From: Roseovarius sp. EL26
GTDB lineage: Bacteria; Pseudomonadota; Alphaproteobacteria; Rhodobacterales; Rhodobacteraceae
Assembly (NCBI RefSeq): GCF_900327775.1
Contig: NZ_OUMZ01000007.1
Span: 1,971,606-2,035,605 of the forward strand
Direction: 5' to 3'
DNA: 64,000 nucleotides
This document shows, piece by piece, positions 1 to 64,000 of the stretch (position 1 is the first letter of the stretch; the number at the start of each line of letters is the position of its first letter). Position numbers and translations under genes: made by a program. The notes under the pieces are model-generated. The model was not told where the DNA came from. It searched no databases and saw nothing but the letters and a program-made list of their open reading frames with translations.

Positions 1-55
1 CCTCACCCGCGCACGGGGGTGTAAGCCGCAACAGGCTAGGGAAGCAGGGAAAAGC

Positions 56-1570
56 ATGACACGAAGATTGACCAGTATCGCACTGATCGCCGCCCTGATG
101 GCGACAGCCAGCCCAATCATCGCACAGGATGACGAGGTCCAGACCAAAGAATATGACGATGGCGGTGTCTACGAGGGCACCTTCAAAGACGGTTTGCAAC
201 ACGGCACTGGCAGCTACACCCTTCCCAACGGGTACAAATACGTCGGCGAATGGGTCGAGGGAGAGATTCGCGGCAAAGGCACAGCGCGCTTCCCCAACGG
301 ATCACTTTACGAGGGTGAATTCGTCAAAGGCAAACCCAGCGGTGTAGGGAAAATCACATTTTTGGATAACGGCACCTTTGAAGGTGACTGGCAAGACGGA
401 AAGATCACTGGGCAGGGCATCGCGCTTTACGCCAATGGGGTTCGCTACGAAGGCGAGTTTCGAAACGCCGTTCACCATGGTCGTGGCGTCATGACCAGCC
501 CCGCAGGCTACGTTTACGATGGTGACTGGATCAATGGCACCAAAGAGGGCAATGCCAAAATCACCTATCCGGATGGCGCCCAATACGAAGGCGCAGTTTT
601 GAACGGTGCACGCGAAGGTCAGGGCACCCTGACCATGGCCGACGGGTTAACCTATGCCGGACTGTGGAAAGCCGGCCAAATCGACGGCACCGGCAAGCTG
701 ACACAACCCAATGGTGACATCTACGAAGGCGAGCTGGTCAACGGCCGCCGCGAAGGCAAAGGTAAGGTCAGCTACGCAAATGGCGACAGCTATGAGGGTG
801 ACTTCAAAGACGATCACCGCCACGGTCAAGGCACATTTTTGGGCATCGATGGATATAAATATTCTGGCAACTGGCTTGTTGGAAAAATCGCTGGAAAAGG
901 CAAAGTCACCTACCCCGATGGCTCGGTTTACGAAGGCACCTTGCAGAATGATCTGGCCAATGGTCAGGGGAAAATCCTGTATCCCGATGGGGCAACCTAT
1001 GATGGTGAATGGGTAAATGGTGTGATCGAAGGAACAGGCCGCGCGACCTATCCCAACGGATTGATTTACGAAGGCGAATTCGTCAATGCCCAACTGCAAG
1101 GTCAGGGCGTGATGACTTATCCAGATGGTTATCGTTACGAAGGCAACTGGGACAGTGGCCAGCGCAACGGCCAAGGCACGGCAACTTACCCTGATGGGAC
1201 GATATACACTGGCGATTTCAAATATGGCCAACGCAATGGTCGGGGCGAAATCAAGATGGCCGACGGTTTCAGCTATGTCGGCGATTGGAAAAGTGGCGAG
1301 ATCCGAGGCAACGGCATCGCCACTTATGCCAATGGTGACATCTACGAAGGCACATTCCAAAACGGCAAACGTCAGGGCACCGGCACGATGCGCTATGCCA
1401 CCGGCGAAGAATCCACCGGCGATTGGGACAACGGTGCATTGGCAGGGGCAGATGCTCCAACATCAACAGAAGACAGTGAAACCACACCTGATGTACCGGC
1501 TCAGGAAACCGCTGCGGACACACCTGAAAGCGATATCAGCTCAACCACCTCTGATGAGGCGACCGAGTAA
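56..1570 (+). CDS. Exported MORN-repeat protein
   Basis: 504-residue protein with an N-terminal signal peptide (hydrophobic to about residue 23, ending in an AQ-type cleavage site). Almost all of the rest is tandem 23-residue MORN repeats of the form YxGxWxxGxxxGxGxxxxxxG; I count 19 YEG/YVG/YDG-type units between about residues 36 and 460. The last 45 residues are an acidic, Thr/Ser/Glu-rich tail without structure motifs. MORN arrays form extended beta-hairpin solenoids and usually bind lipids or proteins; the signal peptide puts this one in the periplasm or outside the cell. No enzymatic domain is visible, so I read it as a scaffold or surface protein of unknown partner. The neighbour downstream is convergent and unrelated, so context gives no function. 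The start is an ATG preceded by an AGGGAAAAGC purine run. Confidence 0.9.
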   Translation: MTRRLTSIALIAALMATASPIIAQDDEVQTKEYDDGGVYEGTFKDGLQHGTGSYTLPNGYKYVGEWVEGEIRGKGTARFPNGSLYEGEFVKGKPSGVGKITFLDNGTFEGDWQDGKITGQGIALYANGVRYEGEFRNAVHHGRGVMTSPAGYVYDGDWINGTKEGNAKITYPDGAQYEGAVLNGAREGQGTLTMADGLTYAGLWKAGQIDGTGKLTQPNGDIYEGELVNGRREGKGKVSYANGDSYEGDFKDDHRHGQGTFLGIDGYKYSGNWLVGKIAGKGKVTYPDGSVYEGTLQNDLANGQGKILYPDGATYDGEWVNGVIEGTGRATYPNGLIYEGEFVNAQLQGQGVMTYPDGYRYEGNWDSGQRNGQGTATYPDGTIYTGDFKYGQRNGRGEIKMADGFSYVGDWKSGEIRGNGIATYANGDIYEGTFQNGKRQGTGTMRYATGEESTGDWDNGALAGADAPTSTEDSETTPDVPAQETAADTPESDISSTTSDEATE

Positions 1571-1599
1571 CAACCTATCGCATCTGAACAACATCCCTA

Positions 1600-1633
1600 T
1601 ATGCGGCGCACATCGCCAAGTCTGCGCCGCATA
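1600..1633. terminator. GC-rich hairpin between convergent genes
   Basis: Perfect 11-bp inverted repeat (arms 1600-1610 and 1623-1633) with a 12-nt loop, between the convergent MORN and acetyltransferase genes. It has no clear T-tract on either strand, so it may be a bidirectional mRNA 3'-end or stability hairpin rather than a canonical intrinsic terminator. Confidence 0.55.
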
Positions 1634-1686
1634 GAAACTGTCGAAACCATCTGCGATTCCAATGCCCACCCAGGTCCCATTTGGGA

Positions 1687-2109
1687 TCAGGTCAACAACT
1701 GCTCCAATGACAATTTCGCAGACACATAGGGCAGCGCGTCTTTGAAAAACACTTCGCCACCAATCTCGAAGCCAAGCTTTTCATAAAAGGCACAAGCGTT
1801 TTGTCGTGCATCACACAACAGCACTTCGATCCGCTCTTGCCGCAACAAACCCGCTCCATGTTGCAACAAAGCCGTTCCCAATCCGCGCCCTCGACAGGCC
1901 GGCGCAATCGCAAATTTACGCAATCGCGCTTGGGGCGGATCCAGAAAGAAGGACCCAGCACCAATCAACTGCGTGCCATGATACCCCGCAACGTGCAGCG
2001 CGGTTTCATCCCCCGGCAATATCACATGCGACAAGGGCTTATCGGGCCAAAGCATAGCCTGTCGAAACGGGTAAATTTCTTTTGCGGGAACTATACAAAA
2101 CCTGATCAT
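1687..2109 (-). CDS. GNAT-family N-acetyltransferase
   Basis: About 140 residues with the GNAT core: an acetyl-CoA-binding loop of the R-G-R-G-L-G-T-A type near residue 85 preceded by the beta-strand RKFAIAPACR, and the late FYEKLGF motif near residue 115. It acetylates an unknown amine substrate. The start at 2109 (MIRF...) is preferred because family members begin just before this strand; an upstream in-frame ATG at 2136 would add nine residues. It is convergent with the MORN gene and lies 95 nt downstream of the aqpZ stop on the same strand. Confidence 0.85.
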   Translation of the reverse strand: MIRFCIVPAKEIYPFRQAMLWPDKPLSHVILPGDETALHVAGYHGTQLIGAGSFFLDPPQARLRKFAIAPACRGRGLGTALLQHGAGLLRQERIEVLLCDARQNACAFYEKLGFEIGGEVFFKDALPYVSAKLSLEQLLT

Positions 2110-2203
2110 GGCTCTCTGTAGCGCCATTTGCGCCAAGGGTCAGCCCAGATTTCAGTTTTGGAAAATAGACGGGGCGGGCCAACGCCCACCCCGATCCAAT
2201 CGC

Positions 2204-2884
2204 TTATTCGCCGTCCAATAATCCTGTGCGAAACAGCATGCCTGCAGCCACCGCGCCAATGATCGGTGCCACGATGAACAACCACAATTGCGACAACGCC
2301 GTGCTACCTGCAAACAACGCGGGCCCAATGGAACGCGCTGGGTTCACCGACACGCCAGTGACATTAATTCCAACCAAATGGATCACCACCAGCGCCAGAC
2401 CAATCGCCAACCCGGCAAAGCCCGCAGGTGCGTTTGCCCCGGTTGAACCAAGGATCACCACCATGAACAGGAAGGTCGCAACAATCTCGAACACCAGTGC
2501 GGCCATCATGTTATATTCGCCACCATAACCCGCGCCCCAACCATTCTGACCCAGACCGTTTTCAGCCACGCTATAGGCCTCGGTGCCACCCGCGATCATC
2601 AGTAGCACCAATGCCGCCACAATCGCCCCTGCGACCTGCGCGATGATATAGCTAATCGCCTCGCCCATGCTCATCCGGCCCGCGGCCACCGCACCCAGAG
2701 AGACCGCCGGGTTAATATGACAACCCGATACCGGACCGATGCCATAGGCCATACCGATCAACGCCAGACCAAAGGCGAAACTGATACCGGCATAACCAAT
2801 AAGGTCACCCGCAATCACCGCCGCACCACAACCAAGCAGGACAAGCGTAAACGTCCCGATAAATTCTGCTATCTGCTTTTTCAT
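2204..2884 (-). CDS. aqpZ: Aquaporin Z
   Basis: 226-residue six-helix major intrinsic protein with both half-helix signature motifs, HINPAVS near residue 57 and SVNPARS near residue 180, and the long extracellular loop NGLGQNGWGAG typical of AqpZ. It should form a tetrameric inner-membrane water channel. Known AqpZ selectivity residues are Phe/His/Thr/Arg; here the Phe (SFAFG), His (VIHLVG) and Arg (NPARS) are present, but the Thr position next to the second NPA appears to be Val, which is also found in water channels. It seems to be transcribed alone. Confidence 0.95.
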   Translation of the reverse strand: MKKQIAEFIGTFTLVLLGCGAAVIAGDLIGYAGISFAFGLALIGMAYGIGPVSGCHINPAVSLGAVAAGRMSMGEAISYIIAQVAGAIVAALVLLMIAGGTEAYSVAENGLGQNGWGAGYGGEYNMMAALVFEIVATFLFMVVILGSTGANAPAGFAGLAIGLALVVIHLVGINVTGVSVNPARSIGPALFAGSTALSQLWLFIVAPIIGAVAAGMLFRTGLLDGE

Positions 2885-3082
2885 TTCACTGTTCCTTTTG
2901 CCCTCCGGGCCGTTCCCCGGTTCTGCGCACTACCCTGCGCTGAATACAGCTTAACATAAACGGGGAAATTTTGGGCTAAGATCATCAGAAATAAGTGTTT
3001 TGATGGAAAGCAAGCGGTAACCACCTTGCCTCCACCCTAAGACATGCTCTTTAGTCTAATAAATCGTGAACAGGGCAGATTT

Positions 3083-3526
3083 ATGAGAGAACGGCCAGCG
3101 GCACGGATTTTGGTTCTCAATGCGGAAAATAAAATTCTGCTTTTTCGCTTCTGTTTTGACGATGGACCGCTCGCCGGTGAAAATTACTGGGCCACTCCCG
3201 GCGGTGGCGTCGAAAAAGGCGAAACCTTTAGAAATGCGGCACAAAGAGAGCTGTTCGAAGAGACAGGCTTCACAATCGATGTCGGTGAGGAGATAGGACA
3301 ACACGATACCATATTCCGCGTTCCTTCGGGCGAGTACGTGAAAGCTGATGAGAGGTATTTCTTTGTCAGAGTGACGGCCAATACAATCTGCAAAGATGGG
3401 CAAAGTGATGTAGAGAGAACCTACCTCAAAGAGCACCGGTGGTGGTCATTGACTGAACTTGAAAGCACGTCTCACACCATCTTCCCCGAAAACCTGATTC
3501 CGCTTGTCACACAATCACTCTCGTAG
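3083..3526 (+). CDS. Nudix hydrolase
   Basis: 147-residue protein with a complete Nudix box: GGGVEKGE, then seven residues, RELFEETGF, which matches G-x5-E-x7-REUxEExGU and carries the Mg-binding glutamates. Nudix enzymes cleave a nucleoside diphosphate linked to another moiety; the substrate cannot be told here. The start at 3083 (MRERPAARILVL) is preferred over an ATG at 3044 because homologues begin with this first beta strand and a purine-rich CAGGGCAG lies upstream. It stands alone, followed at once by a hairpin. Confidence 0.88.
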   Translation: MRERPAARILVLNAENKILLFRFCFDDGPLAGENYWATPGGGVEKGETFRNAAQRELFEETGFTIDVGEEIGQHDTIFRVPSGEYVKADERYFFVRVTANTICKDGQSDVERTYLKEHRWWSLTELESTSHTIFPENLIPLVTQSLS

Positions 3527-3535
3527 TGGGGCAGC

Positions 3536-3563
3536 ACTGCCAATCATTGAATTCAATGGCAGT
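3536..3563. terminator. Palindromic hairpin after the Nudix gene
   Basis: Arms ACTGCC (3536-3541) and GGCAGT (3558-3563) enclose the perfect palindrome ATTGAATTCAAT. It lies 10 nt past the Nudix stop. No T-run follows, so it is a 3'-end hairpin or a protein-binding palindrome. Confidence 0.4.
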
Positions 3564-3645
3564 CGGCAAAGCGATATCCCTCCAACCTTGTAAACATATC
3601 GGCAAAATGCAACTATGTGGTGAATATTGATTATCTAGGTCAAGA

Positions 3646-3816
3646 ATGCAGATGTTATCGGATTTTGTCACCGCAGTAATTCCAATTGCAGCAATTGCAA
3701 TTTCTGTACATTTCATTTTGGTAGTTCTTGATACACCTGAAAAGAAAAAGAGACGCGAGAATTCATCTCATTCGGGAGGAGGAAGCGACTCCGGTATTGA
3801 TATTGGAGATATCTAG
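3646..3816 (+). CDS. Small single-span membrane protein
   Basis: A 56-residue reading frame starting MQMLSDF. It has one hydrophobic segment (about residues 8-28), then a Lys/Arg stop-transfer cluster (PEKKKRRE), then a Ser/Gly-rich acidic tail (SGGGSDSGIDIGDI). The layout (hydrophobic, positive cluster, soluble tail) supports a real N-out membrane peptide more than chance coding. There is no strong Shine-Dalgarno and no recognised family. An alternative start is the second Met, two codons in. Function unknown. Confidence 0.5.
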   Translation: MQMLSDFVTAVIPIAAIAISVHFILVVLDTPEKKKRRENSSHSGGGSDSGIDIGDI

Positions 3817-3861
3817 AGTTCCTCAGAAGAGCAATCTCGCCCATCGACCCCTCTGACTTTG

Positions 3862-3890
3862 TGTACTAAACTCGCGTACAACCTGTACAC
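3862..3890. repeat. Overlapping TGTAC/GTACA inverted repeats upstream of leuA
   Basis: TGTAC (3862-3866), GTACA (3876-3880) and TGTACA (3884-3889) form two overlapping inverted repeats, with 9-nt and 3-nt spacers, about 60 bp upstream of the leuA leader promoter. Such clustering suggests a transcription-factor site, but the regulator is unknown. Confidence 0.35.
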
Positions 3891-3943
3891 AATTCCCCCC
3901 AAACTTGATACGAATTGGGGCTTTCCTTCCCCGGCGCAAGCTC

Positions 3944-3949
3944 TATAAT
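3944..3949 (+). promoter_or_regulatory. -10 element of the leu leader promoter
   Basis: A perfect TATAAT lies 7 nt before the ATG of the leucine-rich leader peptide. Normal spacing would start transcription at or next to that ATG, giving a leaderless mRNA. The -35 region (around 3920) matches consensus poorly. Confidence 0.55.
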
Positions 3950-3956
3950 TCACCTC

Positions 3957-4043
3957 ATGAAACAGCAGCAGCATATCGCATTGATTCCGCGCACCTCCGG
4001 TGCCGCGCTTGCGTCTGCCTTGCTACTCCTAAGCCGCCTCTGA
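3957..4043 (+). CDS. leuL: Leucine-rich leader peptide of leuA
   Basis: 28-residue reading frame (MKQQQHIALIP...) that ends Ala-Leu-Leu-Leu-Leu-Ser-Arg-Leu-stop. Six of its eight Leu codons, with four consecutive, are rare-position regulatory codons just before mutually exclusive RNA hairpins. This is the layout of an amino-acid biosynthesis attenuator: ribosome stalling at the Leu run when charged leucyl-tRNA is scarce would change folding ahead of leuA. There is no upstream Shine-Dalgarno, and the near-consensus -10 predicts a transcript that begins at the AUG, as reported for the trp leader of Sinorhizobium. It is 80 nt upstream of leuA. Confidence 0.8.
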   Translation: MKQQQHIALIPRTSGAALASALLLLSRL

Positions 4044-4104
4044 GCGTGCCATTCTTCGGCGCGACCGCTCAGAGGATGTGCAATTTCGCGCCACAGGCTT
4101 AGGA
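4027..4104 (+). promoter_or_regulatory. leuA leader RNA, nested inverted repeats (attenuator)
   Basis: Two perfect nested helices are visible: 4027-4035 (TCCTAAGCC) with 4096-4104 (GGCTTAGGA), and 4037-4046 (CCTCTGAGCG) with 4066-4075 (CGCTCAGAGG). The 5' arms overlap the Leu codons and stop codon of the leader peptide. A competing pairing GGCGCG (4058-4063) with CGCGCC (4087-4092) is possible. No T-tract follows, so termination may be non-canonical or control may act on leuA translation. Confidence 0.7.
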
Positions 4105-4123
4105 CAAAACAAAGAGACCCGAC

Positions 4124-5689
4124 ATGACCAATACAGACAAAGACCGCGTAGTGATCTTTGACACCACTTTGCGCGATGGCGAGCAAAGCCCCGGTGCCAC
4201 CATGACCCATGATGAAAAGCTGGAAATCGCCGGATTGCTGGATGAAATGGGCGTCGACATTATCGAGGCCGGATTCCCCATCGCGTCCGAGGGGGATTTT
4301 CGCGCCGTCAGTGAGATTTCTAAAAGCGCAAACAATTCAGTAATTTGCGGACTGGCACGCGCCAATTTCAAAGACATCGATCGCTGCTGGGAGGCGGTGA
4401 AACACGCGAAAAAACCGCGCATTCACACCTTTATCGGTACATCACCCCTGCACCGCGCTATCCCCAATCTGAACCGGGATGAAATGGCGGATCGTATCCA
4501 CGACACCGTCAGCCATGCCCGCAACCTGTGTGACAACGTGCAATGGTCACCGATGGATGCCACCCGTACCGAATGGGATTATCTGTGCCGCACGGTTGAG
4601 ATCGCAATCAAAGCCGGTGCCACTACGATCAACATCCCCGACACAGTGGGCTACACTGCCCCAGTGGAAAGCGCTGACCTGATCAAACGTCTGATCGAAA
4701 CCGTACCAGGCGCAGATGAGGTCACCTTCGCCACGCATTGCCACAACGATCTGGGCATGGCGACGGCGAATTCGCTGGCCGCCGTTGCAGGTGGCGCACG
4801 ACAAATTGAATGCACTATCAACGGCTTAGGGGAACGCGCCGGCAACACCGCACTGGAAGAAGTGGTGATGGCCATGAAAGTGCGCGGCGACATCATGCCA
4901 TGGCAAACTGGCATTGATACCACCAAGCTGATGCACCTCAGCCGCCGGGTTTCAACCGTCAGTGGCTTTCAGGTTCAGCCCAATAAAGCCATCGTCGGCA
5001 AAAACGCCTTTGCCCATGAATCTGGCATTCACCAAGACGGCATGCTGAAGAACGCCGAAACGTTCGAGATCATGCGCCCCGAAGATGTTGGCCTGACTGA
5101 GACCAATCTGGTCATGGGCAAACACTCCGGCCGGGCTGCTTTGCGCTCCAAGCTCAAGGACTTGGGGTATGAGCTGGCCGACAACCAGTTGAAAGACGTA
5201 TTCGTCCGTTTCAAAGAATTGGCTGATCGCAAAAAGGAAGTCTATGACGACGACCTGATCGCATTGGTCAGCACGGGCGGCGATGAAGACAGCCAACGTT
5301 TGCAGATCAAATCACTGCGCGTTGTCTGCGGCACCGATGGGCCACAACAGGCCACGTTGGTGATGGACATCGATGGACAAGAACACACAACCGAGGCCAC
5401 CGGCGACGGCCCGGTTGATGCATCCTTCAATGCGGTCAAAAACCTGTTCCCACACAACGCGCGCCTGCAGCTGTACCAAGTACATGCCGTGACTGAAGGC
5501 ACCGATGCGCAAGCCACTGTCAGCGTCCGAATGGAAGACGAAGGCCGTATCGTAACGGGCCAATCCGCAAACACCGACACGGTTGTAGCATCTGCAAAGG
5601 CCTATGTTCATGCCCTGAACCGCCTGCTGGCCCGTCGTGAGAAAACCGGAAACGACACACCGGAAGTCAGCTACAAAGACGTGTCATAA
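4124..5689 (+). CDS. leuA: 2-isopropylmalate synthase
   Basis: 521-residue LeuA, the first committed enzyme of leucine synthesis (acetyl-CoA + 2-oxoisovalerate). The catalytic TIM barrel begins with DTTLRDGEQSPG (metal-binding Asp and catalytic Arg), followed by the metal-ligand HCHNDLGMATANS near residue 203 and HESGIHQDG near 300. The last ~130 residues are the regulatory domain that binds leucine for feedback inhibition. Length fits the bacterial long form. The start follows an AAAGAGAC ribosome site. It is controlled upstream by the Leu-rich leader and ends in a strong terminator. Confidence 0.97.
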   Translation: MTNTDKDRVVIFDTTLRDGEQSPGATMTHDEKLEIAGLLDEMGVDIIEAGFPIASEGDFRAVSEISKSANNSVICGLARANFKDIDRCWEAVKHAKKPRIHTFIGTSPLHRAIPNLNRDEMADRIHDTVSHARNLCDNVQWSPMDATRTEWDYLCRTVEIAIKAGATTINIPDTVGYTAPVESADLIKRLIETVPGADEVTFATHCHNDLGMATANSLAAVAGGARQIECTINGLGERAGNTALEEVVMAMKVRGDIMPWQTGIDTTKLMHLSRRVSTVSGFQVQPNKAIVGKNAFAHESGIHQDGMLKNAETFEIMRPEDVGLTETNLVMGKHSGRAALRSKLKDLGYELADNQLKDVFVRFKELADRKKEVYDDDLIALVSTGGDEDSQRLQIKSLRVVCGTDGPQQATLVMDIDGQEHTTEATGDGPVDASFNAVKNLFPHNARLQLYQVHAVTEGTDAQATVSVRMEDEGRIVTGQSANTDTVVASAKAYVHALNRLLARREKTGNDTPEVSYKDVS

Positions 5690-5714
5690 GACACCACCAG
5701 CACCGATTTGAGAG

Positions 5715-5748
5715 AAAAGCCCAGCTTAAAATAGCTGGGCTTTTTTAT
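5715..5748. terminator. Intrinsic terminator between leuA and MATE gene
   Basis: 12-bp perfect stem (5715-5726 with 5733-5744), 6-nt loop, then a T-run; the A-run on the 5' side makes it work on both strands. It serves leuA and abuts the stop of the convergent MATE gene. Confidence 0.9.
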
Positions 5749-5749
5749 A

Positions 5750-7126
5750 TCAGTGCGAGCACTCCGTCGTGACCATCGGGTCTTTTTGTGGGAAAAATAA
5801 ACACCAACAAGCCGCCAAAGCGATGGTCGCCAGCACAAAGCCCGAAACCAGCCCGATCCATATCACTAATGGCCCTGCGCCCTCAGCACGCAACAAGATA
5901 AATTGCAGCGGCACGGCTATACCCCAATAACAAAACAGCACAATGATCGCTGGCCTGGTTGTAATCCCCCGGCCGCGCAGGCTGCCCTGAAGCACCATAA
6001 GCACAAGGCTGAATATAAGTGAGGGAAGAGAAACCGCTGCCAAAACCTGAACTTGAGTCTGAACTTCTGCAAATAACACATCATCCGCGTCAAAAAACAC
6101 CCGCGCAATAAGAGAGCGCACAACAAACAAGCCGGTTATGACCGGTACAAACAACACCAATGCCGCACGCAATATTTTGACCAATTCGATCTGTGCCCTT
6201 TGGCGGTTCACCGCCCTGAGAGATGCAAAGTGGATGGCCGCAAAATCACCAAAACCAAGTGCGAAGACTACCAATACCTCGCTCACCTGCATGACTGCGC
6301 TATGAGCGGCGACAGCTTGGGTTCCAAACCGCGCCATCAATAGCAACGACAGGCTAAGAAATCCAATCGTCGCCATAATCATCAACCCCACAGGCAGGCC
6401 AATACGAAGGATTTCGAGTGCATATGAAATTCCCCCGGCAACTTTACGAACGAGAACAGCCCGGATTGACGGCACTCCGTGCACGGTCCTCCGGCAGGCG
6501 ATGGCCATCACCACCAGCCCCACGGTTGAAGACATCAGCGTTGCGATCCCCGCACCAATCAAGCCATAGCCCGGAATACCAAAGGCACCGAAGATCAGGA
6601 CATAGTTGACCAATGCGTTGGTCACAAACTGCACAAGTGCCCCGCCCAGCACCAGGCGCTCGTGCTGCTCAAAGGCCAGAAGCTCCCAGCAGATGATGAA
6701 CAGTAGGTTGGGCAAAAGTGCGACCCCAAGTAGCATGACATAGGTCTGCGCATCTCGCGCGGTATTTGATGGGCCAACTACCTCACTCACAATCCAACCG
6801 GTTTGCATCAATATCAACGCGCCCATTAGTGCATAAATAGCCAAAAGCCTAACCGCGGTCGCAACAACATCTATGTGCCGGTCGGAATCAGGATTGGAAT
6901 GATAGCGACCGTAAATTGGGCCAAAGCCAAAAACGATGCCTTCTCCCAATACCAGTAGAATCAGATACATCTGCATCATCACGCTGGCAGCGGCCATCGC
7001 GGTCAGATCATGCTGACCCAACATCATCGTGTCGGTGAACACCAGCCCTGCCAAAGACATATTGGCCAGCCCCAAAGGGACGGCTCGGCGGTAGATGCCC
7101 ATAAGTTCTGTTGCTTGGAAAATCAT
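5750..7126 (-). CDS. MATE-family efflux transporter
   Basis: 458-residue polytopic membrane protein with the two-fold six-helix MATE layout: the opening PLGLANMSLAGLVFTDTMMLG helix, a repeat around residue 240 (GLPVGLMIMATIGFLSLSLLLMARFG), and about 12 hydrophobic segments. MATE proteins export organic cations, dyes or drugs in exchange for Na+ or H+. It shows NorM-like features; substrate cannot be assigned. It is monocistronic and convergent with leuA. Confidence 0.88.
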   Translation of the reverse strand: MIFQATELMGIYRRAVPLGLANMSLAGLVFTDTMMLGQHDLTAMAAASVMMQMYLILLVLGEGIVFGFGPIYGRYHSNPDSDRHIDVVATAVRLLAIYALMGALILMQTGWIVSEVVGPSNTARDAQTYVMLLGVALLPNLLFIICWELLAFEQHERLVLGGALVQFVTNALVNYVLIFGAFGIPGYGLIGAGIATLMSSTVGLVVMAIACRRTVHGVPSIRAVLVRKVAGGISYALEILRIGLPVGLMIMATIGFLSLSLLLMARFGTQAVAAHSAVMQVSEVLVVFALGFGDFAAIHFASLRAVNRQRAQIELVKILRAALVLFVPVITGLFVVRSLIARVFFDADDVLFAEVQTQVQVLAAVSLPSLIFSLVLMVLQGSLRGRGITTRPAIIVLFCYWGIAVPLQFILLRAEGAGPLVIWIGLVSGFVLATIALAACWCLFFPQKDPMVTTECSH

Positions 7127-7208
7127 AAATCACGTCTTTCAATCTGTCAGGTACAGCCATGCGGCTGCTATAGGGCCAGATCAGTGTGACGTGAGTGTCT
7201 TTTGATCA

Positions 7209-7232
7209 GCCCTGCAAACACGTTTGCAGGGC
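7209..7232. repeat. 11-bp inverted repeat between MATE and cupin genes
   Basis: GCCCTGCAAAC (7209-7219) and GTTTGCAGGGC (7222-7232) are perfect arms with only 2 nt between them. It sits downstream of the minus-strand cupin gene and upstream of the MATE start, so it is either a 3' hairpin for the cupin mRNA or an operator for the exporter. The tiny loop favours a protein-binding site. The rest of the 250-bp gap shows nothing else clear. Confidence 0.45.
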
Positions 7233-7376
7233 AAAGATGGGTCCACGCGTTCGGTCGTGATAGCGCCTAATATGCATCCAACCCTCCCTCACTCATGTGG
7301 ACGATTGAATGCTAACAAAAAACAGGATCAATGCAATCTTCACCCCCATATCCCTTAAGGGTAAAACAACGGCAAA

Positions 7377-7736
7377 TCAGCTGGTGATCATATAATATTT
7401 GCGCAGACGTTCAGTGATTTCCCAAATTACCGGTGACCCCTTGGCAATAAAGAACGTATCCCCCGCCTTGAAGGTTTCAGTCCGACCATCGGAGTGGGTC
7501 AATGACAAGGCCCCCGAAATAAGCGTCATCATTTCATGCACTGGATAGGCCGCGATCTCTTCCCGGCAAGGGGCGCATTCCCACACACCTGCCAGAACAG
7601 ATTCATCATCGGTGGCAAAGGCTTCGGCAATCAGCTCGGTCTTGTCGGCCGTCGTAAACGCCTTAACCTCGGTGATATCCGAGGGAACCATAGTGGGCGG
7701 ATTGGGATTCAGGCGGAAATCATCTTGTGTGATCAT
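7377..7736 (-). CDS. Cupin domain protein
   Basis: 119-residue single cupin barrel: the first motif around VHEMMTLISGALSLTH (residues ~67-82) and the second FKAGDTFFIAKGSPVIWE (~89-106). The pattern resembles the Cupin_3 (DUF861) group, which includes ureidoglycine aminohydrolase-like and EutQ-like proteins. The metal-binding His set is incomplete, so a binding or regulatory role is as likely as catalysis. It lies 72 nt downstream of the stop of the acyl-CoA synthetase on the same strand and may share its transcript. Confidence 0.75.
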   Translation of the reverse strand: MITQDDFRLNPNPPTMVPSDITEVKAFTTADKTELIAEAFATDDESVLAGVWECAPCREEIAAYPVHEMMTLISGALSLTHSDGRTETFKAGDTFFIAKGSPVIWEITERLRKYYMITS

Positions 7737-7808
7737 TTGGGAACTCCTGTCAGAATCATGCCGCTACCATGACAGATAGCCTGGGCAGCGGCACGCGTTT
7801 TCAGGGAG

Positions 7809-9692
7809 TTATTCAGCCCATTCCCATGGGCGGACGAATTGCCCCAGAACATGGCCAAGCTGCTCCTCATCCAGATCGCCGATTTTTTGCACCTGTGCAA
7901 CAAGACCACGCTTTTTACTATCGATCACTTCGACCACCTGAGCGGCTATGCCTGCTTTATCCAGGGCAGCGTTGTAAATCCGGGTGATCGCCCGTTTGCG
8001 CAGGTCTGGTTTGAACACCTTGCCAACAGCTGTTTTTGGCAACTCTGGCATGACCTCGACATGTTTTGGAACAGCGGCGCGTTCATGCACATGCTCTTTG
8101 CAGTGTGCCATCAGCTCATCCGCAGTTGCGGTGCCGCCCTCGATCAACTCGACATAGACGCAAGGTATTTCACCTGCATGGGCATCGGGTTGGCCAATTG
8201 CCCCCGCAATGGCAACCTGGTCATGCGCCATCAACGCCTCTTCGATCTCGGCAGGGTCAATGTTGTGACCGCCGCGAATGATAAGATCCTTGGCGCGGCC
8301 AGTGATCCACAGATAACCATCTTCGTCAATCCGGCCCAAGTCACCCGTGCGCAGATATTTCTCGTGATGATATAGATCGCGATTTTTCTCGGCCTCGGTG
8401 TAGGTGTTGCCGTCATAAACGCCGGGGTTCGAGATGCAGATTTCGCCCACTATGTCGGCGCCACACTCCACCGGCCCTTCAGGGGTAGCGTCGAAAATTT
8501 TGACATCAGTATAGGGCAAAGGCACACCCACCGATCCAACCTTCTTTTCACCTGTTGGCGGGTTACAGGATACAAGGCAGGTCGCCTCGGTCAGGCCGTA
8601 CCCTTCGATCACGGTCATGCCTGTAGCGGCTTCAAATCGGTTGAACAACTCAAGTGGCATCGGGGCCGAACCGGAGAACGCGTTTTTGACAGTAGAAACA
8701 TCCGCATCCACCTCGCGCTGCATCAGGGCAGACACAGCCGTTGGAACGGTGATCACAAACGAGATTTTCCAGCGTTCGCACAGCTTCCAGAAATTATCGA
8801 ACACACCATCACCACGGTATCCTGCAGGTGTTGGAAACACGACGTGAGCACCGGATTTAATCATCGCCATCAAGATCACGTGGCAGGCGAAAACATGGAA
8901 CAACGGCAATGGACACATGATGATATCGTGTTCATCGAACAAGAGCGTATCGCCAAGCCAACCGTTATAAATCATGCCAGAATAACGGTGTTGTGCCACT
9001 TTCGGCATGCCGGTTGTGCCACCAGTATGGAAATAGGCCGCGACCCTGTCCCCAATGGAATCTGCAAACGAGAGGCTTGTCGCCTGTTTCGCTGTTTCCT
9101 TGTTGAAGTCGCGCACATCGGCGCTGTGTTGAACGGCCACCTTTGGCCGGATCAACGGCACAATCCAGCTTTTGGGTGGGTTCAAATAACGGTTGAGGTC
9201 AATCTCTAGAACGGTTTTTACATTCGGCGCGGATTGCACCGCTTCATGCGTTTTTTGCGCGATGTCTGTTTTTGGAAATCCTCTAAGGGTGACCACGACC
9301 TTAGCATTGGTTTCACGCAGGATGGCCGAGATCTGTTCAGGCTCAAGCAGCGGGTTGATCGGGTTTACAATCCCGGCGATGGCACCGCCAATAGTCGCCG
9401 ATGCCGTTTCAAGACAATTGGGCAGCACTAACGCCACAACGTCCTGTTCCCCAACCCCAAGGGATCGAAACAGATTTGCAGCCTGACAGACCTGATCGTG
9501 AAAGCCCTTCCACGTCAGGGTTTGCGCCTTGTCGGTTGCACCCGACATCAACTGATAGCTGATGGCAGGGCGATCTGGAAACGCCTGCACCGTGTTGCTC
9601 AACATCTGATAGAGCGTTGCCGGGCGGTCCCGTTCCTCCCATGGCATTTCCTGCTGAATCGCAAGCGCATCCTGCAAAGACGCAAATGTCAT
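7809..9692 (-). CDS. AMP-forming acyl-CoA synthetase
   Basis: 627-residue member of the ANL superfamily. Visible motifs are the P-loop YFHTGGTTGMPK near residue 215, GYGLTEAT near 370, the adenylate-binding RTGDLGRIDEDGYL near 460, the hinge GRAKDLIIRGGHNI, and the C-terminal PKTAVGKVFK lysine that catalyses adenylation. It activates a carboxylic acid, probably a fatty acid, to its CoA ester using ATP. Chain length cannot be judged. A strong AGGGAGG ribosome site precedes the ATG, and an inverted repeat lies 30-47 bp upstream. Confidence 0.9.
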   Translation of the reverse strand: MTFASLQDALAIQQEMPWEERDRPATLYQMLSNTVQAFPDRPAISYQLMSGATDKAQTLTWKGFHDQVCQAANLFRSLGVGEQDVVALVLPNCLETASATIGGAIAGIVNPINPLLEPEQISAILRETNAKVVVTLRGFPKTDIAQKTHEAVQSAPNVKTVLEIDLNRYLNPPKSWIVPLIRPKVAVQHSADVRDFNKETAKQATSLSFADSIGDRVAAYFHTGGTTGMPKVAQHRYSGMIYNGWLGDTLLFDEHDIIMCPLPLFHVFACHVILMAMIKSGAHVVFPTPAGYRGDGVFDNFWKLCERWKISFVITVPTAVSALMQREVDADVSTVKNAFSGSAPMPLELFNRFEAATGMTVIEGYGLTEATCLVSCNPPTGEKKVGSVGVPLPYTDVKIFDATPEGPVECGADIVGEICISNPGVYDGNTYTEAEKNRDLYHHEKYLRTGDLGRIDEDGYLWITGRAKDLIIRGGHNIDPAEIEEALMAHDQVAIAGAIGQPDAHAGEIPCVYVELIEGGTATADELMAHCKEHVHERAAVPKHVEVMPELPKTAVGKVFKPDLRKRAITRIYNAALDKAGIAAQVVEVIDSKKRGLVAQVQKIGDLDEEQLGHVLGQFVRPWEWAE

Positions 9693-9721
9693 ATATTATC
9701 CTCCCTGTAGCGCACATTATG

Positions 9722-9739
9722 GCACAATATTCATTGTGC
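9722..9739. promoter_or_regulatory. Inverted repeat upstream of acyl-CoA synthetase
   Basis: Perfect arms GCACAAT (9722-9728) and ATTGTGC (9733-9739) with a 4-nt spacer. The position, 30 bp upstream of the synthetase start, suits an operator for a dimeric regulator. It could also serve as the 3' hairpin of znuA, whose stop is 57 nt upstream on the same strand. Confidence 0.4.
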
Positions 9740-9795
9740 ATAGCATGCGAATCTTTACAGCCCTACGCAAGCGTAACGGTGGGTCGGAAAATTTA

Positions 9796-10833
9796 TTACC
9801 CCAGACAATCGGCCAGATTTTGCGCCAAATTCCGAATCAATTGTGGATACAAGTCAGCCCCGGCCGGCAAACCTTGACCAATGGGGTCAAGCACCGCAAT
9901 TGTAACGCCATCCCCGAAAACCGAACGCGCGATCTTAGGATCGAACTGCGGCTCTGAGAAAATACAGGCCGCCCCTGTTTCCTGCGCCACTTCGTGAAGC
10001 GCAGCAACGCGCGCGGGTCCCGGTGTACTGGCATCGCCCAGTGCAATGGCACCTTGTGCCGGAACTTCAAACCGCGACTCGAAATATTGATAGGCATCGT
10101 GAAACACCAAATAGGGCTTACCTCTGGCAGGGCGTAGCTGTTTGTTAACATCACTAAGCAGTATCTCCATTTCGGCCTGCCCAGCCTCAGCATTCATCTG
10201 GTACATCTCAGCATTTTCGGGGTCAATTTCAGCCAAATGTGTCGCGATGTGCTTCAGCCAGACTTGGGCGTTAACCGGGTCAAGCCAGGTGTGCGGATTA
10301 TGGCCTTCAGCTTCGTGATCGGCATGGGTTTCATCTGCATGATCATCATGTTCGTCATGATCAGTGTGCTCACCATCTGCTTCGCCATGGTCTTCGGCGT
10401 GATCATCATGGTTCTCTTCTTCGTGGTCATCGTGACCAGCTTCTTCATCACCATGATCCTCACCATGCTCGTGCGATCCGAACCCGTGGCCTTGGCGATA
10501 GGTCAGAACAATACTGTCAGGTACCTCAAGTAAAGACAGGTTTTCGCCCGTCTGCATCAACGTATGCAGTTTATCTTCGAGCCACGGTGTAAGTTCTGGC
10601 CCCATCCAAACCATAAGGTCTGCATCCTGGATTGCCGCAGCTTCAGTGGGGCGTAATGAATAACCATGTGGGGAGGCCTCTGGCCGGATAATCAGCGTTG
10701 GTTCCCCTACCCCTTGCATGACACGCGACACAAGTGAATGAACCGGGGCGATGTCGGTCACAACTTTGGGGGCTTCAGCATGGGCCATGCCTGATACCAC
10801 ACCAAACAGCAGGACGGAGAACTTATGATACAT
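9796..10833 (-). CDS. znuA: Periplasmic zinc-binding protein ZnuA
   Basis: 345-residue ZnuA: signal peptide ending GMAHA, then the cluster A-I solute-binding fold with metal-ligand histidines (VHSLVSRV, NPHTWLDP, VFHDAYQYFE) and a C-terminal acidic ligand region. Residues ~120-180 form a His/Asp/Glu-rich loop of many HDDH-type units, a known ZnuA feature thought to scavenge or sense Zn(II). It delivers zinc to ZnuBC. It is divergent from zur-znuCB and shares a palindromic Zur-box-like site with them, so it should be induced by zinc starvation. Confidence 0.96.
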   Translation of the reverse strand: MYHKFSVLLFGVVSGMAHAEAPKVVTDIAPVHSLVSRVMQGVGEPTLIIRPEASPHGYSLRPTEAAAIQDADLMVWMGPELTPWLEDKLHTLMQTGENLSLLEVPDSIVLTYRQGHGFGSHEHGEDHGDEEAGHDDHEEENHDDHAEDHGEADGEHTDHDEHDDHADETHADHEAEGHNPHTWLDPVNAQVWLKHIATHLAEIDPENAEMYQMNAEAGQAEMEILLSDVNKQLRPARGKPYLVFHDAYQYFESRFEVPAQGAIALGDASTPGPARVAALHEVAQETGAACIFSEPQFDPKIARSVFGDGVTIAVLDPIGQGLPAGADLYPQLIRNLAQNLADCLG

Positions 10834-10848
10834 GTCGAATCCAGTGAT

Positions 10849-10860
10849 ATGTTATAACAT
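10849..10860. promoter_or_regulatory. Zur-box-like palindrome
   Basis: The perfect palindrome ATGTTATAACAT sits in the 91-bp gap between divergent znuA and zur, within GATATGTTATAACATGAG. AT-rich palindromes of the TGTTATAACA type are the expected Zur operators, and its place lets one site control both transcripts. A weaker related CGTTATATTATC lies 17 bp further on. Confidence 0.75.
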
Positions 10861-10924
10861 GAGACGCTTGCTATACGTTATATTATCACCTATCAAGCCC
10901 AAATCATAACCTTCAGGATGCACG

Positions 10925-11401
10925 ATGGAACACGTCGGATTTGCCCAGCACGATCATCACAGCTGCATTGAAAGTGCACTAAACGCTGCACAGGCTTTTT
11001 GTGAACAACAAAAACTACAACTCACGCCGATCCGCAAACGCGTGCTTGAGATTTTGCTGGAGCGTCACCGCGCTATGGGCGCCTATGACATTCTAGAAGT
11101 CCTGCGTGACGAGGGCTTTGGCTCGCAGCCACCGGTTGCCTATCGCGCGCTCGATTTTTTAGTGCAACACGGATTCGCCCATAAAATCGAGCGCTTGAAT
11201 GCCTTCACTGCCTGCATGCATCCAGGTGAGCAGCACATGCCAGCTTTTCTAATCTGCCGGGACTGCGACAAGGTGGTTGAAACTCACATGGAAGCCGCAA
11301 AGAATCTTTTGGGAAAGGCAGTGCGAGAGGTGGAGTTTGAGGTCGAACAAGCCGTGGTCGAGGTGATCGGCCTGTGCCCCAAATGCAAATCACAAGCCTG
11401 A
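10925..11401 (+). CDS. zur: Zinc uptake regulator Zur (Fur family)
   Basis: 158 residues with a Fur-type winged helix (LTPIRKRVLEILLERHRAMGAYDILEVLR) and a dimerisation domain carrying the structural-zinc cysteine pairs CRDC (near 120) and CPKC (near 150). The His-rich N-terminus (QHDHHSC) may add metal ligands. In zinc-replete cells Zur represses znuA and its own zur-znuCB operon. Its stop is 2 nt before the znuC start, so the three genes are co-transcribed. Confidence 0.95.
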   Translation: MEHVGFAQHDHHSCIESALNAAQAFCEQQKLQLTPIRKRVLEILLERHRAMGAYDILEVLRDEGFGSQPPVAYRALDFLVQHGFAHKIERLNAFTACMHPGEQHMPAFLICRDCDKVVETHMEAAKNLLGKAVREVEFEVEQAVVEVIGLCPKCKSQA

Positions 11402-11403
11402 CA

Positions 11404-12147
11404 ATGGCGTTGCTTTCCGTTGAGAACCTCGACATCACTTTGGGTGGCCAAAACATCCTGAGCAATGTGAACCTGCATGTTAAGCCGAGTGAGATCGTCA
11501 CAATCGTCGGCCCCAATGGTTCAGGAAAATCAACTTTGCTGAAAACCATCATCGGAGCCCTGCAACCAACAAAAGGACGGATCAGCAGGGCGGACGATTT
11601 ACGCATCGGCTATGTGCCACAAAAACTGCATGTTGATGCAACATTGCCTATGACCGTTTCTGCTTTTTTGAATCTTCCGACCCGCCACGCCGCTTCGCGT
11701 ATTCAGCAGGCTCTGGATCTTGCCGGATTACCAGATCTAGGCGCCAAGCAACTATCATCGATGTCCGGAGGGCAGCTTCAACGAGTGCTGCTCTCGCGGG
11801 CCCTATTAGAACAGCCTGATCTGTTGATCCTTGATGAGGCCACGCAGGGATTGGACCAACCCGGATCTGCCGACTTTTATCGCCACATCGAAGAGGTGCG
11901 CCAAAACACTGGCTGTTCGGTATTGATGGTAAGTCACGAATTGCACGTGGTGATGAGCACAAGCGACCGGGTGATCTGCCTGAATGGTCATGTCTGCTGC
12001 GAAGGTAAGCCCGAAGTTGTCGCCTCGGCTCCGGAATACCGCGCGATCTTTGGTACAGGGACACAGGGCACACTGGCGCTGTACCGGCACGACCATGATC
12101 ATGACCATCACGATTGCACCTCACATGAAGGGCATCAACATGCTTGA
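11404..12147 (+). CDS. znuC: Zinc ABC transporter ATPase ZnuC
   Basis: About 247 residues with Walker A GPNGSGKST near residue 38, signature LSSMSGGQLQR near 120, Walker B LLILDEAT near 142 and the switch His in VSHELH. The C-terminus carries a His/Asp-rich tail (HDHDHDHH...) that may bind zinc. The start at 11404 (MALLSVENL) is chosen because the longer frame reads back into zur. It powers ZnuB; znuB overlaps its end by 8 nt. Confidence 0.95.
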   Translation: MALLSVENLDITLGGQNILSNVNLHVKPSEIVTIVGPNGSGKSTLLKTIIGALQPTKGRISRADDLRIGYVPQKLHVDATLPMTVSAFLNLPTRHAASRIQQALDLAGLPDLGAKQLSSMSGGQLQRVLLSRALLEQPDLLILDEATQGLDQPGSADFYRHIEEVRQNTGCSVLMVSHELHVVMSTSDRVICLNGHVCCEGKPEVVASAPEYRAIFGTGTQGTLALYRHDHDHDHHDCTSHEGHQHA

Positions 12148-12940
12148 TGATTTCATGATCCGCGCCCTGCTGGCGGGCCTTGGTGTCGCGTTGGCTGCCG
12201 CGCCTTTGGGGTGTTTTGTAGTCTGGCGCCGTATGGCTTATTTCGGTGATGCCACAGCGCATGCCGCCATTTTAGGCGTCGCGCTATCGCTGGCGTTCAA
12301 CATCAGCATCTTTACCGGAGCATTGTTCATCGCGCTGGCCATGGCTGCGTTGGTGGCCAACCTATCTGATCGCGGCTTTGCTATGGACACGCTGCTGGGT
12401 GTGCTATCGCATTCCGCACTCGCCTTTGGTCTGGTCGCGGTTTCGTTTTTACCCAATGTCCGGATCGACATTATGGCTTATCTGTTTGGCGATATTCTGG
12501 CGGTCAATAAGACCGATCTGGCAGTCATCTGGGGCGGCGCTGCGCTGGTGCTTGGGTTGCTGGTTTGGCGCCGCAACGCCCTGCTGCTATCCACGCTCAG
12601 CAGTGACCTGGCTTATGCAAGCGGCATCAACCCACGCCGCGAGCAGTTAATCCTGACTCTGTCTTTGGCCATTGTCGTCGCGGTGGCGATCAAGGTTGTG
12701 GGTGTTTTGTTGATCACCGCAATGTTGATCATTCCCGCTGCCACAGCACGAGCGATGTCACGCACACCGCTTGCAATGATGCTGATTGCCACGCTTGTTG
12801 CAATAGCCGCCGTTTTGACGGGGCTGCAAACATCGCTGTGGCACGACACTCCAACAGGGCCCACAATCGTTTGCTGTGCCGCTGTCTTCTTTGTTTTCAG
12901 CACATCGCTTTCCGCACTACGCAGGGAAAAATCAAGTTAA
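12140..12940 (+). CDS. znuB: Zinc ABC transporter permease ZnuB
   Basis: 266-residue ABC-3 family permease with about eight hydrophobic helices, beginning MLDDFMIRALLAGLG and containing the family stretch RRMAYFGDATAHAAILGVAL and the conserved TAMLIIPAATAR. It forms the membrane channel of the zinc importer. The start at 12140 overlaps the znuC stop by 8 nt, which suggests translational coupling; the longer in-frame extension is a shadow over znuC. It ends the zur-znuC-znuB operon. Confidence 0.95.
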   Translation: MLDDFMIRALLAGLGVALAAAPLGCFVVWRRMAYFGDATAHAAILGVALSLAFNISIFTGALFIALAMAALVANLSDRGFAMDTLLGVLSHSALAFGLVAVSFLPNVRIDIMAYLFGDILAVNKTDLAVIWGGAALVLGLLVWRRNALLLSTLSSDLAYASGINPRREQLILTLSLAIVVAVAIKVVGVLLITAMLIIPAATARAMSRTPLAMMLIATLVAIAAVLTGLQTSLWHDTPTGPTIVCCAAVFFVFSTSLSALRREKSS

Positions 12941-12983
12941 TTAGGTGGGTCGGCGTATTTTTGAAAATGCCTCATTCTTTTAT

Positions 12984-12998
12984 TGACTCTTTCAGTCA
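12984..12998. promoter_or_regulatory. TGACT-N5-AGTCA inverted repeat before the iron-binding gene
   Basis: Perfect 5-bp arms TGACT (12984-12988) and AGTCA (12994-12998), overlapping a -35-like TTGACT. Location and symmetry suggest a repressor operator. Iron control (for example an Iron-Rhodo-box type element) would suit the downstream gene but is inferred. Confidence 0.45.
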
Positions 12999-13005
12999 GA
13001 AAATA

Positions 13006-13017
13006 GAAACCTGTTTC
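13006..13017. promoter_or_regulatory. GAAAC-N2-GTTTC inverted repeat
   Basis: Second perfect inverted repeat, 7 bp after the TGACT repeat and 32 bp before the probable start codon. It lies where the -10 or transcription start is expected. Confidence 0.4.
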
Positions 13018-13048
13018 TGATAAAATCAATCAGGAAATGGAAGCATCC

Positions 13049-14071
13049 ATGCGCCCTTCTTTTCAATCTTCACTGACATTGGCGGCCTTCATTGCCGTCT
13101 TAAGCGGACAGGCCATAGCACAAGAGGTCAACGTCTACTCTAGCCGTCATTACGATTCTGACGCTGCTATCTATGAAAAGTTCACCGAAGAAACCGGTAT
13201 TACCGTCAACCGGATTGAAGCCAAAGCAGACGAACTTATCGCACGTCTGGAGGCCGAAGGCGACAACAGCCCGGCTGACGTACTGCTGACCGTCGATGTG
13301 GGCCGTATCGCCCGCGCTGAAGAGGCTGGCGTTCTACAACCCGTGACCTCAGACGTTATCGCCGAGCGTGTGCCTGCCCACCTGCGCCACCCTGGAAATC
13401 TGTGGTTTGGCCTGTCGCAACGTGCACGCATCATCTTTTACGCCAAAGACCGAGTCGAGAACCCACCACAGACCTACGAAGATCTGGCCAAGCCAGAGTG
13501 GCAGGGCAAAGTTTGCATCCGCTCATCCTCGAACATCTATAACCAGTCCCTGCTGGCCTCATTGATTGCCACTCATGGCGAAGAAGGTGCCAAAGACTGG
13601 GCTGCCAGCATCGTGGACAACATGGCGCGCCCACCGCAAGGAGGTGACACTGATCAGCTTCGCGGTTTGGTATCAGGCGAGTGTGATGTGGTTGTGGCCA
13701 ACCACTATTACTTCCTGCGTGCCTTTGACAAAGATGTTAAAGGGTTGACCGATGGCGTTGAAAACGTTGGCTGGGTCTGGCCAAACCAAGACGACCGCGG
13801 TGTACACGTCAATTTGGCTACTGCTGCAATGACCAAAGCGTCACCCAATTCTGAGGAAGCAATTCAGCTTCTGGAATTCCTGACCAGCGACTATGCCCAG
13901 CAGATCTTTGCAAACAACAACAACGAATATCCTGCAGTGACAGGCGCAACCGGTGACGAAGACACCGAGCGTCTAGGTGAGTACAAGCCAGATACAACCA
14001 CCAACACCGCTGCCTTTAGTGAAAATGCAAAAGCAGCACAGGCTATCTTTAATCAGGTCGGTTGGGACTGA
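13049..14071 (+). CDS. Fe(III) ABC transporter substrate-binding protein
   Basis: About 340 residues: signal peptide (SLTLAAFIAVLSGQAIAQ), then the FbpA/FutA/AfuA fold starting VNVYSSRHYDSD. NLWFGLSQRARIIFYAK and the paired tyrosines of NHYYFLR, typical ferric-iron ligands, are visible. It should bind free Fe(III) in the periplasm. No permease or ATPase gene is adjacent; it ends in a terminator, so it is an orphan component whose partners must lie elsewhere. Start at 13049 is favoured by GGAAG five nt upstream; an ATG at 13037 is possible. Two inverted repeats lie in its promoter region. Confidence 0.9.
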   Translation: MRPSFQSSLTLAAFIAVLSGQAIAQEVNVYSSRHYDSDAAIYEKFTEETGITVNRIEAKADELIARLEAEGDNSPADVLLTVDVGRIARAEEAGVLQPVTSDVIAERVPAHLRHPGNLWFGLSQRARIIFYAKDRVENPPQTYEDLAKPEWQGKVCIRSSSNIYNQSLLASLIATHGEEGAKDWAASIVDNMARPPQGGDTDQLRGLVSGECDVVVANHYYFLRAFDKDVKGLTDGVENVGWVWPNQDDRGVHVNLATAAMTKASPNSEEAIQLLEFLTSDYAQQIFANNNNEYPAVTGATGDEDTERLGEYKPDTTTNTAAFSENAKAAQAIFNQVGWD

Positions 14072-14092
14072 TCTCCTTGCCAGATCGAGCAG

Positions 14093-14123
14093 AAACAGCG
14101 CCGATTTCCGGCGCTGTTTTTTT
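14093..14123 (+). terminator. Intrinsic terminator after the iron-binding protein gene
   Basis: Stem AACAGCGCC-G / C-GGCGCTGTT with a 5-nt loop, followed by seven T residues. It also lies against the end of the convergent zinc-ribbon gene at 14132. Confidence 0.9.
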
Positions 14124-14131
14124 GTGTGCGA

Positions 14132-15271
14132 TCAATACCCGCCTTGACTGGTCGCCAGAACATATCCAACAACCACTGCGGCCAGCAGCCCCAACACAAC
14201 CGCCACGGTGATTTTCCAAGCCGAATAGGGCCGCTCGCCCTGCACCCGACCCGTGCAACCGTTAACAACAAAGCGATAGGTCTGACCGCGATATTTGTAG
14301 GCCGCCAGCCAAACCGGCAACAAAATGTGTTTAAAGGTAAGGTCATTCAGTTCGGTTCGAACATCGTGAATCCGCTGGCGGTCTCCGCCAATGTCAAACT
14401 TCACATCCCGAACGATCACCTTGTCCATCAACTGGCGCGCTTCCTGAAATCCATCTTCCAGCTCAACGGTGTAGCCCTCAGCCTGAAAGCCGGCCAGATA
14501 TTCAGGGCGATAAGGCTCAAGCGAGGACAAGTCCCAGGGGGCCAGCGCGTCGGTGAACTTCTTTGGCAAAGACTTTGATGCCAGAATCAGCACATCGTCA
14601 AAGAACCGTGCCACCCGACCAGAGGTAGGACGCCAACGCACCTTTGGCACCTGAACCTGTTGCCGTTTACCATCGCGCATCACAGTGCGGGTTTCATAGT
14701 AAACCGTCCCACGTTCCCCCTGATAAGTGGATTTACTATCTGCATCAAAAGTCCAGTACGGCACATAGATGCCATTCATCTTTCGGCCTTTACGGGCGTA
14801 CTCTTTCAACCCGTTGGGTGCAAACCAAAGCCGCCCCAACCAGTCGGTCATTGCACCGCGCGCAGTGCGCTCATCCAAAGAAAACGGCAGAACTGCCCGC
14901 GGCTTAATATGGCGATGGGTGCCGGTATCCGTTACAACCGGCGTGGCGCAAAACGGGCATTCCGAGGCCTGCGAGTCTAAATCCAGCGTCACCTGCGCTC
15001 CGCAGCTAGAACATTGCAGGACACGGGTATCTTCAATTTCCTGACGCGGCAATTGATCCGCAAGAGCAGCACGCAGATCAAGTTCAGCATGCGTCCGACC
15101 CCAAGGTTGCATCTGTGCGACATCTTCGGCATGGCCACAGTGATCGCAAACCAACCGCCCGTCAGATGGCGAGAACGCATAATCCGAACCGCACTGCTCG
15201 CAGGGAAAGCGATGTAGTTCTTCGACATCAGCCGATGACAGTGGTGGAGACATTGGTGGTGTTTCTGCCAT
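14132..15271 (-). CDS. Zinc-ribbon membrane protein (YdjG-like)
   Basis: 379 residues. Two zinc ribbons are visible: CEQC/CDHC at about 19-44 and CSSC/CPFC at about 87-112. A central domain of unknown fold (ARKGRKMNGIYVPYWTFDADS) follows, and one transmembrane helix is at the extreme C-terminus (ITVAVVLGLLAAVVVGYVLA). Such proteins are sometimes mis-annotated as primosomal protein N' from the ribbon alone; there is no helicase domain. The neighbour is an SPFH protein, as in the Bacillus ydjFGHI envelope-stress cluster, so a membrane-scaffold role is likely. Last gene of the XpaC-TelA operon. Confidence 0.75.
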   Translation of the reverse strand: MAETPPMSPPLSSADVEELHRFPCEQCGSDYAFSPSDGRLVCDHCGHAEDVAQMQPWGRTHAELDLRAALADQLPRQEIEDTRVLQCSSCGAQVTLDLDSQASECPFCATPVVTDTGTHRHIKPRAVLPFSLDERTARGAMTDWLGRLWFAPNGLKEYARKGRKMNGIYVPYWTFDADSKSTYQGERGTVYYETRTVMRDGKRQQVQVPKVRWRPTSGRVARFFDDVLILASKSLPKKFTDALAPWDLSSLEPYRPEYLAGFQAEGYTVELEDGFQEARQLMDKVIVRDVKFDIGGDRQRIHDVRTELNDLTFKHILLPVWLAAYKYRGQTYRFVVNGCTGRVQGERPYSAWKITVAVVLGLLAAVVVGYVLATSQGGY

Positions 15272-15323
15272 GACCTAAAAACCTATCTCAAGTATCCGCA
15301 GCACCATGATGCATATTGTACTG

Positions 15324-16454
15324 TCATCCTGCAGGCGGCGGTGGCGGCATGACTGTAAAGAGTTGGGCAAGCTCGGTCACATCTTCAGCCCGTTTCCAAC
15401 CATCTTGACCAGCAGTCCAGACATGGCTTTCCCGGTTCAGTTTACCTTCGCCAGCCATACGGCCTAATGCCGCCTTGGAATATGGTCCATGCGTTTCACC
15501 ATTCTCGGCGACATGCCAGACGTGTTCAACCGGCGGTGGAGGAGGTGGCGCAGAGGCTTGTGGCTCCGCTGTGGCTGCCGGACGCGCGCCCCAAGGCCCT
15601 TGTCCACCCGACATCTGCTGCGCCATCGCCATGCCCATTCCCATACCAAGGCCAGCGCCCATTCCACCGCCACCATTTGGGTTTTTCGCCGCTTCAGTCA
15701 TGGCTTCGGCTGCGGAATATTGGGTGAACTTGCCCAAATCACCCGCCAGTCCCATCGATGTGCGCTTATCCAACGCCTCTTCCACGGCAGGGGGCAACGA
15801 AATATTTTCGATATACAACTCAGGAATCGACAGGCCATATTCAGCGATGGTCTGTGAAATCGCCGTGGCGACCAGTTTGCCCAGGTCTGCCGTGTTCGCC
15901 GCCATATCCAGCACCGGAATGCCAGAGCTGGCAATCACACGTGAGAATTCCTGCACAATGATATTGCGGATCTGATAACTGATCTCATCCATAGTAAATT
16001 CGCCGTCGGTGCCGACAATCTCCACCAAAAACCGCGCCGGGTCGACTACACGTACCGAATAAGTGCCATAAGCTCGGATGCGAGTTGGTCCAAATTCAGG
16101 ATCCCGTAGCATGATCGGATTTTTCGTACCCCATTTTAGATCATTGAAGCGCGTGGTGTTGACGAAATAAATCTCAGATTTGAACGGTGACTTGAAGCCA
16201 TGATCCCAATGTTGCAGCGTGGTCAACACTGGCATGTTATTGGTTTCCAACATATAAAGCCCCGGCGTGAAGACATCGGCCAACTGCCCCTCATGCACAA
16301 AAACAGCGGCCTGCCCTTCGCGCACCGTCAGCTTGGCGCCGTATTTGATTTCGTGGCTTTCACGCTCAAATCGCCAGACCATGGTATCACGGGTATCATC
16401 CACCCAATGGATGACATCAATAAATTCTCCAGTCAGAAAATCAAAAATACCCAT
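15324..16454 (-). CDS. SPFH-domain protein with C-terminal GYF_2 domain (YdjI-like)
   Basis: 376 residues. The first ~250 form an SPFH/virion-core-protein-like domain (GIFDFLTGEFIDVIHW at the start, helix SQTIAEYGLSIPELYIENISLP later). Next come a Gly/Met-rich linker with GMGMGMAMAQQM, a proline stretch, and a GYF_2-type module (WHVAENGETHGPYSKAALGRM ... WTAGQDGWKRAEDV) that usually binds proline-rich or membrane partners. SPFH proteins assemble membrane-associated rings. It lies between the DUF2927 lipoprotein and zinc-ribbon genes in the same operon. Confidence 0.82.
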   Translation of the reverse strand: MGIFDFLTGEFIDVIHWVDDTRDTMVWRFERESHEIKYGAKLTVREGQAAVFVHEGQLADVFTPGLYMLETNNMPVLTTLQHWDHGFKSPFKSEIYFVNTTRFNDLKWGTKNPIMLRDPEFGPTRIRAYGTYSVRVVDPARFLVEIVGTDGEFTMDEISYQIRNIIVQEFSRVIASSGIPVLDMAANTADLGKLVATAISQTIAEYGLSIPELYIENISLPPAVEEALDKRTSMGLAGDLGKFTQYSAAEAMTEAAKNPNGGGGMGAGLGMGMGMAMAQQMSGGQGPWGARPAATAEPQASAPPPPPPVEHVWHVAENGETHGPYSKAALGRMAGEGKLNRESHVWTAGQDGWKRAEDVTELAQLFTVMPPPPPAG

Positions 16455-16545
16455 TTTTATCTCCCTTTCGGCTTACGCCAGCAAACTCTTATCTCTGGTG
16501 ATCTTGCTTCGTGCAAATCACGGTTTTCTATGGTCAGCGCCCGCC

Positions 16546-17511
16546 CTAACTTCCCGGTGGTCCTTCGGTTAACTCTGCGGCCATCTCCCGAATTAAAGGC
16601 AGCACCTCTTCGCGTTTCATGCCAACATGCAAATCCGGATCGTACAACATCTTCAGCAGCATTTCGTCATGAGTTGTGAGTAACGCAAACTCGTCGTCGT
16701 CATTAAAGATCGACGGGCGGGCCTTGGGGCTGTCATTCGCCAATCCCAACCCTTGCGCCAATTCCTCGTGGACACAGGATTTGCGGGTCAGGTTCGGATG
16801 CTCGGCTCGGATCAAGGCGACCGCACTACGATAGGTTCGGCTGTTTTCTTGTGCGGCAAATGCCACTACGATACAATGGATCGACCGTGGCAAACGTTGG
16901 ATCATACCAAGGGTTGCTGCATTTACACCTGGCTCAATCTGTTTGATGCGAGTGACAGCCTCTGTCCGGTCATCTTCGCCCATGAACAGAACGTGGAAAT
17001 TCGCCGAACGCGCATTACCAACACTGATCGGGTGCCCGGTTATGCGCGCCAGCCGCCGCGAATAATCCTGTACCACCTGTGTATCAAGATCGCGCTGCGC
17101 CTGTGGCACAGAGCCGCCAAATTCAATGCCCAACCGCACCGGCCCGGCCCATTTGCGCAACCCCCCTGCTTGCTCAGATCCCTTTGCAAAACCGCCATTG
17201 GGGGCATATTCATCATAGAATGCAATACGGTCAAAGTTTCGCACCAGGTCCGTATCAGTAAACGGCGTATCCACACCGCCACCATCAACGCGCAACAAGC
17301 CTTGCACCAATAAATCCGCCTGCACGCGACCATAATACCGTGCCAAAGCCAGGCTTTGTTCAGAAGGCCGGACCGGCGCTTGCGTGCCAAAACCGCCCGC
17401 CTCTGGATCAGGAGGAGGTGCTGGTGCAGGCGGTTGTGGGGTGACACATGCCGTTAACAACAGCAGCGCCAGCCCCCCGGCCCATTTATCTGCCCACCTG
17501 CGGCGCGTCAT
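16546..17511 (-). CDS. DUF2927 lipoprotein
   Basis: 321-residue protein starting MTRRRWADKW with a lipoprotein signal (lipobox LLTAC), a proline-rich linker and a DUF2927 domain. The motif HEELAQGLGLAND near residue 248 has HExxQ character reminiscent of zinc peptidases, but catalysis is unproven. The longer open frame extends 59 codons upstream over telA and is rejected because the lipobox sets the start. It begins 4 nt after the telA stop. Confidence 0.8.
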   Translation of the reverse strand: MTRRRWADKWAGGLALLLLTACVTPQPPAPAPPPDPEAGGFGTQAPVRPSEQSLALARYYGRVQADLLVQGLLRVDGGGVDTPFTDTDLVRNFDRIAFYDEYAPNGGFAKGSEQAGGLRKWAGPVRLGIEFGGSVPQAQRDLDTQVVQDYSRRLARITGHPISVGNARSANFHVLFMGEDDRTEAVTRIKQIEPGVNAATLGMIQRLPRSIHCIVVAFAAQENSRTYRSAVALIRAEHPNLTRKSCVHEELAQGLGLANDSPKARPSIFNDDDEFALLTTHDEMLLKMLYDPDLHVGMKREEVLPLIREMAAELTEGPPGS

Positions 17512-17515
17512 CGGT

Positions 17516-18715
17516 TCAGCCGTTAGGAACGGCGGTACCAGCGTTGTCTCCGGTACCATCGCGGCGCGATTTTGCGGAGGCCAGCGTATCACGCAATTCA
17601 GTTTCCATGGTCTTAAGATCTTCTTCAGCAGCGGCACGGCGCGCCTTGCCTTCGTCGGCAATCTGCAAGCTTTCCTCGATTGTACCAATCAGGTCTGCAT
17701 TGGCCTGTTTCACCGCTTCGATGTCAAACACACCGCGTTCCATTTCCTCGCGGATCATCTTGTTTGAAGACCGCAGGTTTTCAGCATTGGAGGTCAGCAG
17801 CTCATTGGTCAGATCATTGGCATCACGAACCGCAGCTGCAGCCTCCGCTGAGCGTTGAATGGTGACCGCCTGCGCCAGCTGCGTTTCCCACAATGGCACG
17901 GTATTCACCAAGGTCGAGTTGATCTTGGTCACCAGAGATTTGTCATTTTCCTGCACCAAACGGATGGACGGCAGCGACTGCATCGTCACCTGACGAGTCA
18001 GTTTAAGGTCATGCACCCGGCGCTCAAGGTCATCACGCGCCGCACGCAGGTCACGCAATTCTTGCGCCTTGATAACCTGCTGATCTTCAGGTGCGGCCTG
18101 TACTTCGGCCTCTTTGGCGGGGATGTCTTTTTCATCCAGAGCCTTCAGTTTTTCTTCACCTGCTGCGATATACAACGCCAGTTCATCATAGAAATCCAAG
18201 GTCTTTTCATACAGTAAATCTAATGACTTAATATCTTTCAGCAGCGTATGTTCATGCCCCAAAAGCTCATCTGTCACGCGATCAATCTGACCCTGTACAT
18301 CTTCAAAACGGGCAGTGAACTGCGCAAATGGCGCGGCACGCCCCAATAATTTTTCCCACCAGCTGCGCTCGCGGCGAACATCCAGTTCGCTAACCGAAAA
18401 TCCACGAATGGTGGTCACAATATTGCGCAGGCTGTCACCCGCGGGACCAACATCCTTATTACGCACGCCTTGCAGCATAGATTGCGAGATTTCCTGCAAC
18501 TCTGCCTGAGCAGATGAGCCGAATGACACGATTGAATTTGTATCATTCATATCAATCTCAGCCATACGGGTTTTGATCTCATTGCTAACGGCGCTATCCG
18601 CCTGATCTAGGGTAATGATCGCATTAGCAGCCACCGGTTCGGGCAGAACAGCATTGCTGATTTCTTCTACTTCGGCCAAGGCGGCTTCGGCTTGTTGACG
18701 AATATTTTCAGACAT
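17516..18715 (-). CDS. telA: TelA / toxic anion resistance family protein
   Basis: 399-residue, highly helical protein of the TelA family: mainly charged coiled-coil, with RNKDVGPAGDSLRNIV and a WWEKLLGRAAPFAQF motif in the N-terminal half and the conserved PSIRLVQENDKSLVTKINSTLVNTVPLWE region near residue 250. Family members are linked to tellurite and envelope-stress resistance, although the biochemical role is unknown. It is translationally close to xpaC (13-nt gap) and to the DUF2927 gene (4 nt). Confidence 0.9.
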   Translation of the reverse strand: MSENIRQQAEAALAEVEEISNAVLPEPVAANAIITLDQADSAVSNEIKTRMAEIDMNDTNSIVSFGSSAQAELQEISQSMLQGVRNKDVGPAGDSLRNIVTTIRGFSVSELDVRRERSWWEKLLGRAAPFAQFTARFEDVQGQIDRVTDELLGHEHTLLKDIKSLDLLYEKTLDFYDELALYIAAGEEKLKALDEKDIPAKEAEVQAAPEDQQVIKAQELRDLRAARDDLERRVHDLKLTRQVTMQSLPSIRLVQENDKSLVTKINSTLVNTVPLWETQLAQAVTIQRSAEAAAAVRDANDLTNELLTSNAENLRSSNKMIREEMERGVFDIEAVKQANADLIGTIEESLQIADEGKARRAAAEEDLKTMETELRDTLASAKSRRDGTGDNAGTAVPNG

Positions 18716-18728
18716 AAATTTCCCTCAC

Positions 18729-19628
18729 TTACTCATTCTGTCCGGCCGATTTCAGGCCCTCGCGCTCCAACCGGTCGCGCAACACTTCAATTTCAACTTC
18801 AAGATCACTGCGATCATCAAGCAACAACTTTTCCGTCCGTGCGGCAAAGTTTTGTTCCAGATCATCCAATAGCGTCAGATAATCGGTGCGGGCCTTTGTA
18901 TCTCCATTGCGTCCGAAGATATCAACAAATTTGACCGTCGCATCCCGCGCGCCCTTTAGATAAACGCTAAGATACTTTCGCGCGGCGGTCAGGTCGCGCG
19001 GGTCTTCTTCGACCGTGCGAAACAAGTCCCGCGCGGTCATTTGAAACTGTTCAACTCGGGTTTTCACCTGACGGTCATTCACACGTTTCATCGCATCGGT
19101 CATCGCTTGCAAATGCTGCTCGGCGGCATCAACCGCACGCGCCACTCGATCAGTCTGGAAGGTATCTATCCCCTCCATTCCCTTGCTTTTCATCGGATCA
19201 AGTCCGAAGGCAAAGGAATGTAAAACTGCGCCGGTAATGGCATAGATTATTGGCTCAAGCAGTGAAGCCCCGGCGGCAACACCTGCCACGGCCAACCCCA
19301 AACCGGTCAAAACGCTGCCCAAAATCTTGCGCGGCACACCCGGTCTGCGCGCAACTTTACGAGCTTCATAGGCTTCTTCAGCCCTCAGCCCCTCGCGTGT
19401 CATCCAAGCGGCCAAAAGCAACAAGCCTAGCGCAATCAGATTAAGTGCCAGCCCCGTCGGGCCGGTGGTGAATGCGGCATAGATCAACGGCAAAGGCGCA
19501 ATAAACAGCAGGTTCACGCGCCCACCAATCCGCGTGCGATTTGCCCCATTATAGGCATTTCGCGGCTTGGCCGGGTTATCACCAGCAGGGCCATCAGGGC
19601 TGTATTTACCCCCAAATTTTTGAGCCAT
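18729..19628 (-). CDS. xpaC: XpaC-like membrane protein
   Basis: 299 residues with two pairs of N-terminal hydrophobic segments (about 40-78 and 103-135), then a charged helical domain (AMTDAMKRVNDRQVKTRVEQFQ) matching the XpaC family (named for 5-bromo-4-chloroindolyl phosphate hydrolysis). XpaC and TelA genes travel together in many bacteria. Its ATG overlaps the stop codon of a 27-residue membrane peptide (TAATG), so the peptide is the first gene of the operon. Confidence 0.85.
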   Translation of the reverse strand: MAQKFGGKYSPDGPAGDNPAKPRNAYNGANRTRIGGRVNLLFIAPLPLIYAAFTTGPTGLALNLIALGLLLLAAWMTREGLRAEEAYEARKVARRPGVPRKILGSVLTGLGLAVAGVAAGASLLEPIIYAITGAVLHSFAFGLDPMKSKGMEGIDTFQTDRVARAVDAAEQHLQAMTDAMKRVNDRQVKTRVEQFQMTARDLFRTVEEDPRDLTAARKYLSVYLKGARDATVKFVDIFGRNGDTKARTDYLTLLDDLEQNFAARTEKLLLDDRSDLEVEIEVLRDRLEREGLKSAGQNE

Positions 19629-19711
19629 TACACGCCTCCGAGTACTGAAACGTAAAATATCAGCAAAACAAGCAAGAAAAACGCCAGCTTTTGTAGACCG
19701 CTTTCAGACAT
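19628..19711 (-). CDS. 27-residue membrane peptide coupled to xpaC
   Basis: Reading frame MSESGLQKLAFFLLVLLIFY plus VSVLGGV. It is almost entirely one transmembrane helix after a short polar N-terminus. The ATG follows a GAGGGAG ribosome site, and its TAA shares a base with the xpaC ATG. Both points support real translation. It matches no family I recognise. It should insert in the inner membrane, perhaps beside XpaC. Confidence 0.7.
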   Translation of the reverse strand: MSESGLQKLAFFLLVLLIFYVSVLGGV

Positions 19712-19862
19712 CGCTCCCTCACGCTCAGGTGAATATGTTGTGAAGGTAAGCGATCCACAGGTTGTATGCTAGGGGGAAGATTTTATTAGGATTATCAACA
19801 GAGTTGGCATAGGCGCGCGGAGTGATCTAGATTGGGTATGACATGATATTTTGGGATCCCTC

Positions 19863-21821
19863 ATGAAATCCGTTCGCCTGCGTCTGCTCATATTGGCACT
19901 GTTGCCACTGGTCGTGCTTATGCCTTTGTTGCTTGCGCTTGCCGTGAACCGTTGGTCGGAAAATTTTGATAACCTGCTGATTACCAACGTCGAAAGCGAC
20001 CTGCGCATCGCGGAACAATATCTTACTCAAATTATGATCACTACCGGAGACGATGTTGAGGCACTGGCTCAATCTGCAGAATTTCGCGATATGTCGGACA
20101 AATCCCAAACCGCATTCCACACCTATCTGGCGGGGCATCGTGCGGCGCTTAACCTAGATTTTTTGTATTATCTAGACGCACACCAAGCCTTTAAAATAGC
20201 CGAAAAGTGGCCCGTCATACAACGTGCACATGATGGAACATCCACAACAGAGATCGACATTTTCGCAAATACAGATCTGGCAGAACATTCTGCAAATCTG
20301 GCAGCGCGCGCACAGTTCCCGCTAATCGAAACAGAGGCCGCGACCCCAACAGATCGCACTGTTGAAGACCGGGGTATGGTCGTCCATACAGCAACGCCTG
20401 TCAGCACCCCATCACGCAATGGCGTTTTGGTCGGCGGCATTCTTTTGAATCGCAATCTGAACTTCATCGATACAATCAACGCGCTGGTCTACCGTCCGCA
20501 GGTTAACGGCGGAGAGCGTCAAGGAACCGCCACCCTATTTTTGGAAGATGTCCGCGTGTCGACCAACGTCCGCCTGTTTGAAGGGGCCCGCGCGTTGGGC
20601 ACGCGCGTCTCGGCCATTGTCCGCCATACCGTTTTAACCGAAGGGCGCACTTGGCTGGCCAGCGCTTTTGTTGTCAATGATTGGTATATCTCAGGCTACC
20701 TGCCCCTGACCGACAGCTTCGGAAACCGCGTTGGTATGCTTTACGTCGGATTTCTTGAGGCACCCTTTCAGGCCGTAAAACGTAGCGCGTATATTCTGAT
20801 ATTCACGGCGTTTGCCGTTGTTTTAGCTCTTACGATCCCACTATTCTTGCGTTTGGCTGGTGGTATTTTCTCCCCACTGGAACGCATGACAAAAACCATG
20901 AAACGTGTCGAAGATGGTGATCTGAATGCGCGCATTGGACCGATCCCTGCGCGCGATGAAATCGGTGCTGTGGCCGCTCACCTGGATGAGCTGCTCAATC
21001 AGGTGCAGGAACGCGATCACGCGCTCAGGTCCTGGGCGGATGAGTTGAACACTCGCGTCGAAGACCGCACCGCTGAGCTGCGTGATGCGAACGAAAAACT
21101 GGAAAACACCTACCAACAGCTTGTGATGTCCGAAAAACTCGCCTCGATCGGTGAAATCACCGCAGGGGTCGCGCATGAAATCAACAATCCAGTGGCGGTC
21201 ATTCAAGGTAACATCGATGTCGTCCGCGATATTTTGCAGGATGGGGCAGAGCCGGTCAAAACCGAATTGGTCCTGATTGACCAACAAGTTGGGCGGATCA
21301 ACGCCATTGTCGGCAAGTTGCTACAATTCGCGCGGCCGACTGAATTTGGCACCTTTGAGGAAAACGTTCATATCAGCGATGTCTTGGATGATTGTCTGGT
21401 CTTGGTGGACCATGTTGTCAGCAAGGGCGAAGTTTCCGTATCGATCGACCGTCATGAAACGCCCCCCGTGCACATCAATCCCGGAGAGCTCCAGCAGGTG
21501 CTGATCAATCTGATTATAAATGCTGTTCAGGCGATGCAGAACAAAGGCATGCTGGAAATCACCCTCCAAACCGCAACACGCGACGGTCAAGACGGCGCGC
21601 AGCTGATCATTTCCGATACCGGACCAGGCATTACCAAGGCAAAGCTAAACACGGTTTTCGATCCGTTTTACACCACTAAGCTGGGGGAAGGGACCGGGCT
21701 GGGTCTGTCAGTCAGTCAGACACTCATACAGGCCGCGGGTGGACTGATCACGGTCCGGAACCTGCCCAAACAAGGTGCGGAGTTTACCATTTGGCTGCCC
21801 GCAGAATTCAAGGTGCCGTGA
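19863..21821 (+). CDS. Membrane sensor histidine kinase
   Basis: 652 residues: TM1 near 8-28, a large periplasmic sensory region to about 295 (cache-like), TM2 near 302-325, a HAMP linker (RLAGGIFSPLERMTKTMKRV), coiled coil, then HisKA with the phospho-accepting His in AGVAHEINNP (about residue 438) and HATPase_c with NLIINAVQAM, DTGPGI and GEGTGLGLS. Start at 19863 has GGGA upstream; TTG at 19851 is an alternative. The stop is 4 nt before sigZ, so the two are probably co-transcribed. No response regulator is adjacent; the NtrC-type protein at 23.9-25.3 kb is the nearest candidate partner, which is inference. Confidence 0.9.
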   Translation: MKSVRLRLLILALLPLVVLMPLLLALAVNRWSENFDNLLITNVESDLRIAEQYLTQIMITTGDDVEALAQSAEFRDMSDKSQTAFHTYLAGHRAALNLDFLYYLDAHQAFKIAEKWPVIQRAHDGTSTTEIDIFANTDLAEHSANLAARAQFPLIETEAATPTDRTVEDRGMVVHTATPVSTPSRNGVLVGGILLNRNLNFIDTINALVYRPQVNGGERQGTATLFLEDVRVSTNVRLFEGARALGTRVSAIVRHTVLTEGRTWLASAFVVNDWYISGYLPLTDSFGNRVGMLYVGFLEAPFQAVKRSAYILIFTAFAVVLALTIPLFLRLAGGIFSPLERMTKTMKRVEDGDLNARIGPIPARDEIGAVAAHLDELLNQVQERDHALRSWADELNTRVEDRTAELRDANEKLENTYQQLVMSEKLASIGEITAGVAHEINNPVAVIQGNIDVVRDILQDGAEPVKTELVLIDQQVGRINAIVGKLLQFARPTEFGTFEENVHISDVLDDCLVLVDHVVSKGEVSVSIDRHETPPVHINPGELQQVLINLIINAVQAMQNKGMLEITLQTATRDGQDGAQLIISDTGPGITKAKLNTVFDPFYTTKLGEGTGLGLSVSQTLIQAAGGLITVRNLPKQGAEFTIWLPAEFKVP

Positions 21822-21825
21822 CACC

Positions 21826-22368
21826 ATGACCATAGAACAAATCTGGCACCAATATCGCGCCCGCCTCAAAGCCTTTTTACATTCGAAAGTCTCTAATCCA
21901 GCCGATGTCGAAGACTTATTGCAAGATATATCAATCAAAACAGTCACCAGCATTGACACACTGGAAGACCTTTCAAAAATACAGGCTTGGTTGTTTCAAA
22001 TCGCGCACCGCACGATCATCGATTTCTATCGCACCAAAGGGCGCGCAAAAGACATCCACCCGGACGATCTGTGGTATCTGGAGGAAGAGACGCAGGTTTT
22101 GCGCGATTTTGAGGCCTGTATTGAACCTTTCCTCGCGTCATTACCGACCGATACAGCGCAAATGCTGCGTAGCATCGACATCGAAGGACAGTCACAAAAA
22201 GACTACGGCGCCGCACATGGCATAGCCTATTCCACCCTAAAATCTCGAATACAAAAGGGCCGGTCTGAGTTGAGGAACGTGTTTGAAAGCTGCTGCCATC
22301 TGACCTTGGATGCGCGTGGACACATTACCGATTACCACCCAAAATCAGATAATTGCGGGAATTGTTGA
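21826..22368 (+). CDS. sigZ: SigZ-type ECF sigma factor
   Basis: 180-residue sigma-70 family protein with region 2 (IWHQYRARLKAFLHSKV ... DVEDLLQDISIK ... AWLFQIAHRTIIDFYR) and region 4 (DIEGQSQKDYGAAHGIAYSTLKSRIQKGRSEL). The last ~28 residues form a cysteine-rich tail (ESCCH ... DNCGNC), a SigZ-like feature that could bind metal or sense thiols. No anti-sigma gene is adjacent. It starts 4 nt after the kinase gene and is followed by a transferase and a LysE exporter that it may control. Confidence 0.9.
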   Translation: MTIEQIWHQYRARLKAFLHSKVSNPADVEDLLQDISIKTVTSIDTLEDLSKIQAWLFQIAHRTIIDFYRTKGRAKDIHPDDLWYLEEETQVLRDFEACIEPFLASLPTDTAQMLRSIDIEGQSQKDYGAAHGIAYSTLKSRIQKGRSELRNVFESCCHLTLDARGHITDYHPKSDNCGNC

Positions 22369-22434
22369 TATTTCTTTCGTCTATTTCAAATGGCCCGCGT
22401 CTTACGGATGTAACCTTTGAAAGAAAGACACCCA

Positions 22435-23142
22435 ATGATCAAAATCATAAGCTTCAAGATCTGCCCCTTCGTCCAGCGCGTCACGGCATTGTTGGAGGCA
22501 AAGAATGTTCCGTATGAAATAGAATACATCAACCTGAGCGACAAACCGCAGTGGTTTTTGGACATCTCACCCACTGGACAAGTGCCGCTGATGGTCACCG
22601 AAGACGGCATAGCGCTTTTTGAATCGGATGCTATCGTTGAATATATCGACGAGGTAACTGCACCGCTTGTGAATAACGTCAGCCCTGAGCAGCGCGCAAT
22701 TGATCGCGCTTGGAGCTATCAGGCAAGCAAGCACTATCTGGTGCAATGTTCCACCATGCAAAGCGCTGATCAGGAAACGTTGGCGAAACGCAGCGCCAAA
22801 CTTAACAAAGCCTTTGAAACGGCGGAGAATAAACTGGGGGCTGGACCATACTTCAATGGCGCCGATATGGGTAATGTCGATACTGCATGGCTACCATTGT
22901 TACACCGGGCAAAGATCATCGAAACTCGCTCTGGCTATGATTTTTTAGCAAGCTTTCCCAAGGTTAAAGCGTGGCAAGACACATTGATTGCAACCGGGTT
23001 GGCTGACAAATCCGTCGCCACAGATTTCGAGGAGGCCTTTGCCGACTTCTATCTTGCGGAACGTACATTTTTGGGCCGTGGGGCGAACCTCAATGAAGTT
23101 CCAACTGAAACTACCGTACCTAAGCAAGGTTGTTGTGGGTGA
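22435..23142 (+). CDS. Glutathione S-transferase family protein
   Basis: 235 residues. N-terminal thioredoxin-like domain opens MIKIISFKICPFVQRV, where the Cys in CPFVQR sits where omega-class enzymes use a catalytic cysteine, and includes the glutathione-binding cis-Pro region GQVPLM and ESDAI. A C-terminal helical domain follows, and the protein ends in QGCCG. The terminal cysteine pair echoes the Cys-rich tail of the adjacent SigZ. It probably conjugates or reduces glutathione adducts. Start at 22435 is chosen over a frame-only upstream ATG. Confidence 0.85.
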   Translation: MIKIISFKICPFVQRVTALLEAKNVPYEIEYINLSDKPQWFLDISPTGQVPLMVTEDGIALFESDAIVEYIDEVTAPLVNNVSPEQRAIDRAWSYQASKHYLVQCSTMQSADQETLAKRSAKLNKAFETAENKLGAGPYFNGADMGNVDTAWLPLLHRAKIIETRSGYDFLASFPKVKAWQDTLIATGLADKSVATDFEEAFADFYLAERTFLGRGANLNEVPTETTVPKQGCCG

Positions 23143-23275
23143 CGTTTGAACGCGGGTTTGCCTTGTTTTCAGGCTGAGCAAACCCAAATCAGACAAATTT
23201 TGGGTCACTTCTGTGGATTGGCTGGATCTGCTGCAATTTCTCTGAAATCACAACAAGTAAAAATTGGAGGATCCC

Positions 23276-23878
23276 ATGACCATTGAACACTTGCTTGCCT
23301 TCAACTTCGCGCTATTTGCTGCCATTGCCAGCCCCGGGCCCGCCCTATTGGTCGCGATCAAGACAACTCTGGCTTCGGGGCGAAAAGCTGGCATTGCAAT
23401 CGGCTGTGGTCTGGCAACTGTGGCCGCACTCTGGACATTGACCGCGCTGCTTGGTTTGGACGTGATCTTTGATTTGTTTCCATGGGCCTATGTCACCGTG
23501 AAAACCGCCGGAGCAATCTATCTTCTCTATATCGCGTACACAATGTGGTTCAATGCCCGCAAAGACGTGGAGCCATCGCAAAAGCCTAAACGCCACGCGT
23601 TCAAGCAAGGCATGATGATCAATATCCTCAACCCCAAAGCCGTCCTTTTTTCTGCAGCGGTGCTGGTGGTCATTTTTCCACGTGACCTGAGTTTCCCAGA
23701 AAGTATGTTGGTGGTCGCCAACCACTTGGCCGTCGAGGTATTGTTTTATGCCGCACTTGCCTTTGGCATGAGCACCAAAGCGGTCAGCTATGGCTACCTA
23801 CGCGCCAAGATCTATATTGATCGCATTGCTGCAGGTGTATTGGGTTTATTGGGATTAAAATTGTTGACAGATCAATAA
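23276..23878 (+). CDS. LysE/RhtB-family exporter
   Basis: 200-residue inner-membrane protein with about six hydrophobic helices, the SPGPALLVAIKTTLASGRKAGIAIGCG signature at residues 19-46 and NILNPKAVLF near 116, both typical of LysE/RhtB amino-acid or metabolite exporters. A perfect TTGGAGG ribosome site 5 nt upstream fixes the start at 23276. It is downstream of the transferase gene on the same strand and may share its control. Substrate unknown. Confidence 0.88.
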   Translation: MTIEHLLAFNFALFAAIASPGPALLVAIKTTLASGRKAGIAIGCGLATVAALWTLTALLGLDVIFDLFPWAYVTVKTAGAIYLLYIAYTMWFNARKDVEPSQKPKRHAFKQGMMINILNPKAVLFSAAVLVVIFPRDLSFPESMLVVANHLAVEVLFYAALAFGMSTKAVSYGYLRAKIYIDRIAAGVLGLLGLKLLTDQ

Positions 23879-23897
23879 AGACCTACAGTATCTGCAA

Positions 23898-25271
23898 TCA
23901 CTGCCCCCAAACTGCACATTTACGGTCTACCGTTTTGCGTGACACGCCAAGGCGACGCGCCGCTTCGGCGCGATTGCCATTACAAGCATCCAGAACATTC
24001 AGGATATGGCGTTGTTCGACCAGTTCCAGGGTTTCAATCGCCTCAACCCCAGTAATTTTCCCATGCCCTGCAAATTCGGCAGGAAAGGCCCCTAGAATAA
24101 CCGAGCGCTCGATCAGGTTGCGCAGCTCTCGCACATTGCCCGGCCAATCATAACGGCTCAGCTTGAGCAGTGTCTCTTCGTTCAGCTCTAGCGCAGGCAT
24201 GCCAAGTGAGCGGGAAATCTGACTCATGAATGCGGCGGTTAGCTCAACAATATCTTCTGCCCGCTCATGTAGGTGCGGCATGGCGATATTGACAACATTG
24301 ATACGGTGATAAAGATCTGCACGAAAGCGCCCCTCTGCCACCGCAACCTCCAAATCGGCATTGGTGGCAAACAAAAAGCGCAGGTTCAGCGGAATATCAC
24401 GCTCGGCCCCTAAAGGGCGAATGCGCTGATCTTCCAGCACCCGCAGCAGCGCTGCCTGTACTTGTTCAGGCAGTTGCGCCACCTCATCCAGAAACAAGGT
24501 TCCACCGTCAGCATGCAAAAATAACCCGTCTTTGCGGTAATCTTGCCCCTGCACCACGCCAAACAGTTCATCGGCAATGTGATCGGCTGAAATGGCAGCG
24601 CAATTGACCGCAACAAAAGGTTTACCTGCCCGATCAGACAGCCCGTGCAGCGTTCGTGCGGCAATTTCCTTGCCGGTTCCACTGGCCCCCGTGAACAACA
24701 CAGAGGTGGGCATAGGCGCAAGCCGCGTCAGCATATCGCGAACAGTCTGGATCGCAGCCGAATTGCCCAAAAGCCGTCCGCGAGCGGCATTCCCGCCCTC
24801 AGACAGTTCATGTTTAAGCAGGTAGTTTTCGCGTCGCAAATGCTTACGGTCCAGTGCCCGCGCCACGGCATTCAGGATCTGATTGGCGCGGAAAGGTTTC
24901 AAAACAAAATCCGCCACCCCACTGCGCAGAGCCTGAATAGCAGTGTCTAGGTCAGCGTAAGCTGTGATCAAGATGGTATCGGCAAACAACCCAACGCGAC
25001 GTTGCTCTGACAACCATTCCAGCCCAGTTTTTTCCGGCATGATATTATCAAGAATGACCAGATCAAAATGCGCCTGATCCAAAATTTCCGCCGCCTCACG
25101 TGCGGACCGCGCTTGTTCCACCCGCTTGCAACGCGGCGTCAGGATTTTGGTCAGAAAGTTGCGCATTCCCGGTTCATCATCGATTACCAAAATCGACGCT
25201 GTTTCAAGGTTTTCACCGTAATCATCGCGGTTTTTTCCCGTCTGCTTTATCGCAGAAATTTGCTGCATCAT
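23898..25271 (-). CDS. NtrC-family response regulator lacking GAFTGA
   Basis: 457 residues: receiver domain (phospho-acceptor Asp75 in VILDNIMP, Lys125 in LKPF), AAA+ domain (Walker A GASGTGKE at 195-202, Walker B GTLFLDE at 257-263, GNVREL near 378), and a C-terminal Fis-type helix-turn-helix (AEAARRLGVSRKTVDR). The sigma-54-contacting GAFTGA loop is missing: the sequence goes from ELFGVVQG to RKDGLF with no such motif. Known proteins without it, such as Rhodobacter capsulatus NtrC, work with the housekeeping sigma factor. It is the last gene of the formate dehydrogenase run (ATGA overlap with the small gene before it), so it probably regulates it. Confidence 0.88.
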   Translation of the reverse strand: MMQQISAIKQTGKNRDDYGENLETASILVIDDEPGMRNFLTKILTPRCKRVEQARSAREAAEILDQAHFDLVILDNIMPEKTGLEWLSEQRRVGLFADTILITAYADLDTAIQALRSGVADFVLKPFRANQILNAVARALDRKHLRRENYLLKHELSEGGNAARGRLLGNSAAIQTVRDMLTRLAPMPTSVLFTGASGTGKEIAARTLHGLSDRAGKPFVAVNCAAISADHIADELFGVVQGQDYRKDGLFLHADGGTLFLDEVAQLPEQVQAALLRVLEDQRIRPLGAERDIPLNLRFLFATNADLEVAVAEGRFRADLYHRINVVNIAMPHLHERAEDIVELTAAFMSQISRSLGMPALELNEETLLKLSRYDWPGNVRELRNLIERSVILGAFPAEFAGHGKITGVEAIETLELVEQRHILNVLDACNGNRAEAARRLGVSRKTVDRKCAVWGQ

Positions 25272-25405
25272 TCTGTGACCTCATCCAGCCGAACGGCATC
25301 GCCAGTCATCTGTTCCGATGTGGATTGACCGGTAGCAGACAAAACACCGCTGGCGACAATAGCGATCAAGACGCTAATCGCAAAAGCAATGATCATGATT
25401 TTCAT
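25268..25405 (-). CDS. 45-residue membrane protein between WD40-cytochrome and regulator genes
   Basis: Frame MKIMIIAFAISVLIAIVASG ... followed by a short hydrophilic tail ending RLDEVTE. It has one N-terminal hydrophobic helix (possibly an uncleaved signal anchor). Its ATG overlaps the stop of the WD40-cytochrome gene (ATGA) and its stop overlaps the regulator ATG (ATGA). A GGAGGA ribosome site lies 6 nt upstream. This double coupling is strong evidence for a real gene. Function unknown; position suggests a link between the periplasmic electron carrier and the regulator. Confidence 0.75.
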   Translation of the reverse strand: MKIMIIAFAISVLIAIVASGVLSATGQSTSEQMTGDAVRLDEVTE

Positions 25406-26781
25406 TTCCGATCCTCCTGTGATCCAGCGTTCACCCCGATATCCTGTTCAATATCTGCCATGGTCGCCCCACGTAAAAAGTCAATCAGATCCTGCCGATC
25501 TTGGGTTTCTGTGATCCGCTGCATCGGCATTTTTGATCCCGGAATGTAGTGATCCGGCCCCTCATCGAATAAAGCATTGATCGTATCATCTGACCAAACG
25601 ATATCTGATCCCTGCAGCGTTTCCGAATAGTTATATCCAGAAACCGTTCCGGCGCGACGCCCCATAACATTATATAACGTTGGACCAGCTTTGCGTGAGG
25701 GCGGCGGCGTGAGGGCGTGACAGATCGAACATTTGCGCATGAACTGACGCTCGCCGTTCGACATCTTGGCCGGATCTTGCAGAAAACTACGTGTTGCACC
25801 ACCCGCAGGGTCAAACGTGTCTAACAATGCCACAGGCCACGCATAGACAATATCTTCGATCCCGCCCGCATAGATCTTCGCCCCATCTGGGGAAAACGCC
25901 AACGCCCATACCGGGCCACGGCGCATTGAACGGAAATCACGAATGATCTCCCACGCGCTAGTATCAATGATCATAATGTAACCCTGCCCATCTCCCACTG
26001 CGAGTTGATCGGTGCCCGCATGATAAGCCATCGACAGGATCGGCCGACGTTCCAGAGTGAAATCATGCAAGATTTCCCCACTTATCGGATCAATCACTCG
26101 GGTGACGCCATCAACCGCCCCATATGCAAGCCAGCCAGCCCGAGCGTTCACAATCATTTTGTTGATACCAAACCCGTTCTCCGTAATAATTCGCGAAGAC
26201 ACCCCTTCAAAGCTAACATCCCAAAATCTGATCGTTCCATCGGTTGAGGCGGAATACACATCCCCATCCGGCGTGAAGGCCACCGCATTTATCCCCGCAT
26301 CGTGACCGGTCAGACTAACAGAATTTGCATATGCAGGATCGATTATTTCATTATTTCGTTGCAAATCCATCGCCCGGCGAACTTCTATCGTGCCATCCCA
26401 GCTAGCCGTTGCTAACAGGCCGCCTTCGCTCCAAAATGCAACATCCGTGATCTTGCCTTTATGCTTCACAATCTGAAGAGGCCCAAACTCCCCCGGGGCC
26501 CACAACAACGCCCGAAAATCATCACCGCCTGACATTAATAGGTTTTCATCTATGAACCGTACCGTAGTGACTGCCGCCTCATGACCTTCCAGCCACTCAG
26601 GTACGCGCCCCAACCACAAGCCGATGGAGTTGTCGAAACTTGCGGTCGCCACCCGCCCAGTTTCTGGATGGATCGCAATATCCATCACCGGACCGCCGTG
26701 ACCTTTGAGCGTAGTAAATTCTTGGGCTGAGGCCGTCGTGGCCATCAACCAGAACAGAAAGGCGCCCGCGATCTTGTGCAT
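25402..26781 (-). CDS. WD40 beta-propeller fused to cytochrome c
   Basis: 459 residues: signal peptide ending TTASA, then a WD40 propeller (repeat cores such as GHGGPVMDIAIHP, WDGTIEV, GHDAGINAVAFTPDGDVYSASTDGTIRFWD, PVWALAFSPDGAKIYAGG) to about residue 320, then a cytochrome c domain with heme motif CSICH at 351-355 and a probable axial Met418 in IPGSKMPM. It should be a periplasmic c-type cytochrome. It lies directly after the FDH gamma gene with no gap, so it likely takes electrons from the FDH membrane subunit or quinol pathway; this is inference from position. Confidence 0.88.
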   Translation of the reverse strand: MHKIAGAFLFWLMATTASAQEFTTLKGHGGPVMDIAIHPETGRVATASFDNSIGLWLGRVPEWLEGHEAAVTTVRFIDENLLMSGGDDFRALLWAPGEFGPLQIVKHKGKITDVAFWSEGGLLATASWDGTIEVRRAMDLQRNNEIIDPAYANSVSLTGHDAGINAVAFTPDGDVYSASTDGTIRFWDVSFEGVSSRIITENGFGINKMIVNARAGWLAYGAVDGVTRVIDPISGEILHDFTLERRPILSMAYHAGTDQLAVGDGQGYIMIIDTSAWEIIRDFRSMRRGPVWALAFSPDGAKIYAGGIEDIVYAWPVALLDTFDPAGGATRSFLQDPAKMSNGERQFMRKCSICHALTPPPSRKAGPTLYNVMGRRAGTVSGYNYSETLQGSDIVWSDDTINALFDEGPDHYIPGSKMPMQRITETQDRQDLIDFLRGATMADIEQDIGVNAGSQEDRK

Positions 26782-27984
26782 CTATTCGGCAGGGGTCGCT
26801 TTGCCCTCAGGCGTTTCGTCATGACCTGCTTCCAACTCTTCCAACCAGAGGCTGTGGTGCTCTCGCGCCCATTGTTCCTCAACCTCGCCAGAGGTCATCG
26901 CATCCATTGCGCCCTCCATCCCGACAGAGCCAATATAGATATGCGCAAAGATGATCGCCATAAGCACAAAAGCCATGATTGCATGCCACATCTGAGCGTA
27001 TTGCATTTCCTCTTGTGGGGCGAGCGTGTTGGGCAATTCGCCAAATCCCAAAATTTGGGGCAAGCCAGTTTGATTCAGAATACCAAAGGTTTTGGCAAAC
27101 ATCGGCAGCTCGTAAGGAAACAACAACGATAGCCCCGATGCCGATATCGAGACACCAAAGAGAATGACCGACCAGAAGATCAGCTTTTGTCCAGCGTTGA
27201 ACTTATTGGCTGGGGGATGCACACCTTTACTCAGCAGTCCGCCCCCCTGTGCCAACCATTTCAGATCTGCGCGATTAGGCAGGTTATGTATCACCCACAT
27301 CACAAAAACCATGGCCAGCCCCAGCATGAAGGCCCAAGAGATATTGTTGTGGATCCACTTGGAGCCAACAGCGATGGAGGAAAAGGACTCGTGCCCAAAA
27401 GCAGGGATCAAAACCTTGCGCCCGAACAGCGAGATTAACCCCGTAAATCCAAGTATAATGAATGATCCCGCCATCAACCAATGACCAAAACGCTCGATCG
27501 CGGCAAAGCGGGTCACGGTCCGTCCGGTTTTTTCACCCTCAATACGGATACGTCCCCTGATCAGATAGAACAACACCAACGCCAACAAAGTACCACCCAG
27601 AAGGTAGGCCCCATTGGAAGCCAAAGGGCCCTCTCGAAAGCGCAGCCACTTCATACCGCCATCCTGCATCAGAACGCGCGCTTCATCGCCACCTGCAGAA
27701 ACCGTCACTTCCGCTGTGCCATAACGCAATGCGCGCCAGACCTCTGGATCAGATGCTCCGCCCAGTGTACCTAACTGGCTGGCCACCGATGCCGCGCTGT
27801 CGGGATCTCCTGTGGCGCCGCTTCGAAAACTGTCATCAATCTTTTCCCCACGCTGGCGGGCCATGATGTCTTCGAGTGTCTGCGCCCCACCCGTGGCCAC
27901 ACGTTCAGACGTATCCGCCTCTTGTGCCATGATAGGCAGGGCCAGAAACAGAGATAGAAAAAAGGCGAGCAGAATGCGTACCAT
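26782..27984 (-). CDS. Formate dehydrogenase gamma subunit (cytochrome b556)
   Basis: About 400 residues: N-terminal signal segment and ~100-residue periplasmic part, then four to five transmembrane helices of the FdnI/FdoI diheme cytochrome b type, with heme-ligand histidines in IERFGHWLMAGSF and MWVIHNLPNRAD and HAIMAFVLMAIIFAHIYIG. It anchors FDH and passes electrons from the Fe-S subunit to quinone or a partner. The long periplasmic N-terminal extension is larger than in E. coli FdnI. Start at 27984 is favoured by a CAGGA site 9 nt upstream; in-frame ATGs exist at 27993 and 28008. Confidence 0.92.
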   Translation of the reverse strand: MVRILLAFFLSLFLALPIMAQEADTSERVATGGAQTLEDIMARQRGEKIDDSFRSGATGDPDSAASVASQLGTLGGASDPEVWRALRYGTAEVTVSAGGDEARVLMQDGGMKWLRFREGPLASNGAYLLGGTLLALVLFYLIRGRIRIEGEKTGRTVTRFAAIERFGHWLMAGSFIILGFTGLISLFGRKVLIPAFGHESFSSIAVGSKWIHNNISWAFMLGLAMVFVMWVIHNLPNRADLKWLAQGGGLLSKGVHPPANKFNAGQKLIFWSVILFGVSISASGLSLLFPYELPMFAKTFGILNQTGLPQILGFGELPNTLAPQEEMQYAQMWHAIMAFVLMAIIFAHIYIGSVGMEGAMDAMTSGEVEEQWAREHHSLWLEELEAGHDETPEGKATPAE

Positions 27985-28063
27985 GACTGTCATTCCTGAA
28001 ATTACCATCGGATCGGATGGGCCGCCTAACGCTGCCCACCCGCTTGATCAATAACCACTAGGG

Positions 28064-28657
28064 TTAGCCGCCCTTCTGGTCATAGGCTGTTCCCCAGCCC
28101 CAAGCACCCGAGCCAAAGCCACGCGCCACAACACGTTCGCGGTAGATGGCTGACACGACATCACCGTCACCGGCCAGAAGTGCCTTGGTTGAACACATCT
28201 CGGCGCAGATCGGCAGCTTGCCTTCAGCAATCCGGTTGCGGCCGTATTTCTGAAACTCGGTGGTGGAGTTATTGTCTTCTGGACCACCGGCGCAGAACGT
28301 ACATTTGTCCATCTTGCCACGTGATCCAAAACTGCCGGCCTGCGGGTATTGCGGTGCCCCAAAGGGACACGCGTAAAAGCAATAACCGCAGCCGATGCAG
28401 AGGTCTTTGGAGTGAAGAACCACCCCGTCCTCGTTCTGATAAAAGCAGTCAACAGGGCAGACCGCCATACAAGGTGCATCGGAACAGTGCATGCAAGCCA
28501 CTGAGATCGATCGTTCGCCGGGTTTGCCATCCTCAATGGTGACAACACGGCGGCGGTTAATACCCCAGGGGACCTCATGTTCGTTCTTACAGGCCGTGAC
28601 ACAGGCGTTGCATTCAATGCAGCGTTCGGCGTCGCAGAGAAACTTTGCTCTTGCCAT
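28064..28657 (-). CDS. Formate dehydrogenase beta subunit (four [4Fe-4S])
   Basis: 197 residues in the DMSO-reductase-type ferredoxin fold. Four cysteine clusters are visible: CIECNACVTAC, CMHCSDAPCMAVCP, CIGCGYCFYACP and CTFC...CAEMC. The protein wires electrons from the catalytic subunit to the cytochrome b subunit. No signal peptide is present, so it must be exported with the Tat-signal-bearing alpha subunit. It starts 12 nt after the alpha subunit stop. Confidence 0.96.
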   Translation of the reverse strand: MARAKFLCDAERCIECNACVTACKNEHEVPWGINRRRVVTIEDGKPGERSISVACMHCSDAPCMAVCPVDCFYQNEDGVVLHSKDLCIGCGYCFYACPFGAPQYPQAGSFGSRGKMDKCTFCAGGPEDNNSTTEFQKYGRNRIAEGKLPICAEMCSTKALLAGDGDVVSAIYRERVVARGFGSGAWGWGTAYDQKGG

Positions 28658-28669
28658 ATCTCTTTCTCC

Positions 28670-31564
28670 TTATGCTGCGCTGATTTTGCAAAGAGACACT
28701 TTGCTCTCTTGCATCTGCGTGACTGAATCGTAGCCGTAGGTCATCGCGGTGTTCGCCGCTTCACCCAAGACATAGGGGTCAGCACCGTCGGGATATTTAT
28801 CCCTTAGATCCACACCCTCCATGTGACCGGCAAAGTGGAACGGCATGAAGGCCACGCCTTCACCCACACGGTTGGTAACCATGGCCATGACTTTGACCTT
28901 GGCACCTTCCGCTCCTTCGACCCAAACCTGTTCACCGTCGCGCACACCGTAGTTGTTGGCATCGCGTGGATTGATCTCAACGAACATGTCCTGCTGCAAC
29001 TCTGCCAACCAGGGGTTTGAACGGGATTCCTCGCCACCGCCCTCGTATTCGACCAACCGGCCGGAGGTTAGGATGATCGGATAGTCTTGGGAGAAATCGT
29101 TCTTCTGGATAGACGCATAGAGCGTTGGCAGGCGGTAAGCCTGACGGTCCTCGTAGGTCGGGTAATCCGCCACCAGATCGCGCCGCGGTGTATAAAGCGG
29201 TTCGCGGTGGATCGGCACCGGATCAGGGAATGTCCAAACAACAGCGCGCGCCTTGGCATTACCAAATGGCGCACACTCGTGCTGAATCGCAACGCGCTGG
29301 ATCCCACCTGAAAGGTCAGTTTTCCAGTTGGTTTTGGCTCCGGCCACAGCGTCAATCGCGGCACGTTCCTCATCCGTCAGATCGCCATCCCAACCCAGAT
29401 CCATCAGCATTTGCATGGTGAACTCGGGATAACCGTCTTGGATTTCTGACCCTTCGGAGAAGACACCCTCGGCGAGCAGATTATCACCATCGCGCTCTAC
29501 CCCGAAACGGGCGCGGAACGTCAGACCACCTTTGGAAACCGGCTTGGACATGTCATAAAGGTTTGGCGTACCGGGGTGACCCATTTCCGCCGTACCCCAA
29601 CATGGCCATGGCATCCCGTAGTAATCGCCATCCGCCGGGCCACCAATGGCCTGAAGCGTAGTGCGATCAAAGGTATGCTGATTCGCCATATGCAGTTTGA
29701 TACGCTCGGGCGATTGCCCAGTGTAACCCACTGTCCACATACCTGCGTTGATCTCACGCGTGATACTTTCGACATTCGGGGTTTCCGCGTCGTCCATTTC
29801 GATATTGCGGAAGAGCCGGTCGGCCCAGCCAAACTTGTTGGCAAACTTGGCCATGATTACCTCATCCGGGAGGCTTTCAAACAGCGGCTCGACAACCCGG
29901 TCTCGCCATTGCAGTGAACGGTTCGATGCGGTGACAGAGCCACGCGTTTCAAACTGTGTACAGGCTGGCAGCAGATAAACGCCATCAGTACGGTCATGCA
30001 TCACGGCAGAGGCGGTTGGATAGGGGTCAACCACGACCAGCATATCCAGCTTTTCCATCGCCGTTTTCATTTCCTTACCACGGGTCTGCGAGTTGGGCGC
30101 ATGACCCCACAAAACCATGGCACGCACCTTGTTGGGCTGATCTATGTTTTCAACATCTTCCAGCACACCGTCGATCCAACGGCTGACAGGGATACCTTTG
30201 AGGTTTTGCAAAGACGCGTCGTTGCCGTCTTTGTCCTTGATGCTGTCGAACTGACCCGCCAGCCACTCAGGATCTTCACCCCAAACGCGGCCCCAATGTC
30301 CCCAAGCCCCTGCCGACAGGCCATAGTAACCCGGCAGTGTATGGCTCAGAACACCAAGGTCTGTGGCACCTTGAACGTTGTCGTGGCCGCGGAAGATGTT
30401 TGTGCCGCCACCCGACGTGCCCATGTTGCCCAGTGCAAGCTGCAGCACACAGTAAGCACGTGTGTTGTTGTTGCCATTGGTGTGCTGTGTGCCTCCCATA
30501 CACCAGATCACGGTGCCGGGACGATTATTCGCCATCGTTCGGGCAACACGCTCAAGCTGCGATCCCGGCGTGCCAGTAACACGCTCGACCTCTTCTGGAT
30601 TCCACTGAGCAACCTCTTCGCGGATCTGATCCATGCCCCAGACACGGGTGCGGATAAATTCTTTGTCCTCCCAGCCGTTTTCAAAGATATGCCACAAGAT
30701 CCCCCAAACCAGCGCCACGTCGGTGCCGGGGCGGAAGCGCACATATTCATCAGCATGGGCCGCCGTGCGAGTAAAGCGTGGGTCACACACAATGAGCGGC
30801 GCATTATTTTGTTCTTTCGCACGCAGCAAATGCAGCAACGAGACGGGGTGTGCCTCAGCTGGATTGCCACCAATGACAAAGATCGCACGGCTTTTGTGAA
30901 TATCATTGTAAGAGTTGGTCATGGCGCCGTAGCCCCATGTGTTGGCTACGCCCGCAACAGTGGTCGAGTGGCAAATCCGTGCTTGGTGATCGACATTATT
31001 TGTACCCCAATAAGCGGCGAATTTGCGGAACAGATAGGCCTGTTCGTTATTGTGCTTGGCTGATCCCAGCCAATAGACGCTGTCGGGCCCGCTTTCATCG
31101 CGGATGTTCATCATGCCGTCGCCGATCTCGTTAATCGCCTGTTCCCAACTGATGCGTTTCCATTCCCCGCCTTCTTTCTTCATCGGGTATTTGAGTCGAC
31201 GTTCACCATGGGCATGTTCACGCACCGAAGCGCCCTTGGCACAGTGCGCACCCAGATTGAACGGACTGTCCCACCCCGGCTCCTGCCCGACCCAGACACC
31301 ATTGCTGACTTCGGCAACAACAGTACAGCCGACCGAGCAGTGCGTGCAGACAGATTTGACAGTTTCAACTGCCTGTGTCGCAGCGGTTTGTGCATTTGCA
31401 CGGGTCACAGACCCGCCAGTTGCGCCAATTGCGGCAAGGCCACCAATGGCCAGGCCTGAGCCGCGCAAAAACGCACGGCGGTCAACGGATGTTTCCGCGA
31501 CCTCAGACAGGATACTTGTCCGCCGGGGGCCTCTCGCAACCCCATTGGTCTTTTTCCTAAGCAT
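28670..31564 (-). CDS. Formate dehydrogenase alpha subunit (Mo/W-bisMGD)
   Basis: 964-residue catalytic subunit. A Tat signal (RRAFLRGSGLAIGG) is followed by the [4Fe-4S] motif C73-x2-C76-x3-C80-x27-C108 and the four-domain bis-pterin fold. The metal ligand is Cys198 in ARICHSTT, not selenocysteine as in E. coli FdnG, so no SECIS is needed. The conserved His follows it. The enzyme oxidises formate to CO2 in the periplasm. Molybdenum or tungsten cannot be told from sequence, although tungstate import genes lie nearby. It is preceded by a small Tat-signal gene and followed by beta and gamma genes. Confidence 0.96.
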   Translation of the reverse strand: MLRKKTNGVARGPRRTSILSEVAETSVDRRAFLRGSGLAIGGLAAIGATGGSVTRANAQTAATQAVETVKSVCTHCSVGCTVVAEVSNGVWVGQEPGWDSPFNLGAHCAKGASVREHAHGERRLKYPMKKEGGEWKRISWEQAINEIGDGMMNIRDESGPDSVYWLGSAKHNNEQAYLFRKFAAYWGTNNVDHQARICHSTTVAGVANTWGYGAMTNSYNDIHKSRAIFVIGGNPAEAHPVSLLHLLRAKEQNNAPLIVCDPRFTRTAAHADEYVRFRPGTDVALVWGILWHIFENGWEDKEFIRTRVWGMDQIREEVAQWNPEEVERVTGTPGSQLERVARTMANNRPGTVIWCMGGTQHTNGNNNTRAYCVLQLALGNMGTSGGGTNIFRGHDNVQGATDLGVLSHTLPGYYGLSAGAWGHWGRVWGEDPEWLAGQFDSIKDKDGNDASLQNLKGIPVSRWIDGVLEDVENIDQPNKVRAMVLWGHAPNSQTRGKEMKTAMEKLDMLVVVDPYPTASAVMHDRTDGVYLLPACTQFETRGSVTASNRSLQWRDRVVEPLFESLPDEVIMAKFANKFGWADRLFRNIEMDDAETPNVESITREINAGMWTVGYTGQSPERIKLHMANQHTFDRTTLQAIGGPADGDYYGMPWPCWGTAEMGHPGTPNLYDMSKPVSKGGLTFRARFGVERDGDNLLAEGVFSEGSEIQDGYPEFTMQMLMDLGWDGDLTDEERAAIDAVAGAKTNWKTDLSGGIQRVAIQHECAPFGNAKARAVVWTFPDPVPIHREPLYTPRRDLVADYPTYEDRQAYRLPTLYASIQKNDFSQDYPIILTSGRLVEYEGGGEESRSNPWLAELQQDMFVEINPRDANNYGVRDGEQVWVEGAEGAKVKVMAMVTNRVGEGVAFMPFHFAGHMEGVDLRDKYPDGADPYVLGEAANTAMTYGYDSVTQMQESKVSLCKISAA

Positions 31565-31680
31565 TTTATCTCTCCTCCCTGAGCGCCCCCGATTGGGGTG
31601 GCTGGGTACTAAGTTTATTCGCTGATCTGTCGGGCCAATCGCAACCAGTCGTCAGCAACGTCTCACATCGTCCGGACCAT

Positions 31681-31875
31681 TCAGAACCGGGCGCTGTCGA
31701 AATAAGCGCGCGTATGCGCGGTATCCTGCATCTTGTCAGATGACAGGTCAGGCTCTGCAGCCTCAGCGGCGGTTCCGCCTGCCGTAACGGCAGCCGCCGC
31801 AGCAACAGGTGCTCCGGCACCCGCCAGTTTCAGGAAATCACGCCGACTTGCTGTGGTTTCCGCTTGCTTGGTCAT
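31681..31875 (-). CDS. 64-residue Tat-signal protein
   Basis: A twin-arginine signal (SRRDFLKLAGAGAPVAAAAAV) occupies the first ~38 residues, leaving a mature part of only ~25 residues (AEPDLSSDKMQ ... YFDSARF). Small Tat-signal proteins like this are common just upstream of formate dehydrogenase alpha genes. Its role is unknown; it could be a Tat-exported accessory peptide, or an uncleaved membrane anchor. It is 116 nt from the alpha gene and in the same orientation. Confidence 0.8.
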   Translation of the reverse strand: MTKQAETTASRRDFLKLAGAGAPVAAAAAVTAGGTAAEAAEPDLSSDKMQDTAHTRAYFDSARF

Positions 31876-31942
31876 TTTGCTTTCCTCCCTTTGGTTATGG
31901 TCGAGGCCCTTCTCCCCGAGCCCTTCACGGATCGCTCCGCAT

Positions 31943-32551
31943 TTACGTTGAACTCATCCTAAAGGCCTCAACTTCGATCTCCATAAACACTCGACCGACA
32001 GCGCCGACCGAAGCGTACAGAACCGAATTTTTAGCCGCCTCAAGATCTGTGAAAAAATGCCCGGCCCAAGGGCCAATGTGCTTGGCAAAGAATGTTTGCT
32101 GCTCTTTCAACGTCGCCGTCTGTCCAAACCGCCCGCTGATTAGCCCTGCCATCATCTCCATCAAAGAGGCGATATTGTCTTCGGGTTCATAGACGTTTGG
32201 CGCGCGCGTCATCCCTCGCGCGGCCATGTCACGCCGAAGTGCCGCGAGTGGTTTCTCATTCAAAAATCCGGTCATGTAATAGCTGGCGTAGGGCAGCAAC
32301 TCACCCCGGCCCAGACCGACAAAAAGCGCATTGAATTCACGCTCAACCGCTTGCGGTTTGCTAAGTTTTGCAACCCGTGCAAGCCCAGCCACAGCTATCC
32401 CTAGTACGCTATCATCGCCTGACAGCGCCGCACTCTGCGACAACAGGCTTTGCTCGGGCGGGCGAGCCAAAAGCAGGCCCAGAAAATCATAAAGATCAGC
32501 GCGCAGGCGGTCCTCGGTCGCAATTGATGGCGTATCAACGGTATCTGACAT
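31943..32551 (-). CDS. TorD/DmsD-type molybdoenzyme chaperone
   Basis: About 202 residues, all-helical TorD family: RLRADLYDFLGLLLARPPEQ at the N-terminus and YASYYMTGFLNEKPLAALRRDMAARGMTRAPNVYEPEDNIASLMEMM in the middle, which includes the family E-P-x-D hinge. It should bind the Tat signal of FDH alpha (and maybe of the small Tat protein) and hold it until the cofactor is loaded. The start at 32551 has an AAGAGG site 5 nt upstream; 32572 is also in frame and overlaps the DUF3306 stop. Confidence 0.88.
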   Translation of the reverse strand: MSDTVDTPSIATEDRLRADLYDFLGLLLARPPEQSLLSQSAALSGDDSVLGIAVAGLARVAKLSKPQAVEREFNALFVGLGRGELLPYASYYMTGFLNEKPLAALRRDMAARGMTRAPNVYEPEDNIASLMEMMAGLISGRFGQTATLKEQQTFFAKHIGPWAGHFFTDLEAAKNSVLYASVGAVGRVFMEIEVEAFRMSST

Positions 32552-32568
32552 CAAAACCTCTTGTGTGC

Positions 32569-33210
32569 TCATGCCGTGCCCCCGGGTTGCCCTTCAAAGG
32601 CGAACTGCATGCGGCGGTGCGAAACTGCAGGTTCCGGCGGCTTGTCAGCCTCGGCAACAGCGAATTCTTTTGACGGCTGTGAAGCAGCGCCGGATTCTGA
32701 TACCAGTCCTTTTTCCTGAGTGGCATTCTCCACCTCAATAACCGGTACAGTGGCACTAGATTCCTCATCCATGGCAAGGCTATCTGTAGACGTATCTTCC
32801 TCTGAACGTTCTCGTGCCATTTCTTCGACGTGTGACATCATGCCCTTGCCGACCTGATAGGCAGTCTGCAAATTCTCGATCACCGTCGCACTGTCGGTGA
32901 AGTCTTCGCCGTAGTCGATTAGTCCATCAAGGTTTGCCAACGTTGGATCCGTCAACCATAGGCGGCGCAACGCCCGGCGGCGCAGGCGATCAGGAACAGC
33001 TTTCGCCATGAACGCCTGAAAATCATCACCAGCACCCAAGGCATCCGGATCTGGCAATCCCAGTTCTTCAAGTAATTCCTCATCTGTTTTTTCGGCCTGC
33101 TGTTGCGCAATGAACTGTTCCGTGCGGATGTCTTCAGCGCGAGCGTCAGATTCGACCTCGCTTTGGACTGCTGCCCTGCGGCGTGACCAGAAATCTTGCG
33201 GCTTTGTCAT
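32569..33210 (-). CDS. DUF3306 protein
   Basis: 213 residues. The N-terminal half holds the DUF3306 signature FWSRRRAAVQ, FMAKAVPDRLRRRALRRLWLTDP and LIDYGEDFTD; the C-terminal half is acidic and low-complexity. No catalytic motif is visible. DUF3306 and DUF3305 genes occur in pairs near formate dehydrogenase genes, so an FDH maturation role is likely. It overlaps the DUF3305 gene upstream (ATGA-type). Confidence 0.85.
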   Translation of the reverse strand: MTKPQDFWSRRRAAVQSEVESDARAEDIRTEQFIAQQQAEKTDEELLEELGLPDPDALGAGDDFQAFMAKAVPDRLRRRALRRLWLTDPTLANLDGLIDYGEDFTDSATVIENLQTAYQVGKGMMSHVEEMARERSEEDTSTDSLAMDEESSATVPVIEVENATQEKGLVSESGAASQPSKEFAVAEADKPPEPAVSHRRMQFAFEGQPGGTA

Positions 33211-33776
33211 TGCAAGCGCTCCTTTCTGGCAGCACCCGGCGCGCGGTATACATCGGCTACCTGCGGAATACGCGCATCACCAATGCCATCCTCGACCTGA
33301 TCCACATTCAAACGATCCCTGCGGCGCTTTACGAATACTTCATCTTCATGATGCGTCTCAGCAAAATCCCGGACCCAAGCAATCAAGCCAGCAGGCATCG
33401 GGATTTTCTCGACGATATCCTCGCCATTATCCGCATAGTCCTGCGCCTCATATGGGGACGCCGTTACCAACACTGCGGACAGCGAAATCGGGCCATTCCC
33501 CTCCGCACGTAAAACCGCATAGACCGAGGGCACCTTGGCCGACAAGCCATGCAGATACGCCTCCGTTTCGGCGCCATGCAATTCAAGCATCAAGGTCGCT
33601 GCATGATATTCGGTAATCTCGCCTTCTTGCCGCAGAACGCGCCAGTCGGAAGGTTCGGCACCAGGCAAAACAGCCACAGCGCTCCAGATCCATTTTTCCC
33701 AACGCGTCACCCCGGGGGTGCGTCGCACCACTATCCCCAGCGGCATTGCATCATACATATCGGGATTTCGGATCAT
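33207..33776 (-). CDS. DUF3305 protein
   Basis: About 189 residues with the DUF3305 core MPLGIVVRRTPGVTRWEKWIW near the N-terminus and EGEITEYHAATLMLELHGAETEAYLHGLSAKVPSVYAVLR. No catalytic motif seen. The frame can open further upstream at a TTG (33851); ATG 33776 is chosen because GGAAAG precedes it. It is probably the first gene of the FDH run, and its start faces the polyferredoxin gene across ~370 bp. Confidence 0.8.
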   Translation of the reverse strand: MIRNPDMYDAMPLGIVVRRTPGVTRWEKWIWSAVAVLPGAEPSDWRVLRQEGEITEYHAATLMLELHGAETEAYLHGLSAKVPSVYAVLRAEGNGPISLSAVLVTASPYEAQDYADNGEDIVEKIPMPAGLIAWVRDFAETHHEDEVFVKRRRDRLNVDQVEDGIGDARIPQVADVYRAPGAARKERLQ

Positions 33777-34097
33777 TCCTTGTTCTTTCCAGCTGGCGAC
33801 ACTCAAGGGCTTGCTTGGAATAAAGATTGGTTCAGTTTTTAGACCACTCAAAGAAAAATATGCGTGTCACCGCACACAATCCAAAACCGTGGACAATTTG
33901 GGTAACCCTATGAGGGCAACGCCAGACATCCGGACAAAATGACCGAAAGGCGCCGCGACATTGCCTGTAACTGGGGGTTGAACTGAGCGAAAAAACAGAA
34001 TCAATCAGGAATTACCCTGCCGCTTGTCTGCACCTGCTCAAAATCAGAAATCATGTTTACGATCGGTTAGAAACGTGCCTAAGCTTAACAAGGAATT

Positions 34098-34109
34098 CCG
34101 CATATGCGG
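34098..34109. promoter_or_regulatory. Perfect palindrome CCGCATATGCGG before the polyferredoxin gene
   Basis: A 12-bp perfect palindrome 34 bp upstream of the polyferredoxin start, in the intergenic region shared by the two divergent FDH-associated units. It suits an operator or promoter-proximal site, but no regulator is assigned. The rest of 33777-34142 shows no other gene. Confidence 0.4.
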
Positions 34110-34142
34110 GTGTAATCCAGCCAAATCAAGAGCCACAAAAAC

Positions 34143-36101
34143 ATGCCTAAGCAACTGATTCTATGCAACTGTTCAGAAACCCACATGATAGACAGTGCAG
34201 CACTTGAAGCCGCGACAGGTCTACCTTGCTCAAAGGTGTATTCTGGTCTGTGCATGGGGGAAACCAACAGTGCGGCACAGGCCATTGCCTCGGGTGAGGC
34301 AATAATTTGTTGCCAACAAGAAGCCCGCGTTTTTGCCGAAATTGCAGAAGAGATCGGGCAAGCTCCCCCCCCCTTGGTGGACTTGCGAGATCGGGCTGGA
34401 TGGTCGGACGACCCCCGTTCAAAACTGCCCAAAATGGCCGCTCTTTTAGCTGAGGCCACATTGGACACTCCCGCCGAAAAAACAGTGGATGTTATATCAG
34501 AGGGGCTGTGCTTCATTATAGGTCCGGCTAATGTGGCCCTGCCAGCAGCCGAAAAACTGGCAGCGTTCCTAAGTGTAACAACCCTGTTGACCGATAGAGT
34601 TGAGCCCCCTGACACCAGAAATTTCGATGTGATCCTAGGACAGCTAAATCGTGCAAGTGGTACGTTAGGCCAATTCAAGGTACGGATCGATGCTCTGCAA
34701 CAGGTACAACCCGGTGGGCGTGGCCCCCTACAGTGGTCTGCTCCGCGTGATGGTGGACAAAGCGAGTGCGATGTCATTCTTGACCTAAGCGGCGAGACCC
34801 CTTTGTTTCCAGCCCCTGAAAAGCGCGAAGGATATCTGCGTGCCGATCCCGGTAGCATACCCGCAGTAGCTGATGCGATATTGGAAGCATCGCAACTGAT
34901 CGGAACCTTTGAAAAGCCGCTATATGTAGCCTTAGAGCCACTCATTTGCGCCCATTCGCGTGCTGAACAGACCGGCTGCTCCAACTGCTTGGCTATCTGT
35001 CCAACCGGCGCAATTTCACCGGATGGTGATCATGTTAGCATTGACCCTATGACATGCGCTGGATGTGGGTCCTGTGCAGCACTCTGCCCATCAGGCGCGA
35101 TCACCTATGACGCCCCACCACCCGACGCTTTATTCAGACGCATCCATACTTTATCATCAGCCTACCGTAAAGCCGGGGGAGACGCTCCACGTCTGTTGGT
35201 CTGCGATCAAAGCTTTGGCCGGGACATGATAAAACTTGCCGCACGGCACGGCCGGGGTCTGCCTGCAGATGTGATTCCCCTAGAGGTCGCAGCCCTAGCA
35301 GGCTTTGGCCACGCAGAAATTCTGGCAGCGTTGGCTTCAGGCTTTGTCGATGTGATATTGTTATTATCCCCGGGAACCGAACGTGATGCCCTGAACCGGG
35401 AAGTGCCCCTTGCCCGCGCCATGGCAGGAGAGAACCAGATCAATGTCTTCGACGTCAATGACCCCGACCTGCTGTGCGAATTACTGTATAATGCCCCCGC
35501 GCCAACAATCTGTTGCCCGGATCCTGTACTGCCAATGGGAAACCGCCGTCAGGTGGCCCGTCTCAGTGCACAAGCCATACACCCGGGCGCAGATTCTTTG
35601 CCCTTACCAAATGATGCCCCATATGGTGCCGTGCTGGTTGACACCGATGCCTGCACCCTATGCTTGAGCTGTGTTTCATTATGTCCCTCTGGCGCGCTGG
35701 TTGATAACCCTGATCTGCCGCAGTTGCGCTTTCAGGAAGATGCCTGTTTGCAATGTGGACTATGCTCTAACATCTGCCCAGAGGATGCCATTTCCTATGA
35801 ACCTCGCCTGAACCTGACGGATGAAGCGCTATCGCAGGTGGTCTTGAACGAGGAGGAGCCCTTTGCTTGTGTCGAGTGTGGGGTATTGTTTGGCGTCAAA
35901 TCAACGATTGAAAAAATCACCGATAAACTGGCCGGTAACCACGCGATGTTTACTAATCCCGAAGCTCTGCGCATGATTCAAATGTGCGATGACTGCCGTG
36001 TTCGCGCTCAGTTCAAAACCACAGACAATCCCTTGGCGGCCGGTGAACGTCCACGCGTGCGCATGACCGAAGACTATTTCAGCAAGCGCCGCGATCATTG
36101 A
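34143..36101 (+). CDS. FDH-associated polyferredoxin (4Fe-4S protein)
   Basis: 652 residues. Cysteine-rich parts are CSNCLAICPTGAI and CAGCGSCAALCPSGAI at about 280-320, and CTLCLSCVSLCPSGAL and CLQCGLCSNICPEDAI at about 505-560, which makes four [4Fe-4S] clusters, with further cysteines near the N-terminus (CCQQ) and C-terminus (CVECG, CDDCR). The remaining sequence is an FDH-accessory type domain. It probably passes electrons or supports FDH maturation. It is divergent from the DUF3305 gene and convergent with the hybrid cytochrome gene, which it overlaps by 7 nt. Confidence 0.85.
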   Translation: MPKQLILCNCSETHMIDSAALEAATGLPCSKVYSGLCMGETNSAAQAIASGEAIICCQQEARVFAEIAEEIGQAPPPLVDLRDRAGWSDDPRSKLPKMAALLAEATLDTPAEKTVDVISEGLCFIIGPANVALPAAEKLAAFLSVTTLLTDRVEPPDTRNFDVILGQLNRASGTLGQFKVRIDALQQVQPGGRGPLQWSAPRDGGQSECDVILDLSGETPLFPAPEKREGYLRADPGSIPAVADAILEASQLIGTFEKPLYVALEPLICAHSRAEQTGCSNCLAICPTGAISPDGDHVSIDPMTCAGCGSCAALCPSGAITYDAPPPDALFRRIHTLSSAYRKAGGDAPRLLVCDQSFGRDMIKLAARHGRGLPADVIPLEVAALAGFGHAEILAALASGFVDVILLLSPGTERDALNREVPLARAMAGENQINVFDVNDPDLLCELLYNAPAPTICCPDPVLPMGNRRQVARLSAQAIHPGADSLPLPNDAPYGAVLVDTDACTLCLSCVSLCPSGALVDNPDLPQLRFQEDACLQCGLCSNICPEDAISYEPRLNLTDEALSQVVLNEEEPFACVECGVLFGVKSTIEKITDKLAGNHAMFTNPEALRMIQMCDDCRVRAQFKTTDNPLAAGERPRVRMTEDYFSKRRDH

Positions 36102-36859
36102 TGTTGCAAAGGTGCGCCCAAGTCAGCCGGTGGAATCACCGACACATAGGCGAGTATCGCCTCGAATTCTGCAATCGTCAGCTCGACCGGGATAATCGGT
36201 GGAGGGCGGTCGATCGGGAATGGATCGGTCACAGCGGCAATCTGAGTAAACGCTGGGTGCGGGTTCAGAAGGTAGAAGCTTTGAAACCGCAGGTCCCAGT
36301 CTTCCATCGTGCGCAACACAGCAAAAGACGGTGTCGAACCGATTGCACTGAATTTTGTAGCCTCATTCACTGTGTGACAACGCCCGCAATGCAAAACCGA
36401 CAGCTTAGCCCCTTCACTGACATCTCCGTCAAAATGGACTTCAGCCACCTCAATTTGTGCCGGACCCGGCAGGTGAAAAAGCACCGTACCATCGATTTTG
36501 AACGCGGTGATCGTACGTTGGCCAACCTCAGACATCAGCCAGTCAGAAAACCGAGCCGCCCCGGCATGATCCGGTGTCTCGATCTGCAACAACCAAGGAC
36601 CGGATGAGCCAATGAAGATTGTACGTCCACCCCCTTGTTGCAGCAGTCGGACCTCTGCCGCCGCTCCCTCTTTGACCACCTCTATCCGGACGCCTGTCTT
36701 GAGCGAAAACCGGGGTAACAAATGCTTGAGAAAGCCAGTTTCAATCATGATTTCAGGCACTGCCAGACGAAACCCTTCAGCCGCAGACAGCTGTGTCGTC
36801 ATCAGCACAATCAGGGCCCAATGATAGACAAAAACCATTCTCAAACGAAACAGACGCAT
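36095..36859 (-). CDS. Short TupA-like domain fused to cytochrome c
   Basis: 254 residues: signal peptide to about 28, then a ~100-residue part that resembles the two ends of the TupA tungstate-binding fold (RLAV ... GFLKHLLPRFSLKTGVRIEVV near 31-62, and ARFSDWLMSEVGQRTITAFKIDG near 102-124) with the middle missing, then a cytochrome c domain with CGRCH at 158-162. The TTS anion-binding residues of TupA are absent, so tungstate binding is doubtful. It should be a periplasmic heme protein. Start 36859 is chosen because longer frames cross the divergent DUF6494 gene; 36838 is an alternative. Confidence 0.7.
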   Translation of the reverse strand: MRLFRLRMVFVYHWALIVLMTTQLSAAEGFRLAVPEIMIETGFLKHLLPRFSLKTGVRIEVVKEGAAAEVRLLQQGGGRTIFIGSSGPWLLQIETPDHAGAARFSDWLMSEVGQRTITAFKIDGTVLFHLPGPAQIEVAEVHFDGDVSEGAKLSVLHCGRCHTVNEATKFSAIGSTPSFAVLRTMEDWDLRFQSFYLLNPHPAFTQIAAVTDPFPIDRPPPIIPVELTIAEFEAILAYVSVIPPADLGAPLQHQ

Positions 36860-36919
36860 GACCAAGGGTAGGAAAATCCAACCGCCTGCGTCAATATCAC
36901 AGCAAAAGGGAGATATGAG

Positions 36920-37114
36920 ATGAGCGATGAGTTCAACATGTCGATGCGCAAATTCCTCAAGCAGGTGGGGGTCACCTCGCAGCAGGCAATTGAGGATGGG
37001 CTGCGCACATCCGGTACCCACGCCGGGCAAGAATTTGAGGCCAAAATGGTGCTGACCATTGACGGCCTGGATGTGGAACATGTGGTAACCGGCACGATCA
37101 AAGGCGAGGCATAG
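36920..37114 (+). CDS. DUF6494 protein
   Basis: 64 residues starting MSDEFNMSMRKFLKQVGV, with EFEAKMVLTIDGLDVEHVV later; a small alpha/beta protein of the DUF6494 family. A GGGAG ribosome site lies 9 nt upstream. The following mrp gene starts 1 nt after its stop, so it opens the DUF6494-mrp-ligase-like-DUF6505 operon. Molecular role unknown; co-occurrence with FDH accessory genes suggests involvement in FDH assembly. Confidence 0.8.
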   Translation: MSDEFNMSMRKFLKQVGVTSQQAIEDGLRTSGTHAGQEFEAKMVLTIDGLDVEHVVTGTIKGEA

Positions 37115-37115
37115 A

Positions 37116-38180
37116 GTGAGCATTACGCGAGAGGCGGTTCTGACCGCATTAAAGCAGGTAAAAGATCCGGTATCGGGCAATGACATTGTCGCCGCGGGCA
37201 TCAGCCGCGCCCTAAACGTTGATGGGAATACCGTACGCTTTGTGCTGGAAGTCGATCCCGCCAAAGCCGAGACTTACGCCCCAGTACGGGACGCCGCTGA
37301 GACCGCTGTTAAAGCGTTAGGAGTGTCTGAGGTCTCTGCCGTGCTTACCGCGCATGCGGCCAAGACCCCGCCGCCCGACTTAAAACCACAACAACATGCT
37401 GCCCCACAAGGGCCCGAGCGTGTCCCCGGTGTGAAACACATCATCGCCATTGCCTCTGGAAAAGGCGGCGTTGGAAAATCAACGGTATCTTCCAATCTGG
37501 CTTGCGCGCTGGCCGCCGAAGGACGGCGCGTAGGTCTTTTGGATGCCGATGTTTACGGCCCCAGCCAGCCGCGGATGCTTGGTGTGTCCGGTCGCCCCGC
37601 CAGCCCGGATGGGAAAACTATTCTGCCCCTTCGCAATCACGGTGTCACTATGATGTCAATCGGATTGATGACAAACGAGGGACAGGCGGTTGTCTGGCGT
37701 GGCCCCATGCTGATGGGGGCCTTGCAACAGATGTTGATGCAGGTGCAATGGGGTGCTTTAGATTGCCTGTTGGTTGACCTGCCCCCCGGCACCGGGGATG
37801 TGCAAATGACACTGGCACAAAAGACGGTGGTCGATGGTGCCATCGTTGTCTCCACACCGCAGGATGTCGCGCTCTTGGATGCGCGCAAAGGCATCGACAT
37901 GTTCAACCAGCTGAACGTGCCTGTGTTGGGCATGATCGAAAACATGTCGACACATATTTGCTCCCAATGCGGGCACGAGGAACATGTCTTTGGTCACGGC
38001 GGTGTCAAAGCCGAAGCCGAAAAGCTGGGCGTACCCTTGATGGCAGAAGTGCCCCTGCATCTTGATATCCGGTTGGCGGCAGATGGTGGAGCGCCAATTG
38101 TGGTTTCCAAACCAGAAAGTGCGCAAGCCCAAGCGTTTCGCGATATCGCCAAGCAGTTGGTGGCACAAGGAATCGCATGA
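37116..38180 (+). CDS. Mrp/ApbC-type Fe-S cluster carrier ATPase
   Basis: 354-residue P-loop NTPase starting with GTG. It has an N-terminal MIP18-like domain (ALKQVKDPVSGNDIVAAGI), the deviant Walker A GKGGVGKSTVSSNLA near residue 115, the Walker B/A' DADVYGPSQPRML, and the CSQCGH motif near 285 whose paired cysteines bridge a cluster between subunits. These proteins carry [4Fe-4S] clusters to apo-enzymes. It lies in the FDH-accessory operon and overlaps the next start by 4 nt, so it may serve the many clusters of FDH and the polyferredoxin. Confidence 0.92.
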   Translation: MSITREAVLTALKQVKDPVSGNDIVAAGISRALNVDGNTVRFVLEVDPAKAETYAPVRDAAETAVKALGVSEVSAVLTAHAAKTPPPDLKPQQHAAPQGPERVPGVKHIIAIASGKGGVGKSTVSSNLACALAAEGRRVGLLDADVYGPSQPRMLGVSGRPASPDGKTILPLRNHGVTMMSIGLMTNEGQAVVWRGPMLMGALQQMLMQVQWGALDCLLVDLPPGTGDVQMTLAQKTVVDGAIVVSTPQDVALLDARKGIDMFNQLNVPVLGMIENMSTHICSQCGHEEHVFGHGGVKAEAEKLGVPLMAEVPLHLDIRLAADGGAPIVVSKPESAQAQAFRDIAKQLVAQGIA

Positions 38181-38884
38181 ACACCGCACGCTTCCCCCCC
38201 CTCATGTCAGGGCAACTTGTCGAAGCCGGGATAGAGCCCTTTGAGAAAGCCTGCACAATGGCTGCACAGGGCTGTGATCCGGGTTTGGTCATCTATCATG
38301 TGGCGGCCAACCGGTTGGCCGCAGCACTGGTCATGGCCCCCGAGGTTCCTTTAGAACAGGCGATGGCAATGCTGCCTGCTTGCGGCGTGGGGTTTCAGAA
38401 CGCTTTGGGGGCATTGGCCCCACCTGAGGTCGCCGTGCATCTGGAATGGAGCGGCGGGCTGCGCATTAACGGTGCCACTTGTGGGCGGTTGCGCGCGGCG
38501 GCAGGCGATACTGACCCTGCGTTAGAACCTGACTGGCTTGTCATCGGGCTGGAGCTGCCATTGATGCAAATGGGTGAAAGCCCCGGCGACACCCCGGATC
38601 AGACCGCGCTATATAACGAAGGCTGCGCCGATATCGATGCCACCACTCTGCTAGAAAGCTGGGCCCGCCATACATTGAATTGGATCACCCGATGGGAAGA
38701 CGATGGCAATCGCGCGCTGCACGCTGAATGGTGCGGACTGGCACAGGGTATTGATCAGGAAACCTCACAAAACGGCCTGTCTGGCACATTTATTGGCGTG
38801 GATGAAAACTTCGGCATGCTACTGCGCGAAGATGAAACCACTCACCTGATCCCCCTCAGCAAAATCTTGGAGCACAGCAAATGA
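38177..38884 (+). CDS. Biotin/lipoate ligase-like protein with DUF4444 tail, catalytic Lys missing
   Basis: 235 residues with the BPL/LplA-type fold: AANRLAAALVMAPEVPLEQAM ... ALGALAPPEVAVHLEWSGGLRINGATCGRL ... WLVIGLELPL, followed by a C-terminal DUF4444 barrel (GTFIGVDENFGMLLRED). Where biotin and lipoate ligases have KWPND, this protein has EWSGG (Glu90), and the GRGRxG motif is absent. It is therefore probably not a ligase and may bind a small molecule or a partner. It overlaps mrp by 4 nt and DUF6505 by 4 nt. Confidence 0.75.
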   Translation: MNTARFPPLMSGQLVEAGIEPFEKACTMAAQGCDPGLVIYHVAANRLAAALVMAPEVPLEQAMAMLPACGVGFQNALGALAPPEVAVHLEWSGGLRINGATCGRLRAAAGDTDPALEPDWLVIGLELPLMQMGESPGDTPDQTALYNEGCADIDATTLLESWARHTLNWITRWEDDGNRALHAEWCGLAQGIDQETSQNGLSGTFIGVDENFGMLLREDETTHLIPLSKILEHSK

Positions 38885-39360
38885 AACTGGCACGCGCCAT
38901 CCATTTCGACGAAAGCGACACCCGTGTTTATGCCAACCCCGCACGCACTGGCGAATGGTGTGTGTCCGGCGGGTTCGAGTTTTCCAACTGGGGCGAGGGT
39001 GATTTGACCGGCAAGCCACGCCAAGCCTTTTCCAATGGCTGGCTGGGGTTGGAAACTTTTGGGCGCGTCACCTTTGTGGCGATCACCCAGATTGAGCCAG
39101 TTGAACAGGATGTTTTGGTCGGCACGCTTGCACAGCATTTCGTTGATCTCTACGGCGCACCAGATCTGGCAACGGCCCTGCCCGTGGCACAATCAGAACT
39201 GGATCAAATGGCCGACCTTTGCGAAGATCACCGCCCAAACACGCTCCTGACTGTTGCCCGTGAGCTAACCGAAGCTGGTGTCAGAGAAAGCTTTCGCATT
39301 ATTGAACCGCAAGATGCCGGATTAGATCAGTTTGCTATCCATGGGTCATTGGAAGAGTAG
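38881..39360 (+). CDS. DUF6505 protein
   Basis: 159 residues: MKLARAIHFDESDTRVY at the start, and a mixed alpha/beta body (TFVAITQIEPVEQDVLVGTLAQHFV). DUF6505 proteins have no known activity. It is the last gene of the DUF6494-mrp-ligase-like operon (ATGA overlap), next to the FDH genes, so an accessory role is inferred. It is convergent with tupA, 13 nt apart. Confidence 0.78.
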   Translation: MKLARAIHFDESDTRVYANPARTGEWCVSGGFEFSNWGEGDLTGKPRQAFSNGWLGLETFGRVTFVAITQIEPVEQDVLVGTLAQHFVDLYGAPDLATALPVAQSELDQMADLCEDHRPNTLLTVARELTEAGVRESFRIIEPQDAGLDQFAIHGSLEE

Positions 39361-39373
39361 AAGAAAGACCTCT

Positions 39374-40168
39374 TCACTCTGCATTGAACGTAAACAACTG
39401 CTCCCCTTCGAGGCGATACCCATCGATCAGCTCCTTCGCCCGACCTGACGTCAGCCAATCCTCGAGTTGCAGAGCCAGTTCAGCGTTCACATGCCCATGT
39501 TTCTCTGCGCTCACGGGCAGGTAGGCATATTGATTGAACAACACGGGATCACCTGCAAACAACAGCTCCAGCTCCCCCTTATTGCCAAAGTTCAGCCAAC
39601 TGGCGCGATCTGACAGAATGTACGCATTCAACCCCGATGCCGTGTTGAGCGCCGCGCCCATGCCTGCGCCCACGGCCTTGTACCATGTGTTCTCTGGGGC
39701 AACATCTGCGGCCTGCCAGAGGCTAAGCTCTTTTTTGTGGGTGCCGCTATCATCGCCGCGGCTCACGAAACCGGCTTGAAGCGTTGCAATTTGCTGTAGG
39801 GCTTCGGTAGCTGTCTGCGCGCTACCCACCCGTGCCGGGTCACCCGCCGGGCCAATGATCACAAAGTCATTATACATGATCTCGGTCCGATGCGGGGCAT
39901 TGCCATCTTTCACGAATTGTTCCTCTGCAGCCTTGGCATGCACCAATATCGCATCAACGTCCCCTGCCGCACCCAGCCGCAGGGCTTGCCCGGTGCCAAC
40001 CACTAGAAGCTGGACCTCGATGCCCGTGTCCTTGGCAATCTCCGGCAATAGAACCTCGGCCAAACCCGAGTTGTGAAACGAGGTGGTGACTGCCAGTCTC
40101 ATCTCTTCGGCCCAAACGCCCGTTCCCAGAACAAGAGAGAAAGCCGTACCAACTATCCATTTCAACAT
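39374..40168 (-). CDS. tupA: Tungstate-binding protein TupA
   Basis: 264 residues: signal peptide ending GVWAEE, then the TupA fold with the anion-binding TTSFHNSGL near residue 28, VGTGQALRLGAAGDVD near 57 and the family motif SRGDDSGTHKKEL near 138. TupA binds tungstate very selectively in the periplasm and passes it to TupB. Its gene follows tupC by 14 nt. Close to an FDH that could use W or Mo, it suggests tungsten is imported for that enzyme. Confidence 0.9.
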   Translation of the reverse strand: MLKWIVGTAFSLVLGTGVWAEEMRLAVTTSFHNSGLAEVLLPEIAKDTGIEVQLLVVGTGQALRLGAAGDVDAILVHAKAAEEQFVKDGNAPHRTEIMYNDFVIIGPAGDPARVGSAQTATEALQQIATLQAGFVSRGDDSGTHKKELSLWQAADVAPENTWYKAVGAGMGAALNTASGLNAYILSDRASWLNFGNKGELELLFAGDPVLFNQYAYLPVSAEKHGHVNAELALQLEDWLTSGRAKELIDGYRLEGEQLFTFNAE

Positions 40169-40182
40169 CGCTTATCCATCCT

Positions 40183-40896
40183 CTATTCCACGATATCGCC
40201 ATTTAGAAACGCTCGCGCCTGCACTGTGGCAGCTTCGGTAAAAAAACCTTCAGCTGGGCTGAATTCATGCACTTTTCCGTGCAACATAAATATCACCTCA
40301 GTCGCCAATCGCCGCGCCTGTCCCATGTCATGGGTCGACATGATGATGCGAGTGTCGCCCTGTGCCGCGTCTTGCAAGATCTCTTCGATCTCACGAATGG
40401 CCCGCCCGTCCAGCGAAGCACAGGGCTCATCCAGAAACAGCAAATCCGGCGTGCGGATCAACGCCCGCGCCAATGCCAATTTCTGCCGCTCGCCGCCCGA
40501 CAACACAGTGGCCTGCCGATCAGTAGCGTCAGCCAACCCAATACGCCCGGCCCAATGAACCGCCTTTTCACGTGCCTCAGCTTTAGGCACTTCCAGCAAC
40601 AACAATGGATAGGTCAAATTCTCCAGGACCGTGCGTCGCAACATTACCGGCGTTTGAAACACAAAACCTTGCCTGCGCTGCGCCTCCTGCTTTGAGCAAG
40701 ACCAATGCACCTGCCCCTCGCTTAACCGGACAATGCCGTGCAGCATCTTGAGCAGGCTGGTTTTGCCTGATCCATTTGGCCCGATCACCATGGTGACGCC
40801 ACTCGCCTGCAGGCTAAGATCCACTGGCCCAACCAGTGTTTTACCCCGGCGGCGCACAACCCCGCCCTTCACAGTCAAAGGGAACATGTTACTCAC
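40183..40896 (-). CDS. tupC: Tungstate ABC transporter ATPase TupC
   Basis: 237 residues with Walker A GPNGSGKTS near residue 37, Q-loop (VFQTPVMLRR), signature LSGGERQK near 132, Walker B LLFLDEPC near 152 and switch MSTHD. It energises tungstate import. Its ATG overlaps the tupB stop by 4 nt and the tupA gene follows. Confidence 0.9.
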   Translation of the reverse strand: MSNMFPLTVKGGVVRRRGKTLVGPVDLSLQASGVTMVIGPNGSGKTSLLKMLHGIVRLSEGQVHWSCSKQEAQRRQGFVFQTPVMLRRTVLENLTYPLLLLEVPKAEAREKAVHWAGRIGLADATDRQATVLSGGERQKLALARALIRTPDLLFLDEPCASLDGRAIREIEEILQDAAQGDTRIIMSTHDMGQARRLATEVIFMLHGKVHEFSPAEGFFTEAATVQARAFLNGDIVE

Positions 40897-41597
40897 CAGC
40901 GCCCCTCCGTCTCCGTCTGACTTAACCAGTGGATCATCAGGTTAACCGCAACCGCTAGGGCAATCAGAACAAAGCCTAGCGCCAGTGCCAAGGCAAAGTC
41001 ACCTTTTCCGGTTTCTAGTGCAATCGCGGTGGTCAATACCCGGGTGGCGTGGTCAATATTGCCGCCGACGATCATAATCGCCCCAACCTCACCAATACCA
41101 CGCCCAAAGCCCGCTAGGGCCGCCGTCAGCAGCGCGCGCCGAGCATCCCACAGCAACGTTCCAATCCTCTGGCGTTGCGTTGTATTTAGTGAAATCAGCA
41201 GGTCATGATACTCCGCCCACAATTCACGCAGTGACTGATGTGCAATCGAGGCAATCAACGGCACGATAATAATCACCTGCGCAATCACCATCGCCGTCGG
41301 CGTGAACAGCAAACCAAACACCCCAAATGGCCCTGACCGCGAAAGAAAGACATAGACCACAAGCCCTACGACGACCGGCGGAAGCCCCATCAACGCATTC
41401 ATCACCGCAATTGTCGCCCGGCGATATCGAAACCGGCGCACCACCAGAAAGGCAGCCAATGGCAAGGCCATTACACAGGCAACGGTCAAAGCCGTCAGCG
41501 TCACCTGAAGCGAGCGCAACGTGATCTCAATCAGATCTGTATCCAACGTGATCAACAGCCATAAGGCTTGTGTTATTCCCTGCCAAAGCTCGGACAT
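40893..41597 (-). CDS. tupB: Tungstate ABC transporter permease TupB
   Basis: 234 residues with about six hydrophobic helices and the permease EAA loop (LRELWAEYHDLLISLN ... GRGIGEVGAIMIVGGN). It forms the channel for tungstate. Start at 41597 (MSELWQGI) is preferred over the upstream in-frame ATG at 41639, whose extra residues (CRRCPKD) look non-coding. First gene of the tupB-tupC-tupA operon. Confidence 0.9.
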   Translation of the reverse strand: MSELWQGITQALWLLITLDTDLIEITLRSLQVTLTALTVACVMALPLAAFLVVRRFRYRRATIAVMNALMGLPPVVVGLVVYVFLSRSGPFGVFGLLFTPTAMVIAQVIIIVPLIASIAHQSLRELWAEYHDLLISLNTTQRQRIGTLLWDARRALLTAALAGFGRGIGEVGAIMIVGGNIDHATRVLTTAIALETGKGDFALALALGFVLIALAVAVNLMIHWLSQTETEGRW

Positions 41598-41654
41598 ATC
41601 TTTCGGGCATCTCCTACATTCTGAAGGGGCCCACCCCAAAATCTTGTTCCACGG

Positions 41655-41783
41655 TTAGCGGGTAAGTTCGCGCAAGAACAGCAAAAAATCGGAGCTGTTA
41701 CTGCCGCTTCCGCCATTCGTCGGTACAGCGGTCAGTTTGTCCTGAAACTCTGCCTGCGCAGGAATACCCAAAGACAAAATGAC
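41655..41783 (-). pseudogene. Possible remnant of a small secreted protein
   Basis: A 42-codon open frame reads VILSLGIPAQAEFQDKL ... DFLLFLRELTR. The first part looks like the end of a signal peptide with an AQA cleavage site, then a short mature peptide. There is no usable ATG or GTG: a TGA lies three codons upstream, so only a TTG could start it, after much of the signal is lost. It may be a gene remnant or chance; it lies between the oxidase stop and tupB. Confidence 0.25.
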
Positions 41784-41785
41784 AG

Positions 41786-43213
41786 CTATTGATCAGACAG
41801 GTTACGCAAGACTGCCCCGGGGTTCATGATCCCGCGTGGGTCAAATGCGGCTTTGATCGCCCGCATCATCTGCAATTTTACTGGATCCTCATAACGTTCC
41901 ACATCCGGCACTTTCAACCTCCCCACACCGTGCTCGGCGCTGACAGATCCACCCATTTCATGTACCAGATCATGCACCGTACGTTGCACCTGTTCCCTCA
42001 GGTCTCGATACGTCTCGCGCTTTTGCCCTTTTGGTGGGAAGACGTTGAAATGCAGATTGCCGTCACCAAGATGACCAAAGCAATTGATCCGAAAGGTGCC
42101 CAGTTTGGCCAACCTTTGTTCCGCCTCTATGATGAACGCAGGGATCACCCCCATCGGCACCGATATGTCATGCGAACTGATTGACCCTATGCGCTTATTC
42201 CCTTCCGGGATTTGCTCGCGCAGGGTCCAAAATTCCTGTCTCTGCGCCTCGGACTGGGCAATGATCCCATCGCGGACCAACTCATCTTGTAGGGCCCGCG
42301 CAAACAGCTGCTCTAATGCCTGCGCCGGATCCTGCCCCTGCGCCAGACCCAGATCAATCAGCACAAACCAGTCTGGAAGTTCGCTAAACGGCTGACGCAA
42401 CCCGGGCATAGTTTCTTTCAAAAACTCCAACCCGGTCCGCGCAATCAACTCAAACCCGCTGATCCCTTCGCCCAATTGCGCCTGCGCCATTGCCAACAGA
42501 CGTAAAGCTGCCTCCGGGCCTGGAACAACTATCAACGCGGTGCCCTGCGCCGCCGGACGCGGACTTAATGTGAGCGACGCAGCGGTGATCACCCCCAATG
42601 TACCCTCGGATCCAATCAACAAATTGCGAAGATCATAACCCATGTTGTCTTTACGAAGGCGTTTCAGCCCATGCCAAATCTGACCATCAGGCATAACTGC
42701 CTCAAGCCCCAGGCATAAATCACGCGCATTACCATAGCGCAATACATTCACCCCCCCCGCATTGGTCGATAACAACCCGCCCAACCGCGCCGACCCTTTG
42801 GCCGCAATAGACAATGGAAATAGACGGTCAGCCTCCTGCGCAGAATCCTGTAGATCCGAGAGGATGACCCCGGCCTCAACCACCATCGTGTTTTCTTCGG
42901 GAAATACCGCGCGGATCTTGTTCATCCGTTCAAGGCTCAAAAGCACTGGCGCAGGCCCATCCGAAAGCACTTGCCCGCCAACCAGTCCAGTACCACCACT
43001 ATAAGGAACAATCGGCACCCGGGCCTCCGCAGCACGACGCACGACAACTGCCACTTCCTCAACCCGCTCAGGCGCAACCACGCACCCCGCCTGCCCCGTC
43101 CATCGACCGCGCGGCTCCTCCAGATAACGTGGTTCAACCACGCGCAACGCATCTGCAGGCAAAACGCCTCGCAATGTCTCAACAAATTGGTCATCGGCAG
43201 GATTAAGCGCCAT
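41786..43213 (-). CDS. FAD-linked 2-hydroxyacid dehydrogenase (GlcD/D-LDH type)
   Basis: 475 residues: FAD_binding_4 domain (PYSGGTGLVGGQV near 72, SIAAKGSARLGGLLSTNAGG near 137, GSEGTLGVITAAS near 195) and the FAD-oxidase C-terminal domain (HLGDGNLHFNVF near 365, SAEHGVGRLK near 405). It oxidises a D-2-hydroxyacid such as D-lactate, glycolate or 2-hydroxyglutarate; the exact substrate is not readable. It appears to stand alone, 87 nt downstream of the acetyltransferase stop on the same strand. Confidence 0.9.
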   Translation of the reverse strand: MALNPADDQFVETLRGVLPADALRVVEPRYLEEPRGRWTGQAGCVVAPERVEEVAVVVRRAAEARVPIVPYSGGTGLVGGQVLSDGPAPVLLSLERMNKIRAVFPEENTMVVEAGVILSDLQDSAQEADRLFPLSIAAKGSARLGGLLSTNAGGVNVLRYGNARDLCLGLEAVMPDGQIWHGLKRLRKDNMGYDLRNLLIGSEGTLGVITAASLTLSPRPAAQGTALIVVPGPEAALRLLAMAQAQLGEGISGFELIARTGLEFLKETMPGLRQPFSELPDWFVLIDLGLAQGQDPAQALEQLFARALQDELVRDGIIAQSEAQRQEFWTLREQIPEGNKRIGSISSHDISVPMGVIPAFIIEAEQRLAKLGTFRINCFGHLGDGNLHFNVFPPKGQKRETYRDLREQVQRTVHDLVHEMGGSVSAEHGVGRLKVPDVERYEDPVKLQMMRAIKAAFDPRGIMNPGAVLRNLSDQ

Positions 43214-43300
43214 AAATACTCCTGACTGTGGTCATTTGGCTCTTCATCTTTCCCCAATTACTCCGGGGTAGGCGCGCAGCGACGGGTAAGGGAATCCCCC

Positions 43301-43885
43301 CTACCCCGCGTCGGTCCGGCCGCGCCGATCCCCTCGCAAAGACGCATACAAGACATGCGTGCGCCAGCGTCCATTGATTTGCAAATAGCTTTGCGCAACG
43401 CCTTCGTATTTGAAACCGGTTTTTTCCAGTAATCCACGCGAAGCCGCATTTTCCGGCAGACAGGCGGCTTCGATCCGGCTCAAGTCCAGCCGCTCGAAGG
43501 CATGATGCACGACCGCCTCAATCGCTTCGCGCATATATCCTTGCCGTGCAAACGACTGACCAGTCCAATAGCCCAGCGTCCCAGCCTGCGCGGGCCCACG
43601 GCGGATATTATCCAACGTGATCGCCCCCATAAGCATCTGATCCTCGCGCCGGATCAAAAACAACGGAACTGCGGTTTCATTGCTGATCGACTTTTGCGCC
43701 CAGTACACCCGATTTGTGAAACCGCGTCGCGCCAGATGATCCGTAGACCATTGTGGTTCCCACGGGATAAGATAGTCAGCACTTTGTTCGCGCAACATCG
43801 ACCAAGCGTGATAGTCTTGCATTACCGGTGCACGCAAGGTCAGACGTTCGGTCTCGATCTTGACTTTACGGCGCGGCAGAAACAT
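43301..43885 (-). CDS. RimJ/RimL-type N-acetyltransferase
   Basis: 194 residues with ETERLTLRAPVMQDYHAW at the start, the acetyl-CoA loop QSFARQGYMREAIEAVVHHAF near 108 and ENAASRGLLEKTGFKYEG near 145, the signature of Acetyltransf_3 enzymes that modify ribosomal proteins. It overlaps the M16 peptidase gene by one nucleotide, so it is translated from the same message. Confidence 0.88.
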   Translation of the reverse strand: MFLPRRKVKIETERLTLRAPVMQDYHAWSMLREQSADYLIPWEPQWSTDHLARRGFTNRVYWAQKSISNETAVPLFLIRREDQMLMGAITLDNIRRGPAQAGTLGYWTGQSFARQGYMREAIEAVVHHAFERLDLSRIEAACLPENAASRGLLEKTGFKYEGVAQSYLQINGRWRTHVLYASLRGDRRGRTDAG

Positions 43886-45147
43886 CAGGCGGCACGCCTT
43901 TCCTGCAATGCCTCCAGTGTCGGTGCGGTCTCAACCGGACCATAAAGCGCCAAGGCCGCACGGGCCTTCACAGCCATATTCTCTGCCAGATCCCGCACAT
44001 CCGACAGCTCAACCGCATCGATTTGTTGCACCACTTCGCTCAGATCCGGTATACGCCCCCAGATCTGCAACATACGTGCCAGACGTTCCGCACGGTTCGA
44101 GGGGCTTTCCAAACCCATCAACAACCCGGCCTTCATCTGCACGCGTGCACGCTCAACCTCAACCGTACTCATGTCATCAGCGGCACGTTTCATTTCATCA
44201 ACAGTGATCTGTGCAAGGCCAGCCATCTGATCACCAGAGGTACCCGCATAAATCGTCATCATGCCCGTATCGGCATAGGCCCCGGCCTGCGCGTAGATCG
44301 TATAACACAGCCCACGCTTTTCGCGGACCTCTTGAAACAGACGCGACGACATCGACCCACCAAGTGCGGATGCATAAATCTGCGCCGCATGAATGCGCTG
44401 ATCCATATAGTCAGGGCCCTCAAATGCCATGGCAAAATGGGCCTGTTCCAGCGACTTGATCGTGCGACTTTCACCACCCGAAAATTGTGCTGCCGATGGG
44501 ATAACAACAGGCGAGGCCTGCATATCGCCAAAGAGCTGCTCTGCCGCAGCAACCAACGTATCGTGATCAACTGCACCTGCTGCAGACAAAATCATCTGCC
44601 CCGGCTGATACTGCTGCGCAATAAACCGCTCCAGATCTTCACGACTAAAGGAGCGCACACGATCCTCTGGTCCCAAAATCGTCCGCCCTAGCGGGTGATC
44701 AGGGTAGGCTTTTTCCTGCAGCCAGTCGAAAATAATATCATCCGGCGTATCAAGTGCCTGACCAATTTCTTGCAAAATTACGCCACGCTCGATCTCGATC
44801 TCATCGGGGTCAAACACAGGATTGCGCAGGATATCCGCGACCACATCCAAGGCCAGAGGCACGTCATTTTCGAGAACGCGAACATAATAGGCTGTTACCT
44901 CACGCGAAGTATAGGCGTTGATGTATCCACCGACGTCCTCTATCGCCTCAGCAATTTGTAAGGCTGAGCGTGTTTTCGTGCCTTTGAAAGCCATATGCTC
45001 AAGAAAGTGGGCAATGCCGTTTTGCGCGGCATTCTCGTGCCGCGCACCAGCCAGAACCCAAACGCCTATGGCTGCGGATTGCAGCCCCGGCATATGTTCC
45101 GAGACGACTCGGAATCCGTTCGGCAATGTTGTCAGGTTAACCGTCAA
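43885..45147 (-). CDS. M16 zinc peptidase (processing-peptidase type)
   Basis: 420 residues with the inverted zinc motif HFLEHMAFKGT (HxxEH) near residue 47 and the downstream Glu of the ERGVILQEIGQ helix near 125. The layout matches mitochondrial processing-peptidase-like M16B proteins of alphaproteobacteria. It probably degrades or trims short peptides. It overlaps thrC by 4 nt, and it sits in the conserved cta-thrC block. Confidence 0.92.
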   Translation of the reverse strand: MTVNLTTLPNGFRVVSEHMPGLQSAAIGVWVLAGARHENAAQNGIAHFLEHMAFKGTKTRSALQIAEAIEDVGGYINAYTSREVTAYYVRVLENDVPLALDVVADILRNPVFDPDEIEIERGVILQEIGQALDTPDDIIFDWLQEKAYPDHPLGRTILGPEDRVRSFSREDLERFIAQQYQPGQMILSAAGAVDHDTLVAAAEQLFGDMQASPVVIPSAAQFSGGESRTIKSLEQAHFAMAFEGPDYMDQRIHAAQIYASALGGSMSSRLFQEVREKRGLCYTIYAQAGAYADTGMMTIYAGTSGDQMAGLAQITVDEMKRAADDMSTVEVERARVQMKAGLLMGLESPSNRAERLARMLQIWGRIPDLSEVVQQIDAVELSDVRDLAENMAVKARAALALYGPVETAPTLEALQERRAA

Positions 45148-46532
45148 TTCCCGGTCCGCTCCTTAATCAGCGTTTCAATTTCACCAAGATCATTCTCAAC
45201 CCGGGTGATACGTTCTGAACGCTCATACAGGTCCGACATACGGTCGGGCAAGGGGGGATGTATGCCGCTGGCCTCCTCCACTGCCGCCGGAAACTTGGCG
45301 GGATGCGCTGTTGCAAGGGTAATCATTGGCACATCAGCGCTGCGTTGCTCATCTGCAACCTTCACCCCAATGGCACCGTGCGGGCATAACAGCTCGGCAC
45401 TTTGCTGCATGACACGACCAATAGTGGCTCGGGTTTCACCTTCTGAACAATTACCACTATCGTAGTTTTCACGCAGTGCCTGCAGCGCGCCCTGGCTGAC
45501 GTTGAAGCCACCTGTTTTCAGTTCATTCATCAGCTGCGCGACAGCAGCACCGTCACGGTCATAGGCTTCAAACAATGCCCGCTCAAAATTGGAGCTCACC
45601 TGAATATCCATTGACGGGCTAATCGAGGGGATCACGCCGTCCGGGGTATACCCCTCTCCGCTCAGGCAGCGATGCAGGATATCATTTTGGTTGGTCGCGA
45701 CAACCAGCCGATCAATCGGAAGCCCCATACGCTTGGCGATGTAGCCAGCAAAGATGTCACCGAAGTTGCCCGTGGGCACAGTAAAGCTGACTTTGCGGTG
45801 CGGTGCGCCAAGGCTGACAGCAGAGGTGAAGTAATAGACCACCTGCGCCAGAACCCGCGCCCAGTTGATTGAGTTTACGCCAGCAAGTCCGACAGTGTCG
45901 CGGAACGCAAAGTCATTGAACATGTCTTTGACCCGTGCCTGACAATCATCAAAGTGACCGGTCAGCGCCAACGCGTGCACATTATCCTCGGACGGGGTGC
46001 TCATCTGGCGGCGCTGCACTTCGGACACGCGGCCATGTGGATAAAGGATAAAGACATCCACAGCATCCAGTCCACGAAAGGCCTCAATAGCGGCAGACCC
46101 AGTATCACCACTGGTGGCCCCAACGATGCAGACCCTATTGCCTGAGCGTTTGAGCGAAAACTCAAACAGTTGACCGATCAGCTGCATCGCGAAATCTTTG
46201 AACGCCAGCGTCGGGCCGTGGAACAGTTCCAGCAGGAAATGCCCACTATCGAGTTGCTTCAGTGGCGCGCGCGCCGCGTGGCCAAAACCTTCGTATGCAC
46301 GAGCAATGATACCGCGAAATTCGTCATCCGTGAAAGCGTCTCCCACATAAGGTCGCATGATTCTGAATGCGACTTCTTCATAGCTCTGCCCGGCCAATGC
46401 GGCAATCTCACCATGGCTCAGTTGTGGGATGCTTTGTGGCAGGTAAAGGCCACCGTCACGTGCCAAGCCGCTCAGCATCGCCTCTTCAAAGCTCAGTTCA
46501 GGGGCCTGACCCCGGGTCGAGATATATCTCAT
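45144..46532 (-). CDS. thrC: Threonine synthase
   Basis: 462-residue PLP enzyme that converts O-phosphohomoserine to threonine. Visible are the N-terminal YISTRGQAPELSFEEA, the PLP-lysine motif LAFKDFAMQL near residue 111, VGATSGDTGSAAI near 152 and the PLP phosphate site TGNFGDIFAG near 262. It is in an operon with SURF1 (4-nt overlap upstream) and M16 (4-nt overlap downstream). Confidence 0.96.
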   Translation of the reverse strand: MRYISTRGQAPELSFEEAMLSGLARDGGLYLPQSIPQLSHGEIAALAGQSYEEVAFRIMRPYVGDAFTDDEFRGIIARAYEGFGHAARAPLKQLDSGHFLLELFHGPTLAFKDFAMQLIGQLFEFSLKRSGNRVCIVGATSGDTGSAAIEAFRGLDAVDVFILYPHGRVSEVQRRQMSTPSEDNVHALALTGHFDDCQARVKDMFNDFAFRDTVGLAGVNSINWARVLAQVVYYFTSAVSLGAPHRKVSFTVPTGNFGDIFAGYIAKRMGLPIDRLVVATNQNDILHRCLSGEGYTPDGVIPSISPSMDIQVSSNFERALFEAYDRDGAAVAQLMNELKTGGFNVSQGALQALRENYDSGNCSEGETRATIGRVMQQSAELLCPHGAIGVKVADEQRSADVPMITLATAHPAKFPAAVEEASGIHPPLPDRMSDLYERSERITRVENDLGEIETLIKERTGN

Positions 46533-47212
46533 GTCTCAGTGCCTTCAGGTTTGTGGCGCATGCGCCGGATAAAATAGCCGGTCATCACCAGCCAGATGGC
46601 CGCGAGCGAAAACCAGGTAATTGCATATTCCAAGTGATCATTAGGAATGCTGATTCTGTCGACGGGCAGCGGCGTCACCGGTGTGTCGTAAAACGACGTT
46701 TCGCGCGCGACGATTAATGTCGGCTCGGCATCCAGTACCGCAGCCATTGCATCAACATCACGGGCGAACCACAAGTTCTGTTCCAGATCCGGTTCTGGTG
46801 TCGATGAGTTTTTGTCATCAGGCCATACCAAGTTTCCAGTCACTGTTGCGTCTGCATAGCGCCCCTCAGTGGGTTGCTCATCCTGGGTCACAAAGCCCCG
46901 GTCCAGCAAAATGCGCCGTTCACCGACTTGCATCACATTAATGAGACGATATCCCGGCCCTATCCGTTTGCGGCTGTCTAATACACGAAGATAAGGAGCA
47001 AGCACATCGCCGGTTACGACCACAGCACGATATTTATCCGTTTCGACGTCAGGGGTATCTGGCAAGGCAACTGGCGGCGCTGTGACCCGGCCCTCGATTT
47101 CAGTCAGAATACTTTCTTTCCATGTCAGTCGCTGTATCTGCCACACGCCGAGACTAATCAGTACCGCCGCGCCAATCAGGCCAAAAAGCAGAGGGATGAT
47201 AAAGCGACGCAC
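46529..47212 (-). CDS. SURF1-family oxidase assembly protein
   Basis: 227 residues with a transmembrane helix at each end (FIIPLLFGLIGAAVLISLGVWQIQRL; TWFSLAAIWLVMTGYFIRRMR) and the SURF1 periplasmic domain (RIGPGYRLINVMQVGERRILLDRGFV). SURF1 helps insert heme a into subunit I of cytochrome aa3. The GTG at 47212 is chosen because AGGAG lies 8 nt upstream; the longer TTG frame gives odd N-terminal residues. It follows ctaE and a hairpin. Confidence 0.9.
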   Translation of the reverse strand: MRRFIIPLLFGLIGAAVLISLGVWQIQRLTWKESILTEIEGRVTAPPVALPDTPDVETDKYRAVVVTGDVLAPYLRVLDSRKRIGPGYRLINVMQVGERRILLDRGFVTQDEQPTEGRYADATVTGNLVWPDDKNSSTPEPDLEQNLWFARDVDAMAAVLDAEPTLIVARETSFYDTPVTPLPVDRISIPNDHLEYAITWFSLAAIWLVMTGYFIRRMRHKPEGTET

Positions 47213-47233
47213 GAGGTGGGCTCCTGACAAATG

Positions 47234-47262
47234 CAAAAGCGCGCGATAGCCGCGCGCTTTTG
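47234..47262. terminator. Hairpin between ctaE and SURF1
   Basis: 12-bp perfect stem (47234-47245 with 47251-47262), 5-nt loop, with AAAA/TTTT inside the stem base. On the minus strand it lies 35 nt after ctaE and may partly terminate or stabilise the cta mRNA ahead of SURF1-thrC. Confidence 0.7.
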
Positions 47263-47296
47263 GGTTTTACGCCTTATTGCGGTTTATTCAACCCGC

Positions 47297-48133
47297 TCAG
47301 CCGCCCCAGATGTAGACAGCAGCAAACAGGAACAGCCAGACCACATCAACGAAGTGCCAGTACCAAGCTGCCGCCTCGAACCCAACATGGTTGGTCGGGG
47401 TAAAGTGACCGCGCTGCAGGCGCAGCAGGCAGATGAACAGGAAGATCGTACCAATGATCACGTGGAAGCCGTGGAAACCTGTCGCCATGAAGAAGGTCGC
47501 GCCATAAATGTTGCCTGAGAAACCAAAGGCAGCGTGGCTATATTCGTAAGCCTGAAACACGGTAAAGATAGCGCCCAGAGCAACCGAAATAATCAAACCC
47601 CATTTCATGTCGTCGCGGTTGTTTTCATGTACCAAAGCATGGTGCGCCCATGTAGCGGCACAGCCCGAGCATAGCAGAATCAACGTGTTGATCAGCGGCA
47701 AGTGCCAAGCGTCAAATGTCTCAATGCCAACCGGAGGCCAAACGCCGTCTTTGAGTGGGCTGTCTGGTCCCATTGGATACATGGCGTTTTTGAAGAAGGC
47801 CCAGAACCAAGCAGCAAAGAACATCACTTCGGACATGATAAACATGATCACGCCGTAACGCAGACCAATCAGAACGACAGGTGTGTGATCGCCGATCTGG
47901 TTTTCTTTGATGGTTTCGCCCCACCAGCCAAACATCACATACAGCACCAAGGTCAGACCGATCAGAAACATCCAAGGATTGGCCCCACCAGTCGAAGACG
48001 CACCGTCAGGTAGTTTCAGCCATTGGAACAGCAATACGGCGCCAAACAGCATGATGAAGCCGCCAACAGCCCCCAGCAGGGGCCAGATCGAAGGGGCCAG
48101 AATGTGATAATCGTGGTTCTTTTCATGTGCCAT
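47297..48133 (-). CDS. ctaE: Cytochrome c oxidase subunit III
   Basis: 278 residues with seven hydrophobic helices and the subunit III signatures [33 protein letters not shown] and [16 protein letters not shown], ending [24 protein letters not shown]. It stabilises the aa3-type oxidase and its proton uptake. It follows ctaG by 27 nt. Subunit I (ctaD) is not in this window. Confidence 0.96.
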
Positions 48134-48160
48134 GTTGCATATCCCTCGTCGAAGGCTCTG

Positions 48161-48742
48161 TTAGTTCAGATTCTTATTGGTTTCGTTGTCCAGCGCAAGG
48201 GCCGCCTGGGCCTCTGGCAGGTCGATTTCGTAAAACGTATATCCCAAAGTGATCGTATGGACGTATTTTGCGTCTCTGTCAGTCACGATTTCAGGGTCAA
48301 CGTAAAATGTCACAGGCATCTCGACCCGTTCACCGGGTTGCAGAACCTGCTCGGTAAAGCAAAAGCAGTCGATCTTGGTGAAAAATCCACCAGCCTCGTA
48401 GGGCGTCACGTTATAGCTGGCCTGTCCGGCAATCGGGCGATCTGTCGGATTGTAAGCCTCGTAAAATGCCAGACCAGTTTCTCCAATCCGCAACTCCATT
48501 TCATTCACCATGGGTTTGAACTCCCACGGCATGCCACGTGTCCTTGAGGCGTCAAAGCGCACTTTGATCGTTTGATCCAGCACCTCGTCCGAGGCCACGC
48601 TGGCCACTGTAGTCACCCCACCAAATCCGGTAACACGGCAGAACCAGTCGTAAAACGGAACCGAAGCCCAGGCCAGCCCCCCCATCACGACCACGACGCC
48701 AACAAGGCGCACAACGGTCTTGTTTTTTGGGTCCATTGCCAT
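48161..48742 (-). CDS. ctaG: Copper chaperone CtaG (Cox11)
   Basis: 193 residues: one N-terminal transmembrane anchor, then the Cox11 beta domain with the copper-binding CFCF motif (KIDCFCFTEQ near residue 121) and the VTFYVDPE strand. It delivers copper to the CuB site of subunit I. The ATG shares bases with the stop of the small gene before it (TGATG). Confidence 0.95.
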   Translation of the reverse strand: MAMDPKNKTVVRLVGVVVVMGGLAWASVPFYDWFCRVTGFGGVTTVASVASDEVLDQTIKVRFDASRTRGMPWEFKPMVNEMELRIGETGLAFYEAYNPTDRPIAGQASYNVTPYEAGGFFTKIDCFCFTEQVLQPGERVEMPVTFYVDPEIVTDRDAKYVHTITLGYTFYEIDLPEAQAALALDNETNKNLN

Positions 48743-48903
48743 CAGTTCGTAATCTCGTCTGTTGGAATTGCAAATTCTTCATTGCTGACCTTGGCAATCG
48801 TCAGGCTGAAAACCAGCGCAACAAACGCAGCAAGAACCAACCCCAAGCCCAGATTGCGGCCAAAGCGACGTTTATGCAGTTCATGCTCTTGTGGAAATGC
48901 CAT
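48742..48903 (-). CDS. 53-residue membrane protein of the cta operon
   Basis: Frame [20 protein letters not shown] ... ending PTDEITN: a basic N-terminus and one transmembrane helix (residues ~18-38). It overlaps the ctaB stop at its start and the ctaG ATG at its end (TGATG both times), so it is translated with them. Such small proteins are seen between ctaB and ctaG in related bacteria (CoxF-type), presumed oxidase assembly factors. Confidence 0.85.
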
Positions 48904-49844
48904 CACCAGCCCCCTAACCCGTAACCGGCCAGAACCGATTGCAACAAGATCGCTGTAAAGTGGCCAAATAGATAAAACAGCGACAGAGCGAAAACCTTTT
49001 TCTCAGTCTTATAATCATCCGCCTCTGCCTGAGTCTCATCGCGGCGCCAGATATCCCAGGCCCCTTTCAGGAACAGTGCGTTCAAGACAATAGCCACGGC
49101 AAGATAGATCGGTCCACCGATCCCGGTGAAAGCCGTACCAATCGCCAAAGGCGCCAGCAACAGCGTATAAACGAGGATATGCTTGCGGGTCGACCGGCGG
49201 CCGTGCGTAACCGTCAACATCGGCACGCCAGCTTCTTTGTAGTCCGACTTCATGAACAGCGCCAACGCCCAGAAGTGTGGCGGCGTCCACATGAAGGTCA
49301 GAGCAAACATCAGAACTGATTCGACGCTGACACCACCCGTGGCAACCGCCCAGCCAATCATAGGAGGGAAAGCCCCTGCAGCGCCACCAATGACGATGTT
49401 CTGCGGCGTCCAGCGCTTGAGCCACATGGTATAGATCACGACATAGAAAAAGATCGTAAAGGCCAGCAACGCAGCAGCGACCAGATTGCTTGCCAATCCC
49501 AGCATTACAACGGCCATAACCGACAGGGTGATACCAAATGCAAAGGCCTCGCCCTCGTTGATTCGGCCGGCTGGGATCGGGCGACCCTGTGTCCGCTTCA
49601 TGATCCGATCAATATCGGCGTCCCACCACATATTCAGGGCACCAGATGCCCCGCCACCAACAGCAATGAATAAAATCGCCGCAAAACCGACAACCGGGTT
49701 CACTGGGACAGGTGCTGCTAACAGGCCAACAAGGGCTGTAAAGACGACAAGCGACATTACCCGCGGTTTCAGCAGGGCGAAATAGTCACCAAAACCGGCA
49801 TCACCGGTTTGTGTCTGGCTGGCATTCAGGCTTGCGTCGCTCAT
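48903..49844 (-). CDS. ctaB: Heme O synthase (protoheme farnesyltransferase)
   Basis: 313 residues, UbiA-family membrane prenyltransferase with about nine helices. The first Asp-rich motif is [19 protein letters not shown] near residue 91, with [20 protein letters not shown] near 190. It makes heme O from heme B for cytochrome oxidase. It lies 56 nt downstream of the ctaC stop on the same strand, after a hairpin. Confidence 0.96.
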
Positions 49845-49863
49845 GTTTCCGTCCGGTTATCTC

Positions 49864-49890
49864 AAGGCCCCGAAACATCTTCGGGGCTTT
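49864..49890. terminator. Hairpin after ctaC
   Basis: Arms of about 10 bp (AAGGCCCCGA / TCGGGGCTTT) with one G-T wobble and a short loop. On the minus strand it lies 11 nt after the ctaC stop; there is no long T-run, so it probably tunes downstream cta expression rather than ending it fully. Confidence 0.55.
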
Positions 49891-49900
49891 GCATCAGTCC

Positions 49901-50818
49901 TCAGTTCAGCGCAGCGGTATCAACATATTCGTTGTCGTTGTCGGCCACAGCTTTCAGCCAAGCTTCATAGGTTTCTTCGCTGACTACTTTAACCGTGATC
50001 GGCATATAGGCGTGGTCTTTGCCACACAGCTCAGAACACTGACCAAAATAAACGCCTTCTTTTTCGGCTTTGAACCAAAGCTGTGCCAAACGACCTGGAA
50101 CGGCGTCTTGCTTTACACCAAAGGCCGGGATGGTCCAGCTGTGGATCACATCAGACCCGGTAACCGTCATCACGACAACCTTGTTGACCGGAACGATAAC
50201 GGCAGTATCCGTTGCCAGTAGGAACTCATCTCGTGAGTATCCGAAATACTCAAGCTTTTGGACAGCAACATCATCCAGCACCTGAGGACGGCTCATTGGC
50301 TGATCAGAACCCCAACCGGCAGCTTCGTCATCGATCTCATAAGCGCCATCAACGAGATAGCTGGTGAACTCTAGCTCGTGCTCTGGATATTCATAAGTCC
50401 AGTTCCATTGGTTACCGGTCACTTTGATGTGAATTTCACCTTCTGGGATTTCCTGCTGCTTGAACAAAATCGGTAGCGAGAACGATCCAATCAGAATCAA
50501 CACAATAATCGGGATGATCGTCCAAGCGACCTCAATCGGAGAATTGTGCGTAAAGGTCGAAGGTGTTGGATTAGCTTTGCGATTGTAGCGAACGATACAG
50601 ATGGCCATCAAAGCACAAACAAACAGAACGATGATAGTAATCACGGCCAGAACCATCCCGTCTAGCCAATTAATATCGCTGGCCAGCTCGGTTACGGCTG
50701 GCTGAAATGCTATACCGCCATCTTTTGGCGTGCCGAGAACCTCAAGATTGTCCTGAGCAAAGGCGGGGATGGCTGTCAGTGCGGCCGGAATGGCCAGAAG
50801 GCTGGAAAGTCGTCGCAT
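49901..50818 (-). CDS. ctaC: Cytochrome c oxidase subunit II
   Basis: 305 residues: signal peptide (ALTAIPAFAQ), two transmembrane helices (about 53-80 and 99-120), then the cupredoxin domain with the CuA site: DVIHSWTIPAFGVKQDAVPG (His) and CSELCGKDHAYMPI with paired Cys, His and Met. It receives electrons from cytochrome c. It is the first gene of the cta operon. A perfect FNR box lies 148 bp upstream, shared with divergent tldD. Confidence 0.97.
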   Translation of the reverse strand: MRRLSSLLAIPAALTAIPAFAQDNLEVLGTPKDGGIAFQPAVTELASDINWLDGMVLAVITIIVLFVCALMAICIVRYNRKANPTPSTFTHNSPIEVAWTIIPIIVLILIGSFSLPILFKQQEIPEGEIHIKVTGNQWNWTYEYPEHELEFTSYLVDGAYEIDDEAAGWGSDQPMSRPQVLDDVAVQKLEYFGYSRDEFLLATDTAVIVPVNKVVVMTVTGSDVIHSWTIPAFGVKQDAVPGRLAQLWFKAEKEGVYFGQCSELCGKDHAYMPITVKVVSEETYEAWLKAVADNDNEYVDTAALN

Positions 50819-50965
50819 TTTATACCCTGATCGGTTGAAGCGGTTCGTGGCTCTTTTTACACTCAGGATTCGCGCAAGTGCGGATTCCTATTGGTCTACC
50901 GACGCTAAAAACCATATTCTGCGTCCACAGACAAGAAAGACCACTGCGGCAAACGGACACTTTTT

Positions 50966-50979
50966 TTGATTTGGATCAA
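50966..50979. promoter_or_regulatory. FNR/FnrL box between ctaC and tldD
   Basis: The sequence TTGAT-TTGG-ATCAA matches TTGATN4ATCAA exactly. It is in the 208-bp gap between divergent ctaC and tldD. An oxygen-sensing FNR-type protein is expected to bind here; it could repress the aa3 oxidase when oxygen is low or act on tldD. The start distances are 148 bp (ctaC) and 48 bp (tldD). Confidence 0.75.
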
Positions 50980-51026
50980 TTTTTTGCCCCAAATCAACGA
51001 TAAAAATGAACAGGACCTCTTGAAAA

Positions 51027-52448
51027 ATGACTGAAAACCCATTTCGCCCGTTTGAGACATCACTGGACCGGGACCAAGCATTAAAGCACCTTCAGGTCGC
51101 CACACACGGTGCCGATGACGGTGAAATCTTTCTTGAGCGTCGCAAAGCAGAAGCGTTGGTGTTCGAAGACGGGCGTGTCAAAAATGCCTCATATGACGCA
51201 TCTGAGGGATTTGGCTTGCGGGCGGTTCAGGGCGAAGTCACTGGCTATGCCCATTCCTCCGACGTCAATGATGCGGCACTGGCGCGGGCCGTCTCGACTG
51301 TTCGTCTGGCGGTAGGACAAGCTCACAGCGTATTGGCACCAGCACCCGCGCCAACCAATCGCAGGCTGTACACCGATGTTGATCCGATCTCCGGAGTAGA
51401 ATTTCCGGTCAAATTAGAAACCTTACGCCAAATCGATGCCTATGCACGCGATCTTGATCCACGAGTTGTGCAAGTGTCTGCCACGATTGCCGCCTCACAT
51501 CAGGAAGTGATGATTCTACGCCCTGACGGAACCGAGCTACACGACATCCGCCCTATGACGCGGGTTAATGTCTCGGTCATCGTCGAGGAAAACGGTTTAC
51601 GCGAATCCGGTAGTGCAGGGGGCGGTGGTCGCGTTGGGTTGGATGGTCTGCTCGATCCTGCAGACTGGCAAAAGAAAGCGGATGAGGCCCTGCGCGTGGC
51701 CCTCGTCAACCTGCGTGCCGAACCCGCCCCCGCAGGCGTGATGGATGTGGTACTCGGCTCTGGTTGGCCCGGCATTTTACTGCACGAAGCCATTGGTCAC
51801 GGGCTAGAGGGCGATTTCAATCGCAAAGGCAGCTCCGCCTTTGCCGGGTTGATGGGCAAACGCATTGCCGCACCGGGTGTGACTGTTTTGGATGATGGCA
51901 CCATTCCAGATCGCCGCGGATCGATCACCTTTGATGATGAGGGCACACCATCTGGTAAAAACACCCTGATCGAAGACGGTATTCTTGTTGGCTTTATGCA
52001 AGATCGACAAAATGCCCGCCTGATGGGCGTGGACCCCACAGGTAACGGTCGCCGTGAAAGCTATGCCCATGCGCCGATGCCACGAATGACCAACACCTAC
52101 ATGCTGGGCGGAGATACTGCGCCCGAGGACATCGTTGCCGATCTCAAAGATGGGATCTACGCCGTCGGCTTTGGGGGCGGACAGGTTGATATCACCAACG
52201 GCAAATTCGTATTTTCCTGCACTGAGGCTTACCGCGTGAAAAACGGCAAGGTCGGCGCCCCAGTTAAGGGTGCCACTCTAATCGGGGACGGAGCAACATC
52301 GTTGAACCGCATCCGCGCTTTAGGCAACGACATGGCTCTTGATCCAGGCATGGGCAACTGTGGCAAGCAAGGCCAGTGGGTTCCAGTAGGCGTGGGTCAG
52401 CCAACCGTGATGATAGGTGGGTTAACTGTAGGTGGGTCTGCTGCCTGA
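51027..52448 (+). CDS. tldD: Metalloprotease TldD
   Basis: 473-residue TldD of the peptidase U62 family with the zinc motif HEAIGHGLEGD (HExxxH) near residue 253, and conserved GSAGGGGRVGLDG near 197 and GFGGGQVDITNGKFVFSC near 390. TldD works with TldE (PmbA), which is not in this window, to degrade unfolded or leader peptides. It is divergent from ctaC with the FNR box between. Confidence 0.95.
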   Translation: MTENPFRPFETSLDRDQALKHLQVATHGADDGEIFLERRKAEALVFEDGRVKNASYDASEGFGLRAVQGEVTGYAHSSDVNDAALARAVSTVRLAVGQAHSVLAPAPAPTNRRLYTDVDPISGVEFPVKLETLRQIDAYARDLDPRVVQVSATIAASHQEVMILRPDGTELHDIRPMTRVNVSVIVEENGLRESGSAGGGGRVGLDGLLDPADWQKKADEALRVALVNLRAEPAPAGVMDVVLGSGWPGILLHEAIGHGLEGDFNRKGSSAFAGLMGKRIAAPGVTVLDDGTIPDRRGSITFDDEGTPSGKNTLIEDGILVGFMQDRQNARLMGVDPTGNGRRESYAHAPMPRMTNTYMLGGDTAPEDIVADLKDGIYAVGFGGGQVDITNGKFVFSCTEAYRVKNGKVGAPVKGATLIGDGATSLNRIRALGNDMALDPGMGNCGKQGQWVPVGVGQPTVMIGGLTVGGSAA

Positions 52449-52701
52449 CATCGGCATGATTAAATGCCCCTTTGCACTGCGCGAATCGATTAATCAGCCC
52501 CTTTTAGCGCAGTTGTAAATCACGATTTTGGACGTAAATGTAGCCTGCACAATATATGCCGCACATCTATTTGGTAAAATTATCAAATAATCTCAATTAT
52601 TTAAATTAACACCACGCAATACCAAACACAAAATCAGAGCTTATTCATAACCCATTAACCAAGTCCGTCTTAACTCAATTGTGCAAGCAGACGGAGCCAT
52701 G
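52449..52701. other. AT-rich gap between tldD and dprA
   Basis: About 250 bp that is markedly richer in A/T than the neighbours (52550-52640 especially), with imperfect TTTG...CAAA symmetry. It is probably the dprA promoter region. No ORF, RNA gene or clear terminator seen. Confidence 0.4.
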
Positions 52702-53841
52702 ATGCCCGAAAACGTTCATCCTTCTATCCCAAGCCCACCCTCACCCACCACGAAAGATGGCAGGATATCATGGCTTCGTCTGCTGCGTTCCCGCCGGGTT
52801 GGACCCTCAACCTTTTACCGGCTGATGGAGGAACACGGCAGCGCGCAAGACGCAATCGATGCCCTGCCCGATGTGGCCCATAAGGCCGGGGTCAAAGGTT
52901 ATAAGCCCTGTGATGAAAAAACTGCCCTTGAAGAATGGAACGCCGCCAAATCCTTTAGCGCACGGATGATTTGTATCACCGACACAGATTACCCTGCACA
53001 GCTGAAACAAATTTCAGATGCGCCGCCTTTTGTTTGGGCCATCGGAGATTTGAGTGTTCTACACCGCCCAATGATCGCACTTGTTGGCGCGCGCAATGCA
53101 TCCTCTTTGGGGCTGCGTATGGCACGTGGGTTAGCTGCAGATCTTGCGGCGCAGGGTTACGTCATTGTCTCTGGTCTGGCGCGTGGGGTCGATACCGCCG
53201 CGCACGCGGCCAGCATCGATACTGGGACCATCGCCATTCAGGCTGGCGGTGTGGATATTATGTATCCAGCAGAGAACACCCATCTGGCAGAAAAAATCGC
53301 CCAAAAAGGCGTGCGCCTATCTGAACAACCCGTGGGCATGCAACCACAGGCGCGCCACTTTCCCCGCCGCAACCGGCTGATCAGCGGCATTGCCCGTGCG
53401 GTTGTGGTGATTGAGGCGGCGGCAAAGTCCGGCTCACTTTTGACTGCACGCAATGCATTGGACCAAGGACGTGACGTGCTGGCCGTGCCTGGTCACCCAT
53501 TTGATGCCCGCGCTTCGGGTTGCAACATATTGCTGCGCGATGGCGCGCATCTTGTGCGCAACGCCGAGGATGTGATTGAGGCTCTGCCACCAGAAACACC
53601 TCAACCCGCCCAAGATGACCTGCAACTGGAGGCGCAACCCACGCCCAAACGCAGCCTGCAAGACACAGCAGTCCTGCACACACAGATCCTTGACCGATTG
53701 GGCCCCTCCCCGCTTGCTGAGGATCAACTGATCCGTGATCTGGAAACCCCCGCAGCCGCCGTTAGCCCCGTGTTGATTGATCTGGAGCTGGACGGAAAAA
53801 TCATCCGTCATCCCGGGGGCCTCTTGTCTCTGGCCGTTTGA
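52702..53841 (+). CDS. dprA: DNA processing protein DprA
   Basis: About 379 residues: helical N-terminal domain (WLRLLRSRRVGPSTFYRLMEEHG), Rossmann core with VGARNASSLGLRMARGLAADLA near 140, SGLARGVDTAAH, and FPRRNRLISGIARAVVVIEAAAKSGSLLTA, then the C-terminal winged-helix domain. DprA loads RecA on incoming single-stranded DNA in natural transformation. ATG 52702 has GGAG 5 nt upstream; ATG 52699 and GTG 52681 are also in frame. Confidence 0.94.
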   Translation: MPENVHPSIPSPPSPTTKDGRISWLRLLRSRRVGPSTFYRLMEEHGSAQDAIDALPDVAHKAGVKGYKPCDEKTALEEWNAAKSFSARMICITDTDYPAQLKQISDAPPFVWAIGDLSVLHRPMIALVGARNASSLGLRMARGLAADLAAQGYVIVSGLARGVDTAAHAASIDTGTIAIQAGGVDIMYPAENTHLAEKIAQKGVRLSEQPVGMQPQARHFPRRNRLISGIARAVVVIEAAAKSGSLLTARNALDQGRDVLAVPGHPFDARASGCNILLRDGAHLVRNAEDVIEALPPETPQPAQDDLQLEAQPTPKRSLQDTAVLHTQILDRLGPSPLAEDQLIRDLETPAAAVSPVLIDLELDGKIIRHPGGLLSLAV

Positions 53842-53955
53842 AACTTACATTTCCGGGCGTTGACAAAGACTGTTTATACATTGCATTGACATTATCTCGT
53901 ATCAGCACACATGTTGCGCCGCCATAAGCCTTGTCTCGAGTCGAAAGGAAATTGA

Positions 53956-56526
53956 ATGCCCGTTGTTGTTGTCGAATCCCCTGCTAAAGCCAAGACAATC
54001 AACAAGTATTTGGGACCTGATTACACTGTACTGGCCTCTTACGGTCACGTACGCGACCTGCCCCCCAAAGATGGATCCGTCGATACCGACAACGGTTTTG
54101 ATATGAAATGGGAGGTCGGATACGACAGCCGCAAACATGTCAAAGCCATCGCAGACGCTCTGAAAGACGACAACGCCCTGATTCTCGCAACTGACCCTGA
54201 TCGCGAGGGCGAGGCAATCAGTTGGCACCTTGAGGAAACACTGCGCAAACGCAAAGTGATAAAAAAAGACACTCCCGTCAGCCGTGTGGTGTTCAACGCG
54301 ATCACCAAATCGGCTGTCACGGAAGCGATGAAAAACCCGCGTGACGTCGATACCGATCTGGTCGATGCCTATCTGGCACGACGCGCGCTAGATTATTTGG
54401 TGGGTTTCAACTTGTCGCCGGTTTTGTGGCGCAAACTGCCCGGCGCCAAAAGTGCGGGCCGAGTGCAATCGGTTTGTCTGCGTCTGATTGTTGAGCGAGA
54501 GATGGAAATCGAGGCCTTCAAGCCGCGCGAATATTGGTCTGTGAAAGCTGTACTTGGCACGCCGCGTGGCCAAGAGTACGAGGCACGCCTGACTGTTCTG
54601 GCAGGCAAGAAGCTCGACAAATACGATATTGAAAACTCCACTCAGGCTGAACTGGCTGAGCAGGCGGTGCATTCACGGGACCTGACCGTAAAGTCGGTCG
54701 AGGCCAAGCCAGCCAATCGCAACCCATCAGCCCCGTTCATGACTTCGACCCTGCAACAGGAAGCCAGCCGCAAGTTCGGCATGGGTGCGCGCCAAACCAT
54801 GAGCACGGCGCAACGGCTTTATGAGGCGGGCTACATTACTTATATGCGGACCGATGGTATCGACATGGCGCCAGAGGCCGTGATGGCCGCGCGTGACGCG
54901 ATCAAAGACCGCTTTGGCGCGGAATACGTGCCGCCCTCGCCGCGTATGTACAAAAACAAAGCCAAAAACGCGCAGGAAGCGCACGAATGTATCCGCCCAA
55001 CGGATATGACCCGTGATGCCTCCAAGCTGAAGATCACCGATGCGGATCAGCGCAAGCTGTATGATCTGATCTGGAAACGCACATTGGCATGTCAAATGGC
55101 CGCCGCCCGGATGGAACGCACCACCGTAGATGTCGCCAGTGCTGATGGGCAAGTTGAGCTGCGCGCCACTGGTCAGGTCGTGCTGTTTGACGGTTTCATG
55201 CGCATCTATGAAGAAGGTCGCGATGATTCTGTTATGGATGATGACGATCGCCGCCTGCCACAGGTCATGCAGGGCGAGGTCGCGGACAAACGCAGCATCA
55301 CACCAGAACAACATTTCACGCAACCGCCCCCACGCTATACCGAGGCGACTCTGGTCAAACGTATGGAAGAGCTGGGCATTGGCCGCCCGTCGACCTACGC
55401 TAGTGTGATTACAACCATTCAAGATCGTGAATATGTACGCAAGGACAAGAACCGCCTGTTCCCTGAGGATAAAGGCCGGATTGTCACGATCTTTCTGCTG
55501 AACTTCTTCCGTACTTATGTGGGATATGAGTTCACCGCCAACCTTGAAGATGAGCTTGATACTGTCAGCGCTGGCGGTCTTGACTATAAAGAAGTGCTCA
55601 GCAAATTCTGGCGCGATTTCTCGGTTGCTATTTCAGAAACATCAGAACTGCGCATTACAGAAGTGTTGAATGTGCTGGATGCAGCGCTGGCTCCTACTCT
55701 CTATCCGCCGCGCGAAGACGGCACTGATCCACGGGCCTGCCCAAAATGCGGCAACGGACAATTGCACCTGAAAAGCTCGCGCACCGGTGGGTTTGTCGGC
55801 TGTGGCAATTACCCGGAATGCACATACACCCGCCCCATCGCCGGTGAAGGCGCTGAAGGTGACGAACGCGTACTCGGCGAAGATGCGGGTGATGAAATCT
55901 GGCTCAAGGCCGGGCGGTTTGGCCCCTATGTACAGCGCGGCGAGCCAACGCCAGAAAACAAAAAACCCCCACGGGCCTCGCTTCCACGTGGTTGGTCCAA
56001 AGAGGACATGGACCTAGAAAAGGCTTTGCGTCTGCTGTCGCTGCCGCGCCCAATTGGTATGCACCCCGACGGTGGCGAGATCGTTTCAAACTTTGGGCGT
56101 TTTGGCCCGTATCTGATGCACCAGCTGCCTGATGACGCCAAGCCAACCTATGCCAACCTCAAAGATCCGGCGGATGTGTTTGAGATCGGTATGAACCGCG
56201 CGGTGGAACTGTTGGCGGAAAAACGTGCCAACCCCGGCCGTGGGCGGAGCGCACCAGCCAAAGCCCTGCGCGAGTTGGGTGAACACCCCGACAGCGGCGG
56301 CCCCGTGAACATTATGGACGGGCGTTACGGCCCTTATATCAAATGGGATAAGGTCAATGCCACCCTGCCCAAGGGGGTTGAACCTGCTGATGTAACCCTA
56401 GAGCAGGCAGTACAGTTGGTTATGGAGAAAGCGGCCAAGAAGGGCGGGCGCAAGAAAGCTGCTGTCAAGAAAGCCGCGCCCAAGAAAAAGGCGACCCCAA
56501 AAAAAGCAGCGAAAGCCTCTAAATAG
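53956..56526 (+). CDS. topA: DNA topoisomerase I
   Basis: 856 residues: Toprim domain starting VVVVESPAKAKTINKYLG with DPDREGEAISWH near 76, the catalytic tyrosine in GYITYMRTDG near 298, KSAGRVQSVCLR near 167, one C4 zinc finger (CPKCGNGQL ... CGNYPEC near 595-625), two C-terminal repeat domains (RFGPYV, RFGPYLMHQ, RYGPYIKW) and a Lys/Ala-rich tail. It relaxes negative supercoils. It follows dprA by 114 bp and is probably transcribed from its own promoter there. Confidence 0.97.
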   Translation: MPVVVVESPAKAKTINKYLGPDYTVLASYGHVRDLPPKDGSVDTDNGFDMKWEVGYDSRKHVKAIADALKDDNALILATDPDREGEAISWHLEETLRKRKVIKKDTPVSRVVFNAITKSAVTEAMKNPRDVDTDLVDAYLARRALDYLVGFNLSPVLWRKLPGAKSAGRVQSVCLRLIVEREMEIEAFKPREYWSVKAVLGTPRGQEYEARLTVLAGKKLDKYDIENSTQAELAEQAVHSRDLTVKSVEAKPANRNPSAPFMTSTLQQEASRKFGMGARQTMSTAQRLYEAGYITYMRTDGIDMAPEAVMAARDAIKDRFGAEYVPPSPRMYKNKAKNAQEAHECIRPTDMTRDASKLKITDADQRKLYDLIWKRTLACQMAAARMERTTVDVASADGQVELRATGQVVLFDGFMRIYEEGRDDSVMDDDDRRLPQVMQGEVADKRSITPEQHFTQPPPRYTEATLVKRMEELGIGRPSTYASVITTIQDREYVRKDKNRLFPEDKGRIVTIFLLNFFRTYVGYEFTANLEDELDTVSAGGLDYKEVLSKFWRDFSVAISETSELRITEVLNVLDAALAPTLYPPREDGTDPRACPKCGNGQLHLKSSRTGGFVGCGNYPECTYTRPIAGEGAEGDERVLGEDAGDEIWLKAGRFGPYVQRGEPTPENKKPPRASLPRGWSKEDMDLEKALRLLSLPRPIGMHPDGGEIVSNFGRFGPYLMHQLPDDAKPTYANLKDPADVFEIGMNRAVELLAEKRANPGRGRSAPAKALRELGEHPDSGGPVNIMDGRYGPYIKWDKVNATLPKGVEPADVTLEQAVQLVMEKAAKKGGRKKAAVKKAAPKKKATPKKAAKASK

Positions 56527-56556
56527 AGCACTCTCTATTTTGTGATCTAAATTTCG

Positions 56557-56593
56557 AAGCCAGCCTGAATATTTGGGCTGGCTTTTGTGTTTT
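56557..56593 (+). terminator. Intrinsic terminator after topA
   Basis: 9-bp perfect stem (AAGCCAGCC / GGCTGGCTT), 10-nt loop, then TTTTGTGTTTT. It lies 30 nt after the topA stop. Confidence 0.85.
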
Positions 56594-56632
56594 CGAAGGT
56601 AGCAGCCTTACCCGTTCAAACAGGACCACAAA

Positions 56633-57160
56633 ATGATCAAGACAACACTTACTAGCATACTGCTTACAGCCCTTTTCGCCTCAACGTCATCCGCAGGACA
56701 TGTGAACGCCGAGGCCCATGCCGAACTTATCAATAAAGGTGGTACCATCATCGGCGAAGCCCACCTGAAACAAGGCCCGCACGGTGTGCTGATCCATGTA
56801 AAGGTCTCGCAACTGGCCCCGGGCAAGCATGGCCTGCATTTGCACAGCCATGGCACTTGTGAGCCGGGCACCGGCTTCAAATCAGCAAAAGGCCATGTTG
56901 GTAAAATCGAAGGTGCGCATGGCTTGATGAATCCAAAAGGCCCAGAAGCCGGAGATCTGCCGAACCTTTACGTCGGCGCTGATGGCATCGGTGAAATGGA
57001 AGCGGTCTCAGTATGGGTGTCCATCGGAGAAGGAGAAAACGGTCTGTTGGATGCAGATGGTTCGTCATTCATCATTCACGACGCTGCAGATGACCACATC
57101 AGCCAGCCCATCGGCGGCGCTGGTGCACGTGTCGCCTGTGGTATCCTCAAAGTGAAATAA
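56633..57160 (+). CDS. sodC: Cu/Zn superoxide dismutase family protein
   Basis: 175 residues with a signal peptide (TSSAG), then the SodC beta barrel. Copper ligands His69, His71, His88 and His149 and the disulfide Cys76-Cys169 are present, and the zinc ligands His96 and Asp108. The third canonical zinc histidine (of the H-x-x-D pair) is Glu105 here (PEAGD). It should dismutate superoxide in the periplasm, though the altered zinc site makes stability or activity less certain. It is transcribed alone. Confidence 0.9.
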   Translation: MIKTTLTSILLTALFASTSSAGHVNAEAHAELINKGGTIIGEAHLKQGPHGVLIHVKVSQLAPGKHGLHLHSHGTCEPGTGFKSAKGHVGKIEGAHGLMNPKGPEAGDLPNLYVGADGIGEMEAVSVWVSIGEGENGLLDADGSSFIIHDAADDHISQPIGGAGARVACGILKVK

Positions 57161-57260
57161 TCACTCGGGCAGCGCGAATACTGAAACCTCTTCTCCGCGC
57201 TGTCCTCAAAACATATTGGACCTTGCACATGCGTAGAAATACCAGTCGTGCGACCTTTCA

Positions 57261-57289
57261 TTGACTTGTATCCTGTGGCCCGCAATACC
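57261..57289 (+). promoter_or_regulatory. Candidate promoter of scoAB
   Basis: TTGACT at 57261-57266 with a weak AATACC at 57284-57289, 17-bp spacing, 30 bp before the scoA start. A CAGGAG ribosome site follows. Confidence 0.35.
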
Positions 57290-57318
57290 GGGCGTATCGA
57301 ATTACTCAGGAGACTCTC

Positions 57319-58014
57319 ATGAGCAAAATCTACGCAAATGCAGCCGAAGCCCTAGACGGGTTGCTGCATGATGACATGCTGATCGCCGCTGGCGGTTTTG
57401 GCCTGTGCGGAATTCCCGAATTGCTGCTGCAAGCGATCAAAGAAGACGGCGCAAAGGATCTGACGTTTGCCTCGAACAACGCAGGTGTTGATGATTTCGG
57501 CATCGGCATTCTACTGCAGACACGGCAAGTGAAAAAGATGCTCAGCTCTTATGTCGGTGAAAATGCCGAGTTCATGCGTCAGTATCTGGCCGGTGAACTA
57601 GAGATTGAATTTAACCCTCAGGGCACTCTGGCTGAACGGATGCGTGCCGGCGGCGCAGGTATTCCTGGCTTTTACACCAAAACCGGTGTTGGTACGCAGG
57701 TCGCCGAGGGCAAAGAGCATAAAGATTTCGACGGCGAGACATATATCATGGAACGCGGCATTTTCGCCGATCTGTCGATCATCAAAGCATGGAAAGCTGA
57801 TGAAACCGGCAATGCGATCTTCCGCAAGACCGCGCGCAACTTCAACCCTCCTGCTGCCATGTGTGGCAAGACCTGCGTGATGGAAGTCGAGGAAATCGTG
57901 CCCGTCGGCACATTGGATCCCGACAACATCCACCTGCCCGGCATCTACGTGCACCGCATTGTCCAAGGCACGCACGAAAAACGCATTGAACAACGCACAG
58001 TGAGGGAGGCCTGA
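57319..58014 (+). CDS. scoA: 3-oxoacid CoA-transferase subunit A
   Basis: 231 residues of the CoA-transferase family I alpha type, with the opening [21 protein letters not shown] glycine loop near 13-33 and [13 protein letters not shown]. With ScoB it moves CoA between succinyl-CoA and acetoacetate (or a related 3-oxoacid). It ends 1 nt before scoB. CAGGAG is 8 nt upstream. Confidence 0.94.
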
Positions 58015-58015
58015 T

Positions 58016-58642
58016 ATGCCTTGGGATCGTAACGCAATGGCGGCCCGCGCCGCACAAGAGCTAGAAGACGGCACCTATGTCAATCTCGGAATTGGCATTC
58101 CCACGCTTGTCCCCAATTTCATCCCCGAAGGTGTGAGTGTCACGCTGCAATCGGAAAACGGCATGCTGGGCATGGGCCCCTTCCCGATCGCGGGCACAGA
58201 AGACGCTGACCTGATCAATGCGGGCAAACAAACCATTACAGAGCTACCCGAGACGGTATATTTTGACAGCTCCACTAGTTTTGGCATGATCCGTGGCGGT
58301 AAAATTGCCATGGCCATATTAGGTGCTATGGAAGTGGCCGAGAACGGTGATCTGGCCAACTGGATGATTCCCGGAAAGCTGGTCAAAGGCATGGGCGGCG
58401 CGATGGATCTGGTTGCAGGTGTTGGCCGTGTGGTTGTTGTGATGGACCACACTAACAAGCACGGTGACAGCAAGGTGCTCAAATCCTGCACCCTTCCACT
58501 AACAGGCACTGCTGTGGTCGACCGCATCATCACCAATCTTGGTGTTCTGGATGTTGTCGAAGGCGGCTTGAAGATTGTTGAAACAGCGCCGGGCATCAGC
58601 GAAGACGATCTGCGCGCCGCGACAGAAGCCACAATCGTCTAA
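58016..58642 (+). CDS. scoB: 3-oxoacid CoA-transferase subunit B
   Basis: 208 residues with [14 protein letters not shown] near 22 and the catalytic glutamate motif [10 protein letters not shown] near 47, whose Glu forms the CoA thioester. [19 protein letters not shown] near 121 is typical. It pairs with ScoA in ketone-body or 3-oxoacid breakdown. The gene is directly coupled to scoA. Confidence 0.94.
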
Positions 58643-58678
58643 TTCAATTCAATGGCGGGCGTCTGAAAGAGGCGCCCG

Positions 58679-59503
58679 TTAGTTTGATGCCAGTTGCAAG
58701 GCACAGGCATCGGTTACCAATTCGGGTTGGGTTTTGCACAGCGCCCGCGCTACCTGATAGGCGGCCAGCACCTTGGGCACATAATCGCGAGTTTCCGCGT
58801 AGGGCGGCACACCCTCGTGCCGTTTCACAGCGTTTTCACCAGCATTGTAACCTGCCAGCGCCAGTACCGCGTCACCCTCAAATTCCCGCAACAGCCAATC
58901 AAGATACGCGACACCACCTTTGATATTGTCTTGCGCCGACAGGCTGTCATTCACACCGAACCGTTCGGCGGTTGCGGGGATCAATTGCATCAACCCTTGC
59001 GCCCCCGCCCCACTCAGCGCATCCGCGCGGCCACCAGATTCAACCGATATCACCGCCAACACCAAAGCTGGTGACACTTTAGTCCCTAGGGTCGCACGTA
59101 AAATGTTCGCTCCTTCGTTGTGAGCTATTTTTTGAATGTCCCCGAGCCGGGGTCCCTTAACTGTTTTCCCCGCAGGTCCTTTGCTAAGCGTGCTGATGGC
59201 AAGGCGCAGCCTTTCCGTCGGGTCCTCTGAAGAGGCGGGTGAGACCTGCTGCCAGTACCAGCCATATTTGGCTCCTGACACTTCTGGAACTTTGGGGGTC
59301 TTTTTTTCGGCTTCCGGTTCCGGGATTTTAGCTGGTTGTTCCAGCTGCGGTTCAATTTGTACCGTAATGAATCTCTTTGTGCCCGGTTTCGGAGGTTTTT
59401 GACGTTTAAAGGTAAAATCCTGAAAGGCAGGCGGATCATCGGCAAGAACCATGGCTGGCATAAGAAGCGCCCCACTTAGGATTAACGATACAATCTTGCC
59501 CAT
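58679..59503 (-). CDS. Lytic transglycosylase (SLT domain)
   Basis: 274 residues: signal peptide (LILSGALLMPAMVLA), a charged, low-complexity linker (PEPEAEKKTPKVPE), then an SLT goose-lysozyme-like domain in the C-terminal half with the catalytic Glu in AVISVESGGRADALSGAGAQGLMQL near residue 153, AYNAGENAV near 220. It cleaves murein between MurNAc and GlcNAc. It is divergent from the pilus cluster; a role in clearing a path for the pilus is possible but not shown. Confidence 0.9.
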   Translation of the reverse strand: MGKIVSLILSGALLMPAMVLADDPPAFQDFTFKRQKPPKPGTKRFITVQIEPQLEQPAKIPEPEAEKKTPKVPEVSGAKYGWYWQQVSPASSEDPTERLRLAISTLSKGPAGKTVKGPRLGDIQKIAHNEGANILRATLGTKVSPALVLAVISVESGGRADALSGAGAQGLMQLIPATAERFGVNDSLSAQDNIKGGVAYLDWLLREFEGDAVLALAGYNAGENAVKRHEGVPPYAETRDYVPKVLAAYQVARALCKTQPELVTDACALQLASN

Positions 59504-59858
59504 ATTATTAATGCTCTGTTTGTTTTTGTTGCTTGATTATCTCAAAAACCTGAAATTTTGACCAGCATTGTATTGAATTCAGAAACTTTTGACCGCTGAA
59601 ATTGGGCACGCCGCACTATAGAAACACCCACCCCCCTTAAAGGGATTAACTTTAAATATTTAAATTTCAATATCTTGAGTATAATTTTCCATAAAAATAT
59701 GAGACACACAAAAATGGCTCAAATGCCGCCCCAATCCTGCCCGATTCCACTGGCTATATTTGGTCATACCGCAACGGCAGCGGACCTGCTGACTAATTTG
59801 GTCCCCACCTGTTGAAGTGGTTAGAGACTTAAAAATCTGATCCTTTGGAGGGACCACT
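59504..59858. other. AT-rich intergenic region before the pilin genes
   Basis: 355 bp with no convincing gene. It is A/T-rich around 59650-59700 (runs such as TTTAAATATTTAAATTT), with a TATAAT at 59680-59685 but no good -35. The pilin ribosome site TTTGGAGGGA closes the region. It likely holds the divergent promoters of the transglycosylase and the first pilin. Confidence 0.5.
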
Positions 59859-60044
59859 ATGATTAAATTTTTCAAAAACTTCCGTAAAAACGAAGACGGC
59901 GCCGTAACAGTTGACTGGGTTGTTCTGACAGCCGCAGTTGTTGGCCTGGGCATTGCTGGTGTTGCAACCGTTTCAAACGGTGTCGGCTCATTGGCAGGTA
60001 AAATTGAAAACGGCGTCAAGGCTACAAACGTCACAGGCGGCTAA
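59859..60044 (+). CDS. Flp-type IVb pilin, first copy
   Basis: 61 residues: charged leader MIKFFKNFRKNEDG, then AVTVDWVVLTAAVVGLGIAG. Prepilin peptidase would cut after the leader Gly. The conserved position +5 is Asp and +6 Trp here instead of the usual Glu-Tyr. The mature pilin would be about 47 residues. A strong GGAGGGA ribosome site suggests high expression. Second pilin copy follows after a 16-bp hairpin. Confidence 0.9.
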   Translation: MIKFFKNFRKNEDGAVTVDWVVLTAAVVGLGIAGVATVSNGVGSLAGKIENGVKATNVTGG

Positions 60045-60080
60045 ATAATAGTGTCAATTATGATTTGACACGCAAGAATA

Positions 60081-60118
60081 TGAATGTGGCCGCAATATTA
60101 ACATTGCGGCCACATTCA
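60081..60118. terminator. 16-bp perfect hairpin between the two pilin genes
   Basis: Arms 60081-60096 and 60103-60118 are perfectly complementary around a 6-nt loop. No T-run follows. It likely protects the first pilin mRNA from decay, so that more pilin is made than downstream assembly proteins, with partial termination possible. Confidence 0.75.
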
Positions 60119-60186
60119 CTCAGGCAACTAAAAATTATGCAGATCAGAATCTCTAAATTTTAACGCCAACCAAATAAGGACACACC

Positions 60187-60366
60187 ATGCTCAAACATTT
60201 GCGGCACTACAAAGCCGATGAAGATGGCGCAGTAACTGTAGATTGGGTTGTCTTGACTGCAGCGATCACCGGCCTTGCCTTTTCCGCTTGGACATCAACA
60301 CGTGATGGTACGCTCGCATTGGCAAATAAAACGCAAGCTGGCATTTCAAATACGGTAGTTAAATAA
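60187..60366 (+). CDS. Flp-type IVb pilin, second copy
   Basis: 59 residues, starting MLKHLRHYKADEDG, then the same AVTVDWVVLTAA core as the first pilin (12 identical residues plus the preceding DG). The C-terminal half differs and lacks the glycines of copy one. The ATG follows AATAAGGACACACC. It may be a minor or alternative pilin. Shorter than 60 residues, it is easy to miss. Confidence 0.88.
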   Translation: MLKHLRHYKADEDGAVTVDWVVLTAAITGLAFSAWTSTRDGTLALANKTQAGISNTVVK

Positions 60367-60544
60367 TAACAGCTCTATCAACAAACACAGCCTTTAATAG
60401 AACTGTCGACCGATCAAATAGCCACTTAATAAGCTAGCTTGTTCCATTGATTGCCCCTGATTTTGCCACAATCGACCCCTAGATACCTTCATTAGTTACA
60501 GGGCGGCTCGGCCCACGAAAAGCAGCTGTTTGAAAGGATTCGCC

Positions 60545-61423
60545 ATGCGTTTGGTGTTTGGACTTGTCTTGGTACTTGGTTTGGGTTTGGCCGGATTCGC
60601 CGTTTATATGGCTAAAAATTACATTCAGGGCTATCAGGCGCAACTTGCGCATGAACGTGCACAACGCAAGCCCAACATTGAGACTGTTAATATTTATGTT
60701 GCCAAAAATCCCCTGAGATACGGCGATCAGTTAGACATTGAAGATACTGCGCTGATAGCCTTTCCCAAAGCGTCCCTACCAAACGGTTATTATGATACAG
60801 AAGATGCGCTATTCCCAAATGCGAACAGCGCACCTAGGAAAATCTTACGCGCCATTGAGCCCAATGAAGCGATACTAGAGATCAAAGTCACAAAGCCAGG
60901 AGAAGAAGCGGGAATTACATCACAACTGCAAAAAGGCATGCGTGCCTTTGCGATTAAAGTGGATATAGCCAGCGGCGTATCCGGCTTCTTGCGACCTGGA
61001 GATCAAGTTGATGTATACTGGACCGGTAATATTGGCCGGAATGGGGCGCGCACGGAGGGCAACTCCACCGGAGCAGTCACTAAACTTATTCAAAGCGGCG
61101 TCAAGCTTATTGCGGTTGATCAAGTCTCTAATAGCGATACAACAGGTGCCATTCTGGCGCGCACTGTGACAGTGTCAGCACGCCCACAACAGGTTGCAGC
61201 ATTAGCACAAGCACAATCCACCGGTCGACTTTCTTTGTCGTTGGTAGGCGCAGGAGACGAGACCCTGGCAGAAGTGATCGAGGTCGACCAACGCAGCCTC
61301 CTTGGACTGGCAGAAGTGGCCGTCGAGAAGAAAGAAGCACCCGTTGCGAAAAAGCAAGTCTGCACGATTAAAACACGACGCGGCGGCGAAGTGATCTCAA
61401 CTCCGATCCCGTGCACCAACTAG
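60545..61423 (+). CDS. cpaB: Flp pilus assembly protein CpaB
   Basis: 292 residues: N-terminal transmembrane anchor, then an SAF domain (VNIYVAKNPLRYGDQLDIEDTALIAFP) and the CpaB/RcpC domain (AFAIKVDIASGVSGFLRPGDQVDVYWTG). CpaB helps build the outer-membrane secretin of the Tad pilus. Start 60545 (MRLVFGL) is favoured by AAAGGA upstream; the frame also opens at a TTG at 60530. Confidence 0.92.
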   Translation: MRLVFGLVLVLGLGLAGFAVYMAKNYIQGYQAQLAHERAQRKPNIETVNIYVAKNPLRYGDQLDIEDTALIAFPKASLPNGYYDTEDALFPNANSAPRKILRAIEPNEAILEIKVTKPGEEAGITSQLQKGMRAFAIKVDIASGVSGFLRPGDQVDVYWTGNIGRNGARTEGNSTGAVTKLIQSGVKLIAVDQVSNSDTTGAILARTVTVSARPQQVAALAQAQSTGRLSLSLVGAGDETLAEVIEVDQRSLLGLAEVAVEKKEAPVAKKQVCTIKTRRGGEVISTPIPCTN

Positions 61424-61451
61424 AAATACCCTAGAATATATCATTGTTTTT

Positions 61452-61485
61452 GAGGCGCTCTGAAAAGGGGCGCCTCGTCTCTTTC
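61452..61485 (+). terminator. Hairpin after cpaB
   Basis: 7-bp arms GAGGCGC / GCGCCTC with an 11-nt loop and a pyrimidine-rich GTCTCTTTCT tail, 28 nt after cpaB. A weak or partial terminator between cpaB and cpaC. Confidence 0.6.
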
Positions 61486-61629
61486 TGGCAACTATCTTCA
61501 GAAAAACACTCAAACTTCGTCGAAAAAGTTATTGATTCTTGAAAAGGAATCCGAATTGGCGCAGTCTCCACCCATAAATACGGGCACCTAAGACCCGACA
61601 ACAGAGGCGTGATCGGAAAGGCAGGTCAC

Positions 61630-63048
61630 ATGAAAATTGCAGGTATAATACAAGCCGTCCTAATGGGCGCAGTTATGGTATGTGGTCCGGTTATGACCAC
61701 AGCAAACGCGGAAACCTTGCAGGTTGTCCGAAAAGGCACCGCGCGAAACTTAAGCGTTCCTATGAACCGTGCGATCGTCGTTGAAAGCGATGTCCCATTT
61801 GCAGAACTCAGCATTGCTAACCCGGCAATCGCAGATTTCTCAACCTTATCAGATCGCACAATATACATCTTGGGGAAATCTCCGGGGCGTACCACATTGA
61901 CGCTTCTGGATGAAACCGGCCGTCTAATCACCAATGTAGAAGTCCATGTCGCCGCAGATGTTGCAGAGTTCAAAGAACGCCTTCAACAAATTTTGCCTGG
62001 TGAAAAAATCGAAGTGCGCACTGCAAATGATGGGATAGTCCTGTCAGGAACCGTGTCCAACATCACCAGCATGGATCGTGCGCTGGATCTGGCCCAACGC
62101 TATGCACCTGAGCGTGTATCCAACCTGATGTCAGTTTCTGGTAAGCAGCAGGTCATGCTGAAGGTACGTTTCGCAGAAATGCAGCGCAGTGTTTCCAAAC
62201 AGCTTTCAACCTCACTTGCAGTTGACGCCCTCGGCGGCGGTCTTGGAGTAGGCCTCTCGGGTTCAAACCTCGGCTCTACATTCGCAGGCAATACAGGCGC
62301 AGTTCCTTTAGGATCTGGTGCAGGTGGAACAAACGCAGGGGCGGCTCTGTTTGGCTTTGATATTGGTTCTGTTGAAGTCGGAATTCTGATGCAGGCTCTT
62401 GAAACAAAAGGCCTTATCAGGACTTTGGCCGAACCCAATTTGACAGCACTGTCTGGGCAGGAAGCCTCCTTTCTGGCAGGCGGCGAAATTCCGGTCCCGG
62501 TTCCAGCTGATGAGGACACGATTGCCATTGAATTCAAGCCGTTCGGTGTTGAACTCAAGTTCACCCCGCGCGTACTTGAAGATGGTATTATCAATCTGGA
62601 AATGGGAGCGGCAGTTTCGTCTATCGACCCCACAGTCAGCCTCGTTGCTAATGGCCTGAACGTCACTGGCTTCCGTCGCAGAGAGAGCCTCACAACAGTT
62701 GCGTTACGTGATGGTCAGAGCTTTGCAATTGCGGGTTTGCTGCAAGATGACTTCAGAGACAACAACAATCAGGTTCCTTGGCTTGGTGATATTCCGGTAC
62801 TGGGTGGTCTCTTCCGCAGCGTCGATTATCAGCGTTCGCAAACGGAGCTGGTCATCATCATTTCAGCGCACCTCGTCAGCCCAACACGGGGTGAGGCATT
62901 AGCCCTACCTACGGATCGGGTCAAATTACCGTCAGAGGCGGACCTGTTCCTCAGAGGCCGTGTTTCCAAAGATATCGAACCCGGATCAGCCACCGGTGAA
63001 GTCGCCAAGCAAGATTTCAGCGGCTCCTATGGCTATGTCATGGATTAA
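61630..63048 (+). CDS. cpaC: Tad secretin CpaC/RcpA
   Basis: 472 residues: signal peptide (VCGPVMTTANA), an N-terminal N0/BON-like region (NVEVHVAADVAEFKERL), and a secretin domain in the C-terminal half (VMLKVRFAEM near 186, GLIRTLAEPNLTALSGQEASFLAGGEIPVPVP near 270, VPWLGDIPVLGGLFRS near 393). It forms the outer-membrane ring through which the Flp pilus passes. The start at 61630 has GGAAAGGCAGG upstream. Confidence 0.95.
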   Translation: MKIAGIIQAVLMGAVMVCGPVMTTANAETLQVVRKGTARNLSVPMNRAIVVESDVPFAELSIANPAIADFSTLSDRTIYILGKSPGRTTLTLLDETGRLITNVEVHVAADVAEFKERLQQILPGEKIEVRTANDGIVLSGTVSNITSMDRALDLAQRYAPERVSNLMSVSGKQQVMLKVRFAEMQRSVSKQLSTSLAVDALGGGLGVGLSGSNLGSTFAGNTGAVPLGSGAGGTNAGAALFGFDIGSVEVGILMQALETKGLIRTLAEPNLTALSGQEASFLAGGEIPVPVPADEDTIAIEFKPFGVELKFTPRVLEDGIINLEMGAAVSSIDPTVSLVANGLNVTGFRRRESLTTVALRDGQSFAIAGLLQDDFRDNNNQVPWLGDIPVLGGLFRSVDYQRSQTELVIIISAHLVSPTRGEALALPTDRVKLPSEADLFLRGRVSKDIEPGSATGEVAKQDFSGSYGYVMD

Positions 63049-63064
63049 GGGAAGGGTTGAACAC

Positions 63065-63682
63065 ATGAAGAATCTCATCATCTCCGCAGCACTAGTCTCG
63101 GTGGCAGCCTGCTCTAACGAAGCCGGATCCGCTGCAGACAGTGCGAATTTTGGCAATCCAACAATGAACAATCATCTTGTTCAAACAGGCCAACGGTCAT
63201 ACGTCGTCGACTTAGCTCATCGGTTTGCTAATGAAGTGCCAAGCACAGTTACATTTGCCTTTGATTCAGCGCAGCTTGATTCAAATGCGAGGATTGCGCT
63301 GAAAGAACAGGCAAACTGGATCCGCCAATTCCCCGAGATCCGTTTTAGGGTTTACGGCCATACCGACAAAGTGGGCTCAAGTGCGTATAACAAGCAACTT
63401 GGTAAACGCCGGGCCAACGCGATTGTGGCTTTCCTGTCATCACAAGGAATAAGCCGCAACAGATTGGAGGCGGTTGCATCCTTTGGTGAAACGCAGCCTT
63501 TGATCGTGACCGAAGGGCGCGAACGTCGCAACCGTCGCACAGTCACCGAAGTTACCGGCTTCGTGCAAGATCCGCCAATCCCACTCGATGGAAAATATGC
63601 CGAGGTGATTCACCGTGAGTATGTAGAGTCTGCTACGCGCGAGAGTTACTTGGAATCAACAAGCTCAACGTCAGACGAATAG
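63065..63682 (+). CDS. OmpA-family lipoprotein of the Tad cluster
   Basis: 205 residues with lipobox SVAAC, then a peptidoglycan-binding OmpA domain (VTFAFDSAQLDSNAR near 77, YGHTDKVGSSAYNKQLGKRRANAIVAFL near 117). An OmpA lipoprotein between cpaC and cpaE is a common feature of this pilus cluster; it anchors the apparatus to murein. The longer in-frame extension is shadow over cpaC. It is followed by a terminator. Confidence 0.92.
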   Translation: MKNLIISAALVSVAACSNEAGSAADSANFGNPTMNNHLVQTGQRSYVVDLAHRFANEVPSTVTFAFDSAQLDSNARIALKEQANWIRQFPEIRFRVYGHTDKVGSSAYNKQLGKRRANAIVAFLSSQGISRNRLEAVASFGETQPLIVTEGRERRNRRTVTEVTGFVQDPPIPLDGKYAEVIHREYVESATRESYLESTSSTSDE

Positions 63683-63709
63683 TATTTCCACCATAATGTC
63701 GAACAATCA

Positions 63710-63739
63710 AAATCCCGCCCTTTCGGCGGGATTTTTTTG
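63710..63739 (+). terminator. Intrinsic terminator after the OmpA gene
   Basis: 10-bp perfect stem (63710-63719 with 63725-63734), 5-nt loop and seven T residues. It splits the pilus cluster into two transcription units. Confidence 0.9.
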
Positions 63740-63827
63740 TTATCTTAAATCGCACAATTACGTTTTTTTAGCCCTAATGTTGCCCAGATTTCCCTCCAGT
63801 TTCTATCACTGAGACACTTGCGTCTTC

Positions 63828-63877
63828 ATTTGCATGAATATTTGCATGGTTTTGCATCGGTCTTCTTTCGGTTTGCA
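63828..63877. repeat. Phased TTTGCAT repeats upstream of cpaE
   Basis: TTTGCAT occurs at 63829, 63841 and 63851, and TTTGCA again at 63872, at ~10-12 bp steps for the first three. They lie 50-95 bp before the cpaE start, after the terminator, so they fit the promoter or regulator-binding region of a second pilus operon. Confidence 0.5.
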
Positions 63878-63922
63878 ACTGCAACCGAATGTTAGGCAAC
63901 GAACAGAATTATAGGTACATAA

Positions 63923-64000
63923 ATGGGTAGCGCGACCAGCGAACAGGAAAACAATTCTCTTTCCGCCTGCACAATCAGTCGGGATATCCAAAATTTCGAC
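63923..64000 (+). CDS. cpaE: Start of CpaE (truncated by window end)
   Basis: 26 codons remain: MGSATSEQENNSLSACTISR then DIQNFD. The ACTISRDIQNFD stretch is the usual N-terminus of the CpaE pilus-localising ATPase. The rest lies beyond the window. AGG lies 9 nt before the ATG. Confidence 0.75.
   Translation, partial: MGSATSEQENNSLSACTISRDIQNFD

Follow-up and report, generated by a model that had tools for sequence, protein, structure and literature searches.

A c-type cytochrome with a single TupA-like lobe encoded in the formate dehydrogenase block of Roseovarius sp. EL26 and related bacteria

Gene content of the locus

The window, by which we mean the whole 64,000-nucleotide stretch of DNA analysed here from the marine bacterium Roseovarius sp. 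EL26, carries the gene of a TupA-like/cytochrome c fusion protein in the same cluster as the gene of an FDH3 beta subunit. An earlier note on this DNA had described a hybrid with a heme motif beside formate dehydrogenase (FDH) genes, with a real tupA 3 kb away; fdhABC do lie in the same block, and the distance to tupA, which is in fact 2.5 kb, was given about correctly. The genes that surround the fusion gene are the following.

25402..26781 (-), second FDH-linked cytochrome, WD40 repeats and cytochrome c (PF00400 and PF00034 above cut-off)
26782..28008 (-), fdhC, cytochrome b gamma subunit (TIGR01583 above cut-off)
28064..28657 (-), fdhB, FDH3 beta subunit (NF038355 above cut-off, 344 bits against 240)
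28670..31564 (-), fdhA, formate dehydrogenase alpha subunit, with a Tat-type leader (by eye)
31943..33776 (-), TorD-like chaperone, DUF3306 and DUF3305
34143..36101 (+), 652-aa 4Fe-4S protein, convergent with the fusion gene
36920..39360 (+), DUF6494 (name taken from plasmid records), Mrp/ApbC, BPL/LplA-like and DUF6505 genes, divergent from the fusion gene
39374..40168 (-), complete tupA (NCBIfam TupA, E 4.9e-52, below its cut-off)
40183..41639 (-), ABC ATPase (tupC by position) and tupB-like permease (TupB NF041773, E 1.6e-47, below its cut-off)

The 3' end of the fusion gene shares 7 bases with the convergent 4Fe-4S gene, and on its other side the gene forms a divergent pair with the DUF6494 gene, 60 bases apart. 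The parts of the gene are given below.

36095..36859 (-), whole fusion gene, 254 aa: signal, TupA lobe A, linker and cytochrome c domain (ORF list and homologues)
36782..36859 (-), residues 1-26, signal-like sequence (by-eye reading with an LSAAE junction; helix 2-21 in the model)
36461..36775 (-), residues 29-133, TupA lobe-A-like domain
36425..36460 (-), residues 134-145, variable linker (41-row family alignment and omega)
36098..36424 (-), residues 146-254, monoheme cytochrome c domain (Cytochrom_C match, CxxCH, weak class I fold match)
36374..36388 (-), residues 158-162, CGRCH heme attachment motif (both Cys and the His invariant)
36257..36259 (-), His201 of PHPAFT, candidate second heme ligand (invariant alignment column)

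The N-terminal domain is a lobe of TupA

The NCBIfam model of TupA (NF041772) matches the fusion ORF in two stretches (E 5e-5, 22.8 bits), the better of which sets residues 95-129 of the fusion on positions 225-259 of the 266 of the model, whereas the second NCBIfam model listed for this ORF reaches E 0.13. The score is below the equivalog cut-off of 400 bits, as is that of the full-length TupA of the window (176.9). Within the fusion family, 24 of 41 members match the TupA model at E<=0.01. Pfam yields weak matches to the ORF (Cytochrom_C, E 0.012, below cut-off; SBP_bac_11, E 0.13). Comparison of the 41-row family profile to the PDB sequences brought up TupA-type entries first (3muq, 4.5e-6; 3lr1, 1.5e-4; 5my5 and 3kn3, 1e-3), followed by weak matches with cytochromes c among them, and in 385 genomes of the class the same profile matches many TupA-sized ORFs at the N- and C-terminal parts of the lobe. 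Alignment of 43 fusion lobes with 46 TupA rows trimmed to lobe A by hhalign extended over 104 columns (pairwise E 1.7e-20, against 0.34 for a control with reversed TupA); against untrimmed TupA only 38 N-terminal columns were aligned (pairwise E 1.8e-9).

The fold of the lobe is predicted with confidence, and that of residues 28-132 matches lobe A of TupA, which is the outcome of the comparison that the earlier note had proposed for residues 29-130. The similarity to TupA pointed out in the earlier note is borne out by NF041772, the PDB profile, hhalign and the predicted fold alike; what had not been seen is that the part kept amounts to a whole structural lobe. The fusion is like TupA (PDB 5my5, 3lr1, 3muq; NF041772) in the sequence of lobe A, in the order of its elements and in the predicted fold. 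A likeness due to chance, or of a kind common to the lobes of binding proteins, is already contradicted and hardly credible; a general likeness to binding proteins was rejected on the foremost place of TupA in both sequence and fold.

Lobe B and the oxyanion site are missing

Binding proteins normally act by two lobes that close on a ligand. In the fusion, lobe B and the central hinge strand of TupA are absent, and under the lobe-A trimming used the neighbouring TupA has a stretch of 132 aa without counterpart.

39539..39934 (-), part of tupA without counterpart in the fusion, 132 aa, essentially lobe B (alignment; lobe limits from PMC5517513)

The TTS of TupA aligns to PEI in the fusion, and both losses had been correctly noted earlier, as a missing middle and a missing TTS anion site. 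Eight TupA residues are named in PMC5517513 (Thr9-11, Ser12, His59, Arg118, Thr124 and Asp170). By the equivalences taken from the profile-versus-PDB and hhalign alignments, the fusion of the window keeps none of these eight, the three of lobe B being deleted and the five of lobe A all replaced. Across 75 fusion rows the first two Thr positions never hold a hydroxyl residue, the third holds Thr in a single row, the Ser12 position holds, among the residues listed, Ser in six rows and Thr in two, and the His59 position never holds His (Gly 66, Asp 4, Arg 2, Ser 2, Ala 1).

Unlike TupA, the fusion has no lobe B, no hinge cleft and no tungstate-site residues, and carries a cytochrome. Judged by its sequence, which has neither lobe B nor the residues of the site, the fusion is not a TupA; with lobe B lost, lobe A would no longer be able to clamp tungstate. 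Kinship with TupA could still speak for a lobe that binds tungstate or molybdate, either alone or as a dimer, but with none of the eight site residues in the window protein and the lobe A positions changed across the 75 rows this is very improbable, and metal binding by the lobe was rejected on the site residues.

The cytochrome c domain

The C-terminal part of the fusion contains CGRCH, just as the earlier note had it. CxxCH is found in every row of two unfiltered alignments, A1 (41 of 41) and A2 (77 of 77), and in both of these the two Cys and the His of CGRCH as well as the His201 column are invariant; the claim of conservation rests on A1 and A2. The 75-row set, in which 74 of the 80 named loci (see below) are joined to the row of the window, was filtered on C..CH and P[HY]P.F, which makes its CxxCH and PHP counts partly circular. 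None of the six rows outside this set has lost CxxCH or the His at the position of His201, but PHP is replaced in them by PHA or PHG. A conserved Met column that could supply the distal ligand was sought in the 75 rows and none was found. The match of the heme domain to the class I cytochrome fold is weak; the model of the cytochrome part is poor (pLDDT 66 at best), and that of the domain alone is still weak.

Distribution of the fusion and its linkage to formate dehydrogenase

A protein search with the fusion gave 1538 relatives, the closest named one among the matches listed being that of Roseovarius albus (69%). Most of the matches listed for the fusion and for the cytochrome of locus L130 (see below) bear the name "hypothetical protein", and some are named as a cytochrome c. 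In the same genus, 19 of 24 genomes have a match, the own genome and one broken copy included. Of 499 candidate stretches in GTDB genomes, 423 encode a relative, and from these a set of 80 loci was retained that includes Roseovarius, Phaeobacter, Shimia, Roseibium and Stappia among other genera. These, together with six short loci from the class search, make up the 86 loci read, several of which end at contig ends, and the number of loci that show Mrp in the stretch read is 85, the 4Fe-4S gene 84, FdhA 75 and tupA 21. The TupA/cytochrome make-up of the hybrid was rightly recognized in the earlier note, but the hybrid is not a lone one; it belongs to a widespread conserved gene family.

Among 292 genomes of the order, the cytochrome was found in 92, with the lobe in 90 (including the stop-bearing copy of G603) and without it in two (G511 and G626), counts obtained with a search profile that favours lobe-bearing forms. 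The same 292 genomes encode FdhA in 147 (E<=1e-150) and TupA in 194 (E<=1e-30). FdhA accompanies the cytochrome in 91 of the 92 genomes (Fisher p 6e-35, for genome counts not corrected for relatedness) and lies within 10 kb of its gene in 86, so that a search for the same fusion beside FDH genes, as the earlier note had proposed, turns it up there repeatedly. The only cytochrome genome without an FdhA match is G603, whose stop-bearing copy is near a contig end. In three of the 92 genomes the copy is far away on the fdhA contig (two lobe-less ones at 115-124 kb and one at 334 kb), and in two it is on another contig. In G015 an internal deletion takes out the heme motif, and the fdhA alongside is broken; the two broken copies, of G015 and G603, go with FDH loss. 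Five plasmid records carry the fusion gene, and of the three examined two show fdhA and one the flanking block up to the end of the record; the annotation of the gene product reads "hypothetical protein" in two of the three and "c-type cytochrome" in the other. The FDH3 block, whole or in part, accompanies the fusion gene on plasmids of Tateyamaria, Sulfitobacter and Sagittula (L175, L176 and L177).

FDH does not need the fusion gene, because 56 of the 147 FdhA genomes are without it, as is, in the same genus, G011, where the FDH3 block (L142) has no fusion gene between the 4Fe-4S gene and DUF6494. Eighteen loci from those 56 genomes, chosen and not drawn at random, were inspected, and in 14 of them the other block genes are there with no room for the fusion gene.

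The lobe is akin to a protein that docks on a transporter, and TupA is encoded in all 92 genomes with a fusion-type cytochrome; lobe A might accordingly sit on TupB instead of TupA, which would make the fusion a redox-linked competitor or regulator of TupBC and couple import to the redox state of FDH. TupA is, however, also present in 146 of the 147 FdhA genomes, so its presence is uninformative, and its co-occurrence was given up as a sign of a Tup link. The gene tracks FDH and not tup, as tupA is seen in 21 of 86 loci, and one lobe would provide half a docking surface only. We consider such a regulator improbable.

Lobe-less forms and the origin of the lobe

Lobe-less cytochromes of other alphaproteobacteria share with the fusion a related domain with CxxCH and PHP (L130-L133, L135, L136 and L138) and differ from it in having no TupA lobe. 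That of L130 stands at exactly the position of the fusion, between the 4Fe-4S gene and DUF6494, with tupBCA beyond fdhC; those of L131, L132, L133 and L135 are near FDH-block and tup genes, and those of L136 (where the match holds a stop codon) and L138 near fdhA. In three of the ten lobe-less loci (L134, L137 and L139) no other FDH-block gene was found in the stretch examined. L154 and L155 (G511 and G626) are the lobe-less cytochromes that lie 115-124 kb from fdhA; their two genomes are of one genus, in the same family as Roseovarius sp. EL26. A search with the L130 cytochrome gave 355 matches, and since all but P0123, P0124 and P0139 among the 120 listed are at least 222 aa long, close lobe-less relatives are rare; the gene call of P0139 may have been cut short. 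The occurrence of L130 and of other lobe-less forms near FDH-block or tup genes suggests a cytochrome core to which the lobe was added.

In a tree of the lobe (113 columns, midpoint root, bootstrap unsettled, and the order's second TupA lineage, about 47-53% identical, left out), the 23 fusion rows group together (100/99) and none of the 46 TupA rows falls among them; the tupA of the window belongs to a separate clade of 27 Rhodobacterales TupA rows (100/100). Placement of the fusions beside this 27-row clade, which would mean an ancient origin there, is not rejected (p-AU 0.444). As for the proposal that the hybrid arose from a copy of the local tupA, a recent copy of the neighbouring gene is not supported by the tree with its 113 columns and midpoint root. 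In the cytochrome tree, few branches of which are supported, one common origin for the lobe is not rejected (p-AU 0.47, or 0.36 with the lobe-bearing L105 coded as lobe-less). In the scenario that fits best, a TupA lobe would have been joined once, long ago, to a cytochrome linked to FDH and would have been lost again a few times.

Selection on the lobe and on the heme domain

Purifying selection acts on the lobe, though less strictly than on the heme domain: the median dN/dS over 17 close pairs is 0.20 for the former and 0.14 for the latter; when near-saturated pairs are included, the median omega is 0.45 and 0.31, respectively, over 144 pairs, and 0.55 for the linker over 119 pairs. Arg50, Lys54 and Trp107 of the lobe are invariant (41 of 41 and 75 of 75 rows), which, together with the dN/dS of 0.20, points to a kept surface and fold. 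The term "relict", used previously for this domain, fits poorly with a confidently predicted fold under purifying selection. The faster change of the lobe and the existence of lobe-less relatives would agree with a by-product of gene fusion in which the lobe has no function, a reading to which we attach little probability given the low dN/dS in close pairs, the confident fold prediction and the presence of the lobe in 90 of 92 cytochrome genomes, although the search profile favours lobe-bearing forms.

Proposed function

We propose that the fusion is an exported, periplasmic monoheme cytochrome c that serves the FDH3-type formate dehydrogenase with lobe A as a docking module, an explanation to which we give an even chance. 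The domain make-up, the predicted fold of the lobe, the absence of the anion site, the conservation across the family and the linkage to FDH are results of the computations; export, the loading of heme, docking and electron transfer are inferred. In favour of the proposal we count the sequence and fold of the lobe, the linkage to FDH, the lobe-less forms, the two broken copies and the constraint on the lobe. The protein would be exported to the periplasm and would hold its heme with His162 and His201 as candidate ligands; the lobe would most likely be a rigid docking module that keeps the heme domain by its partner, either one of the subunits of FDH or its complex in the membrane, and the heme could then pass or sense electrons from formate oxidation. 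Given the loss of the anion site, the linkage to FDH and not to tup, and the existence of lobe-less cytochromes, we assign the work itself to the heme domain and docking, most likely towards FDH3, to the lobe. A reading of wider reach, in which the lobe is a docking adaptor that couples the heme either to the W/Mo formate dehydrogenase or to TupB, metal supply and formate redox being physically linked, seems unlikely.

Several findings speak against the proposed role. The gene is absent from 56 of the 147 FdhA genomes, the WD40-cytochrome c encoded right after fdhC is the more obvious acceptor of electrons from FDH, five of the 92 copies are far from fdhA or on another contig, three of ten lobe-less loci show no other FDH-block gene, the lobe evolves faster than the cytochrome, and the cytochrome part of the models is poor. 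The WD40 protein is like the fusion in being an FDH-linked cytochrome c joined to a domain type often used in protein contacts; it is unlike the fusion in its partner domain, in passing the Pfam cut-off and in its Met motif (SKMPMQ, by eye). As the WD40-cytochrome c may be the main acceptor and many FDH genomes are without the fusion, the fusion is an accessory. Look-alikes of the WD40-cytochrome c (by eye) were seen beside FDH genes at L143, L144, L157 and L174, and among these are FDH variants that have no fusion.

The fusion gene lies amid maturation-type genes (TorD-like, DUF3305/3306, the 4Fe-4S protein and Mrp), by itself and apart from fdhABC, and another cytochrome follows fdhC; moreover, an invariant His201 with no conserved Met ligand is unusual in a simple carrier. 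The heme domain may therefore act in the assembly or the redox protection of FDH and not in respiratory electron carriage. A maturation or protection factor of this kind would, however, be dispensable in 56 of 147 FDH genomes, and the gene is missing from blocks that are otherwise intact; we hold this explanation to be rather unlikely, though it deserves appreciable weight.

Comparison to known systems

XoxGJ of Methylacidiphilum, according to PMC8498564 and PMC8170126, is a cytochrome fused to a periplasmic binding protein, which receives electrons from XoxF and serves this lanthanide methanol dehydrogenase. The fusion can be likened to XoxGJ by its domain make-up, a c-type cytochrome and a relative of a binding protein in one chain being associated with a one-carbon dehydrogenase; it differs in that its neighbour is FDH3 and not XoxF, and in that its binding-protein part is a single N-terminal TupA lobe. 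The statement in the earlier note that such a hybrid has no obvious precedent was therefore nearly right, the XoxG-XoxJ fusion being a partial precedent that belongs to a different periplasmic dehydrogenase (PMC8498564). No account of a TupA-lobe/cytochrome fusion was found in the literature searched, outside which most subscription papers fell.

Many Rhodobacterales and Stappiaceae have retained, within a cytochrome, a single lobe that is devoid of the site for its ligand, and the lobe-less versions at matching positions are natural controls. The recurrence of the lobe-cytochrome hybrid, almost always with FDH, suggests that half of a transporter protein has been reused for a new job.

Near the FDH operon of the window, at 19851-21821 (+) and 23898-25271 (-), there are genes that by sequence encode a sensor kinase and a sigma-54-type response regulator, and in Sagittula stellata the corresponding position is likewise taken by a sigma-54 regulator.
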